Positions 1-64,000 of a DNA stretch of 64,000 bases are shown here, one piece after another (positions within the stretch are counted from its first letter, which is position 1; each line of letters begins with the position of its first letter). Made by a program: the position numbers and the translations under genes. The notes beneath the pieces were generated by a model. The model was not told where the DNA came from and did not search any database. It worked only from the letters and a program-made list of their open reading frames with translations. This DNA comes from Soonwooa buanensis. Its GTDB lineage: Bacteria; Bacteroidota; Bacteroidia; Flavobacteriales; Weeksellaceae. The stretch is taken from NCBI RefSeq assembly GCF_900167905.1, contig NZ_FUYZ01000002.1:372001-436000 (forward strand), in the 5' to 3' direction.

Positions 1-699
1 TCGGGAAAGCGAATCTTGGTGCACGGTGGCGGAAAGTTGACCAGTACTTTGGCAGAAAAACTTCATGTGCCGCAACAGATGGTCGACGGTCGACGTGTAA
101 CCGATGCGCAAACTTTAGACATTGCAACGATGGTGTATGCTGGCAAAATCAACAAAAGTATTGTTGCAAAACTTCAGAATTTAGATTGCGATGCAATGGG
201 ATTTACAGGAGCGGATGCCAATTTAATTCAAGCTGAAAAACGCAGTGTCGAAGAGATCGATTTCGGATTTGTTGGCGATGTCAATCGTAAAAGTGTGAAT
301 TCGAAACTAATTCGTAAGTTTTTAAAATTAGATTTAATTCCTGTTTTCTCTGCAATTACGCACGATCATCACGGCGATTTACTTAATACGAATGCCGATT
401 CTATCGCTTCAGTTTTAGCACAAGCTTTATCAAAAAAATTCGATGTCGAATTACTATTTTGTTTTGATAAAGATGGCGTTTTAGAAGATGTTAATGACAA
501 TTCAACTTTGATAGAAGCGCTTTCCGAAGATGATGTTTTAAAACTTAAAGAAGAAAAAAAAATCCATAAAGGCATTCTCCCTAAAATCGAAAATGCTTTG
601 CTCGCCAAGAAAAACGGCGTACAAAAGATTTTTTTAATTAACGAAACCAAATTACAAGAACATATAATTTATGATAACCAAGGAACTGAAATCTGTTAA
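1..699 (+). CDS. argB: Acetylglutamate kinase (N-terminus outside window)
   Basis: Amino-acid kinase family enzyme of arginine synthesis. It phosphorylates N-acetylglutamate, or possibly N-succinylglutamate, which some Bacteroidetes use. The reading frame is open from base 1 and enters at the LVHGGGK phosphate-binding glycine loop, so roughly 25-30 N-terminal residues lie upstream of the window. A start at base 16 would cut off the nucleotide-binding beta strand and is not the real one. The GVLEDVND and KGILPKIENAL segments match the usual C-terminal part. The stop overlaps the next gene by 29 bp, which indicates translational coupling with the deacetylase. Acetyl versus succinyl substrate cannot be told from sequence alone. 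Confidence 0.93.
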   Translation, partial: SGKRILVHGGGKLTSTLAEKLHVPQQMVDGRRVTDAQTLDIATMVYAGKINKSIVAKLQNLDCDAMGFTGADANLIQAEKRSVEEIDFGFVGDVNRKSVNSKLIRKFLKLDLIPVFSAITHDHHGDLLNTNADSIASVLAQALSKKFDVELLFCFDKDGVLEDVNDNSTLIEALSEDDVLKLKEEKKIHKGILPKIENALLAKKNGVQKIFLINETKLQEHIIYDNQGTEIC

Positions 700-1759
700 C
701 CATATCGACGAGCTACTCGACAACGCGACCAAACTCTTAAAAAAGATGATCGCGACGCCTTCGCTTAGCAAGGAAGAGTACGACGTATCGTTGGTGATAG
801 AAAGTTTTTTTAAAGAAAAAGGCGTAGCAATTAACCGCTACAAAAATAATATATGGGCAACCAACAAAAATTTTGATGCTTCCAAACCTTCAATTTTGTT
901 AAATACCCACCACGACACGGTTAAGCCCAACAAAGCTTACACGATGGATCCTTTTATCCCAGTCGAAAAAGACGGAAAAATCTTTGGATTGGGAAGTAAC
1001 GACGCAGGCGCGTCTTTGGTGGCGATGTCTCAAGTTTTTCTTCATTTTTATGAAAAAGAAAACTTGTCTCACAACTTGATTATTGCACTAACAGCAGAAG
1101 AAGAAATCTCTGGCGTTGACGGTATCGAAGCTTTGTTTCCTCAACTTCCAAACGTAGAATTGGCGATTGTTGGCGAACCTACAAAAATGAATTTAGCGAT
1201 TGCCGAAAAAGGACTTTTGGTGATTGATGGCGAAATGCAAGGCACAGCGTCTCATGCAGCGCATCCTAACAATGACAACGCGATTGTGAAATGCATGGCA
1301 GATTTGCAACATATCTTAAACTACAAATTCGAGAAAACTTCAGAATATCTTGGCGATGTCAAAGTCACGCTAACGGTGATTAATGCAGGGACGCAGCACA
1401 ATGTAGTGCCAGAAAAATGCAATTTCACGTTGGATGTTCGTGTGACCGATGAGTACAGCAACAAAGAGGTTTTCGACATCATCCAATCCGAAATGAAATC
1501 CACGCTTACACCGCGTTCGTTTAGACTTAATTCCTCAAAAATCGAAATTGCGCATCCTTTTGTGCAGGCTGGTTTGGCGCTTGGCAGGACGACTTACGGT
1601 TCGCCGACTTCGTCCGATCAGGCGATTATTCCGTGCACTTCGGTCAAGATGGGCCCGGGCGACAGTTTGCGTTCGCATACGGCGGATGAGTTTATCTACA
1701 TTGCCGAAATCAAGGACGGAATCGAAATTTACATCAATATTTTAGAACAGGTTTTATAG
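671..1759 (+). CDS. argE: M20 family deacetylase, acetylornithine deacetylase-like
   Basis: Zinc-dependent M20 peptidase-fold amidohydrolase of 362 residues, expected to remove the acyl group from N-acyl-ornithine or N-acyl-citrulline and close the linear arginine pathway. Visible metal-site motifs: NTHHDTV (H80, D82), GSNDAGAS (bridging D111), the TAEEE glutamate pair at 143-145, GEPTKM near 190 and a C-terminal SHTADEF. The dimerisation domain lies between about residues 170 and 280. It starts inside the end of argB and is followed after a 320-bp gap by argH, so context supports arginine synthesis over a general dipeptidase. The actual acyl substrate is inferred. Confidence 0.85.
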   Translation: MITKELKSVNHIDELLDNATKLLKKMIATPSLSKEEYDVSLVIESFFKEKGVAINRYKNNIWATNKNFDASKPSILLNTHHDTVKPNKAYTMDPFIPVEKDGKIFGLGSNDAGASLVAMSQVFLHFYEKENLSHNLIIALTAEEEISGVDGIEALFPQLPNVELAIVGEPTKMNLAIAEKGLLVIDGEMQGTASHAAHPNNDNAIVKCMADLQHILNYKFEKTSEYLGDVKVTLTVINAGTQHNVVPEKCNFTLDVRVTDEYSNKEVFDIIQSEMKSTLTPRSFRLNSSKIEIAHPFVQAGLALGRTTYGSPTSSDQAIIPCTSVKMGPGDSLRSHTADEFIYIAEIKDGIEIYINILEQVL

Positions 1760-1766
1760 TTTTTTT

Positions 1767-1876
1767 ATTTGGGCAGCTATTTCTATCCTCCGCTCCCGCT
1801 TTTTTGTTATTGCAATCCTCGTTCCTCGAAATTGCAAAAACAAAAAGAGCTCCGCTCAGGCTGGGCTGCGACTACT
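1767..1876 (+). repeat. Class A interspersed element, copy 1
   Basis: Opens with ATTTGGGCAGC directly after a T-tract just past the argE stop. It continues with a CTCCGCTCCCGCTTTTTTG block, a small central hairpin (TTGCAAT paired with ATTGCAA), then AAAAAGAGCTCCGCTCAGG and GGGCTGCGACTAC. The two conserved blocks recur in four other gaps of this window (38.36, 40.65, 45.50 and 55.68 kb). The rest of the gap to 2079 is AT-rich and carries degenerate heptamer-like text (GATTTACGA, CCGACAACAGTCAACC) and a short TTTCGA/TCGAAA inverted repeat before argH. I see no gene in it. Confidence 0.75.
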
Positions 1877-2079
1877 AACTGGTTTTAGGAATTTTGATTT
1901 TAGATTTACGAATTTTTGACTTACGATTTTCAGTTCGTCATTTCGAGTAGCCTAGCGAATCGAAAAATATTATGATTTACGATTTATCATTTTGACGAAA
2001 GAGAAATCTTTGTTCACAAATAACCGACAACAGTCAACCAAAAACCATCAACTAAAAACCTATTAATTTAAGAAACAAA

Positions 2080-3384
2080 ATGAAAAAAATTTGGCAGAAA
2101 GACCAATCCAAAACAGACGATTTAGTCAACAAATTTACTGTTGGTAAGGATTTGGATTTTGATGACCGTTTAGCAAAATACGACGTCATCGGCTCGATGG
2201 CGCACTGCAAAATGTTAGCAGAAGTTGGTTTGATTTCTTATGAAGAATCAACGGCGATGCTAAAGGTTTTAGATTCTATTTTAGAAGACATTAATGCTGG
2301 TAATTTCGAAATCGATAAGTCAGCAGAGGATATACATTCCCAAGTGGAAGCGATTTTAATAGAAAAATTAGGCGACACAGGAAAGAAAATTCACACCGCA
2401 AGATCACGTAACGATCAAGTTTTGTTGGACATCAAATTATATTTGCAACAAGAGATTCGCGAGATTTCTGCTTTGGTGGATACCTTGTTCCAAACTTTGA
2501 TTTCGTTAGCAGAACAACATCAAAAGGTGTTAGTGCCGGGTTATACGCATTTTCAAATTGCGATGCCTTCGTCTTTTGGATTGTGGTTTGGCGCTTATGC
2601 AGAATCGCTTTTAGATGATGTAGAATTGTTGTTGTCGGTTAAGAATATCATTAACAAAAATCCGTTGGGTTCAGCAGCAGGTTATGGTTCGTCATTCCCG
2701 ATTGATAGAGCAAGTACAACTTCCAAATTAGGTTTTATTTCCATGAATCATAATTCGGTTTATGCACAAATGACACGCGGAAAATCGGAGAAATTATTAG
2801 CGTCCGCTTTGTCAGTTTTAGCAGGAACTTTAAGCAAATTCAGTTATGATGTTTGTTTATATTTAAGTCAAAATTTTGATTTTATTAGCTTTCCAAAAGA
2901 GTTTACGACAGGTAGTAGCATTATGCCACACAAGAAAAATCCTGATATTTTTGAGTTGGTAAGAGCGCGTTGCAATCGTATACAATCGCTTCCGAATGAG
3001 TTGATTTTGTTGACTAATAATTTGCCGTCGGGTTATCATCGTGATATGCAGTTGACAAAAGAAATTTTGTTCCCAGCAATCGATTCTTTAAAGGAATGTT
3101 TAGAAATTCTTAATTACACGCTTCCAAATATCCAAGTTAAAGACGGGATTTTAGAAGATGAAAAATACAAATATCTTTTCAGTGTTGAGAAGATTAATGA
3201 AGAAGTAAAAGCTGGTGCGTCTTTCCGAGATGCTTATGTAAGTGTCGGGAATGCCATTGAAAATCAAGAATTCGATTACGATATCAAAGATCTCCAACAC
3301 AGCCACCAAGGCAGTATCGGAAATCTTTGTTTAGATGAAGTTGCGCACCAATTCCATAAGATTGCTACGAAACTTCAAGCTTAG
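2080..3384 (+). CDS. argH: Argininosuccinate lyase
   Basis: Fumarase/aspartase superfamily lyase that splits argininosuccinate into arginine and fumarate, the last step of arginine synthesis. 434 residues, close to the family norm of about 430-460. Visible: HTARSRNDQV near residue 105, the GYTHFQIAMP segment near 155, and the superfamily signature GSSIMPHKKNPD at about residue 278 carrying the catalytic serine loop. Start ATG follows an A-rich leader without a Shine-Dalgarno. Its last 4 bases overlap the end of the convergent lrp gene, with no terminator between them. Same strand as argB and argE, but separated from them by a class A element. Confidence 0.96.
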   Translation: MKKIWQKDQSKTDDLVNKFTVGKDLDFDDRLAKYDVIGSMAHCKMLAEVGLISYEESTAMLKVLDSILEDINAGNFEIDKSAEDIHSQVEAILIEKLGDTGKKIHTARSRNDQVLLDIKLYLQQEIREISALVDTLFQTLISLAEQHQKVLVPGYTHFQIAMPSSFGLWFGAYAESLLDDVELLLSVKNIINKNPLGSAAGYGSSFPIDRASTTSKLGFISMNHNSVYAQMTRGKSEKLLASALSVLAGTLSKFSYDVCLYLSQNFDFISFPKEFTTGSSIMPHKKNPDIFELVRARCNRIQSLPNELILLTNNLPSGYHRDMQLTKEILFPAIDSLKECLEILNYTLPNIQVKDGILEDEKYKYLFSVEKINEEVKAGASFRDAYVSVGNAIENQEFDYDIKDLQHSHQGSIGNLCLDEVAHQFHKIATKLQA

Positions 3385-3836
3385 TCAAGTTTGAAAGTAG
3401 TAGTTTTCTTTACTTCATGCAGTACAATAGAACTGTGATACAAGCCGATATTCGGTGAATTTGATATGACATTAACAGCGAAGTCGTTGTAAGAGTTGAT
3501 GTCTTTTGCGATAATTTTTAACATATAGTCGTACTCACCAGAAAGACTCGTGATTTCTTGCACTTCATCGAATTTTTCGATGTGTTCTTCAAAGGCTTCC
3601 AAAGCTTTTTTGGATTGTTCTTTCAGTCGAATGTTGCAATAGACGATGATGTTGAGACCGAGCTTTTCGCGGTTAAGTAGAGCAACATATTTTTCGATGA
3701 CTTTTTGTTTTTCGAGTTGCTTGATACGCTCGTAAGTTGGCGTGAAGGTAAGTCCAATCCTCTCCGAGATTTCTTTCACTGATAATGTAGAATCTTGTTG
3801 AAGAATACTTAGAATCATTCTGTCTTTAGCATCCAT
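3381..3836 (-). CDS. Lrp/AsnC family transcriptional regulator
   Basis: 151-residue feast/famine regulator with an N-terminal winged helix-turn-helix (residues about 4-60, DRMILSILQQDSTLSVKEIS and RIGLTFTPTYERIKQLE) and a C-terminal RAM/AsnC ligand-binding alpha-beta domain (about 65-150, ending in the SGEYDYMLKI core). Lrp/AsnC proteins bind amino acids and repress or activate metabolic genes. It converges on argH with a 4-bp overlap of stop codons and sits 120 bp from the divergent pyrB leader promoter, so arginine or pyrimidine genes are plausible targets; this is inference. A TATTTTTG -7 box lies about 15 bp before its ATG on the minus strand. Confidence 0.92.
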   Translation of the reverse strand: MDAKDRMILSILQQDSTLSVKEISERIGLTFTPTYERIKQLEKQKVIEKYVALLNREKLGLNIIVYCNIRLKEQSKKALEAFEEHIEKFDEVQEITSLSGEYDYMLKIIAKDINSYNDFAVNVISNSPNIGLYHSSIVLHEVKKTTTFKLD

Positions 3837-3920
3837 GATTTATGATTTTTAACAAAAATATAAAAATTGTTAAGAAAAACAACGAGATGATAAAAAATGT
3901 TAAAAAGTCTAAAAAATATT

Positions 3921-3950
3921 TTTGAGAATTAATAGAAAAGTCTATCTTTG
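3921..3950 (+). promoter_or_regulatory. Promoter of the pyrB leader
   Basis: Bacteroidetes-type promoter: TTTG at 3921-3924 and a perfect -7 box TATCTTTG at 3943-3950, 18 bp apart. The leader ATG begins 6 nt after the box, so the transcript is predicted to start at or within a few bases of that ATG. Confidence 0.65.
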
Positions 3951-3956
3951 CAGTTA

Positions 3957-4025
3957 ATGAAAAAAGCATTATTGATATCATTAGATTTACCGGGCGTAAG
4001 CGCTCTTTACGATATTTTTAATTAA
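3957..4025 (+). CDS. Candidate pyrB leader peptide, 22 aa
   Basis: A short ORF, ATG at 3957 and TAA at 4023-4025. It encodes a leucine-rich peptide that begins MKKALLISLDLPG and ends YDIFN (5 Leu in 22 residues). It begins just after a strong -7 box, and its stop codon overlaps the first bases of a terminator hairpin. That geometry is what coupled transcription-translation attenuation requires, as in enterobacterial pyrL-pyrBI, where low UTP slows RNA polymerase so that the ribosome blocks the terminator. The peptide itself has no recognised family. It could instead be a chance ORF, but position and spacing argue for a leader. Confidence 0.55.
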   Translation: MKKALLISLDLPGVSALYDIFN

Positions 4026-4054
4026 AAGCGAGGATTGTTGTCCTCGCTTTTTTT
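4024..4054 (+). terminator. Intrinsic terminator/attenuator upstream of pyrB
   Basis: Arms AAAAGCGAGGA (4024-4034) and TCCTCGCTTTT (4041-4051) pair over 11 bp around a 6-nt loop and run into seven T residues (4048-4054). It lies between the leader ORF and pyrB, 22 bp before the pyrB ATG. A ribosome finishing the leader at 4025 would cover the left arm. Confidence 0.75.
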
Positions 4055-4076
4055 GTGCTCAAAACTCAAAATAAAG

Positions 4077-4967
4077 ATGTTTAATATTACACAACTTAGC
4101 CAAGAAAAGATTAACAAGATTATCCAAGATGCCTTGGAAATCGCAGGTGGGAAAAGCTTCAAAGCCAAGCAAGATATTTTTGTATCGAATTTGTTTTTTG
4201 AAGATAGTACAAGAACGAAAACTAGTTTTGACATCGCAGAGCGAAAGTTAGGACTTAAAGTAGTTCCGTTTGATGCGTCGCACAGTTCGGTTAACAAAGG
4301 CGAAAGTCTTTACGACACTGTCAAGACAATCGAAAGTTTGGGCGTTAACTTGGTGGTGATTCGTCACAAACAAGATCGCTTTTATGAAGATTTAAAAAAT
4401 ATCAACATTCCGATTATCAACGCAGGCGACGGAACGGGAAATCATCCATCGCAATGCATGTTGGATTTGGTGACAATTTTCCAAGAATTTGGAAAATTTG
4501 AAGGCCTTAAAGTTGGGATTGTTGGTGATGTTAAACACAGTAGAGTAGCCAACTCCAACGCCGAAGCTCTGCGGAAATTAGGAGCAAAAGTTTACTTCTC
4601 AGGACCATCAAAATGGTTTGATGAAGGCGCTATTATTAACGGAACTTTCTTAGCTTTTAATGAATTAGTAAAAGAAGTTGATGTGTTAATATTGTTGAGA
4701 ATTCAACACGAAAGACATGAAAATAAACATGGATTTTCGGCAGAAGAATATCACAAAAAATATGGTTTAACCAAAGAACGTGAAAAATTAATGAAACCAA
4801 ACGCCATCATCATGCATCCAGCGCCAATTAACAGAGGTGTTGAGATTGATACAGATTTGGTAGAATGCGAACGTTCGAGGATTTTTAAACAAATGGAAAA
4901 CGGCGTTTACGCAAGAATGGCAATTCTAAAAGACGCTTTGGAACAAAAAGGATTTGAGTTTGAATAA
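4077..4967 (+). CDS. pyrB: Aspartate carbamoyltransferase catalytic chain
   Basis: Catalyses carbamoyl phosphate + aspartate to carbamoyl aspartate, the first committed pyrimidine step. 296 residues from ATG 4077, a normal length. A TTG at 4035 would extend the ORF but lies inside the terminator hairpin and adds non-family residues. Seen: carbamoyl-phosphate loop STRTKTSF (from S44), HPSQ (H123) and [10 protein letters not shown] (H247), which fit ATCase rather than ornithine or N-acylornithine carbamoyltransferase. No pyrI regulatory chain is adjacent, so it is probably a stand-alone trimer, regulated at the leader. carA and carB downstream supply its carbamoyl phosphate. Confidence 0.94.
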
Positions 4968-5113
4968 AAGACAATAAGATTTGAGATTTCAGATATCAGA
5001 CAAATAAAGTCTAAAATCTGATGTCTAATGCTTAATGTTTAAAAAATAGAAAAGACAATAAGATATGAGATTTCAGATATCAGACAAATAAAGTCTAAAA
5101 TCTGATGTCTAAT
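4966..5113. repeat. Two direct copies of a 64-bp sequence between pyrB and carA
   Basis: Copy 1 at 4966-5029 and copy 2 at 5050-5113 differ at one base (T4981 versus A5065), with 20 bp between them. Each holds a weak internal inverted repeat (AGATATCAGAC against GTCTAAAATCT). The first copy begins inside the pyrB stop codon. No ORF. It fills the pyrB-carA spacer. Confidence 0.85.
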
Positions 5114-5134
5114 ATCTAACATCTAATAAATAAA

Positions 5135-6217
5135 ATGAAAAAGAAATTAATATTAGAATCGGGTGAAGTATTCCACGGAACGGGTTTCGGAGCCAATTTG
5201 GATACCGATGGAGAAGTGGTTTTCAACACAGGAATGACAGGTTATCAAGAGTTGATTTCTGACCCATCGTACTGCGGACAAATCGTTTGTATGACGTATC
5301 CGTTAATCGGAAATTACGGAATCAACCGCGATGATTATGAAAGTATCGAACCTGCAATTAAAGGTTTAATTGTTAAAGAAGTTTGCGATTTACCATCGAA
5401 TTTCAGAACACAAATGGATTTGGATGAGTTTTTCCAAAAGAAAAATTTAAGCGGAATTGCTGGAATAGACACCAGAAAACTAACAAGAATTCTTCGTAAC
5501 AAAGGTGTTGTAAAAGGAAAGATTGTTAACGCTGATGCTGATGAAGCTGCAGTAATTTCCGAATTAAAAGGAACAAACTTCCCAACCAACCAAGTGGAAA
5601 TGGTTTCTACAAAAACACCTTACGCTGCTCCAGGAAGAGGATTGAAAGTTGTTTTGGTAGATTTCGGTTCTAAATTGGGAATTATCCGTGAGCTTTCTCA
5701 AAGAGATTGCGACATCACGGTGGTTTCTCAGGATACAACAGCGGAAGAAATTCTTTTGATGGATCCAGACGGCGTGATGCTTTCTAACGGTCCTGGTGAT
5801 CCAGAAGATGTTCCTCATGCGTTGGAAATGATTCGCGGAATTTTGGGAAAAGTTCCAATTTTCGGAATCTGTTTAGGACATCAATTAATTGCTTTGGCTT
5901 GTGGCGCGAAAACTTTTAAATTAAAATTCGGACACAGAGGTGGAAATCATCCAGTTTTAGATTTGGAAAAAAATATGGTGGCGATAACTTCTCAAAATCA
6001 TGGTTACGCAGTTGACCAAGATTCTTTGAAAAATACAGATTTAATAGAAACGCACATTGCTCTTAACGACAGAACCAACGAAGGTGTTAAACACAAAATC
6101 CACCCTTGTTTCTCTGTACAATATCATCCAGAAGCAAGTCCAGGTCCAGAAGACGCGAATTATTTGTTTGATGAGTTTATTGAGTTGATGTATCAATATA
6201 AAAATGTAACAGTTTAA
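5135..6217 (+). CDS. carA: Carbamoyl-phosphate synthase small (glutaminase) chain
   Basis: Hydrolyses glutamine and channels ammonia to CarB. 360 residues. N-terminal CPSase small-chain domain (about 1-135, with LISDPSYCGQIVCMTYPLIGNYG) and C-terminal class I glutamine amidotransferase domain (about 170-355). The nucleophile elbow GICLGHQ places Cys at 246; the partner His331 and Glu333 lie in YHPEASPGPED. Product serves both pyrimidine (PyrB next door) and arginine synthesis (argBEH nearby). Its partner carB is displaced 619 bp downstream by a transposase gene that begins 2 bp after the carA stop. Confidence 0.96.
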   Translation: MKKKLILESGEVFHGTGFGANLDTDGEVVFNTGMTGYQELISDPSYCGQIVCMTYPLIGNYGINRDDYESIEPAIKGLIVKEVCDLPSNFRTQMDLDEFFQKKNLSGIAGIDTRKLTRILRNKGVVKGKIVNADADEAAVISELKGTNFPTNQVEMVSTKTPYAAPGRGLKVVLVDFGSKLGIIRELSQRDCDITVVSQDTTAEEILLMDPDGVMLSNGPGDPEDVPHALEMIRGILGKVPIFGICLGHQLIALACGAKTFKLKFGHRGGNHPVLDLEKNMVAITSQNHGYAVDQDSLKNTDLIETHIALNDRTNEGVKHKIHPCFSVQYHPEASPGPEDANYLFDEFIELMYQYKNVTV

Positions 6218-6219
6218 TA

Positions 6220-6666
6220 ATGTCAACATTCCGACAAATATATTATCAAATCGTATTTAGCACAAAGCACAGAAAACCTGCTTTGGATATTGAACACGAG
6301 GAGGAACTTTACAAATATATCTGGGGAATTTTGAAAAATAATAACTGTAAACTTTATCGTATTAATGGAATGCCAGACCACATTCATATTTTCACCGACT
6401 TACATCCGTCAATTGCGCTAAGTGATTTGGTTCGAGATATTAAAGTTGCAAGTAATTTATGGATGAAACAAAGTGGTTTGTTTCCAGAATTTGAAGAATG
6501 GCAAAGCGGATATGGTGCTTTTACTTATTCTGAAAATGAGAAAGATGCGGTAATAAATTATATTAAAAATCAGAAAACTCATCATCAAAAAGAAAATTTT
6601 GAAACTGAATATAAAAATCTTTTAAAGGATAATGGGATTGAATTTGATGATAAATTTTTGTGGTAA
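6220..6666 (+). CDS. REP-associated / IS200-like Y1 (HUH) transposase
   Basis: 148-residue single-domain HUH endonuclease of the Y1 transposase superfamily. The HUH motif is PDHIHIF (H54, H56) and the likely catalytic tyrosine is Y114 in VINYIKNQ with Q118. The N-terminus QIYYQIVFSTKHRKP and the motif GYGAFTYS resemble the RAYT (REP-associated tyrosine transposase) branch rather than IS605 proper: there is no TnpB and no recognisable left-end hairpin before it. It starts 2 bp after the carA stop, so it is probably co-transcribed. All catalytic residues look intact. The row of hairpins directly downstream fits a resident REP/RAYT unit. Confidence 0.87.
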   Translation: MSTFRQIYYQIVFSTKHRKPALDIEHEEELYKYIWGILKNNNCKLYRINGMPDHIHIFTDLHPSIALSDLVRDIKVASNLWMKQSGLFPEFEEWQSGYGAFTYSENEKDAVINYIKNQKTHHQKENFETEYKNLLKDNGIEFDDKFLW

Positions 6667-6671
6667 AATTT

Positions 6672-6820
6672 GCCATAGGTAAAAACCTAAGGCTATTAAA
6701 ATTCAGCCGCTTCGCGGCTGCCCACGATGTCAAAGGCGAGCCACGAAGTGGCTCAACAACAATAGCCATGGATGAAATTCATGGAAATTTAACAACAATA
6801 ACCACGAACCAATCCGTGGT
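6672..6820. repeat. Row of five short hairpins next to the RAYT gene
   Basis: Successive inverted repeats: GCCATAGGT/ACCTAAGGC (6672-6693, one mismatch); CAGCCGC-TTC-GCGGCTG (6704-6720, perfect); GAGCCAC-GAA-GTGGCTC (6738-6754, perfect); CCATG/CATGG (6766-6784); ACCACG/CGTGGT (6801-6820). The last two are each preceded by the same spacer, AACAACAATA(G/A)CCA. This resembles the REP hairpins that RAYT proteins bind and process, placed between carA and carB. Confidence 0.7.
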
Positions 6821-6835
6821 CATAAAAAGAAAAAA

Positions 6836-9800
6836 ATGAAAAGAAACGACATAAAAACCATCCTAGTTATCGGTTCCGGTCCCATCATCATCGGTCAGGC
6901 TGCCGAATTCGATTATGCGGGAACTCAGGCTTGTCTTTCCTTGAAGGAAGAGGGCTACAAAGTTATTTTGATCAACTCCAATCCGGCGACGATTATGACG
7001 GATGTGGAAATCGCAGATAAAGTGTATATCGAGCCGATTTCGCTTCAATTTGTGAGTCATATCATCAGAAAAGAGCGTCCAGATGCGCTTCTTCCGACTT
7101 TGGGAGGACAAACTGGACTGAATATGGCGGTTGAATTAGAAAAATCTGGAATTCTTGAAGAATGCAAAGTTGAAGTTCTTGGAACAAAGCTTTCTGCGAT
7201 TAACAGAGCGGAAGACAGAGATTTGTTCCGTGAATTGATGCGAGAATTAAATGAGCCAGTTCCAGATTCGGATATTGTACACACAGTTGAAGAATCGGTG
7301 GCTTTTGCGAATAGAATCGGTTATCCTGTTATCGTTCGTCCAGCCTTTACAATGGGTGGAACAGGCGGTGGAATCGCTTCAAACGAAACAGAATTAAGAG
7401 AAATTTCCGAGTTAGGACTTAAATATTCTCCAGTAACACAATGTCTGATTGAAAAATCAATCGCTGGTTATAAAGAGATTGAATACGAAGTAATGCGTGA
7501 TGCCAACGACAATGCGATTGTGGTTTGTAACATGGAAAACATAGACCCTGTGGGCGTTCATACGGGAGATTCCATTGTTGTGGCGCCTTCTCAGACACTT
7601 TCGGATAGAGAATATCAGTTGTTGAGAAATGCTTCATTAAAAATCATCAGAGCCTTAGGAATTGAAGGTGGTTGCAACGTTCAGTTGGCTTTAGACCCGC
7701 ATTCATTCAATTATTATATCATCGAAGTAAATCCAAGAGTTTCTCGTTCATCGGCTTTGGCATCGAAAGCGACAGGTTATCCGATTGCGAAAATCGCTGC
7801 GAAAATTGCAGTTGGTTTAACACTTGACGAAATCATGAATCCAGTTACAGGAACATCTTACGCTTGTTTCGAGCCTGCTTTAGATTATGTCGTAACGAAG
7901 TTCCCAAGATTCCCATTCGATAAGTTTGAAACAGCTGATAGAAGACTTTCAACACAAATGAAAGCAACGGGCGAAGTAATGGCAATCGGAAGAAATTTCG
8001 AGGAATCTTTACAAAAAGCGATTCGTTCTTTGGAAACAGGAATTCGTCATATCGGACTTAAAACCAAACAAGCAGAAGCTTTAACAGCGGAAGAAATCGA
8101 AAGAAGAATCCGAGTTTGTGATGATGAAAGATTATTCATCATTGGTGATGCTTTGCGAAGAGGTTACGATTGGGAAACGATTGTAGAATGGAGTAAAATT
8201 GATAAATTCTTTATTTGGAAAATCAAAAAACTAATCGATTTTGAAACCACAATTAAAGAAAATAAATTCAATAAAGATATTTTACTTGAAGCCAAAAAAT
8301 TAGGTTTCGCAGACTTAAATATCGCTCATCTTTGGGGAGTTACACAACGTGAAATTTTCGATTTCAGAAAAGAAAACGGAATTATGCCAGTTTACAAAAT
8401 GGTGGACACTTGCGCAGCAGAATTTGAGTCGGAGACGCCTTATTTCTACGGAACTTACGAAGACGAAAACGAAAGTGTAGTTTCAGACAAAAAGAAAATT
8501 ATCGTTTTGGGTTCTGGGCCAATACGTATCGGCCAAGGTGTGGAATTCGATTATGCGACGGTGCATTCGGTTTGGGCGATTAAAGAAATGGGTTACGAGG
8601 CGATTATCATCAACAACAATCCAGAAACGGTTTCTACAGACTTCTCAATTTCGGATAAGCTTTATTTCGAACCTTTAACGGAAGAAGATGTGATGAACAT
8701 CATCGAACTTGAAAAACCAACAGGAGTTGTGGTACAATTTGGTGGTCAAACGGCGATTAATTTAGCTGATAAATTGGCTGCTCACGGTGTACAAATTTTA
8801 GGAACAACACTTGAAGACATCGACAGAGCCGAAAACAGAGATAAATTTGAAAAAGCGCTTCAAGACTTACAAATTCCGCAACCTTTAGGAAAAACTTCGA
8901 CTTCAAAAGAAGAAGCAATTGTGATTGCAAACGAAATTGGATATCCAGTTTTGGTGCGTCCGAGCTACGTTTTGGGAGGTCGTGCGATGGAAATCGTTTA
9001 CAACGAAACCGAGTTGGCGCATTATATGGAAAACGCGGTGGAAGCGAGTCCAGAGCACCCAGTTTTGGTCGATCGATATTTAACAGGAAAAGAAGTTGAA
9101 GTTGATGCAATTTGCGACGGCGAAACGGTGATTATTCCAGGAATTATGGAGCATATCGAAAGAGCGGGAGTTCACTCAGGAGACTCGATTGCGGTGTATC
9201 CTCCACAAAATTTGAATCAAAAACAAATCGATACTTTAGTTGATTATACTCAAAGATTGGCAAAAGGTTTGAAAATCGTCGGATTGATGAACATTCAGTA
9301 CGTTATTTCGGACGGCGAAGTTTATGTCATCGAAGTGAATCCACGTTCATCGAGAACAGTTCCTTTCTTGTCTAAAATTACGGATGTTCCGATGGCAAAA
9401 TTGGCTACCAAAGCAGTTTTAGGAGCGAAACTAACCGATTTAGGATTTAAAAATGGTTTGGTTCCAAATAAAGAAGGCGTTTTCGTGAAAGTTCCAGTTT
9501 TCTCTTTCTCAAAATTAACGAAAGTGGACATCTCTTTAGGCCCAGAAATGAAGTCGACAGGAGAAGTAATGGGTAAAGATTCTACACTCGAAAAAGCTTT
9601 GTACAAAGGATTAATCGCGGCGGGAAGAAAAGTTCCGACGCACGGTTCTATTTTGTTTACAGTTGCTGATAACGATAAAAAAGAAGCCGTGGAATTGGCA
9701 AGAAGATTTAACGATGTAGGTTTCAGAATTTGGGCAACCGAAGGAACTGCAAAATTCTTCGAAGAGCACGGCGTTCCAACGAAAATCGGTTACAAAATCG

Positions 9801-10015
9801 GAGAAGAAGACGTTAACTTGATTGATTTAATTCAAAAAGGAAAAGTTCAATATGTTGTAAACACGACTACCAAAGGAAAACAAGCCGAAAGAGACGGTTT
9901 CCAAATCCGTAGAATGAGCGTTGAAAACGGCGTTCCTTGTTTAACATCAATGGATACTGTAGAAGCCATTTTGAAGGTTATCGAAAGCATGAGTTTTAAA
10001 ATGTTGGCGATGTAA
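6836..10015 (+). CDS. carB: Carbamoyl-phosphate synthase large chain
   Basis: Makes carbamoyl phosphate from bicarbonate, ammonia and 2 ATP. 1059 residues, standard length. Two homologous synthase halves, each with an ATP-grasp domain: the first opens at [22 protein letters not shown], the second near residue 555 at [20 protein letters not shown]. The oligomerisation region lies between (about 400-550). A C-terminal MGS-like allosteric domain (about 930-1059, [21 protein letters not shown]) binds UMP or ornithine in relatives. carA is upstream but separated by the RAYT gene and its hairpins. Two strong hairpins follow the stop. Confidence 0.97.
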
Positions 10016-10028
10016 AATAAAAAACTTA

Positions 10029-10061
10029 AACCCTTTCAGAGTTCTAAACTCTGAAAGGGTT
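10029..10061. terminator. Hairpin downstream of carB
   Basis: Perfect 15-bp stem (10029-10043 with 10047-10061) around a 3-nt loop, core CCCTTTCAGAG/CTCTGAAAGGG, 14 bp past the carB stop. The following run is T-poor, so it may act as a transcript-stabilising end or as part of a tandem terminator with the next hairpin. Confidence 0.65.
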
Positions 10062-10071
10062 ATTTAAAATT

Positions 10072-10105
10072 AAAGCCTCACAGAAAAATCTGTGAGGCTT
10101 TTTTG
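10072..10105 (+). terminator. Intrinsic terminator of the car operon
   Basis: Arms AAAGCCTCACAGA (10072-10084) and TCTGTGAGGCTTT (10089-10101), 4-nt loop, then TTTGTTTT. The A-rich left flank makes it work in both directions, so it also serves the convergent serine hydrolase gene. Confidence 0.85.
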
Positions 10106-10124
10106 TTTTAATAAAAATAACAAT

Positions 10125-11447
10125 TTATTCTTTCATAAAATTAAATTCACCGCCGCCTTGTTTTAATGTCATTTTCTTTTCAGTTGGTTTAAATTCTAAA
10201 ACGACACCAACTTTATCAAATCTAAAAACATCTTTTTCGGAAGCATCTAACGGAAAAGCATTTTGTCCCGTTGCCTGCGCCATCAGAACATTATCTTTAA
10301 CCGAAATTGTGATTTTTAAAGGGATTTGCGGCGAAGAATATGTCCCAATATATTGATTGAGTTCTTCAGGTTTTACTTGATAAATTTTAAAATTTGGAAT
10401 CTCAAAATCTTTATTGTAAACCGCACTCAGAACAGCAATTGCAATATTATTATTGTTATAATTGGATGCGTTTGACGTTAATGCAAATGACACGTCATCT
10501 TGATCAAAATGTGTGAAACTACTTGTGAAACCATCTATTCCACCAGTATGTCCATAGCCTTTGAAATCATAAAAAGGAAACTGGAAAAGTCCATTTCCAA
10601 TACCATCTTTAATTGTTTTCATGAAATCTAAATCTTTTTCAGAAACCAATTTTCCGCCAAAAAGTGCATTGCTAAACGCAACCAAATCCGAAGGCGTCGA
10701 TTCTATTCCGCCAGCGCCTAAAGGAATCGACATGTCAGTTTCTGCTTCCTCTTTCCATTCGTTATTTTTTGGTAAATATGATTTTGCTTCGTTATTTTTA
10801 GGATTTATTTTACCACCGAAATAGGTGTTTTTTAAGTTTAAAGGCGTCGTAATATATTCTTTTAACAATGCAGAATAATCTTTTTTGAAAACTTTTTGCA
10901 AAATAAATGAAAGCAAAACAAAGTTAGAATTGCTATAAGAAGTCTTCGTATCTGGCTCGAAATCACTGCCATTTTTCGCAATAATTTCTAACAAATCTTT
11001 CTCGGTTTTTGCTTGTGTGTTCCACTCATAATAGCTGTTGCCATCAGTAAAATTGAAAATTCCACTTCTATGATTTAACAACATCTGAATCGTAATTTTT
11101 TCGGCATTAATGATATTTGGATAAAACTTGCTGAGCTTGTCATTAAGATTTAATTTATTCTTATCAATAGCTTTGAGAACGAGAACGGTGGTGAATGTTT
11201 TAGAAATCGATCCAATGCGATATTTGGTGTTTTCGTTCGTTTTTTGCTTGGTTGCGACATCAGCAAAACCGATTGTTTTGGTGTAAATTAACTTTCCGTT
11301 TTTAGAAAGTGCGACGCTTCCCATGAATTTGTTATTCGTTTCTAAATTCTCAAAATATTGATTAAGTTTTTCAGAATTAAAACTTTGAGAAAAAATACTT
11401 GTCGACGCTACAAGCGACACAAGCGTGATGATGTGTTTGTTTTTCAT
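10125..11447 (-). CDS. Exported serine hydrolase, beta-lactamase (class C)/PBP4* family
   Basis: 440-residue secreted protein with a signal peptide (KNKHIITLVSLVASTSIFSQ). Serine beta-lactamase fold (PF00144-type): SISK tetrad S80-K83, YSN at 171-173 and the KTG-equivalent HTGG at 300-303. A C-terminal extension of about 100 residues (from about 345) forms a small beta-rich domain common in these hydrolases. Substrate is unknown: D-amino-acid peptides, esters or cell-wall peptides are all possible, and resistance to beta-lactams should not be assumed. It overlaps the upstream membrane gene by 4 bp (ATGA), so it belongs to the PadR-controlled operon. Confidence 0.85.
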   Translation of the reverse strand: MKNKHIITLVSLVASTSIFSQSFNSEKLNQYFENLETNNKFMGSVALSKNGKLIYTKTIGFADVATKQKTNENTKYRIGSISKTFTTVLVLKAIDKNKLNLNDKLSKFYPNIINAEKITIQMLLNHRSGIFNFTDGNSYYEWNTQAKTEKDLLEIIAKNGSDFEPDTKTSYSNSNFVLLSFILQKVFKKDYSALLKEYITTPLNLKNTYFGGKINPKNNEAKSYLPKNNEWKEEAETDMSIPLGAGGIESTPSDLVAFSNALFGGKLVSEKDLDFMKTIKDGIGNGLFQFPFYDFKGYGHTGGIDGFTSSFTHFDQDDVSFALTSNASNYNNNNIAIAVLSAVYNKDFEIPNFKIYQVKPEELNQYIGTYSSPQIPLKITISVKDNVLMAQATGQNAFPLDASEKDVFRFDKVGVVLEFKPTEKKMTLKQGGGEFNFMKE

Positions 11448-12052
11448 CTTAATTTGATGTTTATGGTCTTTTTTAATCTTAATAATAAAGTGATGATGAC
11501 AAATGAAATGACGGTCAAAACAATCATAACAGGTATGAATAAATTGCCTAATTGTTCGTATTGACCGTAATTTTCAGTAGACGAACTTATCTTTCCTAAA
11601 ACAAAAATATCTCTTGCATTATAGAAGAATCCAACGTTTTCGGGATCAAATATTTTAGCGAAAATTAAAAATATAAATGCGAATAATAACAGATATAAAA
11701 TGAAGAACAAAACATACGAAAATCCGTTGCCTAGATTAAGAATTAAAGCTTTTAAAATCTTAATAGGATTAAATGTTTTCGTTGATTCTTCAAGTTTTTT
11801 TTGAGCCACCAATTCTTTAAGAAAGACTTCTGGTTGTCCGATTTTTTCTAAAATATTTAGAAGTTTTTCAACATCATTTGTTTCAGAATTATCGTTTTGG
11901 AAACTCTCAAAAATATGACTGTTAACTTCCATTAAAATCTCTTCTCTATTATTTGAGGCGAGTATTTTTGTTGTATTCTGAATGCGCAAAATGTAATCTT
12001 TGTAGATTCTTTTCGCATTGCTATCGGCGAATTCTATTTCTTTAAATTTCAT
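11444..12052 (-). CDS. HAAS/DUF1700-like membrane protein
   Basis: 202 residues. A soluble helical N-terminal half (about 1-80, with YKDYILRIQNTTKIL and REEILMEVNSHIFESF) resembles the HAAS/DUF1700 signalling domain that is regularly coupled to PadR regulators. The second half carries two membrane spans at about 105-130 and 172-195, with a short loop between. It starts 1 bp after the padR stop and overlaps the serine hydrolase start by 4 bp, so translation is coupled across the three genes. In other phyla such PadR-HAAS pairs accompany membrane-stress outputs; the ligand here is unknown. Confidence 0.7.
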   Translation of the reverse strand: MKFKEIEFADSNAKRIYKDYILRIQNTTKILASNNREEILMEVNSHIFESFQNDNSETNDVEKLLNILEKIGQPEVFLKELVAQKKLEESTKTFNPIKILKALILNLGNGFSYVLFFILYLLLFAFIFLIFAKIFDPENVGFFYNARDIFVLGKISSSTENYGQYEQLGNLFIPVMIVLTVISFVIITLLLRLKKTINIKLR

Positions 12053-12053
12053 A

Positions 12054-12386
12054 TTAAATTTTTTCGATGGTGTTGTTCAGTTGTGTCCAGTATGATTTCA
12101 TTTCTTGAATGGTGTTTTTTCCAAGATTTGTTATTTCATAATACTTTCGCGGAATTCCAGATTCTTGTTCTATCCAAACTGCAGTCACTAAATTTTCGGT
12201 TTTTAAACGATTTAGCAAAGGATACAAAGTTCCTTCAGCAATATCTGTTTCCGTTTGCTTTTTGATTTCGTTGATTAAATCATAGCCGTAATATTGCTTT
12301 CCGTCTTTTAAAACAGAGAGAACCAAAAACGACAACGTCCCTTTTTTGAGTTGAGAAATCCACTTGTTGATAAATTCTTCATTCAT
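12054..12386 (-). CDS. PadR family transcriptional regulator
   Basis: 110-residue winged-helix repressor. It shows the PadR core KGTLSFLVLSVLKDGKQYYGYDLI, the recognition segment EGTLYPLLNRLKTENLV and the wing RKYYEITNLGK, then a C-terminal dimerisation helix (about 85-110). First gene of a three-gene operon with the HAAS-like membrane protein and the serine hydrolase. A long perfect inverted repeat with the PadR-type ATACAT/ATGTAT core overlaps its own -7 box, so autorepression is expected. The -7 box ends 4 bp before ATG, predicting a leaderless message. Confidence 0.92.
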   Translation of the reverse strand: MNEEFINKWISQLKKGTLSFLVLSVLKDGKQYYGYDLINEIKKQTETDIAEGTLYPLLNRLKTENLVTAVWIEQESGIPRKYYEITNLGKNTIQEMKSYWTQLNNTIEKI

Positions 12387-12390
12387 GTTT

Positions 12391-12435
12391 CAAATATAAA
12401 ACAAAATACATTGTTATACTATGTATTTTGTTTTA
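12391..12435 (-). promoter_or_regulatory. padR promoter with palindromic operator
   Basis: On the minus strand, TATATTTG (12398 to 12391) is a perfect -7 box ending 4 nt before the padR ATG. A perfect 15-bp inverted repeat (12397-12411 and 12421-12435, core AAAACAAAATACAT) around a 9-bp spacer overlaps the first bases of that box. The ATACAT/ATGTAT heart matches known PadR sites. No good -33 box is visible, as expected if the site is occluded. Confidence 0.7.
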
Positions 12436-12470
12436 ATTTTTAAATTCATCTTTCTTGATTAAAATAAAAA

Positions 12471-12495
12471 AGCCCTCGTAGAAGTCTACAAGAGC
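12471..12495 (-). terminator. Terminator of ada
   Basis: Read on the minus strand: GCTCTTGTAG, 4-5 nt loop, CTACGAGGGC, then TTTTTT. The two mismatches on the plus strand become G-U pairs on the minus strand, so it is oriented for ada. The 95 bp between it and the ada stop hold nothing recognisable. Confidence 0.65.
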
Positions 12496-12590
12496 AATTT
12501 TTATGTTTAATATTTTTTAATGATCATGTCAATTCGCCTAGATATTAGTAAGTTTAATGTTGCTAATTGAAAACGATTGCTTGTTTAGGT

Positions 12591-13634
12591 TTAAAAAAGA
12601 ATCGCTTTTTCGAGTTCTAATAATTTTTGTTTGCGCCAGATGCCGCCGCCGTAACCTGTTAGTTTTCCGTTGCTTCCGATAACGCGATGGCAAGGTATGA
12701 TAATCGAAATCTTATTAAGACCGTTAGCATTTGCAACTGCGCGAACGCCTTTTGGATTTCCTAAAATATTGGCTTGTTCCTGATAACTTCTCGTTGTGCC
12801 ATAAGGAATCGTCCGAAGAACTTCCCAAACTTGCTTCTGAAAATCTGTTCCGACTGGCGATAAAGACACCGAAAAATCTGTTCTTTTGCCTTCGAAATAT
12901 TCCTTAAGTTCTTTTTCTAAAGTTACAAAATGTGGATTTTCACCTTGGATAATATTCGCATCAAAATGTTTAGAAATTTGTTTTAATTCTGTTGGTAAAG
13001 CTTTACGATCAGAAAATTCTAACATGCAAATTCCGTTGCTATCCGCACAAGCAATCATTGTCCCAATCGGGGTTTCGATGCGTTTTAGGTCAATTACTTT
13101 TTCCATTTTGGATTGTGTTGGTGACATACCAAATACATTTTTGAAACTTTCATTAAAACCACTCAGACTTTCGTAACCAGAATCCATCGCCGTTTCGATA
13201 AGGTTTTCGCCTTGTTGTAATTTTTTGAAAGCCGAATTTATTTTAAACATTCTTTGGAAAGCATGGAAGGTCATCCCGTGGTGTTTTAGAAACCAACGTC
13301 GCACATTAGCAGGTTCCAAACCTCGCTTCACCAGATCATAATCTTTAAATTTACGACTTGGATCATTCGATAATTCGTCCAAGAGTTTTTGAATTTCCGT
13401 TGGCGTTTGATCTGGATTTTCCAAAGGTTTGCAAACTTTACAAGGTCGATAACCTTTTAAAATCGGATCTTTAGTATTATCAAAAAATTCAACATTCTCA
13501 ATTTTTGGTTTTCGTGCTGTACAAGTTGGACGACAAAAAATCCCTGTCGTTTTAACCGCCATCCAAAAAACGCCTTCAAAATCAGGGTTTTTATCACAAG
13601 AGGCTTGATACATTATCTCGTTGGAAAGTTTCAT
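12591..13634 (-). CDS. ada: Bifunctional Ada: DNA methyltransferase and AraC-type regulator
   Basis: 347 residues with all three Ada modules. The N-terminal Zn domain has Cys34, Cys38, Cys65 and Cys68 (FCRPTCTA, RPCKVCK), where one cysteine takes methyl groups from phosphotriesters. An AraC-type helix-turn-helix follows (about 85-165, FHAFQRMFKINSAFKKLQ). The C-terminal MGMT domain has IIPCHRVIG (acceptor Cys315), repairing O6-methylguanine. Methylated Ada normally activates its own gene and other alkylation-repair genes. Single gene with its own terminator; a TAATTTTG -7 box lies about 10 bp before the ATG. Confidence 0.95.
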   Translation of the reverse strand: MKLSNEIMYQASCDKNPDFEGVFWMAVKTTGIFCRPTCTARKPKIENVEFFDNTKDPILKGYRPCKVCKPLENPDQTPTEIQKLLDELSNDPSRKFKDYDLVKRGLEPANVRRWFLKHHGMTFHAFQRMFKINSAFKKLQQGENLIETAMDSGYESLSGFNESFKNVFGMSPTQSKMEKVIDLKRIETPIGTMIACADSNGICMLEFSDRKALPTELKQISKHFDANIIQGENPHFVTLEKELKEYFEGKRTDFSVSLSPVGTDFQKQVWEVLRTIPYGTTRSYQEQANILGNPKGVRAVANANGLNKISIIIPCHRVIGSNGKLTGYGGGIWRKQKLLELEKAILF

Positions 13635-13698
13635 TTTTTTATTTCAAAATTAAAACAGAACCTACTTTAATTACAACCGAAAAATGAACAAGTATTTT

Positions 13699-15603
13699 TT
13701 ATTCGGTTTTGGCTTTCCATTTTCTAAGGACTTTCGTAAAAAAGAAAATAAAAATAAAACCTATAATTAATAATGAAAAACTTGTTATATCCATTCCTAA
13801 TATTTCTAAAATACCATCACAATTGTAAGCTTCAAACTTATTTTTAGGCAGCGCACGACAAGCATCAATTTGATGTCTACTGGTAATTCCTAGTATAAGT
13901 AAGACTAAAGGGACAAAAGTATTAAGACTGATATTAACTGCAATCGAGTTTATAAATTTTGAAAAAGTTTGATTAATACTGACAAACAAAATAGATAATC
14001 CGGTTATGAAAAACGTATACATAACAAAATACTCGACAAAATTACCTCCTACTGTAAAATTCACAATAAAGCTCAAAAGTGCGATAAATAACGACAAAAC
14101 ACCAGTTGTAATAATCGCAAATAATAAAGCTCGTAATCCCGTTACACGGAAACTTAAAATAATGGTCGCCAAACAAAATGAAATCCATAGAAACAAATGA
14201 ATGTATTCCATAAAGAAGTCTTTATTTTTTATCGTATCGACATTTTCTAAAAGCTGTTTTAGGTGATCCGAGTAAAAATAGTAATTGCCTAATCTTTTTT
14301 CAAAGAACTTTTCTGGTGACAATTGTTTATTAACTTCAGGATTAAAATCTTTGAGACTTACCGCTGCATCGACCACCTTGCCATCGTGCACAACTGCCGC
14401 CGCTGCAACATCAACATCAGCTGCTGCATCAACCGCAGCTTCTGTAGCCGCCGCCACTGCATAATCATTACCAGTATACCTGTATGGATCGTAGATATCA
14501 TTTCGTTCTGGTTTGTATTTTTTAGTAAAATTAGAAACCTCAAAATTATCAGGATAAAATACTAAATCAGTTAAAGTTTTGGCACCAAGATTCGTTTGTA
14601 TTTTATATTTTTTTGCAAGTTCAAAAAAAGCATCGAACTGCTTTTCAAAATTTTGTTTGTTTTTAGTGTTTAATAAATCGGCAACTGCTTTATTAACTTT
14701 AGCTCGTTTTTGTTGTTGCGTTTCTGATACTTGAGATTCGGTATCGTCAACTATAGTGCCTTCATAATAAGGTGCAAAACTTTCTCCACCTTGATCATAA
14801 AAAATTGAGGAATAGTTATAAAAACTTGGCGCAGTGGTCGGAATATACGATGACAAGTCCACAACATTCTTTTTGAAATAGAAAATCTTTTTATCTCTTT
14901 CAGTTTTCGTGTAAGCAATTCTTGTCCCGTTGCTTGCTTCTGGTTCAGGTATTAGATATTCGTCATCACTATTTTTTTTAGTGCTAATTTTAGGATAAAC
15001 CTCAAAATATTGATAAACTCTGTCATAGTTGACAAAATATTTTTTATCTCTTTCAATTTTTTGAATATCTGTTTCGCAATACAAATCAAAAAAAGGTTTT
15101 GGATAAAGTCGATTTCCTAAAGTGAAGTCTTCATAATTCTGTGCCAGAAAAGGATAAGTTGTATTAATCAACTCAATATTTTTAGACATTTCTTTATCTG
15201 GATAAAGTCGATTAATATTGAGTTTATCCGCAAACATATACGACATATAAAAACTCGTACAGCTAAAAATAATCACAAAATATTGTACAAATTGAAAGAA
15301 CAATTTGGTGCTCGAGACTGGATAAAAATTTTTGAATGCATTATTCTTAAACATATTAATAAGCCAGCCTACCAACAGTAAAACCGAAATTATTAAATGA
15401 ATAAAAATAATACCATTCGTAAAATAATCGTCTACTGCACGACTTTTTTGTAAGGTCTCGGGATCGCTGTGCGCGAAAAATCCGATGCCAAAAAATATAA
15501 GATGAAATAAGAATGCTAAAGCCAACATCCAGACGATTTTGGTATTCCAAATTGTTGGATAACGCTCTAGTAAATATTGATTGATGCGAGAAATTTTGTT
15601 CAT
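13699..15603 (-). CDS. ABC-2-like membrane protein with large soluble domain
   Basis: 634 residues. Three predicted spans near the N-terminus (about 25-47, 68-88, 103-125), a soluble domain of about 330 residues, then five spans (about 460-480, 490-515, 525-545, 552-575, 605-625). It begins 21 bp after the ABC ATPase gene, so it is probably its membrane partner. A strikingly low-complexity Ala/Val/Asp stretch (about residues 382-415, with AVAAATEAAVDAAADVD) sits near the end of the soluble domain and is more GC-rich than its surroundings. I do not recognise a named family; substrate is unknown. Confidence 0.65.
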   Translation of the reverse strand: MNKISRINQYLLERYPTIWNTKIVWMLALAFLFHLIFFGIGFFAHSDPETLQKSRAVDDYFTNGIIFIHLIISVLLLVGWLINMFKNNAFKNFYPVSSTKLFFQFVQYFVIIFSCTSFYMSYMFADKLNINRLYPDKEMSKNIELINTTYPFLAQNYEDFTLGNRLYPKPFFDLYCETDIQKIERDKKYFVNYDRVYQYFEVYPKISTKKNSDDEYLIPEPEASNGTRIAYTKTERDKKIFYFKKNVVDLSSYIPTTAPSFYNYSSIFYDQGGESFAPYYEGTIVDDTESQVSETQQQKRAKVNKAVADLLNTKNKQNFEKQFDAFFELAKKYKIQTNLGAKTLTDLVFYPDNFEVSNFTKKYKPERNDIYDPYRYTGNDYAVAAATEAAVDAAADVDVAAAAVVHDGKVVDAAVSLKDFNPEVNKQLSPEKFFEKRLGNYYFYSDHLKQLLENVDTIKNKDFFMEYIHLFLWISFCLATIILSFRVTGLRALLFAIITTGVLSLFIALLSFIVNFTVGGNFVEYFVMYTFFITGLSILFVSINQTFSKFINSIAVNISLNTFVPLVLLILGITSRHQIDACRALPKNKFEAYNCDGILEILGMDITSFSLLIIGFIFIFFFTKVLRKWKAKTE

Positions 15604-15624
15604 TTTGATAAATCTTAAACTACA

Positions 15625-16779
15625 TTAATTAACAAAAAAACGTCTTGTCGATTTTGAAATATTACGGACATACACAACTTCTATGTCGACATTACCAAGA
15701 ACTGATAGAACTTGCGAAAACTTGGTTTCGATACCAAAATTCGCAATGTAGATACCACCATTGTATTTAAGTTGATGCAAATCCAAAGCGCCAAACAAGC
15801 TCAATAACTCTTCGCGACTTGCAGAAGAATCGATCTCAATAATTAGCTGATCGCCAAACTCTTCCGTCGAAGTCTGATGATTGTCTTTGTATTGTCCATT
15901 TTTGAGGAAGATAACTTTGTCCGAAATTTTTTCGACTTCATACAGCTGTTGCGAACTAAGGATCAACGCAATCGGATTGTTAACCGAATTACAAATCGCT
16001 TTCAGATCTTCCAAAATAACTTGTTGCGCCAAGACATCGAGATTAGCTAAAGGCTCGTCCAATAACAAGATTTCGGGTTGACGAAGTAAGGTTCTGGCCA
16101 GTTCGAATCGCATTTTGTAACCTGATGACAACTCGCTCCATTTAAGATGTTTATAATTCCAAAGGCCAAGTCGGGCAATCATCATTAATGTTCGCGTTTC
16201 GTTTTCCTCAGGATTGATTCCGTAATTGGAAAGCACGAATTTCAGATTGTCTTTTAGACTTCCGTACCATTTTTCTGTACGTTGGGGGATGTAGATTAAT
16301 TTGGTTCTGAGATCAAAATCATTAGTCGTTTTATCTTTAAAATTAAAACTAAGACTTCCGTCATTGTACGATAATTCTTTAGCCAAAATCCGCAGTAAAG
16401 TGGTTTTACCATTACCATTCTCACCAACCAATCCGTAGACTTGACCTTTACGAATCTGCACCGAAACAGGGCCTAGAGAAAATCGGTTAGAGCCATAAGA
16501 CTTTTTGATATTTTTAGCTTCTAAAACCGAGTTGTCCGAAGATAATTCTTCAACTTGGATGCTAGCAATTTCATCTAAAAGGCTTTTTGCTTTTTCGATA
16601 AGAGTATCAATGTTTGTTGGATTTTTTTCTCGCCAATCGGTTAACTCAATTGCTTTTTGATAAATGGACATCTTCTGAGTATCCATTGCGCAATCTAGTA
16701 ATTTTCGAAAGCCAAGTTCGGTATCTCGATTGTCAAAAAAGCGAAAAACTTCATTGACGCGTTGCTGGTGTCTGGTCAT
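15625..16779 (-). CDS. ABC transporter ATP-binding protein
   Basis: 384 residues. The ABC ATPase core begins at about residue 88 (LEAKNIKKSYG), with Walker A GENGNGKTT, signature LSSGYKMRFEL, and Walker B ILLLDEPLANLD followed by an SSQQ segment where the H-loop His normally lies. An N-terminal helical extension of about 85 residues, not part of the ATPase, precedes it, and a C-terminal regulatory region of about 90 residues follows. The signature LSSGY differs slightly from LSGGQ. It heads a two-gene operon with the 634-residue membrane protein; export of a lipid, peptide or drug are all possible. Confidence 0.85.
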   Translation of the reverse strand: MTRHQQRVNEVFRFFDNRDTELGFRKLLDCAMDTQKMSIYQKAIELTDWREKNPTNIDTLIEKAKSLLDEIASIQVEELSSDNSVLEAKNIKKSYGSNRFSLGPVSVQIRKGQVYGLVGENGNGKTTLLRILAKELSYNDGSLSFNFKDKTTNDFDLRTKLIYIPQRTEKWYGSLKDNLKFVLSNYGINPEENETRTLMMIARLGLWNYKHLKWSELSSGYKMRFELARTLLRQPEILLLDEPLANLDVLAQQVILEDLKAICNSVNNPIALILSSQQLYEVEKISDKVIFLKNGQYKDNHQTSTEEFGDQLIIEIDSSASREELLSLFGALDLHQLKYNGGIYIANFGIETKFSQVLSVLGNVDIEVVYVRNISKSTRRFFVN

Positions 16780-17065
16780 AAATGATCATTAAGATGTTTT
16801 AAAGATAATATTTTAAACGAAGAAATAGACAGAATTTACATTAAGATTCTTGTATATTATTTATAACAAAGAAATTATTTAATTCATAAAAAAACAATTG
16901 TTAATTTAATAAATAATCAAAAGTCTGATTAAAAATACATTAATTAAAAATATCTCTGTTTGCAATAGTTGATAAAATATAAACACCTAAAATATATCAT
17001 ATTATTTTTAAATATATTATTTAGTTTATTATATAATTTTGCTGAATTGATAATAATAAACAAAT
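16780..17065. other. AT-rich intergenic region with divergent promoters
   Basis: A 286-bp gap of very high AT content between divergent genes. On the plus strand TAATTTTG at 17034-17041 is a perfect -7 box 24 bp before the ATG at 17066. On the minus strand TATCTTTA lies shortly upstream of the ABC ATPase. No ORF or stable hairpin is visible. Confidence 0.55.
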
Positions 17066-18835
17066 ATGAAAAGAAACTTTACGAGTTTTATTTTATTAAG
17101 TGCTGTAATGCAGTTAAATGCACAAGTAGGGATTAATACTACTTCTCCCAAAGCCACCTTTGATGTAACAGGAAATCCTGATAGTTTAACAAAAATCGAT
17201 GGTATAATCGCTCCTCGGTTAACAGGTGTACAACTAAAAGCAAAAGATGCTGCTTACACAGTTGAACAAAAAGCAAGTATTGTATACGTGACTACTGGAT
17301 TGGTGGCAACTGAGACTAGTCCTAAAACAAGTAATGTAACAACGGAAGGTTACTATTATTTTGATGGTGTGATCTGGCAAAAGTATGCGACAGGTTCATC
17401 GATAAATAATATCTGGGTAAGACAAAATGATGATAAAGACATTGCTTTGATCTATCCTCTTGGAAAGGAAACTGAAAGATATAGTCAAAACGGACATAAA
17501 ATTGTAGATATAGATGATGTATTCTATAAGTCTAGTTCTAGTGATCTTTCTACCGACATCTCAATGAATAGCACCAATGGAAACGACTATTTTTTAAGAA
17601 AGATGAAGTCGAGCGATTTTGTAACAAACAATCCTAATCTACCAGAATCTCTACGAAAAGAAGTTACAGTTGTCGACAAAGATGACAATTCTAACTCAAC
17701 GGGTCGATATTTTCATCAATACGACTTATTACAATCAGCTCCTGACAATACTAGAAATTTCCAATATCTATACACGCAATATAGTGTCGCCGACCACATG
17801 GGACAAGGTGAAGTAGGATTCTTGTCGGGATTAGTCTCTAATGGTATCTTGCGAAAATCGTCCAAAGCTAGACGTATTTTCGGAACATATTCGCAGGCAA
17901 CTTCTTTTTCTGATGAGGAAGTACTCTTCTTAAAAGGCGCATACAATTTTGCGTCTCCAAGAGGGACTGGGAAAATAACGGAAGTCATCGGATCGCATAA
18001 TTTTGTGTATAATTTTGCGAAAGCAACTTCGTCCGCCATAGATAACGTGTCAGCAACGCTTTCTGAAACATCATTAGACGATAAAAGTACTGGACAAATC
18101 CAAGATCTTTATGGTCATAGAATTGTCAATAACGTAACAACTAATCCTGTAACTAACACCTACGGTGAGCGTATCACCTCTACAGTTTCTAATACCGTCA
18201 ACCACTTTGGTTTGTACATCGATAATATTTCTACGGGAACAAATAAATGGTCTATTTACTCAAACGGAGGAAGTTCATATTTTAAAGATAATGTCGGTAT
18301 CGGAACGGATGCGCCAAACAAGGCTTTACATGTTAAATCCAGTAGCGATCCGCTACGTCTTGAAGGTTTACAGGAAGGAACAGCAAGTAATGCGCTTTTA
18401 GTTGCAGACGCTAACGGTGTTGTTAAAACGATGATGCCAACACAAATGTCAACTATGCCTCAGTATTTTTACGTGCCATCGATAGTTTTGCCAACGTCGT
18501 TACTAGATGTGTCAACAAGTAATACCGATGACATCTATTACACTCCGTTAAGCGATACTTATACGGTCAAACTTTATAATATTTACCAAAAGCAGTTTGG
18601 GATGGTAGGTGATGTATCGGGAGCGAATCGTACTGCGTTAAGAAGTAATGCCTCTTCTGTTTTAAAAACTTTTGCAAGCTCTGAGTTGGATTACTTTGTT
18701 ACTTATTTTGATAATTCAGTTTTTGATCCTGCAAGTATTGCTTTATCTCCGGAGGGTGTGTTAACTTATAAGATTATCACAAACTCTAAACCTACCGAAA
18801 AGACTTTTATGAATATTGTTTTCAAGGTTAAATAA
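17066..18835 (+). CDS. Secreted protein of unknown function with VGIGT-type motifs
   Basis: 589 residues. Signal peptide (KRNFTSFILLSAVMQLNAQ) followed by VGINTTSPKATFDVTG; a similar motif, VGIGTDAPNKALHVKSSSD, recurs at about residue 412. This motif is widespread in exported flavobacterial proteins, and elsewhere it lies ahead of phage-tail-like or S74-type domains. The middle (about 110-400) looks like a beta-rich stalk. No T9SS sorting domain is visible at the C-terminus. It is followed 28 bp later by the 1225-residue repeat protein on the same strand, so the two may form a surface structure together. Function unknown. Confidence 0.7.
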   Translation: MKRNFTSFILLSAVMQLNAQVGINTTSPKATFDVTGNPDSLTKIDGIIAPRLTGVQLKAKDAAYTVEQKASIVYVTTGLVATETSPKTSNVTTEGYYYFDGVIWQKYATGSSINNIWVRQNDDKDIALIYPLGKETERYSQNGHKIVDIDDVFYKSSSSDLSTDISMNSTNGNDYFLRKMKSSDFVTNNPNLPESLRKEVTVVDKDDNSNSTGRYFHQYDLLQSAPDNTRNFQYLYTQYSVADHMGQGEVGFLSGLVSNGILRKSSKARRIFGTYSQATSFSDEEVLFLKGAYNFASPRGTGKITEVIGSHNFVYNFAKATSSAIDNVSATLSETSLDDKSTGQIQDLYGHRIVNNVTTNPVTNTYGERITSTVSNTVNHFGLYIDNISTGTNKWSIYSNGGSSYFKDNVGIGTDAPNKALHVKSSSDPLRLEGLQEGTASNALLVADANGVVKTMMPTQMSTMPQYFYVPSIVLPTSLLDVSTSNTDDIYYTPLSDTYTVKLYNIYQKQFGMVGDVSGANRTALRSNASSVLKTFASSELDYFVTYFDNSVFDPASIALSPEGVLTYKIITNSKPTEKTFMNIVFKVK

Positions 18836-18863
18836 ATTCTCATCTCAATTTAAATGTTTTTTT

Positions 18864-21800
18864 ATGAAGAAAATTTTTAGTTTTCTTACAATATTGTGCA
18901 TTACACACATTTTTGCTGCAGATTATTATTGGGTTGGCGGATCTGGTAATTGGTCAGATATTAACCATTGGCGTACCACTTCTGGCGGCACATCTTTGCC
19001 TTCTGTTATTCCAGGACCAACAGATAATGTGTTTTTTGACGCTAAATCAAATTTTACATCCTCTAGTAAAACCGTTACTATTGATAATACAGCTAATTGT
19101 CATAATATTATTTTTTCGGGTAGCGCCATCACGCCGACTTTAACACAAAGTGGCGGTCAAACCTTAAATATCTATGGCTCTAGCGAATGGCAAGCGGGGA
19201 TGGGTGTTATTAACATCAATATGATCTATTATCGTAATACTGGCAATGCAAAAACAATAAAAAGTAATGCGGTAGTGTCTGGTAATACAGGAACGAAAAT
19301 CTTGTTTGAGGAAACAAAGTCTATTACTTTATTGGATGATTATCAGGTAGGTTATGAATTATACCATAATGCTGGCACATGGATCACGAATAGTCATCAA
19401 GTAAAAATAGACGGACGTTTCTACGCGAACCAAGGAAATACACCGAGAACCATAGAATTTGGAAGTTCTAAAATCTATTTAACAACTTCTAGCCCATATT
19501 TTCAAACTAACTCTGCTGTTACAACAATTAATGCTGGGACTTCGCACATCTATTTTACGGGAAGAGTAACATCTAGTAGTTATGGATTAACAGCTTATCA
19601 AGGACAGAATTTTTACAATGTTACTTTTGAAGAACAAGCCAATATAAACTTAACAGGTTCTGCAAATTTTAATCAAGTAGAGTTTAAAGGTAATGGAAAC
19701 ATTTCCGGAAACAATACTTTTAAAACTTTGATTTTTGCACCCGCTAAAAACTATATTATTGAAGCTAATAAAAAACAAACTATTACAAATCTCTTTTCTA
19801 CAAATACCCCCGCTTGCGAAGGATGGACAAGTATATCTTCTAGTAGCAACGCAACAACCACCGAAATAGTTGCAGCTTCTGGTGTTAGTATAATTGCTTC
19901 AGGTACGATTCTAAAAAACATTACGACATCGGGAGGCGCTAGCTTTATCGCAAATAACTCGATTGGTGATGGTGTTACAGATGGCTGGCAGATACCGCCA
20001 GCTGTAGGACAAGACTTGTATTGGGTAGGTGGATCTGGAAATTGGAACGACCGAATGCACTGGTCTAAAACTTCAGGTGGCACAGGTGGTTATTGCGTTC
20101 CGGGACCTTACGATAATACATTTATTGATGGAGGATCAGGCTTTACGCTCAATGATAAAACAATTACATTAGATAAAACTTCGTATACGCGTAATATTAA
20201 TTTTGCGGGGAGCCAAGTTCCTCCTATACTAACGCAAAAGACAATAGGCTCAAACGAAGAATCACTTAACATATATGGCTCTAGCGAATGGCAAAATGGT
20301 ATGATCAATATTAACGTCGCTAAAATATTTTATCGAAATACAGGAGAAGCAAAAACGATAAAGAGCAACAATGTAATAACTGGTGCTTTATCCTCAATCA
20401 TCTATTTTGAAGAAGAAAGTTCTATTAGTTTGCTAGACGATTTTATTGCAAATTATGAGCTTTATCATCAAGCAGGAACATGGACAACTAACAATCATCA
20501 AGTTACTATTAATGGACGATTTTACGCAATATATGGTACTAAGCCTAAAGTAATAAATATGGGTAGCTCCAACTTTTATTTACCCTATACGGTCCCATAT
20601 TTTCAAACAAACTCAAGCTCAACCACGATTAATGCAGGAACGTCACATATACATTTCACTAATACAACGAGCAATAGTTATGGACTTATCGCAGGCGCTA
20701 ACCAAAGATATTATAATGTGAGCTTTGATAATTCGTCAACGGCTGGATCGATAACTGCACAAACAGGGACAGTTTATTTTAATCAAGTTGAATTTAAAGG
20801 AAATGGAACAATCAACGGGAATAATAATTTTTATAACTTAATTTTGGCTCCAACTAAAAACTATAGTTTTCCTGCTGGGGCGACTCAAACAATAACTAAT
20901 TTATTAAGTGCTTCAACGCCGAAATGTGGTGGCTGGTCAACAATTACTTCTAGCACGCCCGGTAGCTTGGCGAAAATTGAAGCTGCATCTAATGTTACGA
21001 TTAACGTATCTGGCGTTATCATGCAAGATATATCGGGTGCGGGAGGCGCTATATTTATTGCTCAAAATTCCATTGATAATGGTAATAACAATCCTGGATG
21101 GCGATTCCCTACAACAGCTGGTCAAGATCTTTATTGGGTTGGTGGATCTGGTAATTGGAATGATAAAATGCATTGGTCGCAGAGCAGCAATGGAGCGGGA
21201 GGTTATTGCGTTCCTGGTCCATCAGACAATACTTTTTTTAATCAAGGATCTGGATTTACGACGGCTAGTAAAGTGGTCGTTCTCGACAATACTGCCTATA
21301 CAAGAAACATTACATTCTCTGGAAGTGCAGTTCCGCCAACAGTAACGCAAGCCGGCTCTCAAACCCTCAATATCTATGGCTCTAGTGAATGGCAGAACGG
21401 AATGGGAACTGTTAACATCAACCGATTGTACTATCGTCATACTGGTGATGCCAAGACTATAAAAAGTAATGATGTAATCTCTGGTAATAACGGCGCTGCT
21501 ATTTATTTTGAAGAAGAAAATACGATAAGTTTATTAGACAATTACAAAATAGGATATGAGTTGTACCATCAGGCAGGTACATGGATCACTAATAATAATG
21601 ATGTAACAATTTATGGACGATTTTATGCTAATTATGGAACTAAACCAAGAACGATAACGATGGGGTCATCCAACTTTTATCTCCCAAATAGTTCTCCATA
21701 TTTTCATACGCATTCTCCTTATGTTACGATAAATGCGGGGACTTCTCAACTAATTTTTACCGGAAATACAACAGCAAGTTATGGTTTATCAACTTATGAT

Positions 21801-22541
21801 GGTCAGCAATTCAATAATGTAATTTTTGAAAGCAGAGCAAACGCATCTATTAATTCGACAAACGGAACGACAAGCTATAATGCTGTTACTTTTAAAGGTA
21901 GCGGAAGCATAAAGGGAATTAATAATTTTAAAAATCTAGAATTCTCATCTGGTAAAAGCTATACTCTAGATGCTTCAAAAACTCAAACTATTGAAAATTT
22001 GATATTGGGAGGTACGCCATGTGATGTCACTTTTATGCAAAGTAGCATTCCTGGTACGCATGCTAATGTTAATATTACAGGAACAACGACAAAGTTTAAT
22101 TTTGGAAACCTAAAAGACATTAACGCTTCTGGAAAAGCACTTCATTTTGCTGAACAAAGTACAATCGCTAACCAGAATAATTCTAACATCACGTTTGATC
22201 CTTATAATCCTGGATCCTTCTCGGGTTTTGGTCCAGATTGGTTAAAACACAATGTTAATGTGGCGGATCCAACTACTTATATATTGACGACAAATGGTTT
22301 CTACGGAAATCTTTACACAACTTATAAATGGTATAAGGTAAATGATGCGCGCTATAATCCTAATGTTAGTATTAGCGATGCTAAGGATATTGATATTCGT
22401 AATTTCGGGTCAGGGACTTACCGTGTCGAAGTTAGTTATTCCAATGGGACGCAGGTCACTTGTAAGCTTGCAGAAGAGATATTAATAACGGCGCCAGATC
22501 GTGCCTTTGCGAATCCTAATCTCAGAATTAGAGTTAGATAA
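18864..22541 (+). CDS. Large secreted protein with three ~370-residue repeats
   Basis: 1225 residues starting at the ATG before KKIFSFLTILCITHIFAA, a clear signal peptide; the ORF can be extended 16 codons upstream, but that would bury the signal peptide and overlap the previous gene. Three tandem repeats start at about residues 20, 384 and 755, each opening with D(Y/L)YWVGGSGNW and containing LNIYGSSEWQ, YRNTG-AKTIKS and INAGTS segments. The composition (Asn, Gly, Ser, Thr, aromatics) fits a beta-helix or adhesin-like surface protein. The last ~115 residues are unrelated and lack a clear T9SS sorting signal. Role in adhesion is inferred. Confidence 0.75.
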   Translation: MKKIFSFLTILCITHIFAADYYWVGGSGNWSDINHWRTTSGGTSLPSVIPGPTDNVFFDAKSNFTSSSKTVTIDNTANCHNIIFSGSAITPTLTQSGGQTLNIYGSSEWQAGMGVININMIYYRNTGNAKTIKSNAVVSGNTGTKILFEETKSITLLDDYQVGYELYHNAGTWITNSHQVKIDGRFYANQGNTPRTIEFGSSKIYLTTSSPYFQTNSAVTTINAGTSHIYFTGRVTSSSYGLTAYQGQNFYNVTFEEQANINLTGSANFNQVEFKGNGNISGNNTFKTLIFAPAKNYIIEANKKQTITNLFSTNTPACEGWTSISSSSNATTTEIVAASGVSIIASGTILKNITTSGGASFIANNSIGDGVTDGWQIPPAVGQDLYWVGGSGNWNDRMHWSKTSGGTGGYCVPGPYDNTFIDGGSGFTLNDKTITLDKTSYTRNINFAGSQVPPILTQKTIGSNEESLNIYGSSEWQNGMININVAKIFYRNTGEAKTIKSNNVITGALSSIIYFEEESSISLLDDFIANYELYHQAGTWTTNNHQVTINGRFYAIYGTKPKVINMGSSNFYLPYTVPYFQTNSSSTTINAGTSHIHFTNTTSNSYGLIAGANQRYYNVSFDNSSTAGSITAQTGTVYFNQVEFKGNGTINGNNNFYNLILAPTKNYSFPAGATQTITNLLSASTPKCGGWSTITSSTPGSLAKIEAASNVTINVSGVIMQDISGAGGAIFIAQNSIDNGNNNPGWRFPTTAGQDLYWVGGSGNWNDKMHWSQSSNGAGGYCVPGPSDNTFFNQGSGFTTASKVVVLDNTAYTRNITFSGSAVPPTVTQAGSQTLNIYGSSEWQNGMGTVNINRLYYRHTGDAKTIKSNDVISGNNGAAIYFEEENTISLLDNYKIGYELYHQAGTWITNNNDVTIYGRFYANYGTKPRTITMGSSNFYLPNSSPYFHTHSPYVTINAGTSQLIFTGNTTASYGLSTYDGQQFNNVIFESRANASINSTNGTTSYNAVTFKGSGSIKGINNFKNLEFSSGKSYTLDASKTQTIENLILGGTPCDVTFMQSSIPGTHANVNITGTTTKFNFGNLKDINASGKALHFAEQSTIANQNNSNITFDPYNPGSFSGFGPDWLKHNVNVADPTTYILTTNGFYGNLYTTYKWYKVNDARYNPNVSISDAKDIDIRNFGSGTYRVEVSYSNGTQVTCKLAEEILITAPDRAFANPNLRIRVR

Positions 22542-22546
22542 AAATA

Positions 22547-22577
22547 AAACAGCCATTCGATAATCGAGTGGCTGTTT
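22547..22577. terminator. Bidirectional terminator
   Basis: Arms AAACAGCCATTCGA (22547-22560) and TCGAGTGGCTGTTT (22564-22577) pair with one wobble around a TAA loop. It lies between convergent genes and can end both. Confidence 0.8.
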
Positions 22578-22583
22578 GTATTT

Positions 22584-23027
22584 CTAGTGCTTTCCCTTGC
22601 CATTAGAATGGCCTTTATGTTTTCCTTTTTTAGCTTGCTTTTTATAATACTTTTTGTAAGCTTTATAGGTTTTTTCGTTGTTTTTATTTCTGTTATAGAA
22701 AGCTACCGGATTTTGACCTTTATAATATTTGTTTTTAAACTTAACATAATTGTCAGCGCCCAAAATTCTTTCAATCTCCGAATAACGATCGGTTCTCCAT
22801 CTATCTGGATTTGTCCCGTAATAACGATTCCAAGAGTCGTAGTCGGTATAGCGATTATTAAGGGAGAATAATTGATCTTTTTGCGTATTCGATAACAATA
22901 GATCAGCGATAACAGTCTGCCAGTTAACATCATTAATACTACTTCTGTATGCATCGTAATATATCGATTGAGATGACGCTAATCCTAGTCCAAACACCAA
23001 CATCATCATTGTCATTAACTTTTTCAT
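22584..23027 (-). CDS. Small exported protein with basic tail
   Basis: 147 residues. Signal peptide (KKLMTMMMLVFGLGLASSQ), then a Tyr/Asn/Arg-rich central region (DSWNRYYGTNPDRWRTDRYS) and a strongly basic, His/Gly/Lys-rich C-terminus (KKQAKKGKHKGHSNGKGKH). No recognised domain. The tail suggests nucleic-acid, phosphate or cell-surface polyanion binding, but that is only composition. Stand-alone gene, preceded by the equally small lipoprotein gene on the same strand. Confidence 0.7.
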   Translation of the reverse strand: MKKLMTMMMLVFGLGLASSQSIYYDAYRSSINDVNWQTVIADLLLSNTQKDQLFSLNNRYTDYDSWNRYYGTNPDRWRTDRYSEIERILGADNYVKFKNKYYKGQNPVAFYNRNKNNEKTYKAYKKYYKKQAKKGKHKGHSNGKGKH

Positions 23028-23123
23028 AATTCTAAATTTTAAGTTTTACAAAAAAGAAGTTTCAAGTATTATACCAAAATAAGAAAAGCACATCTGGAAA
23101 GGAGTTTGAAGCGGTTTTTAAAC

Positions 23124-23429
23124 TTATTTAAAAGAAGTTATTCTGATCAATCCTTTATGTTCGTGGTACATCATGCAAGTGACAATCCCGTCGCGCTCGC
23201 TACAATCTTTGGTCATTTCGTAGCTGACATTTAGTTTTTCACCGTCTTTTTTATCTTTAATTAGTTTATCATTACAAACTAAAAAATCACCTTTTCCTGC
23301 AATTCTGATGTAGGTTCCAGTACAATCTCTTACAATGTTTCCAGTTTCAGCTTCATTTTTAACAAGACTTGAGCAAGAAAAAAATGCGCTAAGAGTAACA
23401 CTACCTAATATTAAATTCTTGATATTCAT
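23124..23429 (-). CDS. Small lipoprotein, unknown function
   Basis: 101 residues. N-terminus KNLILGSVTLSAFFSCSS is a type II signal peptide with Cys at about 19 as the lipidation site. The mature part has four further cysteines (DCTGTY, VCNDK, DCSERD, VTCMM) that could form two disulfides. No recognised family. It lies 96 bp upstream of the small basic exported protein on the same strand. Confidence 0.65.
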   Translation of the reverse strand: MNIKNLILGSVTLSAFFSCSSLVKNEAETGNIVRDCTGTYIRIAGKGDFLVCNDKLIKDKKDGEKLNVSYEMTKDCSERDGIVTCMMYHEHKGLIRITSFK

Positions 23430-23576
23430 AATTTAAAATTTTTAATAAAATTAATAAACTTTGATGTTTAGGTTGTCAATAATTAAATTAAATTTTAGAA
23501 CAGATAAAAAAGCTTTGGCTCATACATTTTTTTAAAAAATCAATTATTCGTATTTTCGAAGGAAATAAATAGTTAT

Positions 23577-25973
23577 ATGAAGAATAGATTATCCTTATTG
23601 TTTTTGGCGGTTGCTGCACTTGGTTTTGCACAAGAAAATGTCAGCTACCAAAAACCTTCCGCAGAGATTTTGAAGTTAGCAGATTACGATCGTCCACCAT
23701 CCATTATGATGGATAGCAAACGCGAAACTGTGATTTTGACATACCGTTCTACTTACAAAACTTTGGAAGATCTTAGTCAGGATGAGATGAAGTTAGGAGG
23801 ACTTAGGATAAATCCTGTGACTAATATTTCGAGTACGATGACGTACTCTAACAACTTAAAAATTAAAAAAGTTAGCGCTAAATCTGAAACCCAAGTTACA
23901 GGACTTCCTCAGAATGCACGTTTGGCTTATTTCCAATTGTCACCAGATGAAAAATCTTTGGCATTTACTAATACAACAGCCAAAGGAGTAGAACTTTGGA
24001 TCGTTGATCTAGCTTCGGCAAGTGCAAAAAAATTAACTTCTGATAATCTGAATGCTAATATGGGATCGCCATATTCGTGGTTTAGAGATTCTAAAGCCTT
24101 ATTGGTTAATCAATTGTTAGCAAATCGTCCAGCGCTTTTGGATGATAAAAATAATCTTCCGACAGGTCCAACGGTATCGACAAGTGACGGAAAAGTATCT
24201 CAAAACAGAACTTATCAAGACCTTCTTAAAAATCCACAAGACGAAAAGAATTTTGAAACTTTAGTAACTTCAGAATTATATAAAGTTAATGTTGATGGGA
24301 CTTCTAGTTTGTTCAAAAAAGCAGATATGTATGCTGGGCAAAGTTTTTCTCCTAATGGGAAATACGTCAATATTACAACATTACAAAAGCCTTTTTCGTA
24401 CATCGTTCCTTTGTCTAGATTCCCGATGACAAGCGTTGTGTACGACGAATCTGGCAACGAAATTAAAAAAGTGAATACAATTCCTCTTACGGAGATTATG
24501 CCAAAAGGCTTTTCTGCAACGCGTGAAGGGAAACGTAATATGACGTGGCGCTCTGACAAGCCTGCGGTTTTATATTTTGTTCAAGCTTTGGATGGTGGCG
24601 ATCCAGCGAAAAGTGTGGATTTCAGAGATGAGGTTTTCACGTGGGAAGCGCCTTTTAATACAGAACCAAAATCTTTAGTGAAAGTAAAAGACCGTTTCGC
24701 AGGTATCCAATGGGGAGACGACCAACATGCTATCGTTAGTGATTCTTGGTATGATACACGAAATGTCACAACTCAATTTTTGAATCCTTCAACAGGCGAT
24801 ACGAAATTGATTTCAAAACGTAATTTCCAAGATATTTACAGCGATCCAGGAGAGTTTCAAACCAAAAGAAATGAGTTCGGTCGTGATGTTATCGATGTCG
24901 AGGCTAACAAGTCTTATCTTTTAGGAGATGGTTTTACAAAAGAAGGACAATTCCCGTTCATTGATTCTTTTGATTGGAATTCTTTGAAAACGACAAGGTT
25001 GTACACGTCTAATGTTAAAGACAAGAAAGAAGATTTAATCGATATTCTTAATATTAAAAAGAACGAAATTCTTGTCCGTGAACAATCAAAAAATGAGTAC
25101 CCGAATTATTATATCAAAAATTTTAAATCAGGAAAATTAACGTCAGTTACACAATTTGCGAATCCTTTTGCAAGTATTAAAGATGTTACTAAAGAAGTAA
25201 TTCATTACAAAAGAAATGACGGCGTTGACTTAACTGGGACGCTTTATTTACCAGCTGGTTATAACAAAAAAGACAAATTGCCATTGTTGATTTGGGCGTA
25301 TCCAGAAGAGTTTAAAGATAAAGCAACAGCAGGACAAAACTCTAAAAATCCGAACGAATTTACATTCCCAAGTTATGGATCATTTATCTATTGGGCGGCT
25401 AAAGGTTATGCGGTTTTGGATGATGCTTCGTTCCCGATTATTGGTGAAGGCAAAACAGAACCTAATGATACTTTTATCACGCAATTGGTTGCTGATGGAA
25501 AAGCAGCAATTGATGCGGTGGATAAATTAGGTTATATCGATAGAAAAAAAGTCGCAGTTGGCGGACACTCTTATGGTGCTTTTATGACAGCAAATCTATT
25601 GACGCATTCGGACTTATTCGCTTGTGGTATTGCGAGAAGTGGCGCCTATAACAGAACATTGACGCCTTTCGGTTTTCAAAGTGAACAGCGTAACTATTGG
25701 GATGTCCCGAATATCTACAATGAGATGTCACCCTTCATGAATGCTAATAAAATGAAAACACCAATGCTGTTGGTTCATGGTGAGGCAGATAACAATCCTG
25801 GGACTTTCACGCTGCAAACAGAGCGTTATTTTCAAGCATTGAAAAACCTTGGTGCGCCAGTTAGAATGGTGTTGTTGCCTAAAGAATCGCACGGTTATGT
25901 TGCTAAAGAAAATATTCTTCACCTACTTTGGGAGCAAGATCAGTTTTTAGAAAAATGTTTAAAAACTAAATAA
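23577..25973 (+). CDS. S9 family prolyl-oligopeptidase-type serine peptidase
   Basis: 798 residues with a signal peptide (KNRLSLLFLAVAALGFAQ), so periplasmic or exported. An N-terminal beta-propeller-like region (about 30-530) gates a C-terminal alpha/beta-hydrolase (about 545-798). Catalytic triad: Ser665 in GGHSYGAF, Asp738 in HGEADNNPG and His772 in ESHGY. The overall layout resembles S9C/S9D enzymes, including glutamyl endopeptidase-like members of Bacteroidetes; specificity cannot be read from the sequence. Single gene with a shared terminator downstream. Confidence 0.88.
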   Translation: MKNRLSLLFLAVAALGFAQENVSYQKPSAEILKLADYDRPPSIMMDSKRETVILTYRSTYKTLEDLSQDEMKLGGLRINPVTNISSTMTYSNNLKIKKVSAKSETQVTGLPQNARLAYFQLSPDEKSLAFTNTTAKGVELWIVDLASASAKKLTSDNLNANMGSPYSWFRDSKALLVNQLLANRPALLDDKNNLPTGPTVSTSDGKVSQNRTYQDLLKNPQDEKNFETLVTSELYKVNVDGTSSLFKKADMYAGQSFSPNGKYVNITTLQKPFSYIVPLSRFPMTSVVYDESGNEIKKVNTIPLTEIMPKGFSATREGKRNMTWRSDKPAVLYFVQALDGGDPAKSVDFRDEVFTWEAPFNTEPKSLVKVKDRFAGIQWGDDQHAIVSDSWYDTRNVTTQFLNPSTGDTKLISKRNFQDIYSDPGEFQTKRNEFGRDVIDVEANKSYLLGDGFTKEGQFPFIDSFDWNSLKTTRLYTSNVKDKKEDLIDILNIKKNEILVREQSKNEYPNYYIKNFKSGKLTSVTQFANPFASIKDVTKEVIHYKRNDGVDLTGTLYLPAGYNKKDKLPLLIWAYPEEFKDKATAGQNSKNPNEFTFPSYGSFIYWAAKGYAVLDDASFPIIGEGKTEPNDTFITQLVADGKAAIDAVDKLGYIDRKKVAVGGHSYGAFMTANLLTHSDLFACGIARSGAYNRTLTPFGFQSEQRNYWDVPNIYNEMSPFMNANKMKTPMLLVHGEADNNPGTFTLQTERYFQALKNLGAPVRMVLLPKESHGYVAKENILHLLWEQDQFLEKCLKTK

Positions 25974-25994
25974 ACATCGATTTTAATAACATAA

Positions 25995-26020
25995 AAAACC
26001 ATCGGAAGTCCGATGGTTTT
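25995..26020. terminator. Bidirectional terminator
   Basis: AAAACCATCGGA (25995-26006) pairs perfectly with TCCGATGGTTTT (26009-26020), with A- and T-runs outside. It separates the convergent S9 peptidase and mscL genes. Confidence 0.85.
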
Positions 26021-26041
26021 TATGTTTTAGGTTAAAAGAAA

Positions 26042-26431
26042 TTATGCATTCTTTTCTTTTAATAAATCTCTGATTTGAGTCAAAAGTTCCTCTTGAGTTG
26101 GACCAGCTGGCGCTTCCTCAACAACAGCTTCTGGTTTTTTCAATTTGTTGATACCTTTGATCATTACAAATAAAGCGAAAGCCACCACTGTAAATGAAAT
26201 TGCTGCAGAAATGAAATTTCCGTATTTAATAGCAGTTCCAGGAATTACAAGTTGTGATAGGTTTTCAGCATTTATTGCTTTTAAAGCTGGATTAAGGATA
26301 GCAGGGGTAATAAGGTCTTCAACTAACGAAGTTACAATTTTACCAAATGCTCCACCGATAACTACACCGACAGCCAAGTCGATCACGTTACCTTTAACAG
26401 CAAACTCTTTAAATTCTTTAAAAAATCCCAT
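26042..26431 (-). CDS. mscL: Large-conductance mechanosensitive channel
   Basis: 129 residues, the standard MscL length. Amphipathic N-terminus (FFKEFKEFAVKGN), pore-lining TM1 (VIDLAVGVVIGGAFGKIVTSLV), a periplasmic loop, TM2 (about 70-92, FISAAISFTVVAFALFVMI) and a charged C-terminal helix ending in LLTQIRDLLKEKNA. It opens under membrane tension to release solutes on osmotic downshock. Single gene; TATTTTTG on the minus strand about 26 bp before the ATG is a good -7 box. Confidence 0.96.
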   Translation of the reverse strand: MGFFKEFKEFAVKGNVIDLAVGVVIGGAFGKIVTSLVEDLITPAILNPALKAINAENLSQLVIPGTAIKYGNFISAAISFTVVAFALFVMIKGINKLKKPEAVVEEAPAGPTQEELLTQIRDLLKEKNA

Positions 26432-26578
26432 AGTGTTTTGTTTAATGTGTCTGCAAAAATATGAAAATATATTAAAGTTTTATGAACTTCATCATTTGTT
26501 TTATAAACTTATTGCAAAATTTTAGAAATAGAACGATATTTGCATCGTTGCTTTTATTAAATTAGCAAAAACTACATG

Positions 26579-28066
26579 ATGAAAATACTCAACGTTAACC
26601 AATTGCGTGAATGTGATCAATTTACAATAAAAAATAAGCCAATTTTTTCCATTAATCTCATGGAGAAAGCGGCTTCGGAAAGTTGTCAGTGGCTTTTAAA
26701 AAATGCTAATCCTAGTGATGATTTTATTATTTTTTGTGGAAATGGGAATAATGGCGGAGATGGTCTAGCGTTGGCACGATTGCTAGCGCAAAATAATAGA
26801 AAAGTTAAAGTCGTAGTTAATTACGGTAAAAAATTTTCGAAAGATGCTGTAACCAATTTACAACGTATACCGGAGACAGTACCTATTATTGATGCAAGTG
26901 ATTTTACACGTGGTATAATTCGTAATTCCACCGTTATTGTAGATGCTATTTTTGGTATCGGTCTTAATAAGAATATTGGTCAACCTTGGGAGAACGTTAT
27001 CACCGAAATTAATAACCTTTCTAATCGCGTTGTTTCTCTGGACTTACCATCTGGGCTTAGTCCGGACGGAGATAAAGACAGTAGTATTCATGTGAAAGCT
27101 AATGATACACTTAGTTTCCATTTTTATAAGAAGACCTTTTTTCATTCGGAGACGGGTATTAATTGTGGCAGAATTCATGTGTTAGATGTTGACCTTAGTG
27201 CAACATATATTAATGAAGTCGTTGTTAGCTCTTTTGTTGCAGATGATGCAGAGGTTAAACGGATTTATAAAGCACGTCCAGAATTTAGCCACAAAGGACA
27301 TTTTGGAAAAGCAGTTGTAGTTGGTGGTAGTTATGGTAAAACAGGAGCTATATTATTGGCTGGTCGTGTTTGTGCTAGAGTTGGTGCAGGTTTGACTTTT
27401 ATTAGTGCGCCAGAATGTGCTTATTCTGCGAGCCTTATGCAAGTTCCAGAAGCTATGTTTGAGTTTGCAGGTGCCCGCGAGATTGAAGCTATTAATGTGA
27501 TTGAGGATGGCGAGTACGGAATTGGACCAGGCTTCGGACGAACTGAAACAGCTAGATTAGCACTCGAGAATTTCTTAAGAGGTCATAGCCGTCCAATTTT
27601 GTTAGATGCAGATGCTTTAACATTGTTTTCTAGTCATTTTAATTTACTATCATGGGTGCCAAAAGATTCTATTTTGACGCCGCATCCTAAAGAATTTGAT
27701 CGCCTTTTTGGGGCTTCACCTAATTCTTTTGCGAGATTAGAATTGGCAAAAGAAATGGCAAAAAAACATCAGCTTAATATTGTTCTTAAAGATCATCATA
27801 CGCAGATAGTTCTTCATACTGGAGAAGTTTATTATAATGTTACGGGGAATTCCGGTTTGGCAAAAGGAGGAAGTGGTGATGTTTTAACGGGAATTATAAC
27901 TTCTCTTTTAGCACAAAAATATTCACCAAAAGAAGCCGCTATTTTTGGCGTGTGGATACATGGTAAAGCGGCGGATTTAGCGCTTAAAGGACAGTCTAAA
28001 GAAAGTCTTCTCGCGTCAGACGTTATCGAAAGCGTTGGTAAGGTCTTTAACTATCTGTCAAAGTAG
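26579..28066 (+). CDS. nnr: Bifunctional NAD(P)H-hydrate repair enzyme
   Basis: About 495 residues (a second ATG lies one codon upstream). Fusion of the YjeF_N epimerase domain (about 1-215, with FCGNGNNGGDGLALARLL and LPSGLSPDGD) and the ADP-dependent NAD(P)H-hydrate dehydratase domain (about 225-495, with GSYGKTGAILLAGRV, DADAL and NSGLAKGGSGDVLTG). Repairs damaged, hydrated NADH and NADPH. The 3' end overlaps the convergent DUF1648 gene by 20 bp. Confidence 0.95.
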   Translation: MKILNVNQLRECDQFTIKNKPIFSINLMEKAASESCQWLLKNANPSDDFIIFCGNGNNGGDGLALARLLAQNNRKVKVVVNYGKKFSKDAVTNLQRIPETVPIIDASDFTRGIIRNSTVIVDAIFGIGLNKNIGQPWENVITEINNLSNRVVSLDLPSGLSPDGDKDSSIHVKANDTLSFHFYKKTFFHSETGINCGRIHVLDVDLSATYINEVVVSSFVADDAEVKRIYKARPEFSHKGHFGKAVVVGGSYGKTGAILLAGRVCARVGAGLTFISAPECAYSASLMQVPEAMFEFAGAREIEAINVIEDGEYGIGPGFGRTETARLALENFLRGHSRPILLDADALTLFSSHFNLLSWVPKDSILTPHPKEFDRLFGASPNSFARLELAKEMAKKHQLNIVLKDHHTQIVLHTGEVYYNVTGNSGLAKGGSGDVLTGIITSLLAQKYSPKEAAIFGVWIHGKAADLALKGQSKESLLASDVIESVGKVFNYLSK

Positions 28067-28493
28067 ATATTAAAATACTAATTATAATAATTAAAATTGT
28101 CCAGATCCACACCGATTTGGACATTTTTGTTTGTTGTCCCATCGCCACTTTATAAATGCTAGATTGGACTTCAAAAAATATAATTAAAACAAAAGTGTTA
28201 ATCAACATTCCAAAAGAAGATTTTAAATCGAGATTCCAATTTTGTCTAATAGAAGAAACATCAGATATTTTTAAAGATTTTAAATCAGCGATTTGTGTAC
28301 TAAAAATCACGAAAAAAATTAATCCTAAAATAGGCAGTAACCAATAGAATAGTTTGTTACCAAATCCATCAGCATCACCATTAAATCCAAAATGCGTGGG
28401 TATTCTTGTTGGAAGACTACGGTAGGTAAGCGCACTGAATAATAATAGTCCAAATAGTACTAAAGAATTAATGAGTATTAGTAAGATTATCAT
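28047..28493 (-). CDS. DUF1648-containing membrane protein
   Basis: 148 residues, four predicted membrane spans (about 3-22, 50-70, 93-112, 125-145). The N-terminal TRIPTHFGFNGDADGFGNK motif after the first span is the DUF1648 signature, shared with SdpI-type immunity/signalling proteins. This protein is short and may be a stand-alone version. It overlaps the 3' end of nnr in convergent orientation by 20 bp, with no terminator between. Confidence 0.7.
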   Translation of the reverse strand: MIILLILINSLVLFGLLLFSALTYRSLPTRIPTHFGFNGDADGFGNKLFYWLLPILGLIFFVIFSTQIADLKSLKISDVSSIRQNWNLDLKSSFGMLINTFVLIIFFEVQSSIYKVAMGQQTKMSKSVWIWTILIIIISILISTLTDS

Positions 28494-28591
28494 TTTTAAT
28501 TGAAAATTTAGATGAAGAAAATATTTAAATTTTATAGCAATTTAAAACTATTTTAATAAAAACGGAATTCTTTTATCGTTAAATTTGTTAT

Positions 28592-31141
28592 ATGATAAAT
28601 GATAAAAAGAATGAAATTTTTCGACAATTAGTCGAAAACAAATTCCAAATATACAATTCGCTTTTCATGAGCTTGCCTTATGACAAAATGACGAATATCG
28701 GCATGTTGCTACCGTTTTTATACGAAGAAAGTAAAGACGGTTACGACAAAGCTTTGTCGCCAGAAGAGATTATTAATTCGTTTTTTAAAAACCATACAGA
28801 CCTCGAATCCGAAGATCAAAAGTTAGAACTGCTTTTCAAGATCGTTCAGTATATCGAACGACAGGTAGTTTTGTTTGACAGTATCGAAGATGCGGCTTTT
28901 CAAAAGTTGCATTCGGATGCCGATTCGGGCACTGTGCTTAATCTTTACGAACGAGCTTTGCAAGATCATCGATTGACTGATGTTCGAAAGAAGTTAAAAG
29001 ATTTCTCTGTTAAAATCGTTTTTACGGCGCATCCAACACAGTTTTATCCAAATGCAGTTCAGCGAATTATTCATGATTTACGAGATGCCATCCAGAATGA
29101 TTCGGTTACAAATATTGATGTGCTTTTGCAACAGTTAGGCAAGACGCCATTTGTTAATAAAGAGCGTCCAACGCCTTTGGACGAGGCGATGAGCATTATG
29201 TATTATTTGCGATACGTCTATTATCAAAGCATTGGAGATTTGTACAAAAAACTGAAAGAAACCTTCGGAACCGATGATTTTCACTTGCATCCCGATATTA
29301 TAAAACTTGGTTTTTGGCCAGGCGGTGATCGCGACGGTAATCCGTTTGTAACTGCTGATGTAACCTTGGAAGTTGCAAAAGAGCTGCGAAGCTCGATTCT
29401 TAAATGTTATTATGGACATCTTAAAAATTTGAGAAGAAGACTTAGTTTTAGAGGTGTTTCCGAAGTTTTGGAAGATTTGAGCCATCAATTATATCAAGCG
29501 ATTTTCCAAAAGGATTTTGAAATTTCTGAAACAGAAATTATTGCTAAAATAGATCAAGCTGAGTATATTTTAATCACAGAACATCAATCACTTTTCCGTG
29601 AATTATTGGACGATTATCGAGATCGTGTAAAGATTTTTGGGACACATTTTGCGACTTTAGATATTCGTCAAGATAGCCGTGTTCATCAGAAAATTGTAGA
29701 TTCTATTTACAATCATTTATTTAAAAATGAAGAGGATTCTGAACTTTCTAATCAACAGAAATTTGAAAGTTTATTAAACTCTGATAATCATGTTAAACCT
29801 GATGATTTTGAAGATGAAATTGTAAAAGATACTTTGCAAAATATTTTGAACGTTACCAAAATTCAGCAACAAAACGGCGAACGTGGCATGCATCGCTATA
29901 TCATTTCTAACTCAGATGAGGTTAAAGATGTGATGAATGTTTTGGCTTTGTTCAAAATTAGCGGTTATCAAAATGACGCTATCAAAATGGATATTGTTCC
30001 ACTTTTTGAAACGATGGAAGGTCTCGATAACGCCGAAGCTGTGATGCGAGCTTTGTATCAACTTCCATTTTATCAAGCTCATCTCAATATGCGTGGCAAC
30101 CAACAATATATTATGTTAGGTTTTTCGGATGGGACAAAAGACGGCGGTTATTTGAAAGCGAATTGGGAAATCTATCGAGCAAAAGAGCGTTTGACAGCCA
30201 TTGCAAAAGAATTTGGGATTAAAGTCATTTTCTTCGATGGTCGTGGTGGTCCGCCAGCAAGAGGAGGTGGCAAGACGCATGATTTCTATGCTTCACAAGG
30301 CAAAACGATCGCCAACAACGAGTTAGAATTGACGATACAAGGTCAAACGATTACCAGTGTTTTCGGGAATAAAGACCAAGCGAAATACAATTTTGAACAG
30401 TTATTGACAGCAGGAATTGAGAACGATGTTTTTGAAAATTCTAAAAAAGATTTGACCGAAAAAGAGCGTCATTTAATTGATAATTTAGCGGAACTTAGTT
30501 TCGAAAAATATTCGGAGTTAAAAGCGCATCCGATGTTTGTGCCGTATCTACAAGAGATGAGCACACTCGAATATTATGGAAAAACCAATATTGGAAGTCG
30601 TCCGAGCAAACGTGGCGCAGATGGCGAATTAAAATTTGAAGATTTGCGGGCGATACCTTTTGTGGGTTCTTGGTCACAACTTAAGCAGAATGTTCCTGGC
30701 TTTTATGGATTCGGGACCGCGCTTAAAATTTTGAAAGATGAAGGTCGATTTGATGAAGTTAAATTCTTGTACCAACATTCAGATTTTTTCAAAACTTTGG
30801 TGCTTAACTCGATGATGTCGATGAACAAAACTTATTTTCCATTAACTTATTATATGAAAGAAAATAAAAAGTTTGGTGAGTTTTGGAATGTCCTTTTTGA
30901 TGAATTCAACCTGTCGAAAGAATTAATGTTAGAATTAACAGGTTTCAAAGTTTTGATGCAAGAAGAACCGCTTAACAGAAAATCGGTTTTAATAAGGGAA
31001 AAAATCGTACTTCCGCTTCTGAGTATTCAGCAATATGCGCTAATGCAAATACAGAAAAATCCTGATAACAAAGCCGTTTACGAGAAGTTAGTGATTCGGT
31101 CTTTGTTTGGGAATATTAATGCAAGTCGTAACTCTGCTTAG
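28592..31141 (+). CDS. ppc: Phosphoenolpyruvate carboxylase
   Basis: 849 residues; converts PEP + bicarbonate to oxaloacetate (anaplerosis). Catalytic His147 lies in VFTAHPTQ. Further motifs: WPGGDRDGNPFVT near residue 245 and the glycine-rich PEP loop GRGGPPARGGGKTH around 550. Start ATG 28592 follows a TAAATTTG -7 box (28580-28587) by exactly 4 nt, so a leaderless mRNA is predicted. A histidine kinase gene follows on the same strand after about 35 bp. Confidence 0.95.
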   Translation: MINDKKNEIFRQLVENKFQIYNSLFMSLPYDKMTNIGMLLPFLYEESKDGYDKALSPEEIINSFFKNHTDLESEDQKLELLFKIVQYIERQVVLFDSIEDAAFQKLHSDADSGTVLNLYERALQDHRLTDVRKKLKDFSVKIVFTAHPTQFYPNAVQRIIHDLRDAIQNDSVTNIDVLLQQLGKTPFVNKERPTPLDEAMSIMYYLRYVYYQSIGDLYKKLKETFGTDDFHLHPDIIKLGFWPGGDRDGNPFVTADVTLEVAKELRSSILKCYYGHLKNLRRRLSFRGVSEVLEDLSHQLYQAIFQKDFEISETEIIAKIDQAEYILITEHQSLFRELLDDYRDRVKIFGTHFATLDIRQDSRVHQKIVDSIYNHLFKNEEDSELSNQQKFESLLNSDNHVKPDDFEDEIVKDTLQNILNVTKIQQQNGERGMHRYIISNSDEVKDVMNVLALFKISGYQNDAIKMDIVPLFETMEGLDNAEAVMRALYQLPFYQAHLNMRGNQQYIMLGFSDGTKDGGYLKANWEIYRAKERLTAIAKEFGIKVIFFDGRGGPPARGGGKTHDFYASQGKTIANNELELTIQGQTITSVFGNKDQAKYNFEQLLTAGIENDVFENSKKDLTEKERHLIDNLAELSFEKYSELKAHPMFVPYLQEMSTLEYYGKTNIGSRPSKRGADGELKFEDLRAIPFVGSWSQLKQNVPGFYGFGTALKILKDEGRFDEVKFLYQHSDFFKTLVLNSMMSMNKTYFPLTYYMKENKKFGEFWNVLFDEFNLSKELMLELTGFKVLMQEEPLNRKSVLIREKIVLPLLSIQQYALMQIQKNPDNKAVYEKLVIRSLFGNINASRNSA

Positions 31142-31177
31142 TTTTTTAATTTAACACAAAACAAAAATCCATTGACT

Positions 31178-33403
31178 ATGGCAGACTCAACATCAGGCGT
31201 TTCTTCAGAGCTTTTTAAAACTATTTTTATGAATACTTCCATCGGAATCGTGTGGATGGATTCGGAGAGTTTTAAAATTAAAACCATAAATCCTGCATTT
31301 CTTGATGTCTTTGATCTTGATGAAAATTGTATTGGTAAAAGTGGTTTAGACGTTTTTCCAAATTTAATTGTTAAAGATAATTTAGATATAATTTCGGATA
31401 TTATTAATAATGGCGGAAAACATAAACATGTTATTCAACTTTTAAAAAATGATGCAGAAAAGTCAGATGATGTACAGTTTTTTGTTTTAGAAATTTCTCG
31501 TGTTAATTTTGAAAATGAGTTTGGACTAATGATAACGCTGCGCCAAATTGGAGAGCGATTGTTCTTCGAAAAACGCATGGCAGAATCGAAAGAAAAGTTC
31601 GATTATCAGGTGGCGGGTTCATTGTTTTCGAAAGCAATTTTGATTGGCGAAGATGCGCAGATCGAGATCGCTAACGAACGTATGATTTTGACTTTGGGTA
31701 AAGGTTATAATATTTTGGGCTCTTCTATTTTTGATCTTTTCCCTGAATTAAAATCTCAAAAAATAGCTGAGTTATACAAGCTTTGTTTGGAAGAAGAAAC
31801 AAAGATTTTCGAAAAGTGTATTCCCATAGAAATCAATATTAATGGTGTTCTCAAACATTTATTTTTAAAATTTGCTTTAAAACCTATAACAAACAAAAGG
31901 GGAGATCAAAAGGCAGTTTTGTTGTCCGTTCTTAATATTACCGATTTGGTTCTTGCAAAGCAAAAGTTGTACGATCGAGAAGCTTTGCTCAAGCATTTTA
32001 TCGAAAATCTACCAGTTGCCATTAATGTTTTAGAAGGTAAAGATTTTGTCTATCGTGTTTCTAATAAGATTTCGGAAAGTGTTTGGGGATACAAAATAGA
32101 CATAGGCACTCGCGTTATTGATACTGTCCCAGGTATTGAAGAACGTCCGATTTTTAAAAATTTACAAAAAGTTTTTAATGAAGGTATTCAGTACGAAAAG
32201 AAGGAGCACGAATATGTTGATGCCAAGGGGAATACACAATATATTAACTATATTTTTCAGCCAATTAGAGATGTTGATGGTAATGTGAAGTATGTGATGA
32301 CTTTGGGTTATGATGTTTCGGAAGAACTAAAATATAAAAAACAACTCCGCGAAAACGAAAAGAAATTCAAAACCTTAGCAGAGTCGATGCCACAGTTGGT
32401 TTGGACTGCTGATAATGAAGGTAGTGCAGATTATTTTAACAGTAATTGGTATACGGTAACCGATATACAGTATGGCGAAAATCCTTGGGGAAACCTCGAA
32501 AAATTATTAGGCGTTTCGCCTTCAGAAGCTAAGGTTCTTACCGCAGAATGGTATAATTGCATTGCCAATAAAAAAGTTTATGAAAAGGAAATGCTGTTTA
32601 ATAATTATAAAAAAACGGGTAAAAAACACTGGTTTTTAGTGAGAGCAATTCCGATTTATAATGACGAAAAAATGGTCGATTCTTGGATCGGAACTTGTAC
32701 AGATATCGACGATTTCAAACAATTACAACAACAGAAAGATGACTTTTTGGGGATTGCGAGTCATGAGCTAAAAACCCCGCTAACCAGTCTAAAATTATAT
32801 TCTCAGTATATCGGAAGAAATCTGCAAAATATAGGAGATACAGCTAATGCAAGTGTTGCTCGAAAAATGGACGAGCAGATTAATAAATTGACAGAGTTAA
32901 TTGCTGAACTTCTTGATGTTACAAAAATCCAAAACGGAAGAATAGAATTAAAATCTAGTAAATTTGATTTTAATGACTTGGTGAATGAAGTTGTAGAAGA
33001 ACAACAAATGGCGAGTAGACATCAGATTCTTGTTAATGCTAAGCCAGTTGGGATGATAGAAGCCGATCGTCATCGACTGTCGCAAGTCATGAGCAATTTG
33101 ATAGGTAATGCGATCAAATATTCGCCAGATGCTGATAAAGTCGTTGTAACTGCCGAACATTTGGGTGATAAAATCAGATTTTGTGTTCAAGATTACGGCA
33201 TTGGAATTCCTGAAGAAAAAATTGAACATGTTTTTAAACAATATTATCGTGTGAGTGGTGAGAAGGAACATACAATTCCAGGTTTGGGACTTGGTTTGTA
33301 TATTTCTGCCGAAATCATCAAAAGAAGTAATGGTAACATTTATGTTAATTCTGAAAGGGGAAAAGGGTCTAATTTTTGTTTTGAACTTCCTGTAAAAAAC
33401 TAA
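31178..33403 (+). CDS. Multi-PAS sensor histidine kinase
   Basis: About 741 residues from ATG 31178 (a TTG two codons upstream is less likely). No membrane span, so a cytoplasmic sensor. Three or four PAS-like repeats fill residues 1-510 (one near 10-125, one near 140-265, one near 275-390, one near 395-510, with the PAC-type WFLVRAIPIYN). Then a HisKA domain with ASHELKTPLTSL (phospho-His about 529) and a HATPase_c domain with the N-box NLIGNAIKYS, DYGIGIPEE and GLGLGLYI. The next gene, 17 bp later, is a receiver-only response regulator, its probable partner. Signal unknown. Confidence 0.9.
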   Translation: MADSTSGVSSELFKTIFMNTSIGIVWMDSESFKIKTINPAFLDVFDLDENCIGKSGLDVFPNLIVKDNLDIISDIINNGGKHKHVIQLLKNDAEKSDDVQFFVLEISRVNFENEFGLMITLRQIGERLFFEKRMAESKEKFDYQVAGSLFSKAILIGEDAQIEIANERMILTLGKGYNILGSSIFDLFPELKSQKIAELYKLCLEEETKIFEKCIPIEININGVLKHLFLKFALKPITNKRGDQKAVLLSVLNITDLVLAKQKLYDREALLKHFIENLPVAINVLEGKDFVYRVSNKISESVWGYKIDIGTRVIDTVPGIEERPIFKNLQKVFNEGIQYEKKEHEYVDAKGNTQYINYIFQPIRDVDGNVKYVMTLGYDVSEELKYKKQLRENEKKFKTLAESMPQLVWTADNEGSADYFNSNWYTVTDIQYGENPWGNLEKLLGVSPSEAKVLTAEWYNCIANKKVYEKEMLFNNYKKTGKKHWFLVRAIPIYNDEKMVDSWIGTCTDIDDFKQLQQQKDDFLGIASHELKTPLTSLKLYSQYIGRNLQNIGDTANASVARKMDEQINKLTELIAELLDVTKIQNGRIELKSSKFDFNDLVNEVVEEQQMASRHQILVNAKPVGMIEADRHRLSQVMSNLIGNAIKYSPDADKVVVTAEHLGDKIRFCVQDYGIGIPEEKIEHVFKQYYRVSGEKEHTIPGLGLGLYISAEIIKRSNGNIYVNSERGKGSNFCFELPVKN

Positions 33404-33419
33404 TACAATCTTTTCTCAA

Positions 33420-33797
33420 ATGTCGGAATTAAATAAAAAAATTATCATTGTTGATGACAATATTGCGATTTTGGATTCGTTGCAGATGATGTTGGATTTG
33501 GAGGGTTATGATGTTCAGATTTTCGAAAAAGGTTCTGAAATGTATCAACAACTTGACAAAAACAATTTGCCCAATCTTATCCTGATGGATATGTGGTTGG
33601 CTGGTGAAGACGGACGTGATATTTGTCGATTAATCCGTGCCAATGAGGATTTCGTGACGCTTCCAGTTGTTATCATGTCTGCAAGTCGAGGTCTTGCAAA
33701 TTCCGCGATAGAAAGTGGTGCTAACGAGTTCGTTGCAAAGCCTTTTGATCTTTTCGATGTTTTGGATAAAATTAAAAAGTATTGTGATAAAAATTAA
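33420..33797 (+). CDS. Single-domain response regulator (receiver only)
   Basis: 125 residues: a complete CheY-like receiver and nothing more. Acid pair D12-D13 in IIIVDDN, phospho-acceptor D57 in LILMDMW, Ser87 in the MSAS switch position, and Lys107 in FVAKPFD. It follows the PAS kinase by 17 bp and is probably its phospho-acceptor, acting by protein contact or in a relay because it has no DNA-binding domain. Confidence 0.92.
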   Translation: MSELNKKIIIVDDNIAILDSLQMMLDLEGYDVQIFEKGSEMYQQLDKNNLPNLILMDMWLAGEDGRDICRLIRANEDFVTLPVVIMSASRGLANSAIESGANEFVAKPFDLFDVLDKIKKYCDKN

Positions 33798-33823
33798 AAG
33801 ACTGCCTTTCTAGACAGTCTTTT
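33796..33823. terminator. Bidirectional terminator
   Basis: AAAAGACTG (33796-33804) pairs with CAGTCTTTT (33815-33823) around a 10-nt loop. It overlaps the response-regulator stop and serves the convergent YtxH-like gene as well. Confidence 0.7.
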
Positions 33824-33833
33824 ATAATTATTC

Positions 33834-34070
33834 TTATTGAGCAGAATTTTCAACATCTTGTTTTAATTCGCCAGCTTTATTTTTTGCTTGATCAACCACT
33901 TCGTTCGCTTTGGATTTTAGATCGTTACCGAATTTTGTTAAGTTGTCTTTTGCTGTATTGATTTTATCTTTTACAGCTTGTTGCTCTTCTGGCGTTGACT
34001 TTTTGTATTTCCAATATGCTAAAGCGCCTAATCCTAATAAAGCCAAAAGGCCATTTTTTTTAGATCCCAT
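33834..34070 (-). CDS. YtxH-like small protein
   Basis: 78 residues: a short hydrophobic N-terminus (GLLALLGLGALAYWKYKKS), then a charged amphipathic helix rich in Lys, Asp, Glu and Asn (VKDKINTAKDNLTKFGNDLK, with LEA-like repeats). This matches YtxH-type stress proteins and related membrane-anchored helical proteins. Function unknown; often general-stress induced in other bacteria. Confidence 0.7.
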   Translation of the reverse strand: MGSKKNGLLALLGLGALAYWKYKKSTPEEQQAVKDKINTAKDNLTKFGNDLKSKANEVVDQAKNKAGELKQDVENSAQ

Positions 34071-34293
34071 AATTTATTTGTTTTAATTATTAACTATTTG
34101 TTCTAGTAGTCTAAAAGGAAATAACGTGCCAAAAAAGAATTGTTAATTCATAATAAAAGTTAAATTTTGGAGTAGTTAATCCTGTTTTTTGATGCTGATT
34201 GTAAGTTTATTAGTTGCCTTAGTTTAATTCAGTTTTTCTATAAATATATGTTTAAAAAAAATGAAATTCTCTTTTGACAATCGTGGTAAACAG

Positions 34294-34860
34294 TTACTGC
34301 TTTTCGCCCAAACTATTGATGGCTTCGATTAGGTTTTCTTCACCGTGACCGCCACATTTACTATACACAATTTTACCATCTTTATCAATAACTGTTTTTA
34401 AAGGATAACAAAATGAACCAAGTAAAATTTGTTTTTGTTTTTCAGTACTTTGTGTATTGTCAATTTGATCAAATAGGATTCCAGAGTTTTTCATCATTTG
34501 ATGAAGTGCTTTTTGGTCATCATCGTGATCTTCAAGAATTCCAATGAAGTTAGCTTTATCTTTAGTCGCCTCATAGACGCGATTCATTTCTGCGGGCATA
34601 TCGTAGGTGTCCGATTTTTGAAGATAATCTTTGCGATATACAATAATGACCAAAGTTTTTCCGAGATAATCTTTTGTGTTAAAAGTCTTACCAGAAATAG
34701 TTTTCGCCGAAAAATCTTTTAATTTTTGTTCAGGTTCTAGAGTTATTAATTTTTTTCGGTATTCAGCTAATTCTTTTGTACGATCAATGTCTGGTTCTTC
34801 TTTTTTCTGACACGAAAATGCAAAAGGAAGGATCAGCGTTAGTAAAAGAAGTTTTTTCAT
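34294..34860 (-). CDS. Thioredoxin-fold lipoprotein lacking the CxxC motif
   Basis: 188 residues. Lipoprotein signal (LTLILPFAFSC, Cys17 lipidated). The remainder follows the TlpA/AhpC-TSA layout: LKDFSAKTISGKTFNTKDYLGKTLVIIVY, then the active-site turn, the GILEDHDDDQK strand, a CYPLKTVIDKDGKIV segment with the cis-Pro (P153), and a C-terminal helix. The turn that normally holds WCxxC reads RKDYLQKS, with no cysteine. The only other cysteines are C151, just before the cis-Pro, and C169. It may be a non-redox or non-canonical redox member. It lies downstream of rsmA, separated by a terminator. Confidence 0.7.
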   Translation of the reverse strand: MKKLLLLTLILPFAFSCQKKEEPDIDRTKELAEYRKKLITLEPEQKLKDFSAKTISGKTFNTKDYLGKTLVIIVYRKDYLQKSDTYDMPAEMNRVYEATKDKANFIGILEDHDDDQKALHQMMKNSGILFDQIDNTQSTEKQKQILLGSFCYPLKTVIDKDGKIVYSKCGGHGEENLIEAINSLGEKQ

Positions 34861-34903
34861 AATTGTATTTTATGTTTCTAAAATACAATTTTTGCTAAAC
34901 AAA

Positions 34904-34933
34904 TACGCCCAGAAAATTAATTTTCTGGGCGTA
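34904..34933 (-). terminator. 30-bp perfect palindrome after rsmA
   Basis: TACGCCCAGAAAATT is followed directly by its exact reverse complement. The central bases form the loop. It lies between the rsmA stop and the redoxin start on the same strand, and the minus-strand copy is followed by a T-containing run, so it most likely ends rsmA transcripts. Confidence 0.7.
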
Positions 34934-34956
34934 TTCAATATTTTGATTAATGCTTT

Positions 34957-35727
34957 TTACTTCGCATCTTTCCATTCGTTAGCAAAATTGATGAAGTCTG
35001 CTACAGACAATTCTTCAGCTCTTATATCAAGGAAAGGATGTATTTTCATACTTTCAGGGATGTTGAGAACTTTTAAAGCGTTGCTCAATTTTTTACGTCT
35101 TTGGTTAAAACCTGCTTTCACAATTTTCTTGAAAAGTTCTTCGTTACCAGCCAAACCTTCTTTTGGATTTCTGAGCATTCTGATAACACCAGATTTTACT
35201 TTGGGTGGTGGATTGAAGACATTTTCGTGAACCGTGAAAAGATAGTCAACATCGTAATAAGCTTGGATCATCACGGATAATATTCCATAATCTTTGGAGC
35301 GTGGTTTTGCGGCAGTACGTTCTGCAACTTCTTTTTGGAACATCCCGACCATCTCTGGCACCACTTCGTAATTATCAACTATTTTAAATAAAATCTGTGA
35401 CGAAATATTGTACGGAAAATTTCCGATAACTGCCAGCTGTCCTTTAAAAACTGTAGGAATGTCAATTTTTAAAAAGTCTCCAACGAAATGTTGTTCCTGT
35501 AACTTCGGATAATGAATCTTAAGATAATCGATAGATTCGGTGTCGATTTCTGCAACAAAAGTTTCTGTTGTTTTGTCCAAAAGAGACTTTGTTAGTACGC
35601 CCATTCCAGGTCCAACTTCCAAAACTTGGTCATAGCCTTGGTAAGAAAGTCCATCGACAATATTTCTTGCAATATTTTGATCAGTCAAAAAGTGTTGACC
35701 TAGGTGTTTTTTGGCACGTACATTCAT
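34957..35727 (-). CDS. rsmA: 16S rRNA dimethyladenosine transferase
   Basis: 256 residues, also called KsgA. Dimethylates A1518 and A1519 of 16S rRNA in the last steps of 30S assembly. Seen: N-terminal KKHLGQHFLTDQNIARNIV, SAM site VLEVGPGMGVLT, and the catalytic NFPYNISSQ motif (N-[FL]-P-Y). C-terminal helical domain from about 185. The minus-strand -7 box TATCTTTG (35739 to 35732) ends 4 nt before the ATG, so a leaderless mRNA is predicted. Confidence 0.96.
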   Translation of the reverse strand: MNVRAKKHLGQHFLTDQNIARNIVDGLSYQGYDQVLEVGPGMGVLTKSLLDKTTETFVAEIDTESIDYLKIHYPKLQEQHFVGDFLKIDIPTVFKGQLAVIGNFPYNISSQILFKIVDNYEVVPEMVGMFQKEVAERTAAKPRSKDYGILSVMIQAYYDVDYLFTVHENVFNPPPKVKSGVIRMLRNPKEGLAGNEELFKKIVKAGFNQRRKKLSNALKVLNIPESMKIHPFLDIRAEELSVADFINFANEWKDAK

Positions 35728-35769
35728 TTTGCAAAGATATTTATTTTTGAATTAGGAATTACGAGTTTT

Positions 35770-35948
35770 GAATTATGAATTATGAATTATGAATTATGAA
35801 TTATGAATTATGAATTATGAATTATGAATTATGAATTACGAATTAATTTTGCTAGACAACAGACAACAGACAACAGACAACAGACAACAACCAACAACCA
35901 TGAACCATCAACCGACAACCATAATCCAAAATCTAAAATCTAAAATCT
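35770..35948. repeat. Heptamer array with embedded -7 box, copy a
   Basis: Nine perfect GAATTAT units (35770-35832) and a degenerate tenth lead into GAATTAATTTTGCTA, which holds the promoter-like TAATTTTG (35844-35851). Five GACAACA units (35855-35889) and three AAAATCT units (35928-35948) follow. All three unit types are 7 nt long. No ORF. The array lies between rsmA and the class B element; the gap from here to ftsX holds no gene. Confidence 0.85.
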
Positions 35949-35964
35949 AAATTCAACGTCATTG

Positions 35965-36085
35965 TTTTGCAATAGGGATGGAAGCGGCATCCTTTGTGGT
36001 GGCGCGAGGCGACGGAGCGTAGCGGAGTCGTCCGAGTGCCACTACAAAGATATAGCGGACAGCCCGACCGCAAAATAGGCTGGCC
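35965..36085 (+). repeat. Class B interspersed stem-loop element, copy 1
   Basis: Outer arms TTTTGC/GCAAAA enclose GAAGCGGCATCC, an inner stem TTTGT-GGTGGC paired with GCCACT-ACAAAG, a variable tip with GAGCGTAGCGGAGTCG, and GATATAGCGGACAGC. The GAAGCGGCATCC and GATATAGCGGA blocks recur in the element at 42.97 kb. Clearly more GC-rich than the surrounding gap. Not coding: the ORF crossing it is an artefact of the palindrome. Confidence 0.75.
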
Positions 36086-36236
36086 TAAAGCTTTGGTTTT
36101 TGCGGGATTGCCCAAAAAATATCCTCGAAAATTGATTTAGAATGCTCGCTTTTTATGATTTTATTAACAATACTTTGCCCTATTTTCGAGGCTTAAGTGA
36201 ATATTATTTTCTATTTTAGCAGAAAATTTTTATTTA

Positions 36237-37136
36237 ATGCCAAAGACTGTAGAGGATATTAACAAAAGTAGATTACGATCCAGTAACATTACCGTAGTTA
36301 TAAGTATTGCTTTAGTTCTTTTTCTTGTGGGCTTATTCGGGTTAATCCTGATTAATGCTCAAAAATACTCGGATTATATTAAGGAACAATTGGTTGTACA
36401 AGCTTATTTTGATGAGAATCTTGATGTAAAAGATTCTGCAAAAATCGAAAAAGCCAATCAGGTAAGTTATGAACTTATCAAGACGCTTCCGTTTGTGAAA
36501 AAGGCAACTTTTATCTCAAGAGAACAGGCTTCTGTGGAAGCTAGAAAAAGTATGGGGATTGACTCCGAAGCTTTGTTCGATTCGCATATTTTTCCGCCAT
36601 CTGTAGAGGTTTCTTTGAAGCCAGAGTACGTGGATCCTGCTAAAATAGAACAGGTTGTAAAAGAGCTTTCTAAAGTGCAAGGTGTGAAGGAAGTTAAAAA
36701 TGACGACACGCTAACTAAGTATGTATACAACAACCTTAACAGAATTTTGAAATGGATTTTCGGATTTTCGGTTTTGTTTTTAGTATTGGCGATTGTATTA
36801 ATTAATAACTCGATTCGACTTAAGATTTACTCTAAACGTTTTATTATCAAGACGATGCAGTTGGTTGGTGCGAAGCGACGTTTCATTTTGAAGCCTTTCG
36901 TAATCGAAGCTATTATATTAGGTTTGTTAGGTGCATTAATAGGATTGGCAGCTTTAGGAGGACTTTGGTATTTCTTCACAAACGAGATCGGAACGCCTTT
37001 CGTTAATGATCCTAATCAATACTTATTATTAGTGATTGCTGTTTTTGCAGTGGGTGTTTTAATTACAGTTCTAAGTACTATCTTTGCAACTTGGAGATTC
37101 TTAAGATCTCATGTTGACGATTTGTATTATTCATAA
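36237..37136 (+). CDS. ftsX: Cell division protein FtsX (ABC permease-like)
   Basis: 299 residues, usual FtsX size. One N-terminal membrane span (about 20-42), a periplasmic domain (about 45-170, with VVQAYFDENLDVKDSAKI), then three spans at the C-terminus (about 172-195, 222-248, 262-290). It forms the FtsEX complex that activates peptidoglycan hydrolases at the septum. ftsE is not in the window. It precedes DUF3098 and uppP, a common Bacteroidetes order. Confidence 0.92.
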   Translation: MPKTVEDINKSRLRSSNITVVISIALVLFLVGLFGLILINAQKYSDYIKEQLVVQAYFDENLDVKDSAKIEKANQVSYELIKTLPFVKKATFISREQASVEARKSMGIDSEALFDSHIFPPSVEVSLKPEYVDPAKIEQVVKELSKVQGVKEVKNDDTLTKYVYNNLNRILKWIFGFSVLFLVLAIVLINNSIRLKIYSKRFIIKTMQLVGAKRRFILKPFVIEAIILGLLGALIGLAALGGLWYFFTNEIGTPFVNDPNQYLLLVIAVFAVGVLITVLSTIFATWRFLRSHVDDLYYS

Positions 37137-37138
37137 TT

Positions 37139-37447
37139 ATGGCTAAAAAGAATAAATTTTCGGCGGATCAATTTGGAAGCCCAGCTTCTGCGCCAACGCC
37201 AAAAGAAAATAATTTTTATTTTGGGAAAGCTAACTTCAAATGGATGTTAATCGGTTTGGCTTGTATTATCTTAGGATTTGTCCTGATGATGGGCGTTGAC
37301 GCTAACACAACACCAGAAGGGAAGTTTGATCCTAATTATTGGAACGAAGGGATTTTTTCTGTTGTCAGAATCCGTATCGCACCTTTCTTGGTGATTGCAG
37401 GATTTGTGGTTCAGATTTATGCTATCCTGAAACGTGACAAAAAATAA
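37139..37447 (+). CDS. DUF3098 membrane protein
   Basis: 102 residues with two membrane spans (about 33-52 and 77-97) and a hydrophilic N-terminus (ADQFGSPASAPTPKEN). It matches the DUF3098 family that sits between ftsX and uppP across Bacteroidetes. It starts 2 bp after the ftsX stop. A role linked to division or envelope synthesis is only inferred from this neighbourhood. Confidence 0.85.
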   Translation: MAKKNKFSADQFGSPASAPTPKENNFYFGKANFKWMLIGLACIILGFVLMMGVDANTTPEGKFDPNYWNEGIFSVVRIRIAPFLVIAGFVVQIYAILKRDKK

Positions 37448-37533
37448 CTAGAATTTTATAAAATAAAATCATATTAAACTTTGGAAGAGTTCTGTTCTTT
37501 TTCAAAGTTTTTTCAATTTAACGACAAAAAACT

Positions 37534-38355
37534 ATGGATTTAATAAAAGCAATAATCATCGCTATTGTTGAAGGTTTAACCGAATATCTGCCAATATCTT
37601 CAACGGCGCACATGGGATTCGCTGCCAACCTTATGGGTATGGAAGAAACCGAATTTCTAAAAATGTTCCAAGTGTCGATTCAGTTTGGGGCAATTTTGTC
37701 TGTGGTTGTCGCCTATTGGAAAAAGTTTTTTGATTTTAATAATCTTAAATTCTATCTTAAACTAGGTTTTGCGGTTATTCCGGCCTTAGTTTTAGGTTAT
37801 TTATTCGATGATAAAATCGAAGCCGTTCTAGGTAACCAAATTGCAATTTCGTCGGTTTTGGTTTTAGGTGGTGTTATTTTATTATTTGCAGATAGTTGGT
37901 TCAAGAATCCCAAAATTGATGACGAAAAAGGCATTTCTATCAAGAAAGCTGTTACCATCGGCTTTTGGCAGTGTCTTGCGATGATGCCTGGGACGAGTAG
38001 AAGTGCGGCGTCTATCATTGGTGGTATGACGCAAGGTTTAACACGAAAAGCGGCGGCTGAGTTTTCATTTTTCTTGGCGGTTCCTACAATGTTAGCGGTG
38101 ACGGTTTATTCTGTTTTTGTAAAAACTTGGGGAAAAGAAACGGCAACACCTATGAAGGGTTATGAGATGATTATGGAATCTCAAAATCACATTATCGCTT
38201 TCGTAGTTGGTAATATCGTGGCTTTTGTTGTGGCACTTATCGCTATCAAATCTTTCATCGGCTTGCTTAACAAATACGGTTTCAAACCTTGGGGTTGGTA
38301 CAGAATTTTTGTTGGTGTGGCATTGTTGATTTATTTTCAATGGTTTAATAATTAG
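37534..38355 (+). CDS. uppP: Undecaprenyl-diphosphatase (BacA type)
   Basis: 273 residues, polytopic. Catalytic motifs: EGLTEYLPISSTAHM near the N-terminus and PGTSRSAASI near residue 150. Recycles undecaprenyl pyrophosphate to the monophosphate carrier for peptidoglycan and other surface polymers. Third gene of the ftsX-DUF3098-uppP block. In many relatives truB follows; here the block ends at a class A element. Confidence 0.95.
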   Translation: MDLIKAIIIAIVEGLTEYLPISSTAHMGFAANLMGMEETEFLKMFQVSIQFGAILSVVVAYWKKFFDFNNLKFYLKLGFAVIPALVLGYLFDDKIEAVLGNQIAISSVLVLGGVILLFADSWFKNPKIDDEKGISIKKAVTIGFWQCLAMMPGTSRSAASIIGGMTQGLTRKAAAEFSFFLAVPTMLAVTVYSVFVKTWGKETATPMKGYEMIMESQNHIIAFVVGNIVAFVVALIAIKSFIGLLNKYGFKPWGWYRIFVGVALLIYFQWFNN

Positions 38356-38359
38356 AATT

Positions 38360-38516
38360 ATTTGGGCAGCTTTTCCCCCTAAGCTTGTAGTGAGTTTATC
38401 GAAGTGCTCCCACTTTTTTGTTTTCTGAAAAAAAAGAGCTCTGCTCAACTCGAGGAACGAAATTCTTCGAATCAAATAAAAAAAAACGGGAGAAATGAGA
38501 TAAGCCGGGCTGCAGA
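38360..38516 (+). repeat. Class A interspersed element, copy 2
   Basis: Starts with ATTTGGGCAGC a few bases after the uppP stop and contains TTTTCCCCCT, CTCCCACTTTTTTG, AAAAGAGCTCTGCTCAACTC and a final GCCGGGCTGCAG. Inserted between the conserved blocks are small palindromic pieces: GTGAGTTTATCGAAGTGCT and CTCGAGGAACGAAATTCTTCGA-like text. The longest and most degenerate of the five copies. Confidence 0.65.
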
Positions 38517-38569
38517 TTATAAGCAGAATAAAAATTCTACTTTTTTAGGATTTAGAAATTAAGATTTAC

Positions 38570-38611
38570 GAATTAATTTTGCTAAAAACTAAAAACTAAA
38601 AACTAAAAACC
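38570..38611. repeat. Heptamer array with embedded -7 box, copy b
   Basis: GAATTAATTTTGCTA, with TAATTTTG at 38574-38581, is followed by three AAAAACT units and a partial fourth (38584-38611), then CCAACAACTGTCAACC. There is no long 5' array in this copy. It ends about 28 bp before the cupin ATG and may supply its promoter. Confidence 0.7.
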
Positions 38612-38638
38612 AACAACTGTCAACCAACAACCAAAAAA

Positions 38639-38998
38639 ATGAAAAAATACAAAATCCAAGCAAGTCCTTTTGTAGTACCAACTACCGATGGAAAACTGAT
38701 AGAAGAACACTGGGGAAATTCTACAGGAAATCAAAATATTTCGATTGCGCACATGGTCGCGCCACCCAATTGGAGCGAGCCACATCAGACACCTGAATTT
38801 GATGAATTTACTTTGATTATTTCTGGAAAAAAACAATTCGAAATCGATGGCGAAATCATCAATTTAGAAAAAGGTCAAAGCATTTTGATAGAGAAAGGCG
38901 CGCGTGTTAGATATTCCAATCCGTTTTCGGAAGCTTGCGAATATGTTGCGATTTGTCTTCCTGCATTTTCGATGGATTTGGTTAATCGAGAAGAGTAG
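38639..38998 (+). CDS. Cupin domain protein
   Basis: 119 residues forming one cupin barrel. The two metal-binding motifs are partly present: EPHQTPEFDEFTLIISG (H, E) and, near the end, YSNPFSEACEYVAICLP. Small single-cupin proteins may bind metal or small ligands; the function is unknown. It converges on the GNAT gene with only 3 bp between stop codons. Confidence 0.75.
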   Translation: MKKYKIQASPFVVPTTDGKLIEEHWGNSTGNQNISIAHMVAPPNWSEPHQTPEFDEFTLIISGKKQFEIDGEIINLEKGQSILIEKGARVRYSNPFSEACEYVAICLPAFSMDLVNREE

Positions 38999-39001
38999 CT
39001 T

Positions 39002-39460
39002 TTAGAATTCAAATTTCAAAAGTTGCATATCTTTTAACTGAATGCCATTTTCAAAAATAGGTTTGGGATAATTATCGATAAAGAAATTCTTTCTAACGTC
39101 ATATTTTTGAAATCCATTTTTTTCATAAAACCGAATCTGATTAATCCCACAATCTGCTGTCCCAACGATAATACGCTTGTATTTTGGATAGTAGATTTTT
39201 TTGATATGCGTTAAAATTTGCTCGCCAATTCCTTGTCGCTGATACTTTTCAGAAACGGCGATATTTTTTAATTCAACAGTTTCTGCATCTTGGTGATACA
39301 AACAGAATACGCCAACATTGTCGTTGTTGAGTTTCACAAGATAGACATCAGAACTCGACAAATATTTGTCAATAGCGACGCGTGTTTCGTCCGCCAAAAG
39401 CAAAAGCTCGTAGGGATAATCATCCGTAATCAATTGAAAATCGAGTAGGGGAGCTTTCAT
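39002..39460 (-). CDS. GNAT family acetyltransferase
   Basis: 152 residues. The acetyl-CoA site is clear: LKNIAVSEKYQRQGIGEQIL (R/Q-x-x-G-I-G) at about 72-90, followed by the C-terminal FYEKNGFQKYDVRKNFF segment near 115-130. Substrate unknown. Last gene of a tight three-gene operon with the HipA-like kinase and DUF3037: it starts 3 bp after the DUF3037 stop. Confidence 0.85.
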   Translation of the reverse strand: MKAPLLDFQLITDDYPYELLLLADETRVAIDKYLSSSDVYLVKLNNDNVGVFCLYHQDAETVELKNIAVSEKYQRQGIGEQILTHIKKIYYPKYKRIIVGTADCGINQIRFYEKNGFQKYDVRKNFFIDNYPKPIFENGIQLKDMQLLKFEF

Positions 39461-39463
39461 TTT

Positions 39464-39859
39464 TTACATTACTAAATCTTCAAACAGTCGATCAAAAGCT
39501 AAATCCAAATCTTTGGCTTGTCCAGGATGTGGACGAGATGTTTGGATGATAGAACTTCGCACAGCTGTTAACCAACGGAATCGCTCGGGGATTTCGAGTT
39601 GCGCAATTGGTCCAGCATCTTTACCGCCTTTTGCAACGTTTTCAAAAGACGTCAAATGTTTTTCGATAATGTCAAATTCGGTTTCACAAATAAAACATTT
39701 CATGCGGTCTGAGCAAAGGTAAGTTTTCACTTTGATGTATTTTTCACGCTTGCTAAAAAGCACCAAACCAACATTGATGAACTCTTCGCGTTCAGGTTTC
39801 GGCACCAGACGAATCACCGCGTACTCGTATAATTTAACCTCTTGCATGTTTCGCTTCAT
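39464..39859 (-). CDS. DUF3037 protein
   Basis: 131 residues. The N-terminal KLYEYAVIRLVPKPEREEFINVGLVLF is the typical DUF3037 opening; the rest is alpha-beta, with two Cys (CSDRMKCFICE). The start overlaps the end of the HipA-like gene by 26 bp (14 bp if the second Met is used), so translation is coupled. DUF3037 genes are commonly paired with this kind of HipA-like kinase; the partner role is unknown. Confidence 0.8.
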   Translation of the reverse strand: MKRNMQEVKLYEYAVIRLVPKPEREEFINVGLVLFSKREKYIKVKTYLCSDRMKCFICETEFDIIEKHLTSFENVAKGGKDAGPIAQLEIPERFRWLTAVRSSIIQTSRPHPGQAKDLDLAFDRLFEDLVM

Positions 39860-40613
39860 TTACAAAGTTATCAGAATGGGCAACACGCCTTGTCAAAAAC
39901 TGAAAATACACTTCTTTTATTTCCTCTGGCGAAAGTTCGGTATCGCGCCACTGTAACCAATCTTCAGGGATTAATTCCACAATTTCGCGCAAAACATCAT
40001 CCGTCAATATCGCTCGGAATCTGGTGTTGACTTCCTCCAATTGATCGGCTTGCGGTAATAAAACATGATCTTTTATCATCACAAAAGGGCTCACCGCATT
40101 CTTTTCCCAATTGTCCCAAGAATGATGAAAATACAAAGAAGCACCGTGGTCAATCAGCCACAATTCTTTATGCCAATATAACATGTTTGTATTTCGGAAA
40201 GTACGGTCGATATTGGTAAGGAAAGCGTCTAGCCAAACAACTTCGGACGCCAATTTACCATCGATTTTTACAGCAGCAGGATCGTAATTGATGCCACCAG
40301 ATAAATAATGTAAGGCCAAGTTTAATCCAACACTTGCTTTCAATAAATCCTGAATTTCCTCGTCGGCTTCGGTTCTTCCGAAGTCTTCGTGCAAGTTTGC
40401 AAAAACCAATTCAGGCGTTCGCAATCCCAAAACCTGAGCCACTTTGCCACCAACTAACTCCGAAATCAAAGCTTTCACGCCGTGACCAGCGCCACGAAAT
40501 TTCAACACGTATTTGAAGTCGTCGTCGGCTTCCGCCAAAGCTGGCAACGAGCCGCCCTCGCGCAACGGCAAGATATAGCGTAAGACGGTGACCGTCCGTA
40601 GTGATAAATCCAT
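39834..40613 (-). CDS. HipA-like protein kinase (stand-alone)
   Basis: 259 residues from ATG 40613; a TTG 10 codons upstream gives no family sequence. Kinase features: Lys38 in YVLKF as the likely ATP-anchoring lysine, the catalytic loop FLTNIDRTFRNTN (D136, N141) and the metal-binding LIDHG (D155). These match the HipA superfamily, but the protein is much shorter than E. coli HipA and no hipB-type antitoxin gene is adjacent. It is followed by DUF3037 and GNAT genes in one operon. Target unknown; persistence toxin, tRNA-synthetase kinase and defence roles are all possible. Confidence 0.78.
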   Translation of the reverse strand: MDLSLRTVTVLRYILPLREGGSLPALAEADDDFKYVLKFRGAGHGVKALISELVGGKVAQVLGLRTPELVFANLHEDFGRTEADEEIQDLLKASVGLNLALHYLSGGINYDPAAVKIDGKLASEVVWLDAFLTNIDRTFRNTNMLYWHKELWLIDHGASLYFHHSWDNWEKNAVSPFVMIKDHVLLPQADQLEEVNTRFRAILTDDVLREIVELIPEDWLQWRDTELSPEEIKEVYFQFLTRRVAHSDNFVNEAKHARG

Positions 40614-40650
40614 CTTGTAATTTAAAATGTAAAAATAAAGCAATATTTTT

Positions 40651-40776
40651 TATTTGGGCGCCTTTTCCGCCCTCCACTCCCGCTTTTTTGCTTTTCGACT
40701 TTCCAAGGCTTGGGCTTTCCACCGCGTCGAAGCGCAAAAAGAGCTCCGTTCAGGTCGGGGCGCAACCACGCCGTTG
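40651..40776 (+). repeat. Class A interspersed element, copy 3
   Basis: TATTTGGGCGCC after a T-run, then CGCCCTCCACTCCCGC and TTTTTTG, a central region with GTCGAAGCGC, then AAAAAGAGCTCCGTTCAGG and CGGGGCGCAACCACG. Cleanest copy of the consensus. It sits 38 bp upstream of the hipA-like ATG, so that operon's promoter must lie in or beside it. From 40777 to 41050 the gap is AT-rich with no gene. Confidence 0.8.
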
Positions 40777-41052
40777 CAATTATTCTCTAATATTTGCTTT
40801 TCTACCACAGAGTTATTTTTTTTATTAGCTTTTGTGGTTTTCGAAATCGTTTGAAATGTGAAACTTTAAACGTTTGTAGTTTTTAAAAATGCTGAAAAGT
40901 TTCTTAGATTATTAAAAAGAATGTTTCCAATTTATATGAAAACTTTATTTCCTATTTTTTTAAATTTTAAAAATGCACTTTAAACTTTTGTGGTTTAAGA
41001 AAGTAAAGATTCGATTTTCCAAATGACGTTTTAAAACTCACAAAATAATCCT

Positions 41053-41060
41053 TATTTTTG
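41053..41060 (+). promoter_or_regulatory. -7 box upstream of the nitronate monooxygenase gene
   Basis: TATTTTTG matches TAnnTTTG exactly. A start at 41078 would leave a 17-bp leader, and the preferred ATG 41135 a leader of about 70 bp. Confidence 0.5.
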
Positions 41061-41134
41061 GGGAAATATTCAACATAATGTCAAGTTTTATCGACTTCGG
41101 TATTGCGAAAAAATCTTACTATCATCAACAAAAT

Positions 41135-42070
41135 ATGAATAAAATAACAGAACTTTTTAATATAAAATATCCAATCATCCAAGGTGGAATGATTTGGCAT
41201 AGTGGCTGGAGATTGACTTCGGCGGTTTCTAACAGTGGAGGATTAGGACTTATCGGTTCTGCAAGCATGTATCCCGATATTCTTAGAGAAAATATCCAAA
41301 AGTGTAAAGCAGCAACAGACAAGTCTTTTGGCGTTAATGTCGCTTTGTTGTACCCGAATCTCGAAGAGATTATCAATATCATTTTGGAGGAAGGCGTTAA
41401 GATTGTTTTCACGTCAGCGGGAAGTCCAAAAGCTTACACCGAAATTTTAAAAAAAGAAGGCATCAAAGTAGCACATGTGGTGTCCTCAACCAAATTCGCT
41501 GTTAAATGTCAAGAAGCTGGTGTTGATGCGATTGTTGCAGAAGGTTTTGAAGCAGGCGGACATAATGGTCGTGATGAAACAACAACTTTGTCACTTATTC
41601 CAAATGTTAAACGACATATCTCTACACCGTTAATCGCTGCTGGCGGCATTGCAACGGGCGCTCAAATGAAAGCTGCGATGATTCTTGGTGCAGACGGCGT
41701 GCAAATTGGTTCTCGTTTTGCAGCAACGACGGAGGCGAGTTCTCACGATAATTTCAAAAATAAAATTGTTGAACTTGGCGAAGGCGATACACATTTAACT
41801 TTAAAGGAATTAGCACCAGTGAGATTGGTGAAAAATAAATTTTTCAACGATTTGGAAGCGCTTTATCAAGAAGGTAGAAATGTTGAAGCTCTAAAAGAAA
41901 CATTGGGAAGAGCGCGTGCAAAACGTGGAATGTTCGAAGGCGATTTGGAGGAAGGCGAGTTAGAGATTGGACAATCTTCGGCGCTTATCGATAGTGTTTT
42001 GCCAGTCGAAGAAGTTATCAAGAATTTGGTGGGAGAGTTTAATGCCGCTAATTTAGATCTTAAATTATAG
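41135..42070 (+). CDS. Nitronate monooxygenase / FabK-like FMN enzyme
   Basis: 311 residues from ATG 41135, where the family sequence begins (NKITELFNIKYPIIQGGM). The ORF can be extended 19 codons to 41078, nearer the promoter, but those residues are not family-like. FMN TIM-barrel with NSGGLGLIGS near residue 35, EGFEAGGHNG near 140 (catalytic His region), LIAAGGIATG and DGVQIGSRF phosphate-binding loops. Either nitronate oxidation or enoyl-ACP reduction (FabK) is possible; they share these motifs. Confidence 0.82.
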   Translation: MNKITELFNIKYPIIQGGMIWHSGWRLTSAVSNSGGLGLIGSASMYPDILRENIQKCKAATDKSFGVNVALLYPNLEEIINIILEEGVKIVFTSAGSPKAYTEILKKEGIKVAHVVSSTKFAVKCQEAGVDAIVAEGFEAGGHNGRDETTTLSLIPNVKRHISTPLIAAGGIATGAQMKAAMILGADGVQIGSRFAATTEASSHDNFKNKIVELGEGDTHLTLKELAPVRLVKNKFFNDLEALYQEGRNVEALKETLGRARAKRGMFEGDLEEGELEIGQSSALIDSVLPVEEVIKNLVGEFNAANLDLKL

Positions 42071-42203
42071 GTGTTAGGAATTATGTAAAAGGTAAAAGGT
42101 TTTAGAAAATCAAGTTTCCTTTATAATTCAGATATTACTAAAAACTAAACACCAAAATCCATGCGAACATCATTAATAACTTATCACTCATAACTAATAT
42201 AAG

Positions 42204-42632
42204 GTGTTTTCAAAACAAGAAGCAGCGCAACTAAAGAAAGAATTTTGGACCGCTTTCGGGAAAGCTTTTCCGAGAAAATGGTTGTTGTACGATACTAAGA
42301 TTAAGGATTTTTCTTTTAAATTCAGTGCAGATAATAAAAAAGCTGAAGTCTCTCTCGACATCGAAATGAAAGACGAACTCTTCCGAAATGCTTATTTTGA
42401 GAAGATTCAATCTTTGGAAGATTTGTTGAGAGATGAGATTGGCGATTTTGAGATGGACGAACATTTTGTTTTGGAAAACGGAAAAGTTATCAGTCGCATT
42501 TGGCTAACAAAAACAGGTGTTAGTGTTTTTAATAAACAAACTTGGACGCATACTTTTGAATTTTTTGTCGAAAAAATGACGGCTTTCGAAATGTTTTTTT
42601 ATGAATACGAAGATTTTATAAAAGACGTGTAA
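42204..42632 (+). CDS. DUF4268 protein
   Basis: 142 residues from a GTG start. Sequence matches DUF4268: FSKQEAAQLKKEFWTAFGKAFP at the N-terminus, the ISRIWLTKTGVSVFN strand pair and FEMFFYEYEDFI at the end. The family occurs alone or fused to nuclease/restriction-type proteins; no such neighbour is present here. The upstream 130 bp carry degenerate heptamer-like text but no gene. Confidence 0.75.
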   Translation: MFSKQEAAQLKKEFWTAFGKAFPRKWLLYDTKIKDFSFKFSADNKKAEVSLDIEMKDELFRNAYFEKIQSLEDLLRDEIGDFEMDEHFVLENGKVISRIWLTKTGVSVFNKQTWTHTFEFFVEKMTAFEMFFYEYEDFIKDV

Positions 42633-42708
42633 GACGAATTTATATTTTGGAATTACGAATGATGATTGATGAGTCAATGATTTTGTACGAAGCCTTAAAA
42701 AAAATATT

Positions 42709-42945
42709 ATGAAGAAAATAACAATAAAAGCTAAAGATTTTTTCGAATTGTTAAAATTGAAAGACCAGTCGATGTGGGATATTTTTGCATCGCTAATAGA
42801 TGGAGAAGAAAAGGAACTAATTTTTGTGGACGAAAACAATGAATTCTTATTCAATTATGTTTTGCCAACGGATTTCAAAAAATTACAAGACGATAAAGCT
42901 GTTTTCTCAAAAGAATATTCAGAAAAGTTGAGTGGGCTAAATTAG
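42709..42945 (+). CDS. Small hypothetical protein, 78 aa
   Basis: 78 residues, charged and soluble (KKITIKAKDFFELLKLKDQS, then ELIFVDENNEFLFNYVLP). No recognised domain. ATG preceded by an A-rich run. It lies 76 bp after the DUF4268 gene on the same strand and may be co-transcribed. A class B element follows. Confidence 0.5.
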   Translation: MKKITIKAKDFFELLKLKDQSMWDIFASLIDGEEKELIFVDENNEFLFNYVLPTDFKKLQDDKAVFSKEYSEKLSGLN

Positions 42946-42969
42946 TCAAGCAACTTCAGGATAATTCCT

Positions 42970-43073
42970 CCTAGCCCCGATTGAAGCGGCATCCTTTTGT
43001 AATGGTCGCTGAGCGGAGTCGAAGCGATCATTACAAAAGATATAGCGGAAAGCGGGCGAGGATTTTCTAAGAA
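42970..43073 (+). repeat. Class B interspersed stem-loop element, copy 2
   Basis: Outer arms CCTC-TAGCCCCG and CGGGCGAGG pair; then GAAGCGGCATCC, an inner stem TTTTGTAATGGTCGCT paired with AGCGATCATTACAAAA, a tip GAGCGGAGTCGA, and GATATAGCGGAAAGCG. The conserved blocks match the copy at 35.97 kb, while the inner stem sequence differs but keeps base-pairing. Confidence 0.8.
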
Positions 43074-43076
43074 CAA

Positions 43077-43766
43077 TTAATCGACCTGCTCCTCATTTTT
43101 GTTTTGATTTTTCCAAGTTTTGAGCCATTCGATGTAGCCAACTGTCGCCATAAATGTGAATACAAAATATTGTAGCGACGTGATGCCAAGTCCTTTGTAG
43201 AGCATCATTGGGATACAGATAAGGTCTGCGACGATCCAAAAAATCCAGTTTTCGACGATTCGTTTTGCCATCAAAAACATGCCGACCAAGAATAGAGAAG
43301 TCGTCACGATGTCCATATAGTTCGCCCAATCGAGGTGGTACAATCCTAATTTGACGTTCTCCATCGAGAAGTTGTTGTCTATAAAAGGTTTGTAATAGTA
43401 GATTAAACCTACAAAAACTAAACTCCCAACAAACAAAATAATCGCATTTTTCCAATCTTTTGGAGAGGCTTTTTCCACATTGATGTGGACGTTGTCGTTG
43501 GTATTTTGACGCCATAATATCCAACCATAGATGCTCATTACAGTATAGTAAACGTTAATCAGCATGTCGCCTAACAGCCCAAAAACAAACATGATATAGA
43601 TAAATAACACTGTTGAAATGATGCCTGTTGGATATACCCAAATGTTTTTTTTGATGGAATAATAGACACTTATAATCCCAAAAAAAGTTGCAATAGCTTC
43701 TAAGACAATAAGATAAGTATCGTAGGATTGATATTGTGCACTAAGGTTGTTGAAAAAATCGATCAT
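43077..43766 (-). CDS. pnuC: PnuC family nicotinamide riboside transporter
   Basis: 229 residues, seven predicted spans. Family motifs: YQSYDTYLIVLEAIATFFGI, WVYPTGIISTVLFIYIMF and MSIYGWILW (W-x-x-W binding-site region). Probably imports nicotinamide riboside by facilitated diffusion; thiamine-importing relatives exist in Bacteroidetes, but no TPP riboswitch or tenA/thi gene is next to it. A near-consensus -7 box TATCTTTA lies 5 bp before the ATG on the minus strand. Confidence 0.88.
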   Translation of the reverse strand: MIDFFNNLSAQYQSYDTYLIVLEAIATFFGIISVYYSIKKNIWVYPTGIISTVLFIYIMFVFGLLGDMLINVYYTVMSIYGWILWRQNTNDNVHINVEKASPKDWKNAIILFVGSLVFVGLIYYYKPFIDNNFSMENVKLGLYHLDWANYMDIVTTSLFLVGMFLMAKRIVENWIFWIVADLICIPMMLYKGLGITSLQYFVFTFMATVGYIEWLKTWKNQNKNEEQVD

Positions 43767-43943
43767 GCTGGTAAAGATACATATTTAATAAAAAATATCT
43801 AATATTATTATTATATCATTAATGTTAAAAATACAAGATTCTCTTAACTTATTTTAATATTTTATTAGGATTTGATGTTGTAATTGCGTTTTTTTTATAT
43901 TTTCGTAACCTGAAATTAAATAAAGAAGTAAAGAGTATTTTTT

Positions 43944-45458
43944 ATGTCAAACATTTGGATAAAAAAACCGCTAAGTGCTTACGAAGCGGACATGAAAAAA
44001 AGCCAATTGAAGCGTGTTCTTGGTAAATGGAGTTTAACAGCAATTGGTGTCGGCGCTATTATTGGTGGTGGTATTTTTGTGTTGACAGGGACGGGTGCTT
44101 ATTATCACGCAGGTCCAGCTTTGGCGATTTCTTTTATTGTGGCAGGTATAGCCTGTGTGTTTGCAGCGCTTTGCTACGCAGAGTTTGCATCGATAATTCC
44201 TGTAGAAGGTTCGGCTTATGCTTATGCTTATGGTACAGTTGGTGAGATTTTCGCTTGGGCGATGGGCTGGTGTCTCATCCTCGAATATGCGATGGCAAGT
44301 ATGGCGGTCTCCGTGAGTTGGTCCGGTTATTTTAATAAATTTCTAAAAATATTTGGCGTCCATTTGCCTGCTTGGCTGACGTCGGATCCATCGAGTTATA
44401 CTGGCGAAGGATTTTCTATGAATTTACCAGCTTTTATCATTGTACTTTTAATTACAGCTTTGTTGGTTAAAGGGACCAAAGAAGCAGCTGGCGCTAACAA
44501 CCTTATTGTAATTATGAAAACGTCGGCGGTTATTTTTGTAATCATTGCTGGTGCTTACATCGTATTTACAAACACAGATCTTTATACAACTGTTGACGGT
44601 GTTAAAAATTGGAAACCTTTTATCCCAGCCGAAACACTAGTCAAAAATCCTGAAGGCGACATGGTCTCAGCATACGGCGTCAAAGGGATAATCTCGGGAG
44701 CTGCAGCTATTTTCTTTGCTTACATCGGTTTCGATGCCGTGTCTACACAAGCTGGTGAAGCTATTAATCCTAAAAAAGATGTTCCGTTTGCGATTATCAC
44801 TTCACTATTAATTTGTACTGCACTTTACATTTGCGTGTCGTTGGTATTGACAGGGATGATGCATTATACAGACTTTAACCCAGAAGGCAAATTCCCAGAA
44901 GCGATAAAAGCGCCTGTGGCTTACGCTTTCGAAATTGCAGGTTATCACTGGGCAAGTAATATTGTTACCATTGCTGCGACAGTAGGACTTATTTCTGTAA
45001 TCATGGTTATGATGATGGGACAGTCAAGAATCTTCATCGGAATGTCAAAAGACGGTCTTATCCCAAAATTCTTGGGTGAGCTTCATCCAAAAACTAAAAC
45101 TCCAGCTAAAGGTATTATTCTTTTAGGTTTGGTGGTTGCATTTATCGCGGCTTTTACACCGATTTCGACCTTGGCAGATATGACAAGTTTTGGAACATTA
45201 TTCGCGTTTACATTAGTGTGTATCGCAGTTTGGGTAATGCGTAAGAAAGAACCAAATCTAGAAAGAAGCTTCAAAGTGCCGGCTTACAAAATCGTTGTAG
45301 CATTGGGTGTTTTCATCAACTTATATTTGATTCTTAACCTTAGCGCACATGCTTTAGAATTGTCTGCTGGCTGGCTTGTATTGGGCGTTTTGGTCTATAT
45401 GTTCTATGGTCGCAAAAATAGCCATCTTAACAATCCTCACAAGAACACCGAAAACTAA
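43944..45458 (+). CDS. APC family amino-acid permease
   Basis: 504 residues, about 12-13 spans. Opening LKRVLGKWSLTAIGVGAIIGGGIFVLTGTGAYYHAGPA is the APC helix 1 with the conserved GAIIGGGIF break; GYIGFDAVST-like AYIGFDAVSTQAGE in helix 6. It resembles the cationic-amino-acid-type (CAT/YhdG) branch; the substrate is not certain. Single gene with its own terminator, followed by a class A element. Confidence 0.9.
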   Translation: MSNIWIKKPLSAYEADMKKSQLKRVLGKWSLTAIGVGAIIGGGIFVLTGTGAYYHAGPALAISFIVAGIACVFAALCYAEFASIIPVEGSAYAYAYGTVGEIFAWAMGWCLILEYAMASMAVSVSWSGYFNKFLKIFGVHLPAWLTSDPSSYTGEGFSMNLPAFIIVLLITALLVKGTKEAAGANNLIVIMKTSAVIFVIIAGAYIVFTNTDLYTTVDGVKNWKPFIPAETLVKNPEGDMVSAYGVKGIISGAAAIFFAYIGFDAVSTQAGEAINPKKDVPFAIITSLLICTALYICVSLVLTGMMHYTDFNPEGKFPEAIKAPVAYAFEIAGYHWASNIVTIAATVGLISVIMVMMMGQSRIFIGMSKDGLIPKFLGELHPKTKTPAKGIILLGLVVAFIAAFTPISTLADMTSFGTLFAFTLVCIAVWVMRKKEPNLERSFKVPAYKIVVALGVFINLYLILNLSAHALELSAGWLVLGVLVYMFYGRKNSHLNNPHKNTEN

Positions 45459-45471
45459 CTATATTTTTTTT

Positions 45472-45497
45472 AGCCCGCTTTTTTTGAGCGGGTTTTT
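45472..45497 (+). terminator. Terminator of the amino-acid permease
   Basis: AGCCCGCT (45472-45479) pairs with AGCGGGTT (45487-45494) around a T-rich loop, followed by a T-run that leads straight into the ATTTGGGC of the class A element. Confidence 0.8.
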
Positions 45498-45498
45498 T

Positions 45499-45637
45499 AT
45501 TTGGGCGTCTTTTCGGTCTACGGGCAGTCGCTGTTTTCCAAATCTTGGACGCTGAGCGGAGCCGAAGCGCCACTTCGCTCCGCCCAGTGTCCATCTTAGA
45601 AAACGAGCTCCAACAATGCCCTCCGCCCGGACGCAGA
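45499..45637 (+). repeat. Class A interspersed element, copy 4
   Basis: Starts ATTTGGGCGTC directly at the end of the permease terminator T-tract and ends near CGCCCGGACGCAGATTT. The centre is a long hairpin: TGGAC-GCTG-GCGGAGC-GAAG paired with CTTC-GCTCCGC-CAGT-GTCCA, with the REP-like core GCTGAGCGGAGCCGAAGCG at 45551-45569. ACGAGCTCCAACAATGCC replaces the usual 3' block. Confidence 0.75.
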
Positions 45638-45681
45638 TTTGAAATAAAAATACTAATTTGTCCTTCGAAAATTTACAGGTC

Positions 45682-46701
45682 ATGAAATCATTTTTCCTTT
45701 TTGTATCGCTAACAATTTTTGGGTTTTCAAAATCTCAAAATATCAAGATTGACACACTGTTAACGGATAACATTAGCATTCGCGCTATCGAAGTTTACGA
45801 TGGCAAAGTTTGGTACGCAGGTTCGCAATCCAAGTTTGGGTTTGTTGATTTTCAGAAACCAGCAAATAAGAAACAAATAAAGATTAATGAACTTAACCAA
45901 GAGTTTCGTGTTTTAGCAAGATTTAAAGATGGAGCATTTCAAACAGTTAACATCGGTTCTCCAGCTCAATTCTATAATATTGATAAGAATTTCAAAATCA
46001 CTGAATTATTAAAATTAACAGATTCCACCACATTTTACGATTCATATAAAGTTGACCCTAAAACTAATAACGGATTAGCGATTAGTGATCCTTTCAAAAA
46101 TGGAAGAGTTGACTTCTATATGGTGGAAAACGGTAGTCCGATGGATATTGCTGCCGAACTGCCAACTTATGCTAAAGGAGAAGCGCATTTTGCAGCGAGT
46201 AATTCTAATATTGCAATGCAAGGTAACAAAGTTTGGATTGCGACTGGTGGCACAAAAGCTAGAATTTTCAAATTCGATTGGTCTAGAATTTCGAGATGGG
46301 AAGTATTCGAAACGCCTTTCGTACAAGGTACATCTTCGCAAGGTATTTATTCTATAGATTTTGCGGACGAAAACTTTGGTATTGCCGTTGGTGGTGATTA
46401 TAAAAATCAATCCGAAAATATCAACAACATAGCGACAACCAACGATGGTGGCAAAACGTGGCAAATACAAGCTTCTGGACAAAATGCAGGTTATTCGACT
46501 TGTGTTAAGATAAAACCAAAATCCAAAGGCAAAGAGATTATAGCTTTAGGAGATAATCATATCAGTTATTCTCAAGATTTTGGAAAAACTTGGACAAAAA
46601 TCTCGGATGAGAAAGGTTTTTACACCTGCGAATGGCTAGATGCCAAGACTGTAGTTTTAGCAGGAAAAGACAAAATTTCAAAACTTAGTTTTTTAGATTA
46701 A
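45682..46701 (+). CDS. Secreted BNR/Ycf48-like beta-propeller protein
   Basis: 339 residues from ATG 45682, which opens a signal peptide (KSFFLFVSLTIFGFSKSQ); the ORF extends 8 codons upstream without a signal-like sequence. Repeats of the type VWYAGSQSKFGFVD and TNDGGKTWQIQ (BNR/Asp-box, SxDxGxTW) occur twice clearly (GGKTWQI, GKTWTKI). Such propellers are often called oxidoreductase-like or photosystem II assembly-like in Bacteroidetes, but no catalytic motif is visible. Function unknown. Confidence 0.72.
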   Translation: MKSFFLFVSLTIFGFSKSQNIKIDTLLTDNISIRAIEVYDGKVWYAGSQSKFGFVDFQKPANKKQIKINELNQEFRVLARFKDGAFQTVNIGSPAQFYNIDKNFKITELLKLTDSTTFYDSYKVDPKTNNGLAISDPFKNGRVDFYMVENGSPMDIAAELPTYAKGEAHFAASNSNIAMQGNKVWIATGGTKARIFKFDWSRISRWEVFETPFVQGTSSQGIYSIDFADENFGIAVGGDYKNQSENINNIATTNDGGKTWQIQASGQNAGYSTCVKIKPKSKGKEIIALGDNHISYSQDFGKTWTKISDEKGFYTCEWLDAKTVVLAGKDKISKLSFLD

Positions 46702-46757
46702 CAAGAATGACAGTTTATAGTTAATACCTCAGTTATGCTATCAATGTTTATAATGCT

Positions 46758-48157
46758 TTAGCGCTTAATAAATTTGAGAGTGTAATCTCGAGATCCTGAA
46801 ATAATAATTTTCAAATAATAAATGCCTGAATTGAAGTGTGAAACATCAATTTGGTATGTTTCATTGTTTTTGAGAAGTAATTTACCTTCTTGATTATATA
46901 TTTCGAAACGATTGTAATTAATATTTTTATTTATTAAAAGTATCTTGTCAACAGGATTTTTTAGTATAATATTTGTTACAGAATTTAAGTTTTGGGTTGT
47001 TGATAGGATCAAAGAAGAATCTATTTCGATAAATTGTGTATTATTAGGAGTAGCGCCATTTACATTATCAAAAGCGAATTTAGTAATCAAGTTATTTGTT
47101 GCAATATTATATTCGAATAAAGTTCCAAGTTTATTAAGCCCACCTTCATAATTTAATCCGTAAATTTTATTGTTTGATGCTTGAAATAAGCTTGAGCGAT
47201 TAGTATATCCAAGATCATCGTCCTGAAAATCTATTATTTTTCTTATTGAATTTTGTGCAATATCATATTCGAAAACCGTTCCAGTATCATATGCTCCCCT
47301 GTTTCAGTTGTACCATACAATTTTCCATTTTTTGCCTCAATAAGGGAAGCTATGGATGAGCCAATAGTTTGATCAAAATTTATTTTTTTGGTAAGCACTC
47401 CAGTATCAGTATCAAATTCGAATAAAGTCCCGAAATCGTTATCACCTCCAATTGGTGTTAATCCGTACAGCTTCCCATTAGAAGCTTGCAGTAGATCACC
47501 CTCTGGTGTGGCACCTGTGATATTTCGTTGAAAATCTGCTAATTTTACAATTATATTATTAGGGATATTATACTCGAAGAGTGTTCCATTATTATAATTT
47601 CCTCCGCTTGAGGTTAAGCCATATATTCTTCCATTATTAGCAAGAGTTAAGCTACCAGATGGTCGAGTTCCGCCATCTGTATTTGCTTTGAAGTCGTGTT
47701 TTTTAGTCATGATTCCAGATTCAACATCGTATTCAAACAATGTTCCCATGCCATACAATCCACCTGGCCATGTCAAACCATATAATTTAGTATCAGATAC
47801 CTTCATTAAACTTCCTGTTGGCCATGTGCCGTTTGCACCAACAAAATCAATTTTTTTTGTAAGCTCGTTAGATGATAAATTTAATTCGTAGAGAACTCCA
47901 AAGGATTTTGTACCTCCTTCGGTTGTTAATCCATATAATTTGTTCTTAACTTGTACTAAAGTACCCGTTGGCATCGAACCGTTGGTTTTATTAAAATCTG
48001 CTTTCTTTTGAAATTTTCCAGTTTCTAAGCCATATTGAAAAATTGTTCCAGCATTATAAAGACCTCCCAAAGAAGTTGTACCAAAAAGGATTTTTCCTTG
48101 TCCAAAAAGAATCTTTAGGACGCATAAGGATATTACTATAATTAATTTTTTAGTCAT
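46758..48157 (-). pseudogene. T9SS-exported repeat protein, frameshifted
   Basis: Two minus-strand ORFs (48157-47243 and 47090-46758) are one gene. The first has a signal peptide and about six tandem ~55-residue repeats, LYGLT..GG..N.GTLFEYN. The second ends in a type A T9SS sorting domain (KNPVDKILLIN ... NRFEIYNQEGKLL ... GIYYLKI ... YTLKFIKR). Between them, adding one base to the G-run at 47296-47299 (plus-strand CCCC) restores the repeat: TGGAYDTGTVFEYDIAQNS and onward to the second ORF. The full product would be about 466 residues. Cause: mutation, phase variation or a sequencing error in a homopolymer. Confidence 0.85.
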
Positions 48158-48233
48158 CGTCGGTTTTTATTTTATGTAAATATAATTAATATCATATAGA
48201 TTTAATATTCTAGTTTATTGCATTGAGTTTTTT

Positions 48234-48241
48234 TAACTTTG
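48234..48241 (+). promoter_or_regulatory. -7 box of hemN
   Basis: TAACTTTG ends 4 bp before the hemN ATG (48246), so the message is predicted to start at or next to its start codon. Confidence 0.55.
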
Positions 48242-48245
48242 CAAT

Positions 48246-49604
48246 ATGATTTCATTAGTTGACAAATACAATATTCCTGGCCCGCGTTATACCTCTTATC
48301 CAACTGTTCCGTATTGGGACGAAACTTCATTTTCTCCGGAATTATGGAAGCAAAGTGTGATAAGAACTTTTAAAGAAACTAACGCGAAAGAAGGAATTTC
48401 AATTTATATTCATTTACCTTTTTGCGAAGCTTTATGTACGTTTTGTGCGTGTCACAAGCGTATTACGAAGCAGCATTCGGTGGAGGTTCCGTATTTGGAA
48501 TCTGTTATTAAAGAATGGAAACTCTATCTAGAGTTATTCGACGAAAAGCCGATTCTTAAAGAATTGCATTTGGGTGGTGGTACACCGACTTTCTTTTCTC
48601 CTGAGAATTTGAGAACACTTTTGTCTTCAATTTTTGAAACGGTAGAAATTGCAGAACAGCAAGAATTTTCTTTTGAAGGACATCCAAATAACACGACTAA
48701 AGAACATCTACAGACACTTTATGATTTAGGTTTTAGAAGAGTGAGTTTTGGTGTTCAAGATTATGATCTTAAAGTTCAGAAAGCCATTAACAGAGTTCAA
48801 CCTTTCGAAAATGTAGAGAAGGTAACGAAGTTAGCACGTGAAATTGGCTATCAAAGTATTTCGCACGATTTGGTGTTTGGTTTGCCACATTCTAACTGGG
48901 AGACAACTGAGCTTACAATTCGTAAAACTTTGGAGTTAAAACCAGATCGTTTAGCGTTTTATTCTTATGCGCACGTGCCTTGGATAAAAGGTGTTGGACA
49001 AAGAGGTTTTGATGAAAAAGATTTGCCATCAGGCGAAGAAAAACGCAAACAATACGAAAACGGGAAAAAACTTCTTGAAGATCTTGGCTACATCGAGGTT
49101 GGGATGGATCATTTCTCTTTAGAATCGGACGATCTGTATCAATCATTGATTGGTAAAAAGCTTCACCGGAATTTTATGGGTTACACGTCGAGCAAAACCC
49201 AATTGATGGTTGGTCTTGGCGCATCATCAATTTCGGATTCTTGGTACGCTTTTGCCCAAAATGAAAAGTCTGTAGAGGATTATCAAACCAAAGTTGAAAA
49301 TGGTGAAATTCCAGTTGTTAAAGGACATATTCTTAATGATGAAGATTTAACAATTCGTCGTCATATTCTTAATTTGATGTGTCAATTGGAGACGACTTGG
49401 GATGTACAAACAAGCTTCCCTGAGTTAGAAAATGCACTAGAAATGTTGAAAGAAATGGAAGCAGACGGCTTGGTAGAATTTGCCGATCATCAAATAAAAA
49501 TTACCGAAATGGGGAGAGCTTTTACTAGAAATGTAGCGATGGTTTTTGACCTTAGAATGATGCGCAACAAACCCGAAACTCGTATTTTTTCGATGACGAT
49601 ATAA
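48246..49604 (+). CDS. hemN: Oxygen-independent coproporphyrinogen III oxidase
   Basis: 452 residues, radical-SAM. The 4Fe-4S motif is HLPFCEALCTFC (C60, C64, C67), with C69 following. Then LHLGGGTPTFF, the RVSFGVQDYD segment and a C-terminal HemN domain. The N-terminal VDKYNIPGPRYTSYPTVPYW trip-wire region separates true HemN from HemW. Converts coproporphyrinogen III to protoporphyrinogen IX without oxygen in haem synthesis. Confidence 0.95.
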   Translation: MISLVDKYNIPGPRYTSYPTVPYWDETSFSPELWKQSVIRTFKETNAKEGISIYIHLPFCEALCTFCACHKRITKQHSVEVPYLESVIKEWKLYLELFDEKPILKELHLGGGTPTFFSPENLRTLLSSIFETVEIAEQQEFSFEGHPNNTTKEHLQTLYDLGFRRVSFGVQDYDLKVQKAINRVQPFENVEKVTKLAREIGYQSISHDLVFGLPHSNWETTELTIRKTLELKPDRLAFYSYAHVPWIKGVGQRGFDEKDLPSGEEKRKQYENGKKLLEDLGYIEVGMDHFSLESDDLYQSLIGKKLHRNFMGYTSSKTQLMVGLGASSISDSWYAFAQNEKSVEDYQTKVENGEIPVVKGHILNDEDLTIRRHILNLMCQLETTWDVQTSFPELENALEMLKEMEADGLVEFADHQIKITEMGRAFTRNVAMVFDLRMMRNKPETRIFSMTI

Positions 49605-49636
49605 TTTTTAAAATTGGATTTTAATTCAGAAAAAAT

Positions 49637-49680
49637 TTAAAAATACAATAACGAAAAGAGTTGAGAAATCAGCTCTTTTT
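49637..49680 (+). terminator. Terminator of hemN, 44-bp repeated copy 1
   Basis: AAAAGAGTTGA (49654-49664) pairs with TCAGCTCTTTT (49669-49679) around GAAA. The full 44 bp (TTAAAAATACAATAACG plus the hairpin) recurs exactly at 52481-52524. Confidence 0.8.
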
Positions 49681-49698
49681 ATGTTTCTGATTTTAATA

Positions 49699-49730
49699 AA
49701 AAAGCTGCCAAATCTTGTTGGCAGCTTTTT
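49699..49730. terminator. Second terminator, bidirectional
   Basis: AAAAAGCTGCCAA (49699-49711) pairs perfectly with TTGGCAGCTTTTT (49718-49730). It lies between hemN and the convergent LuxR-type gene and suits both. Confidence 0.85.
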
Positions 49731-49859
49731 CTACAGAAGTAGATATATAAATGGTTTTGGTTTTTTTAGAAATGTTTTGTTTATCAAGAATTGAATAGAG
49801 TGAGTTTAATTAATTTTGAACGTTTATCCTCGAACTAACGTCATTTGTATTTTCTAATT

Positions 49860-50237
49860 TTAAGTAAGAATTTCTTTTAATTCCCAGCGGTTTTTAATAT
49901 TCAAAGTGCTGTAGATCGACTTAAGATGGTATTTTACCGTATTCTCAGAAATGAAAAGTTCATCACCAATTTCTTTATTGTTTTTTCGTTCTTTAACAAG
50001 CTTAATAATTTCTATTTGACGAGTTGTGAATTTGAATTCTTCAATTAATTTATCATCGTCATATTGATCGTTTTTTAATTGATTTTGCAAGTTTTTGATC
50101 GTCTTTTCCTGTTGAAAAATAATCTGTTTTAATTCTTTTGTTTTAGAATTTAAAATAAATGGATACAAAAAGATGCTAATAATATTTGCTGAAAGTAGTA
50201 TCAGAAAAATCATGTTATTATTTGTGAAGTTTTCCAT
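49860..50237 (-). CDS. Membrane-anchored LuxR-type HTH protein
   Basis: 125 residues. One N-terminal span (about 10-28, FLILLSANIISIFLYPFIL), a coiled-coil linker (about 33-60, KELKQIIFQQEKTIKNLQNQ) and a C-terminal LuxR/GerE helix-turn-helix (about 66-122, FTTRQIEIIKLVKERKNNKE followed by SENTVKYHLKSI). No receiver domain. It sits opposite the TPR-HTH gene across a 388-bp AT-rich gap, so it may regulate its neighbour. Confidence 0.85.
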   Translation of the reverse strand: MENFTNNNMIFLILLSANIISIFLYPFILNSKTKELKQIIFQQEKTIKNLQNQLKNDQYDDDKLIEEFKFTTRQIEIIKLVKERKNNKEIGDELFISENTVKYHLKSIYSTLNIKNRWELKEILT

Positions 50238-50625
50238 GTTAAGTGTTTTGCGGGTATTAGTTTTAGCTTAAATCTTTCTCGTGTCAGATTGTGGTGCAAA
50301 GGAAGTTAGAATGCAACTTGTTTTTCGAATATTAGGCGTAACAAAAACGTAACAGTTTTTAATTAGTATTGATAGTCAGTCGGTTATTCTGTTTTTGTCA
50401 AATTGTATTAATTGTGAAATTTGATTGTAATAATTATTTCTAATTATAATTATTTTAAATATGTGTGTTGTATTTAAGTTAATATTTCAAAATTTTTAAT
50501 TTATTAATACTAATAATTTTTAATTTCTTGGCTTATTCGTATTTTTGAACTTTTGTTAATTCGCAAAGGGAAATATTTGTCGTTGAGCGGATATTTTCTA
50601 TTTTAATATTTAAGGCATTTTAGGC
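50238..50625. other. Intergenic region between divergent regulators
   Basis: A 388-bp AT-rich gap. On the plus strand TATTTTTG at 50540-50547 is a consensus -7 box about 80 bp before the TPR gene. I find no ORF, strong hairpin or interspersed repeat. Confidence 0.5.
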
Positions 50626-52461
50626 GTGTATAGGTTTTTCATCGTTATTGTTTTATTCGTTTTTAATGATGCTTTTGGACAACATCAACGATTTATGGAT
50701 TCTTTAAAAAAGGCCAAAATTGAAGATCGAAGTCGCGTTATTTTTGGCTTTACAGAATCTGATTCCGATTTCCTTAATAAAGCAAATAATAAGGACATAT
50801 TTTTTAATCAAGTTGAAGATTTTGCGGTTCGAGAAAAAGATAAATCGCTATTGTCGGTTGTAGAGTTAATGCGACGTAAAGAGCGAGAAGTGATGAGTTT
50901 TCCACGTGTGCAACGCGACCAAAAACTTCGAGATTTAATCAAAAATCCAAATACCGCAAAAGATCCTTTCTTTCTTGGCTTTTGCTATCACGAGTTGGGA
51001 CAAATATATTTTTCGAATGCGCTTTATGATAAAGCCTTCGAATGTGACCTGAAAGCTTTGGAAGTTTATGAAAAAATAGGCTATGAAAAAGTTCCAAATA
51101 TTGGTAAAATTCTTCATGAGATTGCTTTACATTATTACTTTTTCAGAGATTATGATGAGGTTATTCGGTTGATGAAGATATCATTAAAATTTCCTGCTTT
51201 TACGCCAGTTTTAGGGATGCAACGCTACAATAATCTTGGGATGTCGTACATGAAATCAGGAAAGAAAGATAGTGTCGATTATTTTTTTTATAAAGGTATT
51301 GCGATCGCACGTCAATACGATTCTGATATTTGGGAAGGGATTTTGTCAAGCGGTCTGGGCGAATATTATTACAACCAGAAAGATTATAAAAAATCTTTAG
51401 CATTGTATCGAAAAGATTTTGATAACAATAATAACCAAGGTCACCATACGACAGTGAAGATGAATGCGACGACTAATATGGTAAAAGTCTATCTCAAACT
51501 GGACTCGCTTTTGCAAGCCAAACGTTATCTAGATTCGTCAGAAAAAACTTTGACCCATTTGGAAAAGATGCGAACAGATTATAATAATCTTGTCCATATT
51601 GGTGATCAACAACAACTGGAAATAGCAAAAAAATTATACTTCGAAGTTAAAATAGATTATCTTAAAAAGACTCATGATTTTCGTGCTGCAGTTCAGTATC
51701 AAGATAGTTTGATGACCATCAGAAAAGATATTGAAGAAAAATACAATTCTGCAGTTGGTAAGATTGCTTCGCATCAACTCACGATCCAGAATAAAGAACT
51801 TCAGCTCCTGCAAAAGAAAGAAAAACAAAAACGCCAGCAGCTTTATTATTTGGCGTCAATATTTGCATTTTTGACTGCAAGCGGCATTGGTATTTTTTAT
51901 TTGTATAAATCTAAACAGAAGAAGATTCGACAAAATGAAATATTGATTTCGGAGAATAAAATCAATATTCTTGAAAAAAGAGAAGCCGAAAAAGAACTCG
52001 AACGCGCTAAAGCCGAAATTTTCAAATTTGTAAATAAAGCCAACGAACATAACGCCGTTATTAACCAGCTCGAGAAAGAATTGGTGCAGCTTAAAAGTCT
52101 GAAGTCAGAGCAAAGAAGTGAAATTTCTGATCAACTTCAGAATCTAAAATCTATGAAAATCTTGACAGACGATGATTGGTTTAACTTCCAACGTCTCTTT
52201 GAGGCGGCATTTCCGGATGTGATGAGAGCTCTGAAATTATATTCTTCGAGAATTACAGCGTCGGAAATGCGCTATCTAATGCTTTCTAAATTGGAACTTA
52301 ACAATAAAGAAATGGCAAAACTATTGGGCGTTTCGGACGCTGCAATGCGTGTAGTTTGGAATAGACTTCGCAAAAAACTTAATCTGTCACTAGAAGACAC
52401 GCCGCTAGAATTAATCAAAAGGATTTGCGAAGAGCAGCATGATGTGACAATGCTTAATTAG
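50626..52461 (+). CDS. TPR membrane regulator with C-terminal HTH
   Basis: 611 residues from a GTG start. Signal-like N-terminus (FFIVIVLFVFNDAFGQ), an extracytoplasmic helical region with TPR-type repeats (about 95-385, e.g. DYDEVIRLMKISLKF, DYKKSLALYRKDFDN), one membrane span (about 405-427, LYYLASIFAFLTASGIGIFYLY), a cytoplasmic coiled coil (about 430-515) and a LuxR-like HTH (about 545-600, ITASEMRYLMLSKLELNNKE then GVSDAAMRVVWNRLRK). This is a frequent one-component layout in Flavobacteriia: the periplasmic part senses, the tail binds DNA. Signal and targets unknown. Confidence 0.85.
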   Translation: MYRFFIVIVLFVFNDAFGQHQRFMDSLKKAKIEDRSRVIFGFTESDSDFLNKANNKDIFFNQVEDFAVREKDKSLLSVVELMRRKEREVMSFPRVQRDQKLRDLIKNPNTAKDPFFLGFCYHELGQIYFSNALYDKAFECDLKALEVYEKIGYEKVPNIGKILHEIALHYYFFRDYDEVIRLMKISLKFPAFTPVLGMQRYNNLGMSYMKSGKKDSVDYFFYKGIAIARQYDSDIWEGILSSGLGEYYYNQKDYKKSLALYRKDFDNNNNQGHHTTVKMNATTNMVKVYLKLDSLLQAKRYLDSSEKTLTHLEKMRTDYNNLVHIGDQQQLEIAKKLYFEVKIDYLKKTHDFRAAVQYQDSLMTIRKDIEEKYNSAVGKIASHQLTIQNKELQLLQKKEKQKRQQLYYLASIFAFLTASGIGIFYLYKSKQKKIRQNEILISENKINILEKREAEKELERAKAEIFKFVNKANEHNAVINQLEKELVQLKSLKSEQRSEISDQLQNLKSMKILTDDDWFNFQRLFEAAFPDVMRALKLYSSRITASEMRYLMLSKLELNNKEMAKLLGVSDAAMRVVWNRLRKKLNLSLEDTPLELIKRICEEQHDVTMLN

Positions 52462-52480
52462 CTTTTATTTTAGTTTTAAA

Positions 52481-52524
52481 TTAAAAATACAATAACGAAA
52501 AGAGTTGAGAAATCAGCTCTTTTT
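52481..52524 (+). terminator. Terminator of the TPR gene, 44-bp repeated copy 2
   Basis: Identical to 49637-49680 over all 44 bp, including the hairpin AAAAGAGTTGA/TCAGCTCTTTT. Identity continues for 5 of the next 6 bases (TGTTT after one mismatch). It lies 20 bp after the TPR gene stop. Confidence 0.85.
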
Positions 52525-52679
52525 TTGTTTTTCTAAAAGAGTTTACAAAGGTTTAAAAGATTTCGATTTTATCAAACATTTTAGCCAAGATTAAAATTAA
52601 CTTAAAAAAAAGTTAAGGTTTTTACGCTGATTTGTTAATAATTACACAAAATCAAATTCTTATTTATAGAGAAAATCAT

Positions 52680-52687
52680 TATATTTG
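52680..52687 (+). promoter_or_regulatory. -7 box of secDF
   Basis: TATATTTG, a perfect TAnnTTTG, 30 bp before the secDF ATG at 52718. No convincing -33 element. Confidence 0.5.
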
Positions 52688-52717
52688 CCGACTAAATTAA
52701 TTATATATAGTAAGAAA

Positions 52718-55630
52718 ATGCAAGGAAAAGGACTCGTTACATTAGTTGCTATCGTACTAGGACTTATATGTCTTAATGAGCTTTTGCCGTCTTTCTATGC
52801 CAACAAAATAGAAAAAGAGGCACTAGCTGTTGCAGGCGATAACCAACAAAAATACCAAGAGGAGATTGCAAGACTATCTAAGGATACATTGAATTTAGGT
52901 TTTACAAAACTTAACTATGTAGACGCAAAAGCTAAAGAAATGAAGCTTGGTCTTGACCTTAAAGGTGGTATTAACGTGCTTTTGGAAATTAATCAAAGAG
53001 ATTTGGTGAATGATTTAACTAATTATTCTACAAACCCAGTATTAATCGAAGCACTTAACAGAACAGAAAAAGTACAAAGAAACTCAACAAAGTTGTTTAT
53101 TGATGATTTCTTTACTCAGTTTGATGCTGTTAACAAAGAAAAAGGTACTAATCTAAAACTTGCAGATCCTGAGATCTTCGGTAACACAAATTTGACTGAA
53201 ATCAAATTTAATACAACTGATGATCAGGTTAGAAATATTGTAAGAAAGAAAATCGACCAATCTGTTGGTACAGCTTACGAGGTTATCCGTACACGTATTG
53301 ATAAGATGGGTGTTACGCAACCTAACGTACAACGTGTTGCTGGTACTGGACGTATCTTGGTAGAGATGCCAGGTATCAAAGATATTGACAGAGTTAAAAA
53401 AATGTTGGCGACTTCTGCAAAGCTTCAGTTTTGGGAAGTTCAACAAGTTCCAGAAGTTTATCCATACTTCGAGCAGTTAGGACAATTAGTTCGTGCTAAA
53501 AGTGATTCTATGGGTGTTAAAGCTAACACAGATTTAGTAAAAGCGCTTCAGATTAACACACTTCGTTCTAACGGTGTTGCTAATGTTAAGTTGTCAGATA
53601 CAGCTATTGTTAACAAAATCCTTAACAGTGAAGTTGCTATCAAAGCAAGACCAACTAACATTAAGTATACCCAATTCATGTGGGGATATAAGCCAGAAAG
53701 AGAAGATCCTAACAATTTGGTGCTTTATGCAATCCGTGGGAACATCAGCCAAAAAGCGCCTGTTGATGGTGCTGTAGAAAGTTCTAACGTTAGTTATGAC
53801 CAAATCGGACGTATCGTTGTAGACATGCAAATGGACTCAAAAGGTGCGAAAGAATGGAAAACAATGACGGGGAAAAACGTTAATAAGCCAGTTGCTGTAA
53901 CTTTGGATAACAGAGTATATACGGCGCCTAACGTACAAGGCGTAATTCCGGATGGTAGAACACAGATTTCTGGTAACTTCACACAACAAGAAGCTAAAGA
54001 TTTAACAGACGTTTTAGGTGCGGGTAAATTGCCAGCAGGTGCTAAAATTGTACAAGCAGACGTTGTTGGTCCTTCATTAGGAGCAGAATCTATCCAAGCA
54101 GGGGTGCTGTCATTCCTTATTGCATTTGCAGTTATTATTGTTTATATCATATTCTATTACGGTGGTGCAGGTATCTACGCAGTTATCGCGATGATTATCA
54201 ACTTGTTCTACATCTTCGGAATCATGGACTCTATCGATGCGACATTAACGCTTCCTGGTATTGCAGGTATCGTGTTGTCGATGGCGATGGCGGTCGATGC
54301 TAACGTAATTATTTATGAAAGAACAAAAGAAGAATTATTCCGTGGTAAGTCAATTTTAGAAGCTTACAAAGACGGTTTCAAACATGCATTATCTGCGATT
54401 ATCGATGGTCACCTTACGACTTTGATTACAGCAGTTATCCTTTACATCTTTGGTACAGGACCTATCCAAGGTTTCGCAGTAACATTGATTATTGGTTTGA
54501 TTATGACATTGTTCACATCGGTTCTTTTATCAAGATTGATGATCTTCAATAGATTAAGCAAAGGTAAATCTCTATCTGTTTGGACGCCAATGACGAAGAA
54601 TGCTTTCCGTAACGTATGGATCGACTTCATCGGAAAACGTAAATATGCTTATATCTTCTCAGCTATTTTAATGATTATCAGTATTGCATCCATTGCAGTT
54701 AACGGTTTCAAATTCGGTATTGACTTTACAGGAGGACGTAACTACGTTGTACGTTTCGAAAAACCAGTTAACGCTGAAAAAGTTGAAGCAAGCATTGCAA
54801 AACTAATGCAGACAGCAGACGGTAAAAACTCTGCAGTAGAAGCTAAAACTTTCGGTAGTGGTAACCAATTGAAAATCTCAACAGATTACCTTATTGATGA
54901 CGAATCTTTAAAAGCTGACCAAACTGTAGAGCAAAAAATCTACGAAGGTGTAAAAGCTGATCTTCCAGCTAATATGACTTTGGCAGATTTCAAATCAGCA
55001 GATAAAGCACACGCAGGTATTGTATCATCAACTAAAGTTGGTCCTACGGTCGCTGACGATATCAAAACAGGAGGTAGTTTAGCAGTATTAGCATCATTGG
55101 TAGGTATCTTTATCTATATTTTGGTAAGATTCGACAAGTGGCAATTCTCGTTAGGAGCCGTTGCTGGTCTATTCCACGATACAATTGTTATATTAGGTGT
55201 ATATTCATTATTCTATAAGATTGCACCATTCAATATGGAAATCAACCAAGATTTCATTGCGGCAATTTTGACAGTAATTGGTTACTCGATTAACGATACC
55301 GTAATCATCTTTGACCGTATTCGTGAGTACCTTCGTGAGAAAAAAGCGCTTACCTTGGCAGGTCTATTCGATGACTCGATTTCGAGTACAATTGGTAGAA
55401 CTTTCAATACGTCGTTCACTACGATTTTGGTTATCCTTGCGATTTTCATCTTCGGTGGCGAAAACCTAAGAGGCTTCATGTTCTGTCTATTGGTAGGTAT
55501 CGGTTTCGGTACATATTCATCAATTTTCATCGCGTCAGCAACAGCTTACGACTTCCTTAGAGGTAAGAAAAAAGAAGAAATACCACATGGTAAAACAAGC
55601 GTAGACAACGCAGAAATTGTAAAAAACTAA
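52718..55630 (+). CDS. secDF: Fused protein translocase SecDF
   Basis: 970 residues from ATG 52718 (an upstream TTG at 52685 lies on the -7 box and is not used). SecD part about 1-640: first span, LGLDLKGGINVLLEI, the periplasmic P1 domain, then five spans with AMAVDANVIIYERTKEE. SecF part about 645-970: IDFTGGRNYVVRFEK, then spans with IGYSINDTVIIFDRIRE. It uses the proton motive force to complete Sec-dependent export. The D/F fusion is usual for Bacteroidetes. Confidence 0.95.
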   Translation: MQGKGLVTLVAIVLGLICLNELLPSFYANKIEKEALAVAGDNQQKYQEEIARLSKDTLNLGFTKLNYVDAKAKEMKLGLDLKGGINVLLEINQRDLVNDLTNYSTNPVLIEALNRTEKVQRNSTKLFIDDFFTQFDAVNKEKGTNLKLADPEIFGNTNLTEIKFNTTDDQVRNIVRKKIDQSVGTAYEVIRTRIDKMGVTQPNVQRVAGTGRILVEMPGIKDIDRVKKMLATSAKLQFWEVQQVPEVYPYFEQLGQLVRAKSDSMGVKANTDLVKALQINTLRSNGVANVKLSDTAIVNKILNSEVAIKARPTNIKYTQFMWGYKPEREDPNNLVLYAIRGNISQKAPVDGAVESSNVSYDQIGRIVVDMQMDSKGAKEWKTMTGKNVNKPVAVTLDNRVYTAPNVQGVIPDGRTQISGNFTQQEAKDLTDVLGAGKLPAGAKIVQADVVGPSLGAESIQAGVLSFLIAFAVIIVYIIFYYGGAGIYAVIAMIINLFYIFGIMDSIDATLTLPGIAGIVLSMAMAVDANVIIYERTKEELFRGKSILEAYKDGFKHALSAIIDGHLTTLITAVILYIFGTGPIQGFAVTLIIGLIMTLFTSVLLSRLMIFNRLSKGKSLSVWTPMTKNAFRNVWIDFIGKRKYAYIFSAILMIISIASIAVNGFKFGIDFTGGRNYVVRFEKPVNAEKVEASIAKLMQTADGKNSAVEAKTFGSGNQLKISTDYLIDDESLKADQTVEQKIYEGVKADLPANMTLADFKSADKAHAGIVSSTKVGPTVADDIKTGGSLAVLASLVGIFIYILVRFDKWQFSLGAVAGLFHDTIVILGVYSLFYKIAPFNMEINQDFIAAILTVIGYSINDTVIIFDRIREYLREKKALTLAGLFDDSISSTIGRTFNTSFTTILVILAIFIFGGENLRGFMFCLLVGIGFGTYSSIFIASATAYDFLRGKKKEEIPHGKTSVDNAEIVKN

Positions 55631-55650
55631 ATTAGTTTTTAATCATATAA

Positions 55651-55680
55651 AAGAGCCTTCAGTATCATCTGGAGGCTTTT
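55651..55680 (+). terminator. Terminator of secDF
   Basis: AAGAGCCTTCAG (55651-55662) pairs with CTGGAGGCTTTT (55669-55680), loop TATCAT, followed by TATTTTGGCGCC where the class A element begins. Confidence 0.8.
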
Positions 55681-55681
55681 T

Positions 55682-55822
55682 ATTTTGGCGCCATTTCCGG
55701 CTGTCACTAGTCGCTTTTTTCTTGGTGGCTATTTCGGAGTTGCTGAGCGGAGTAGAAGTACAGAAGCCACCCAGAAAAAGAGCTCCAACATGCCGTTCCA
55801 TCCGGGGCGCAACAACCACTCC
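55682..55822 (+). repeat. Class A interspersed element, copy 5
   Basis: ATTTTGGCGCC at the end of the secDF terminator, then TTTCCGGCTGTCACTAGTCGC and TTTTTTC, a central stem GGTGGCT/AGCCACC around GCTGAGCGGAGTAGAAG (55742-55758), then AAAAAGAGCTCCAACATGCC and CCGGGGCGCAACAACCAC. The following 110 bp hold AT-rich degenerate text and no gene. Confidence 0.8.
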
Positions 55823-55938
55823 CAATTTTAGATTCGGGTTTGTTGAAATTTAGATTTTGGATTTACGAATCATGATTTACAATTCACGCTTTGCCACTTC
55901 GGGTGTTTCGCGCAACGAAATGTATCGAGAAGTTTAAA

Positions 55939-56079
55939 GAATTATGAATTATGAATTATGAATTATGAATTATGAATTATGAATTATGAATTATGAATTA
56001 TGAATTATGAATTATGAATTATGAATTAATTTTGCTAGACAACCGACAACCGACAACCGACAACCGACAACTAAAAACT
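55939..56079. repeat. Heptamer array with embedded -7 box, copy c
   Basis: Twelve perfect GAATTAT units (55939-56022), then GAATTAATTTTGCTAGAC with TAATTTTG at 56027-56034, then four and a half GACAACC units (56038-56071), then CTAAAAACTAAAAACC. Same architecture as copy a, with a one-base change in the second unit. It precedes the MFS gene by about 50 bp, and the box could drive it. Confidence 0.85.
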
Positions 56080-56128
56080 AAAAACCAATCGTCAAACACA
56101 AAGAAAAAAAAACTAAATTCGTAGCCGT

Positions 56129-57373
56129 ATGAAAAGCAATAAAAAATCAGCCGCAATTGGCTTCATTTTTATAACACTACTAATCGATATCACAGGTTGG
56201 GGAATTATCATTCCGGTAGTTCCAAAATTGATCCAAGAGCTCATCCACGCTGATGTTAGTGAGGCTGCACGTTATGGCGGTTGGCTAAGTACATTATATG
56301 CGGTGATGCAGTTTTTATTCGCTGCAGTTTTAGGCGGACTAAGTGACAAATTTGGACGTCGTCCCATTATTTTGGCATCTTTACTAGGTTTTGCAATTAA
56401 CTTTTATATTCAAGCCATAGCTCCGACGATATTTTGGTTATTTATTGGACGTATTTTCTCAGGAATTACAGGTGCCAGTATCACAACAGCTAGCGCATAC
56501 ATTGCTGATGTATCAACAGATGAAGACCGCGCCAAGAACTTCGGATTGGTAGGCGCAGCTTTTGGTTTAGGATTTATTATTGGTCCAGTTATTGGCGGTG
56601 TTTTAGGACAATACGGCGCGAGAGTACCATTTTATGCTGCATCAGGATTATGTTTGATAAATTTTCTTTACGGCTTGTTTGTCCTTCCCGAAAGTTTACC
56701 CAAAGAAAATCGCCGTCCATTCGATTGGAAGCGCGCAAATCCTATTGGATCATTAATGGGTTTAAAACGTCATCCTGAACTTTTAGGACTTATCGGTGCT
56801 TTAGTTTTAGTTTATATTGCAGGTCATGCGATGCAAACCAATTGGACATTTTTCACAATGTATAAATTCAACTGGAGCGAAAAGTTAGTTGGCATTTCCT
56901 TAGGTGTTTCTGGTGTTATGGCAGCTTTAGTACAAGGCGTTTTGATAAGATATTTGCAACCAAAACTCGGTAACGAAAGAAGTATTTATTACGGATTGAT
57001 TTTATATTCGATTGGGATGTTGTTGTTCGCGTTTGCAAGTGAAAGTTGGATGATGTTCGCCTTTTTGGTGCCTTATGGACTTGGCGGAATTTGTGGACCA
57101 GCTTTGCAATCTGTTATTTCGTCACAAGTGCCCAATAGCGAGCAAGGCGAATTGCAAGGTGCTTTAGCGAGTTTAGTAAGTTTAACATCGATTATTGGAC
57201 CACCTTTGATGACGAATATTTTCTTTTATTTCACGCATGATAAAGCACCTTTTAAATTTGCTGGAGCGCCATTTTTCCTAGGTTTTGTATTAATGGGAAT
57301 TAGCGCATTCGTAGCTTATTACACCTTCGCTCGCAACAAACGTTTGAGAGAAAAGAAAGCAACGCAAGAATAG
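56129..57373 (+). CDS. MFS transporter, TetA-like drug/metabolite exporter
   Basis: 414 residues, 12 spans. Motif A GGLSDKFGRRPIIL after span 2 and the start FIFITLLIDITGWGIIIPVVP identify the DHA1/TetA-type branch; GPVIGGVLGQYG is motif C of drug/H+ antiporters. Substrate unknown; tetracycline resistance should not be assumed. No regulator gene next to it; a heptamer array with a -7 box lies upstream. Confidence 0.85.
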   Translation: MKSNKKSAAIGFIFITLLIDITGWGIIIPVVPKLIQELIHADVSEAARYGGWLSTLYAVMQFLFAAVLGGLSDKFGRRPIILASLLGFAINFYIQAIAPTIFWLFIGRIFSGITGASITTASAYIADVSTDEDRAKNFGLVGAAFGLGFIIGPVIGGVLGQYGARVPFYAASGLCLINFLYGLFVLPESLPKENRRPFDWKRANPIGSLMGLKRHPELLGLIGALVLVYIAGHAMQTNWTFFTMYKFNWSEKLVGISLGVSGVMAALVQGVLIRYLQPKLGNERSIYYGLILYSIGMLLFAFASESWMMFAFLVPYGLGGICGPALQSVISSQVPNSEQGELQGALASLVSLTSIIGPPLMTNIFFYFTHDKAPFKFAGAPFFLGFVLMGISAFVAYYTFARNKRLREKKATQE

Positions 57374-57380
57374 TTTTTTT

Positions 57381-57545
57381 AATTAGGAGTTAGGAATTAG
57401 GAGTTAGGAGTTATGAATTAGAAATTAGGAATTAGGAATTAGGAATTAGGAATTAGGAATTAACTTTGCCTTAAACCTTAAACCTTAAACCTTAAACCTT
57501 AAACCTTAAACCTTAAACCTTAAACCTTAAACCTTAAACCTTAAA
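57381..57545. repeat. Heptamer array with embedded -7 box, copy d
   Basis: About twelve GA(A/G)TTAG-type units (57381-57462), then TAACTTTG (57461-57468), then eleven perfect CCTTAAA units (57469-57545), followed by CTAATAACCGACAACCAACAACC. Both sides have period 7 with unrelated unit sequences and a -7-like box at the junction, as in copies a and c. Confidence 0.88.
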
Positions 57546-57595
57546 CTAATAACCGACAACCAACAACCAATTTAAGAAATATTTAAGCAAAGGTT

Positions 57596-57628
57596 TTTGG
57601 TTGAATTTCAATACATTTTGTAAGTTTG
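57596..57628 (+). promoter_or_regulatory. Promoter of tatA
   Basis: TTTG at 57596-57599 and a perfect -7 box TAAGTTTG at 57621-57628, 21 bp apart. The box ends 4 nt before the tatA ATG, predicting a leaderless transcript. Confidence 0.6.
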
Positions 57629-57632
57629 CAGT

Positions 57633-57962
57633 ATGGAATTAAGTTTTGGTGAAATGCTGATGATAGCCTTGGCTATCGTGGTCTTATTTGGTCCTGATAA
57701 ATTACCCGAGATTGCGCGTGGTTTGGGACAAGGCGTACGCAAAATGCGTGGCGCTGTCGACGATATCAAAACCGAAATAATGAAAGAAGCGGACAATCCT
57801 GTTTCCGAAATTAAAAAAGAAATCGACAAGGTTAAACAATCGGTTCAAGATTATAACCCGATGAACGATATCAAAAAATCAGTATCTCTAGAGTCCGAAA
57901 AACCAGAAACGCCCAAAGTTGATCCGCTTAGTGATGAACACGAAGGGCCTGTAAGTCGATAA
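57633..57962 (+). CDS. tatA: Twin-arginine translocase subunit TatA/TatB-like
   Basis: 109 residues. One N-terminal span (GEMLMIALAIVVLFGPDKLPEI), the FGPDKLPE hinge, an amphipathic helix (RGLGQGVRKMRGAVDDIKTE) and a charged unstructured tail. The Glu/Pro-containing hinge fits TatA/B. No tatC nearby, so TatA and TatB cannot be told apart by context. The PAP2 gene follows after 1 bp. Confidence 0.88.
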   Translation: MELSFGEMLMIALAIVVLFGPDKLPEIARGLGQGVRKMRGAVDDIKTEIMKEADNPVSEIKKEIDKVKQSVQDYNPMNDIKKSVSLESEKPETPKVDPLSDEHEGPVSR

Positions 57963-57963
57963 T

Positions 57964-58527
57964 ATGCTTGAGCTTATAGACAAAGACCGAGATTTACTCT
58001 TATATCTCAACAATCTTGGTGATGCTTCTTATGATCCGTTTTGGTTATTAGTAACTGGCAAATGGGTTTGGATTCCGCTTTACATTATCTTTTTGTATTT
58101 AATTTTTAAAACTTATAAACCAAAATCTGTAATTTTTATTCTGATTTTCATTGCATTAGGAATTACGTTTACAGACCAAATTGCTGGCATTTTCAAATAC
58201 GGCATTGCGCGTCTTCGACCTTGTCACGATGAAGCTTTAATTCCAAATATGAGAATGATAACTTGCGGAGGACAGTATGGTTTTTTCTCGTCACATGCAG
58301 CGAATAGCTTTTTTATTGCCAGTTTTTTAAGTCTTCTTATCTCGCACAAATACCATTGGTTACCAGTTTGTATTTTTGTGTGGGCAACAGTAGTATCGTA
58401 CAGTCGAATTTATCTAGGTGTACATTTCCCAATGGATGTTATCTTCGGTGCTTTGGTAGGCACTTTGTCAGGTGGACTCTTCGCCGAAATCACAAAAATC
58501 GTCCTCAGAAAACAACAATCAATTTAA
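57964..58527 (+). CDS. PAP2-family membrane phosphatase
   Basis: 187 residues, five or six spans. The three acid-phosphatase motifs: KYGIARLRPCH (K-x6-RP), SSHAANS (P/SSGH-like, catalytic His) and SRIYLGVHFPMDV (SR-x5-H-x3-D). A lipid-phosphate or undecaprenyl-pyrophosphate phosphatase; substrate uncertain. One base after the tatA stop, so co-transcribed. Confidence 0.9.
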   Translation: MLELIDKDRDLLLYLNNLGDASYDPFWLLVTGKWVWIPLYIIFLYLIFKTYKPKSVIFILIFIALGITFTDQIAGIFKYGIARLRPCHDEALIPNMRMITCGGQYGFFSSHAANSFFIASFLSLLISHKYHWLPVCIFVWATVVSYSRIYLGVHFPMDVIFGALVGTLSGGLFAEITKIVLRKQQSI

Positions 58528-58580
58528 GTCTACACCAATCTTTTCGATTTGTTGAGAATTAAATTTTAAAACAAAAAAAT

Positions 58581-59054
58581 CTAATCGTTGTGATAAGGTT
58601 TTCCTTGCAGAATTGTTGATGCGCGATAGATTTGTTCCACAAAGAAAAGTCGAATCATCTGATGTGTAAACGTCATCTTAGAAAGTGAAATTTTCTCGTT
58701 GGCCATTTGATAAATTTCATCTGAAAAGCCATAAGCGCCACCAACCAAAAAGTGAATTTTCTTCACGGAACTTCCCATCCAAAAATCAATTTTTTGAGAA
58801 AACTCGCGACTTGTGAATTGCTTTCCTTTTTCGTCTAGCAGAATAACCAATTCGCCAGCGTCAATATGATTTTTAAAAAGTTTGGCTTCCTCTTTTTTGA
58901 GAGCGTCTGGTGTTAGGTTTTTGACGTTTTTAACATCAGGAATTTCCACAAGGTTAAAATTCCAATGCTTTGGAAGTCTTGGGATATAATAATTGATAAG
59001 ATTGATAATTTCTTTATCGTCGGTCTTGCCGATGCAGAGCAAATTAATTCGCAT
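58581..59054 (-). CDS. rlmH: 23S rRNA (pseudouridine1915-N3)-methyltransferase
   Basis: 157 residues, a SPOUT-fold methyltransferase. The deep trefoil-knot motifs are visible: LVILLDEKGKQFTSREFS, HFLVGGAYGFSDE and the terminal SKMTFTHQMIRLFFVEQIYRA. Modifies pseudouridine 1915 in helix 69 of 23S rRNA. Single gene, convergent with the PAP2 gene and divergent from the YihY gene by 29 bp. Confidence 0.95.
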   Translation of the reverse strand: MRINLLCIGKTDDKEIINLINYYIPRLPKHWNFNLVEIPDVKNVKNLTPDALKKEEAKLFKNHIDAGELVILLDEKGKQFTSREFSQKIDFWMGSSVKKIHFLVGGAYGFSDEIYQMANEKISLSKMTFTHQMIRLFFVEQIYRASTILQGKPYHND

Positions 59055-59083
59055 TTAGTATCTTTGTTTTGCAATAAGAATTT

Positions 59084-60046
59084 ATGGCTAAAAAATTACC
59101 CAAATTTATCACAAAAATTTCAGATTTTCTGGATGGTATTCATATTCCAGGTTTGGGGATTTCTCTTTTGCAAATGATGAAGGTCTATTTTGCAGGTGTT
59201 TTTAGCAAACCTTTGGGAAAACAAGCGGCAAGTATCTCATGGAGTTTTTTCCTAAGTCTCTTCCCGATGATCCTTTTTATGTTTTCGTTGTTGCCTTATA
59301 TGCCGCATTACGACAAGCTTCAGTTCTATATTTTTGAAGTTTTGATGGAGAATGTTTTTCCGTCGCACATGCAACAAGATGTCAGCGATTATATCCAAAA
59401 TAATATTGTCCCCAATATGAAAGGTGTCAGCAATTTGACCATTTTGCTGGTGTTTGTTTTTGGGACCAATGGCGCTTTTAGTTTAATCAATGGTTTTAAC
59501 CATAACACCGAATTGCAACGCGGTTTTATTAAAGAATATGCGTTAGCGATGTTAATTACGATGGCGTTTATTATATTGGTATTGTTTTCGATTTTCGGAA
59601 TTTATTACAGTGAAGTTGTTCTAAAACTCTTCACACCAGAATATAACATCAGTTGGCTGGTCGACAACTTGTCCAAGATTATCGGATTTATCTCATTTCC
59701 GTTGTTTTATTTTATTCTTTTGGCGCTTTTTTATTGGGTTGGATGTCTTAAAATTACAAAATTTTCGGAGGCTATTCCTGGGGCGATTTTAACCACAATT
59801 TTATTTGTTGTGCTAACTTACTTTTTTGCTATTTATGTCGCAAATATAGCGCGTTACAACGTTCTTTATGGCTCGATTGGATCAATTATTTTGGTGATGG
59901 TTTGGACTAATCTTAATGTGATGTTGGTGTTACTTGGTAACGAACTGAATCTCGCTATTAAAAAAGTAAAACTCGAGAATATCATCAATCAAGAAATGAT
60001 TGTTCATGACGATGCCACAGAGTCTTTTTCTGAAAATTTGGATTAA
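59084..60046 (+). CDS. YihY/BrkB-type membrane protein
   Basis: 320 residues with six predicted spans. Family features: the ISWSFFLSLFPMILFMFSLLP first span region, GTNGAFSLINGFN and the YGSIGSIILVMVWTNLNVMLVLLGNELN C-terminal pair. Historically called ribonuclease BN by mistake; actual role unknown, possibly transport or envelope. A TATCTTTG -7 box (59059-59066) lies 17 bp before the ATG. Confidence 0.88.
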   Translation: MAKKLPKFITKISDFLDGIHIPGLGISLLQMMKVYFAGVFSKPLGKQAASISWSFFLSLFPMILFMFSLLPYMPHYDKLQFYIFEVLMENVFPSHMQQDVSDYIQNNIVPNMKGVSNLTILLVFVFGTNGAFSLINGFNHNTELQRGFIKEYALAMLITMAFIILVLFSIFGIYYSEVVLKLFTPEYNISWLVDNLSKIIGFISFPLFYFILLALFYWVGCLKITKFSEAIPGAILTTILFVVLTYFFAIYVANIARYNVLYGSIGSIILVMVWTNLNVMLVLLGNELNLAIKKVKLENIINQEMIVHDDATESFSENLD

Positions 60047-60102
60047 ATTTTATTAATATTTAAGTTAAAGATTTTTAAATTATCTCAAAAAAAATAATGA
60101 CT

Positions 60103-60657
60103 TTATTTTTCCCATTTTGAGTATTTTAAAACATGGTCTTTTAAGCCAATTTCTAAGTCAATTGCTAGCATTTTTCCGTCAATTTTAGTTTTGATTTTTC
60201 GTGTATAATATTGCGGATATTTATAGTTTATAAGATATTCTCGATTATCGTTGTAATCGTTATCCAAGAAAACATAGTTTTCATTTTTTTTCTCTTGAAA
60301 GTTTTTAGAATTTACAATTTGATTAATTATTTTTTCTTGGTCTTTATCAGATATTTCAATACTGAAATGTTGCAAATTTCCACCAAAAATATAACTCTCA
60401 TAATTTTCAATAATGCTAAACTTATCATTTAGCCGAAGATTGAGAGTTTGTAAATCTTTTATAACATTATTTTTCCTTTCGTAACTTCTATAAAAATCAT
60501 CCATAAAAGGAAACGCAAATAAAAGAATAAGGATTGTCGATACAATTTTACCAACTGTATATTTTTTAATGATAGAAATTACCAGCCAAATTATACAACT
60601 TATAATTAAAAAGATTAAAAGTAAATATATAATTGCTGGGTTGCCAACGCCTATCAT
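60103..60657 (-). CDS. Small membrane protein, unknown
   Basis: 184 residues. Two N-terminal spans (about 9-30 and 35-55, IIYLLLIFLIISCIIWLVIS and TVGKIVSTILILLFAFPF), then a soluble, charged domain of about 125 residues with paired Asn/Asp/Lys-rich strands (YVFLDNDYNDNREYLINYKY). No recognised domain. It follows nhaA on the same strand by 36 bp. Confidence 0.6.
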   Translation of the reverse strand: MIGVGNPAIIYLLLIFLIISCIIWLVISIIKKYTVGKIVSTILILLFAFPFMDDFYRSYERKNNVIKDLQTLNLRLNDKFSIIENYESYIFGGNLQHFSIEISDKDQEKIINQIVNSKNFQEKKNENYVFLDNDYNDNREYLINYKYPQYYTRKIKTKIDGKMLAIDLEIGLKDHVLKYSKWEK

Positions 60658-60693
60658 TTTTCTTTGTTAAAATTTATAAATAACAATTAACAA

Positions 60694-61887
60694 TTATTGA
60701 ATTACAACTTTTTCTTTTCCAATTTTCTTCTTCCTTTTTGAAACTAAATTTAAAAGTGTATAACCGATAACACCTGCTAAAACTGAAGCTATCAGAATCG
60801 CGAACTTAGCTTCATCTTGTATTTCTGGATGACCTTTGAAGGATAATAGCGCAATGAAAATCGACATTGTAAAACCGATGCCCGCAAGAAATCCAGCGCC
60901 AATCATGTGCAGCCAAGTCGAGTGGTGCGGAAGACTACTAATTTTTGATTTAATAGCGATAAACGAAAATAAACCGATACCAATAACTTTTCCTGCAATC
61001 AAGCCGAAGATAATTCCGAATCCGAAGTTCGTGAACAATCCGTCAACCATCCCCGCTTTGAAAATAATGTTGGTATTCGCTAAAGCAAAAATCGGCATAA
61101 TTAGGAAGTTAACGGGCGTATGCAATTGATGTTCTAACTTTTCTAAAGGCGAAATTTCTGTTTTAGATTCGTTGGTAGGAATCGTAAATGCTAAAAGCAC
61201 ACCTGCAATGGTTGCGTGGATGCCAGAATGATGCATAAAATACCACAAGAACAATCCTGGAATAATATAGAAAACGTGTTTCTTAACTTTAAAATAATTA
61301 AGTGCAATAAGGAGTAAAATAATAGCGCCAGAAAGCCCTAAATATAACCAATGCAATTGATCCGTATAGAAAATTGCAATCACCATAATTGCGCCCAAAT
61401 CGTCCACAATTGCCAATGCAGCAAGGAAAATCTTAACGGCAGGCGGAACTTTTTTCCCCAACATCGAGATAATGGCTAACGAGAATGCTATATCCGTCGC
61501 CATCGGGATTCCCCAACCTTTTTCGTATTCTGTACCATAATTGAATAAAAAATAAATAAGCGCAGGAACGACCATTCCACCAATAGCTGCAAAAATTGGT
61601 AACGACGCACTTTTAAAATTCGACAGTTCGCCTTCTACAATTTCACGTTTTATTTCAAGCCCAACCAAAAGGAAGAAAATCGCCATTAATCCGTCATTAA
61701 TCCAAATGCTAATCGGATATTTTAAATGGAAAAGATTGGTGCCAATCTCGGTATCTAATAAGTTTTGGAAACTTTGTCCGATTGACGAATTTGCTAATAA
61801 TAGTGAAAAAACGACACAAACAATAAGGATAACCCCAGATGATTGTGAGCTGTGAAAGAACTTTTTAAAGTAGTCGGTTAACTGCAT
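60694..61887 (-). CDS. nhaA: Na+/H+ antiporter NhaA
   Basis: 397 residues, 11-12 spans. Characteristic segments: NDGLMAIFFLLVGLEIKREIVEGELS, the ATDIAFSLAIISMLG motif with its conserved Asp, and ALAIVDDLGAIMVIAIFYT with the paired Asp (the Na+/H+-binding DD). Exchanges H+ for Na+ at alkaline pH. It starts 12 bp after the stop of the upstream (p)ppGpp enzyme on the same strand, so they are probably co-transcribed. Confidence 0.95.
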   Translation of the reverse strand: MQLTDYFKKFFHSSQSSGVILIVCVVFSLLLANSSIGQSFQNLLDTEIGTNLFHLKYPISIWINDGLMAIFFLLVGLEIKREIVEGELSNFKSASLPIFAAIGGMVVPALIYFLFNYGTEYEKGWGIPMATDIAFSLAIISMLGKKVPPAVKIFLAALAIVDDLGAIMVIAIFYTDQLHWLYLGLSGAIILLLIALNYFKVKKHVFYIIPGLFLWYFMHHSGIHATIAGVLLAFTIPTNESKTEISPLEKLEHQLHTPVNFLIMPIFALANTNIIFKAGMVDGLFTNFGFGIIFGLIAGKVIGIGLFSFIAIKSKISSLPHHSTWLHMIGAGFLAGIGFTMSIFIALLSFKGHPEIQDEAKFAILIASVLAGVIGYTLLNLVSKRKKKIGKEKVVIQ

Positions 61888-61899
61888 GCTATCTATTTT

Positions 61900-64000
61900 C
61901 TACAAACGCTTCACTTTAGAAACGCCATTAATATTTTTAAGTTTTTTGAAAGTATCTTCTAATTGTTTTTTGTTTTTAACTTCGAGGTTGATGGTTCCTG
62001 TAAAAATACCATCGTCAGAAGCAATTGACATCGATTTCATATCCATACCCATCGAGTTACTAATCACTGCGGTGATGTCGTTAATCATCCCCATTCTGTC
62101 AAGGCCTTCGATCTCGATTTGGATTCTGTTTTTGAAACTTTCAGAATTTACCCATTTTGCAATCAACACACGATAATCATAGTTAGCGCGTAAGTTAATC
62201 GCATTAGGACAATTGTCATTATGGACTTTAATACCTTCGGAAATGGTGATAAATCCAAAGATTTTGTCACCCGGAATCACTGTACAACATTTTGCAAAAC
62301 TGTAGTTTAATTTTTCTTCATCTTTTCCGAAGACAATTAAATCTAAATCTTGCGCTGGCGTGTCATTATCTGTAACAACCTTAGTTGTCGGCGATTTTCT
62401 GAAACGTTGTAATAAGTTCCCGAATAGTGTACGACCTTCCAAATAACGTTTGAGGTCGCCCATGTCATAAGTTCCATCTTGGAAACCTAAGAACAAATCT
62501 TGTGAGGTTTTAAGGTTTAAAAACTTTTGAAGTTTATTAATTTCATCGTCGTTAAAGTTAAGTTTTGCATGACGCATTTTACGTTGCAAGATTTCTTTAC
62601 CTTCAGCTGTACGATTATTTTTTTCTGAATTAAGAATGGCTTTAATCTTAGATTTAGCCTTAGATGTTACGACAAAATCTAGCCAATCCGATTTTGGTTT
62701 TTGATTCTGAGAAGACAAAATATCGACTTGATCGCCGTTTTGTAAAACATAACTAATCGGCACCAATTTGCCATTAACTTTTGCACCAAGACATTTGGAA
62801 CCCAAGTCCGAGTGCACCGAAAATGCAAAGTCCAAAGCTGTCGCACCCGTTGGTAAAATCTTGATTTCACCTTTTGGTGTAAACACAAAAACTTCTTTAG
62901 AATAGAGATTTAATTTAATATTATCAAGAAGTTCGGAAGTCGATAGATCTTGTTGTTGCTCGAGAACTTCACGGATTTCGGTTACCCAACGGTCAAAGTT
63001 TTGGTCGTCGCTATTTTTGTAACCTTCTTTGTAACGATAATGCGCGGCGACGCCTTTTTCGGCGATTTCGTCCATACGTTCGCTACGGATTTGCACTTCA
63101 ATCCACTTTTTGTCAGGTCCCATAACTGTTAAATGCAAACTCTCGTAACCAGTCGACCGCGATTGCGAAATCCAGTCACGCATACGCGACGGATTGCTAC
63201 GATAAAGATCTGTAACAATGGAGTAAATCTTCCAAGCTAAGAATTTTTCGTTTTTAGCATCAGATTTATAAATAATTCTAATCGCATAATTATCGAATAC
63301 TTCTTCGAAAGTCACATTCTGCTTCAACATTTTACGATAAATCGAGCTAATCGCTTTTGCGCGCCCTTTTATTGTAAAGTTGAGACCTTCCTCGTCAAGT
63401 TGTTCCGAAACTTCTTTTTTAAACTCTTGGATATATTTATCACGGCTTTCTTTAGCCAGCTCTAACTTGCTTGTAATCTCGTTGTAGACTTCGGGATTGT
63501 TATATTTTAATGATAAATCTTCGAGCTCGGATTTAATATTATAAAGTCCCAAACGATGCGCCATTGGAGCGTAGATGTACACGGTTTCTGACGCAATCTT
63601 TTGTTGCTTGTCAGGACGCATACTTTCTAGCGTACGCATGTTGTGAAGACGGTCGGCAATTTTAATCAAAATCACTCGGAAATCCTCTGATAATGTCAAA
63701 AGTAGCTTACGATAATTCTCAGATTGTATCGAGATATTTTGATTGTTCATCACCGATATTTTCGTCAAGCCATTGACGATATCTGCGATTTTCTTTCCAA
63801 AAATCTTTTCTAAATCTTCATAAGTGTATTCCGAATCTTCGATAACATCATGGAGTAGGGCACAAGCAATACTTGTCGCACCTAGACCAATCTCGTTGGC
63901 TACAATTTTCGCCACTTCTATCGGATGGTAGATGTAGGGCTCGCCAGTTTTTCGACGTTGATCTTTGTGCGCATCCAGAGCAATATCAAAAGCTTTACGG
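61900..64000 (-). CDS. spoT: Bifunctional (p)ppGpp synthetase/hydrolase (N-terminus outside window)
   Basis: Rel/SpoT-type alarmone enzyme. The frame stays open to the last bases of the window (HKDQRRKTGEPYIYHP), so the true start is upstream of this view; the ORF start at 63915 is a GTG inside the HD domain. Domains in order: HD hydrolase with ALLHDVIEDS (HDxxED intact), RelA/SpoT synthetase with the RDWISQSRSTGYESLH region, TGS (FTPKGEIKILPTGATALDFA), a helical and zinc-finger-like region (SFAKCCTVIPGD) and a C-terminal ACT domain. Both activities look preserved. Confidence 0.93.
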   Translation of the reverse strand, partial: RKAFDIALDAHKDQRRKTGEPYIYHPIEVAKIVANEIGLGATSIACALLHDVIEDSEYTYEDLEKIFGKKIADIVNGLTKISVMNNQNISIQSENYRKLLLTLSEDFRVILIKIADRLHNMRTLESMRPDKQQKIASETVYIYAPMAHRLGLYNIKSELEDLSLKYNNPEVYNEITSKLELAKESRDKYIQEFKKEVSEQLDEEGLNFTIKGRAKAISSIYRKMLKQNVTFEEVFDNYAIRIIYKSDAKNEKFLAWKIYSIVTDLYRSNPSRMRDWISQSRSTGYESLHLTVMGPDKKWIEVQIRSERMDEIAEKGVAAHYRYKEGYKNSDDQNFDRWVTEIREVLEQQQDLSTSELLDNIKLNLYSKEVFVFTPKGEIKILPTGATALDFAFSVHSDLGSKCLGAKVNGKLVPISYVLQNGDQVDILSSQNQKPKSDWLDFVVTSKAKSKIKAILNSEKNNRTAEGKEILQRKMRHAKLNFNDDEINKLQKFLNLKTSQDLFLGFQDGTYDMGDLKRYLEGRTLFGNLLQRFRKSPTTKVVTDNDTPAQDLDLIVFGKDEEKLNYSFAKCCTVIPGDKIFGFITISEGIKVHNDNCPNAINLRANYDYRVLIAKWVNSESFKNRIQIEIEGLDRMGMINDITAVISNSMGMDMKSMSIASDDGIFTGTINLEVKNKKQLEDTFKKLKNINGVSKVKRL

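Follow-up and report, generated by a model that had tools for sequence, protein, structure and literature searches.

Upstream of pyrB in Soonwooa buanensis, a member of the Weeksellaceae, we find a short leader that is best explained as a pyrL-type, UTP-sensing, translation-coupled attenuator 5′ of pyrB-carA-carB, which would work like E. coli pyrL. Judging from the sequences compared, we put the probability of this reading at about 0.82. The leader layout recurs in almost every sampled genus of the family that carries pyrB, and sequence comparison shows selection acting on the open frame and not on the leader peptide.

The system is apparently convergent with that of the enterobacteria and evolved on its own, an independent origin being suggested by the lack of sequence homology and of a Shine-Dalgarno start together with the PyrR-type arrangement of neighbouring families. 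We think it somewhat better than an even chance that a family devoid of PyrR independently evolved the pyrL solution, in which a race between polymerase and ribosome reads UTP, with a leaderless AUG and a stop on the terminator arm. If so, leaderless initiation would serve as a timing device, transcription and translation would be tightly coupled in Bacteroidota, and a textbook regulatory logic would have a second origin in a distant phylum. It would also point to a way in which flavobacteria lacking PyrR regulate pyrimidine synthesis, and the leader could serve as a natural reporter of whether ribosomes trail close behind polymerase in Bacteroidota. The initial annotation of this DNA knew of no described case in Bacteroidetes; likewise, among the matches listed in the full-text literature, from which subscription journals are mostly absent, we found no description of a pyrB leader attenuator in Bacteroidetes, Flavobacteria, or Weeksellaceae. 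Portions of one report on B. thetaiotaomicron describe 5′ UTRs containing small ORFs (PMC7366714).

The leader locus upstream of pyrB

The window, that is, the whole stretch of 64,000 nucleotides that was analyzed, carries on its plus strand a TTTG element (3921–3924) and the box TATCTTTG (3943–3950), which correspond to the −33/−7 promoter consensus TTTG/TAnnTTTG given in passages of two reports (PMC6847099, PMC7366714). For F. psychrophilum, the TAnnTTTG box has been located at −12 to −5 in part of a further report (PMC9723704); for F. johnsoniae, a G at −5 is described, and candidates with a box-to-start spacing of 4–5 nt were accepted as promoters (PMC6847099, in part). From this published spacing, the transcription start is predicted on the plus strand at 3955–3956, 1–2 nt 5′ of the leader AUG, which implies a 5′ UTR of 1–2 nt. 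The ATG lies 6 nt past the −7 box (3957–3959) and opens a plus-strand leader ORF of 22 codons and a TAA (MKKALLISLDLPGVSALYDIFN; 3957–4025, stop at 4023–4025), the frame of which is conserved open among divergent leaders. The leader would begin at this near-leaderless AUG, which is presumably used in translation, and the near-leaderless leader mRNA that the initial annotation had envisaged fits the promoter geometry in the portions of both reports cited (PMC9723704, PMC6847099). Leaderless mRNAs are a minority in Flavobacteriales, at 5.5% in F. psychrophilum according to part of the same work (PMC9723704).

Within the ORF, and on the same strand, a hairpin of sequence GGGCG-TAAG-CGCTC (3992–4005; −4.9 kcal/mol) is a candidate RNA polymerase pause hairpin, and a U-rich tract (4006–4022) occupies the interval between this hairpin and the terminator. 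The intrinsic terminator, the predicted attenuator, follows on the plus strand at 4024–4054, with its stem-loop at 4024–4051 and seven T at 4048–4054. The TAnnTTTG promoter, the ATG 6 nt later, and the 22-codon ORF had all been claimed before and are present in the window, as are a leader TAA overlapping the left arm (4023–4025 against a stem from 4024) and a pyrB ATG behind the terminator (4077). The terminator had been described as an 11-bp GC-rich hairpin with seven T; hairpin and T run stand, but the stem has 12 pairs, of which only 5 are G-C.

Three plus-strand genes follow: pyrB, encoding the aspartate carbamoyltransferase catalytic subunit (4077–4967; NF002032, 360.1 bits, cut-off 263), carA, encoding the carbamoyl-phosphate synthase small subunit (5135–6217), and carB, encoding the large subunit (6836–10015), the last gene of a presumed pyrB-carA-carB operon that is probably co-transcribed as one unit. 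Two AT-rich repeats of 84 bases, arranged in tandem and with 89% identity, take up the gap between pyrB and carA (4966–5133), and an IS200/IS605-type transposase gene lies between carA and carB (6220–6666; NF033573, 75 bits, cut-off 55). Upstream of the leader, the window holds argB, an argE/dapE-like gene, and argH. A gene for an Lrp/AsnC-like regulator, with scores below curated cut-offs, shares the intergenic region with the leader on the minus strand (3381–3836); as it is divergent, the terminator at 4024–4054 is not the end of that gene. A second layer of control by this regulator at the pyrB leader is possible.

Statistics on the single site were not decisive. Terminator-like sites in window positions 1–20000 numbered 16 against 14.5 (sd 3.9) in shuffles, so that in this AT-rich stretch a single site is not significant, and the leader folded with z = −2.15, 5 of 200 shuffles being equally good. 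The reality of the element is therefore settled by conservation, not by these figures. An Rfam scan of the window gave no match at gathering threshold at the pyrB leader, and none anywhere in the window for the PyrR-binding RNA motif. The sole gathering-level family was Flavo-1, a motif of unclear function, matched at 35964–36073 (51.9 bits) and 42969–43063 (64.9 bits). Weaker matches at the leader, below threshold (best E 0.006; L20_leader with 24.3 bits against a gathering threshold of 58.7), were set aside as chance.

Distribution of the leader and of PyrR

Alongside the window, we examined the best 80 Chryseobacterium pyrB loci. All 81 upstreams have the promoter box, the 6-nt spacing, and the ATG, and in 79 the ORF stop falls within −3 to +1 nt of GCGA in the terminator left arm; the other two ORFs extend further. 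As Chryseobacterium leaders are near-identical in sequence, these counts carry little independent weight. A wider Weeksellaceae sample comprised 120 genomes, 89 of them with pyrB, from 26 of 33 genera, and 69 upstreams (L083–L151) were fetched from it. Together with the window, 68 of these 70 upstreams, from 25 genera, show the layout of TAnnTTTG, 5–7 nt, ATG, ORF, and terminator, the distance from box to ATG being 5–7 nt in every one of the 68. The two unparsed upstreams (L150, L151) belong to genus g17 and stand outside the leader counts. Among the 26 pyrB-carrying genera in the sample, g17 alone departs from the layout, with a longer leader that reads through the terminator; in the other 25, the layout is found ahead of pyrB. 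Outside Chryseobacterium, the arrangement is kept despite widely differing leader sequence, and at L116 the leader is shifted upstream by extra sequence behind the terminator. The initial annotation had tied its case to conservation of the short ORF and of its spacing to the hairpin. Across 25 genera, the ORF is kept, as are the distance at which it starts from the promoter box and its extension up to the terminator, and stops are avoided in the ATG frame. The annotation had also named a start downstream of the hairpin as a point that would count against it; as judged from sequence, just 2 of the 68 loci, the window not among them, have a TAHHTTTG box in the interval from terminator to pyrB.

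Setting aside leaders with more than 60% peptide identity within a genus left 39 divergent leaders from the 25 genera, of which L100 and L146 share one genome and L134 was parsed by hand. In the family alignment, 5 of the 9 pairs in the consensus terminator stem are changed on both sides. A covariance model built from the 39 leader sequences gave a match no more than 110 nt ahead of pyrB in 79 family genomes out of the 89 that carry this gene, and 41 of the 79 had contributed no sequence to the model; the ten without a match were nine from g17 and one with a partial pyrB match (residues 177–296). Within the S. buanensis genome, the pyrB leader scored 84 bits and the next match 36, leaving the pyrB leader alone as convincing. 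A pattern search of the same genome for further near-leaderless leaders returned 38 matches, against 22 with the reversed pattern, under a gap limit that missed the pyrB leader itself. None of 20 carA/carB upstreams was matched by the model, and its extra matches elsewhere (L271 and L272, two of four in genus g24; L274–L280) were judged to be chance or ordinary gene-end terminators. One genome, G012, holds two pyrB-carA copies (C11, C42), with pyrB 65% and 78% identical to that of the window and each with its own leader, which reflects either duplication or a mixed assembly.

Variant arrangements were found in two genera. At eight of the nine g17 loci, an open frame contains a TTG 143–163 nt 5′ of an AT-rich terminator, L150 with two candidates, and these frames read through the terminator to end −21 to +23 nt relative to the pyrB ATG; from the open frames, we read the TTG as the putative leader start. 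No terminator was found at pyrB of the ninth locus (G041). The separate carA of that genome (L358) does have one, preceded by a 43-codon ORF that starts 52 nt after a TATCTTTG box and stops 6 nt before the stem CATCTT, with no covariance-model match. Genome G051, of genus g2, has a further near-leaderless ORF, 31 codons long, that runs through a terminator and stops 46 nt before carB (L273), possibly the switch in a second copy; in five other g2 genomes, carB has no leader of this type. These single cases suggest that the switch travels with pyr and car genes.

PyrR was sought in 43 genomes, 26 of them Weeksellaceae, 21 with pyrB and 5 with no match to it, and 17 belonging to other Flavobacteriales families. 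It was above cut-off in none of the Weeksellaceae genomes and in 16 of the 17 others; the best match in S. buanensis itself reached 31.5 bits against a cut-off of 138. In all 16 PyrR-positive genomes, pyrR lies just 5′ of pyrB, and the lone exception is also without a pyrB match. Across order, class, and phylum, we examined 70 loci outside the family, five genomes being represented twice. A PyrR-like ORF lies immediately 5′ of pyrB in 53 of them, and the scan of the 300 nt directly before pyrB found a near-leaderless ATG preceding a terminator at none of the 70. The contrast that the initial annotation drew between UTP sensing at enterobacterial pyrBI and PyrR in Gram-positives needs one correction: PyrR is not confined to Gram-positives, pyrR just 5′ of pyrB being usual in the other Flavobacteriales families sampled. 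Genomes G009, G021, G028, and others of g10, g22, and g29 have carA and carB of ~43–54% identity and no pyrB match at E 1e-40, perhaps because they encode an arginine-only carbamoyl-phosphate synthase or a divergent pyrB; PyrR was not above cut-off in the three genomes named. A survey of RNA-motif regulons covers, in the portions available, the PyrR motif and Bacteroidaceae, with nothing there on Weeksellaceae (PMC3766115).

The open frame, the U-rich tract, and rival explanations

Read from the ATG, 38 of the 39 divergent leaders meet no stop until 14 nt or less from the left arm; the +1 frame is open that far in 2 and the +2 frame in 11. Dinucleotide shuffles predict 10.6 open frames, about the level of the +2 frame, and the binomial P for 38 of 39 is ~9e-21 if rows are taken as independent; with one leader per genus, the counts are 24, 2, and 7 of 25 for frames 0, +1, and +2. 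Among all 68 leaders, the stop ends −6 to 0 nt from CGA of the left arm in 56, past the arm in 10, and earlier in 2, and the L116 ORF stops 16 nt short of the arm. The peptide, meanwhile, drifts. Over 14 independent pairs, leader codons 2–11 carry 6 synonymous and 31 non-synonymous changes, against 933 and 142 in pyrB of the same pairs, in a test confined to those codons. Substitutions there are flat across codon positions (14, 20, 15), and a count over all pairs gave 13.5% synonymous changes against 19.8% expected without selection. With the frame open and the peptide drifting, the property that is kept is readability up to the terminator, and the ribosome-coupled, pyrL-analogous control first proposed for this locus gains support from the openness of the frame and the position of the stop.

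Each of the 39 leaders also has a predicted local hairpin inside the ORF, ending 17–28 nt 5′ of the arm in 37. Since RNAalifold, run on an alignment that is loose in this region, returned no internal hairpin, it was tested leader by leader: against dinucleotide shuffles, the mean z was −2.38, with 20 of 39 in the best 5% and stem pairs that vary in type, and 8 of 39 hairpins were weaker than −3 kcal/mol, down to −1.1. The first UUU comes a median of 10 nt past the hairpin (38 leaders with UUU). The U fraction is 0.55 in the 17 nt beside the arm and 0.28 in the remainder of the ORF, with the rise present in every one of the 39 leaders, and at the 15 other terminator-like sites in the window the mean adjoining U is 0.36; the tract may partly reflect AT-rich composition. 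Across the set, these tests show candidate hairpin and U tract to be properties of the leaders as a group. In the 39 leaders, the left arm pairs with upstream sequence no better than chance would give (mean z −0.17, 3 leaders falling in the best 5%).

In the mechanism we propose, RNA polymerase would start 0–2 nt before the leader AUG, so that a ribosome could load at the 5′ end once the RNA emerges. Polymerase would make the small hairpin and, ~10 nt on, have to add a run of U. At low UTP, it would hesitate at that run while the ribosome catches up, reaches the stop codon on the terminator left arm, and covers the arm; the terminator could then not fold, and pyrB-carA-carB would be transcribed. 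With plentiful UTP, polymerase would outrun the ribosome, the hairpin would form, and transcription would stop before pyrB. That transcription does terminate here, that the AUG is used, that UTP is the signal, and that ribosome and polymerase are timed as described is what we infer from this arrangement. Least secure is the part that the internal hairpin would play, given that the mapped E. coli pyrL pause, in the relevant part of one study, was not NusA-dependent and was called weakly structured (PMC9291695).

The open frame and stop position point to coupling itself, whereas UTP as the signal would rest on the U tract and the genes controlled. A ribosome-coupled attenuator could instead respond to general translation capacity, another nucleotide, or growth state, and E. 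coli pyrL is less U-enriched just before its terminator than the Weeksellaceae leaders, so a U tract alone is not diagnostic. We nevertheless consider such a signal rather improbable: the bias next to the terminator is toward U and not merely toward A+T (36 of 39 leaders have more U than A there), the first UUU follows the hairpin closely, as given above, and pyrB and carAB lead to UMP. Control of the terminator by a protein or ligand, PyrR-like or a riboswitch, with the ORF incidental, would accord with the PyrR-like ORF just 5′ of pyrB at those 53 of 70 loci outside the family, but PyrR is below cut-off in all 26 family genomes tested, the window leader has no gathering-level Rfam match, antiterminator pairing does not exceed chance, and the openness of the frame would go unexplained, which together make it very unlikely.

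Classical amino-acid attenuation, with stalling at specific codons such as those for arginine, might be expected from carAB in the operon also feeding arginine and from the arg genes upstream in the window, and leader-peptide attenuation has been suggested upstream of F. psychrophilum amino-acid operons in part of one report (PMC9723704). Asn, Ile, Phe, and Tyr codons do recur at leader ends, an effect of the U tract. Only 6 of 39 leaders, however, have at least two Arg codons, Arg makes up 3.4% of residues, no single residue is repeated in all leaders, codons 2–11 drift, and no alternative structure was found, so we give this explanation very little credence. Least credible of all is a functional small protein, a nascent-peptide arrest sequence, or a short RNA with its own terminator. 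The Chryseobacterium peptide is nearly constant (FISL[DE]LPG..ALYDIY) and a loose F.LDDL-like stretch recurs in several genera, but the Chryseobacterium constancy extends to a nearly fixed nucleotide sequence and ends at the genus, and the excess of non-synonymous over synonymous changes in codons 2–11 (31 against 6), spread flatly over codon positions, does not reveal the selection on the peptide that arrest would entail.

Comparison with known attenuation systems

PyrR-controlled pyr operons have an intrinsic terminator ahead of the pyr genes. The leader described here shares that terminator, but the genome has neither PyrR above cut-off nor, in the window, a PyrR RNA motif. Amino-acid leader attenuation of the his/trp type, as suggested for F. 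psychrophilum in part of one report (PMC9723704), likewise combines a short ORF with a terminator in Flavobacteriales; unlike that type, the Weeksellaceae leaders have no common regulatory codon run and no mutually exclusive antiterminator.

In E. coli, according to passages of two reports (PMC10135430; also PMC5021804), polymerase runs ahead and terminates in pyrL when UTP is abundant, and when UTP is scarce it pauses on a U-rich template and the coupled ribosome blocks the terminator. At pyrBI, transcription initiation also involves UTP-dependent slippage (PMC6245113, in part), for which the Weeksellaceae leaders seem ill suited, with 1 of 68 having a UUU within 11 nt counted from the AUG and without the initial U run of E. 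coli pyrL. They are about half the length of E. coli pyrL, and they are near-leaderless and start without a Shine-Dalgarno sequence, whereas E. coli has GGAG before the ATG. Their stop is usually on the terminator rather than past it, and carA and carB follow pyrB in the window where pyrI does in E. coli. The g17 leaders, which are not near-leaderless, come nearer to the E. coli shape. With the E. coli stem picked by hand, the hairpin starts 32 nt after the ATG, compared with 34–47 nt in 34 of 39 Weeksellaceae leaders, and the distance from hairpin to U run is 10 nt, equal to the Weeksellaceae median; from hairpin to terminator, it is 38 nt against 17–28 nt in 37 of 39. The U fraction in E. 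coli pyrL is 0.37 in the tract from hairpin to terminator against 0.32 ahead of that tract, and 0.29 in the last 17 nt, so enrichment is stronger in Weeksellaceae.

What the two share is a leader ORF, a terminator within its reach, and pyrB next. In 38 of 39 leaders, the ORF stays open as far as, or beyond, an intrinsic terminator that immediately precedes pyrB; a U-rich stretch and a predicted pause hairpin come before that terminator, and neither a competing antiterminator nor a set of regulatory codons was found. By inspection of the leader sequences, no homology to E. coli pyrL is seen, and given this and the start without a Shine-Dalgarno sequence, we do not file the element in the enterobacterial family; on the pyrL-type reading, it would nonetheless work like pyrL.
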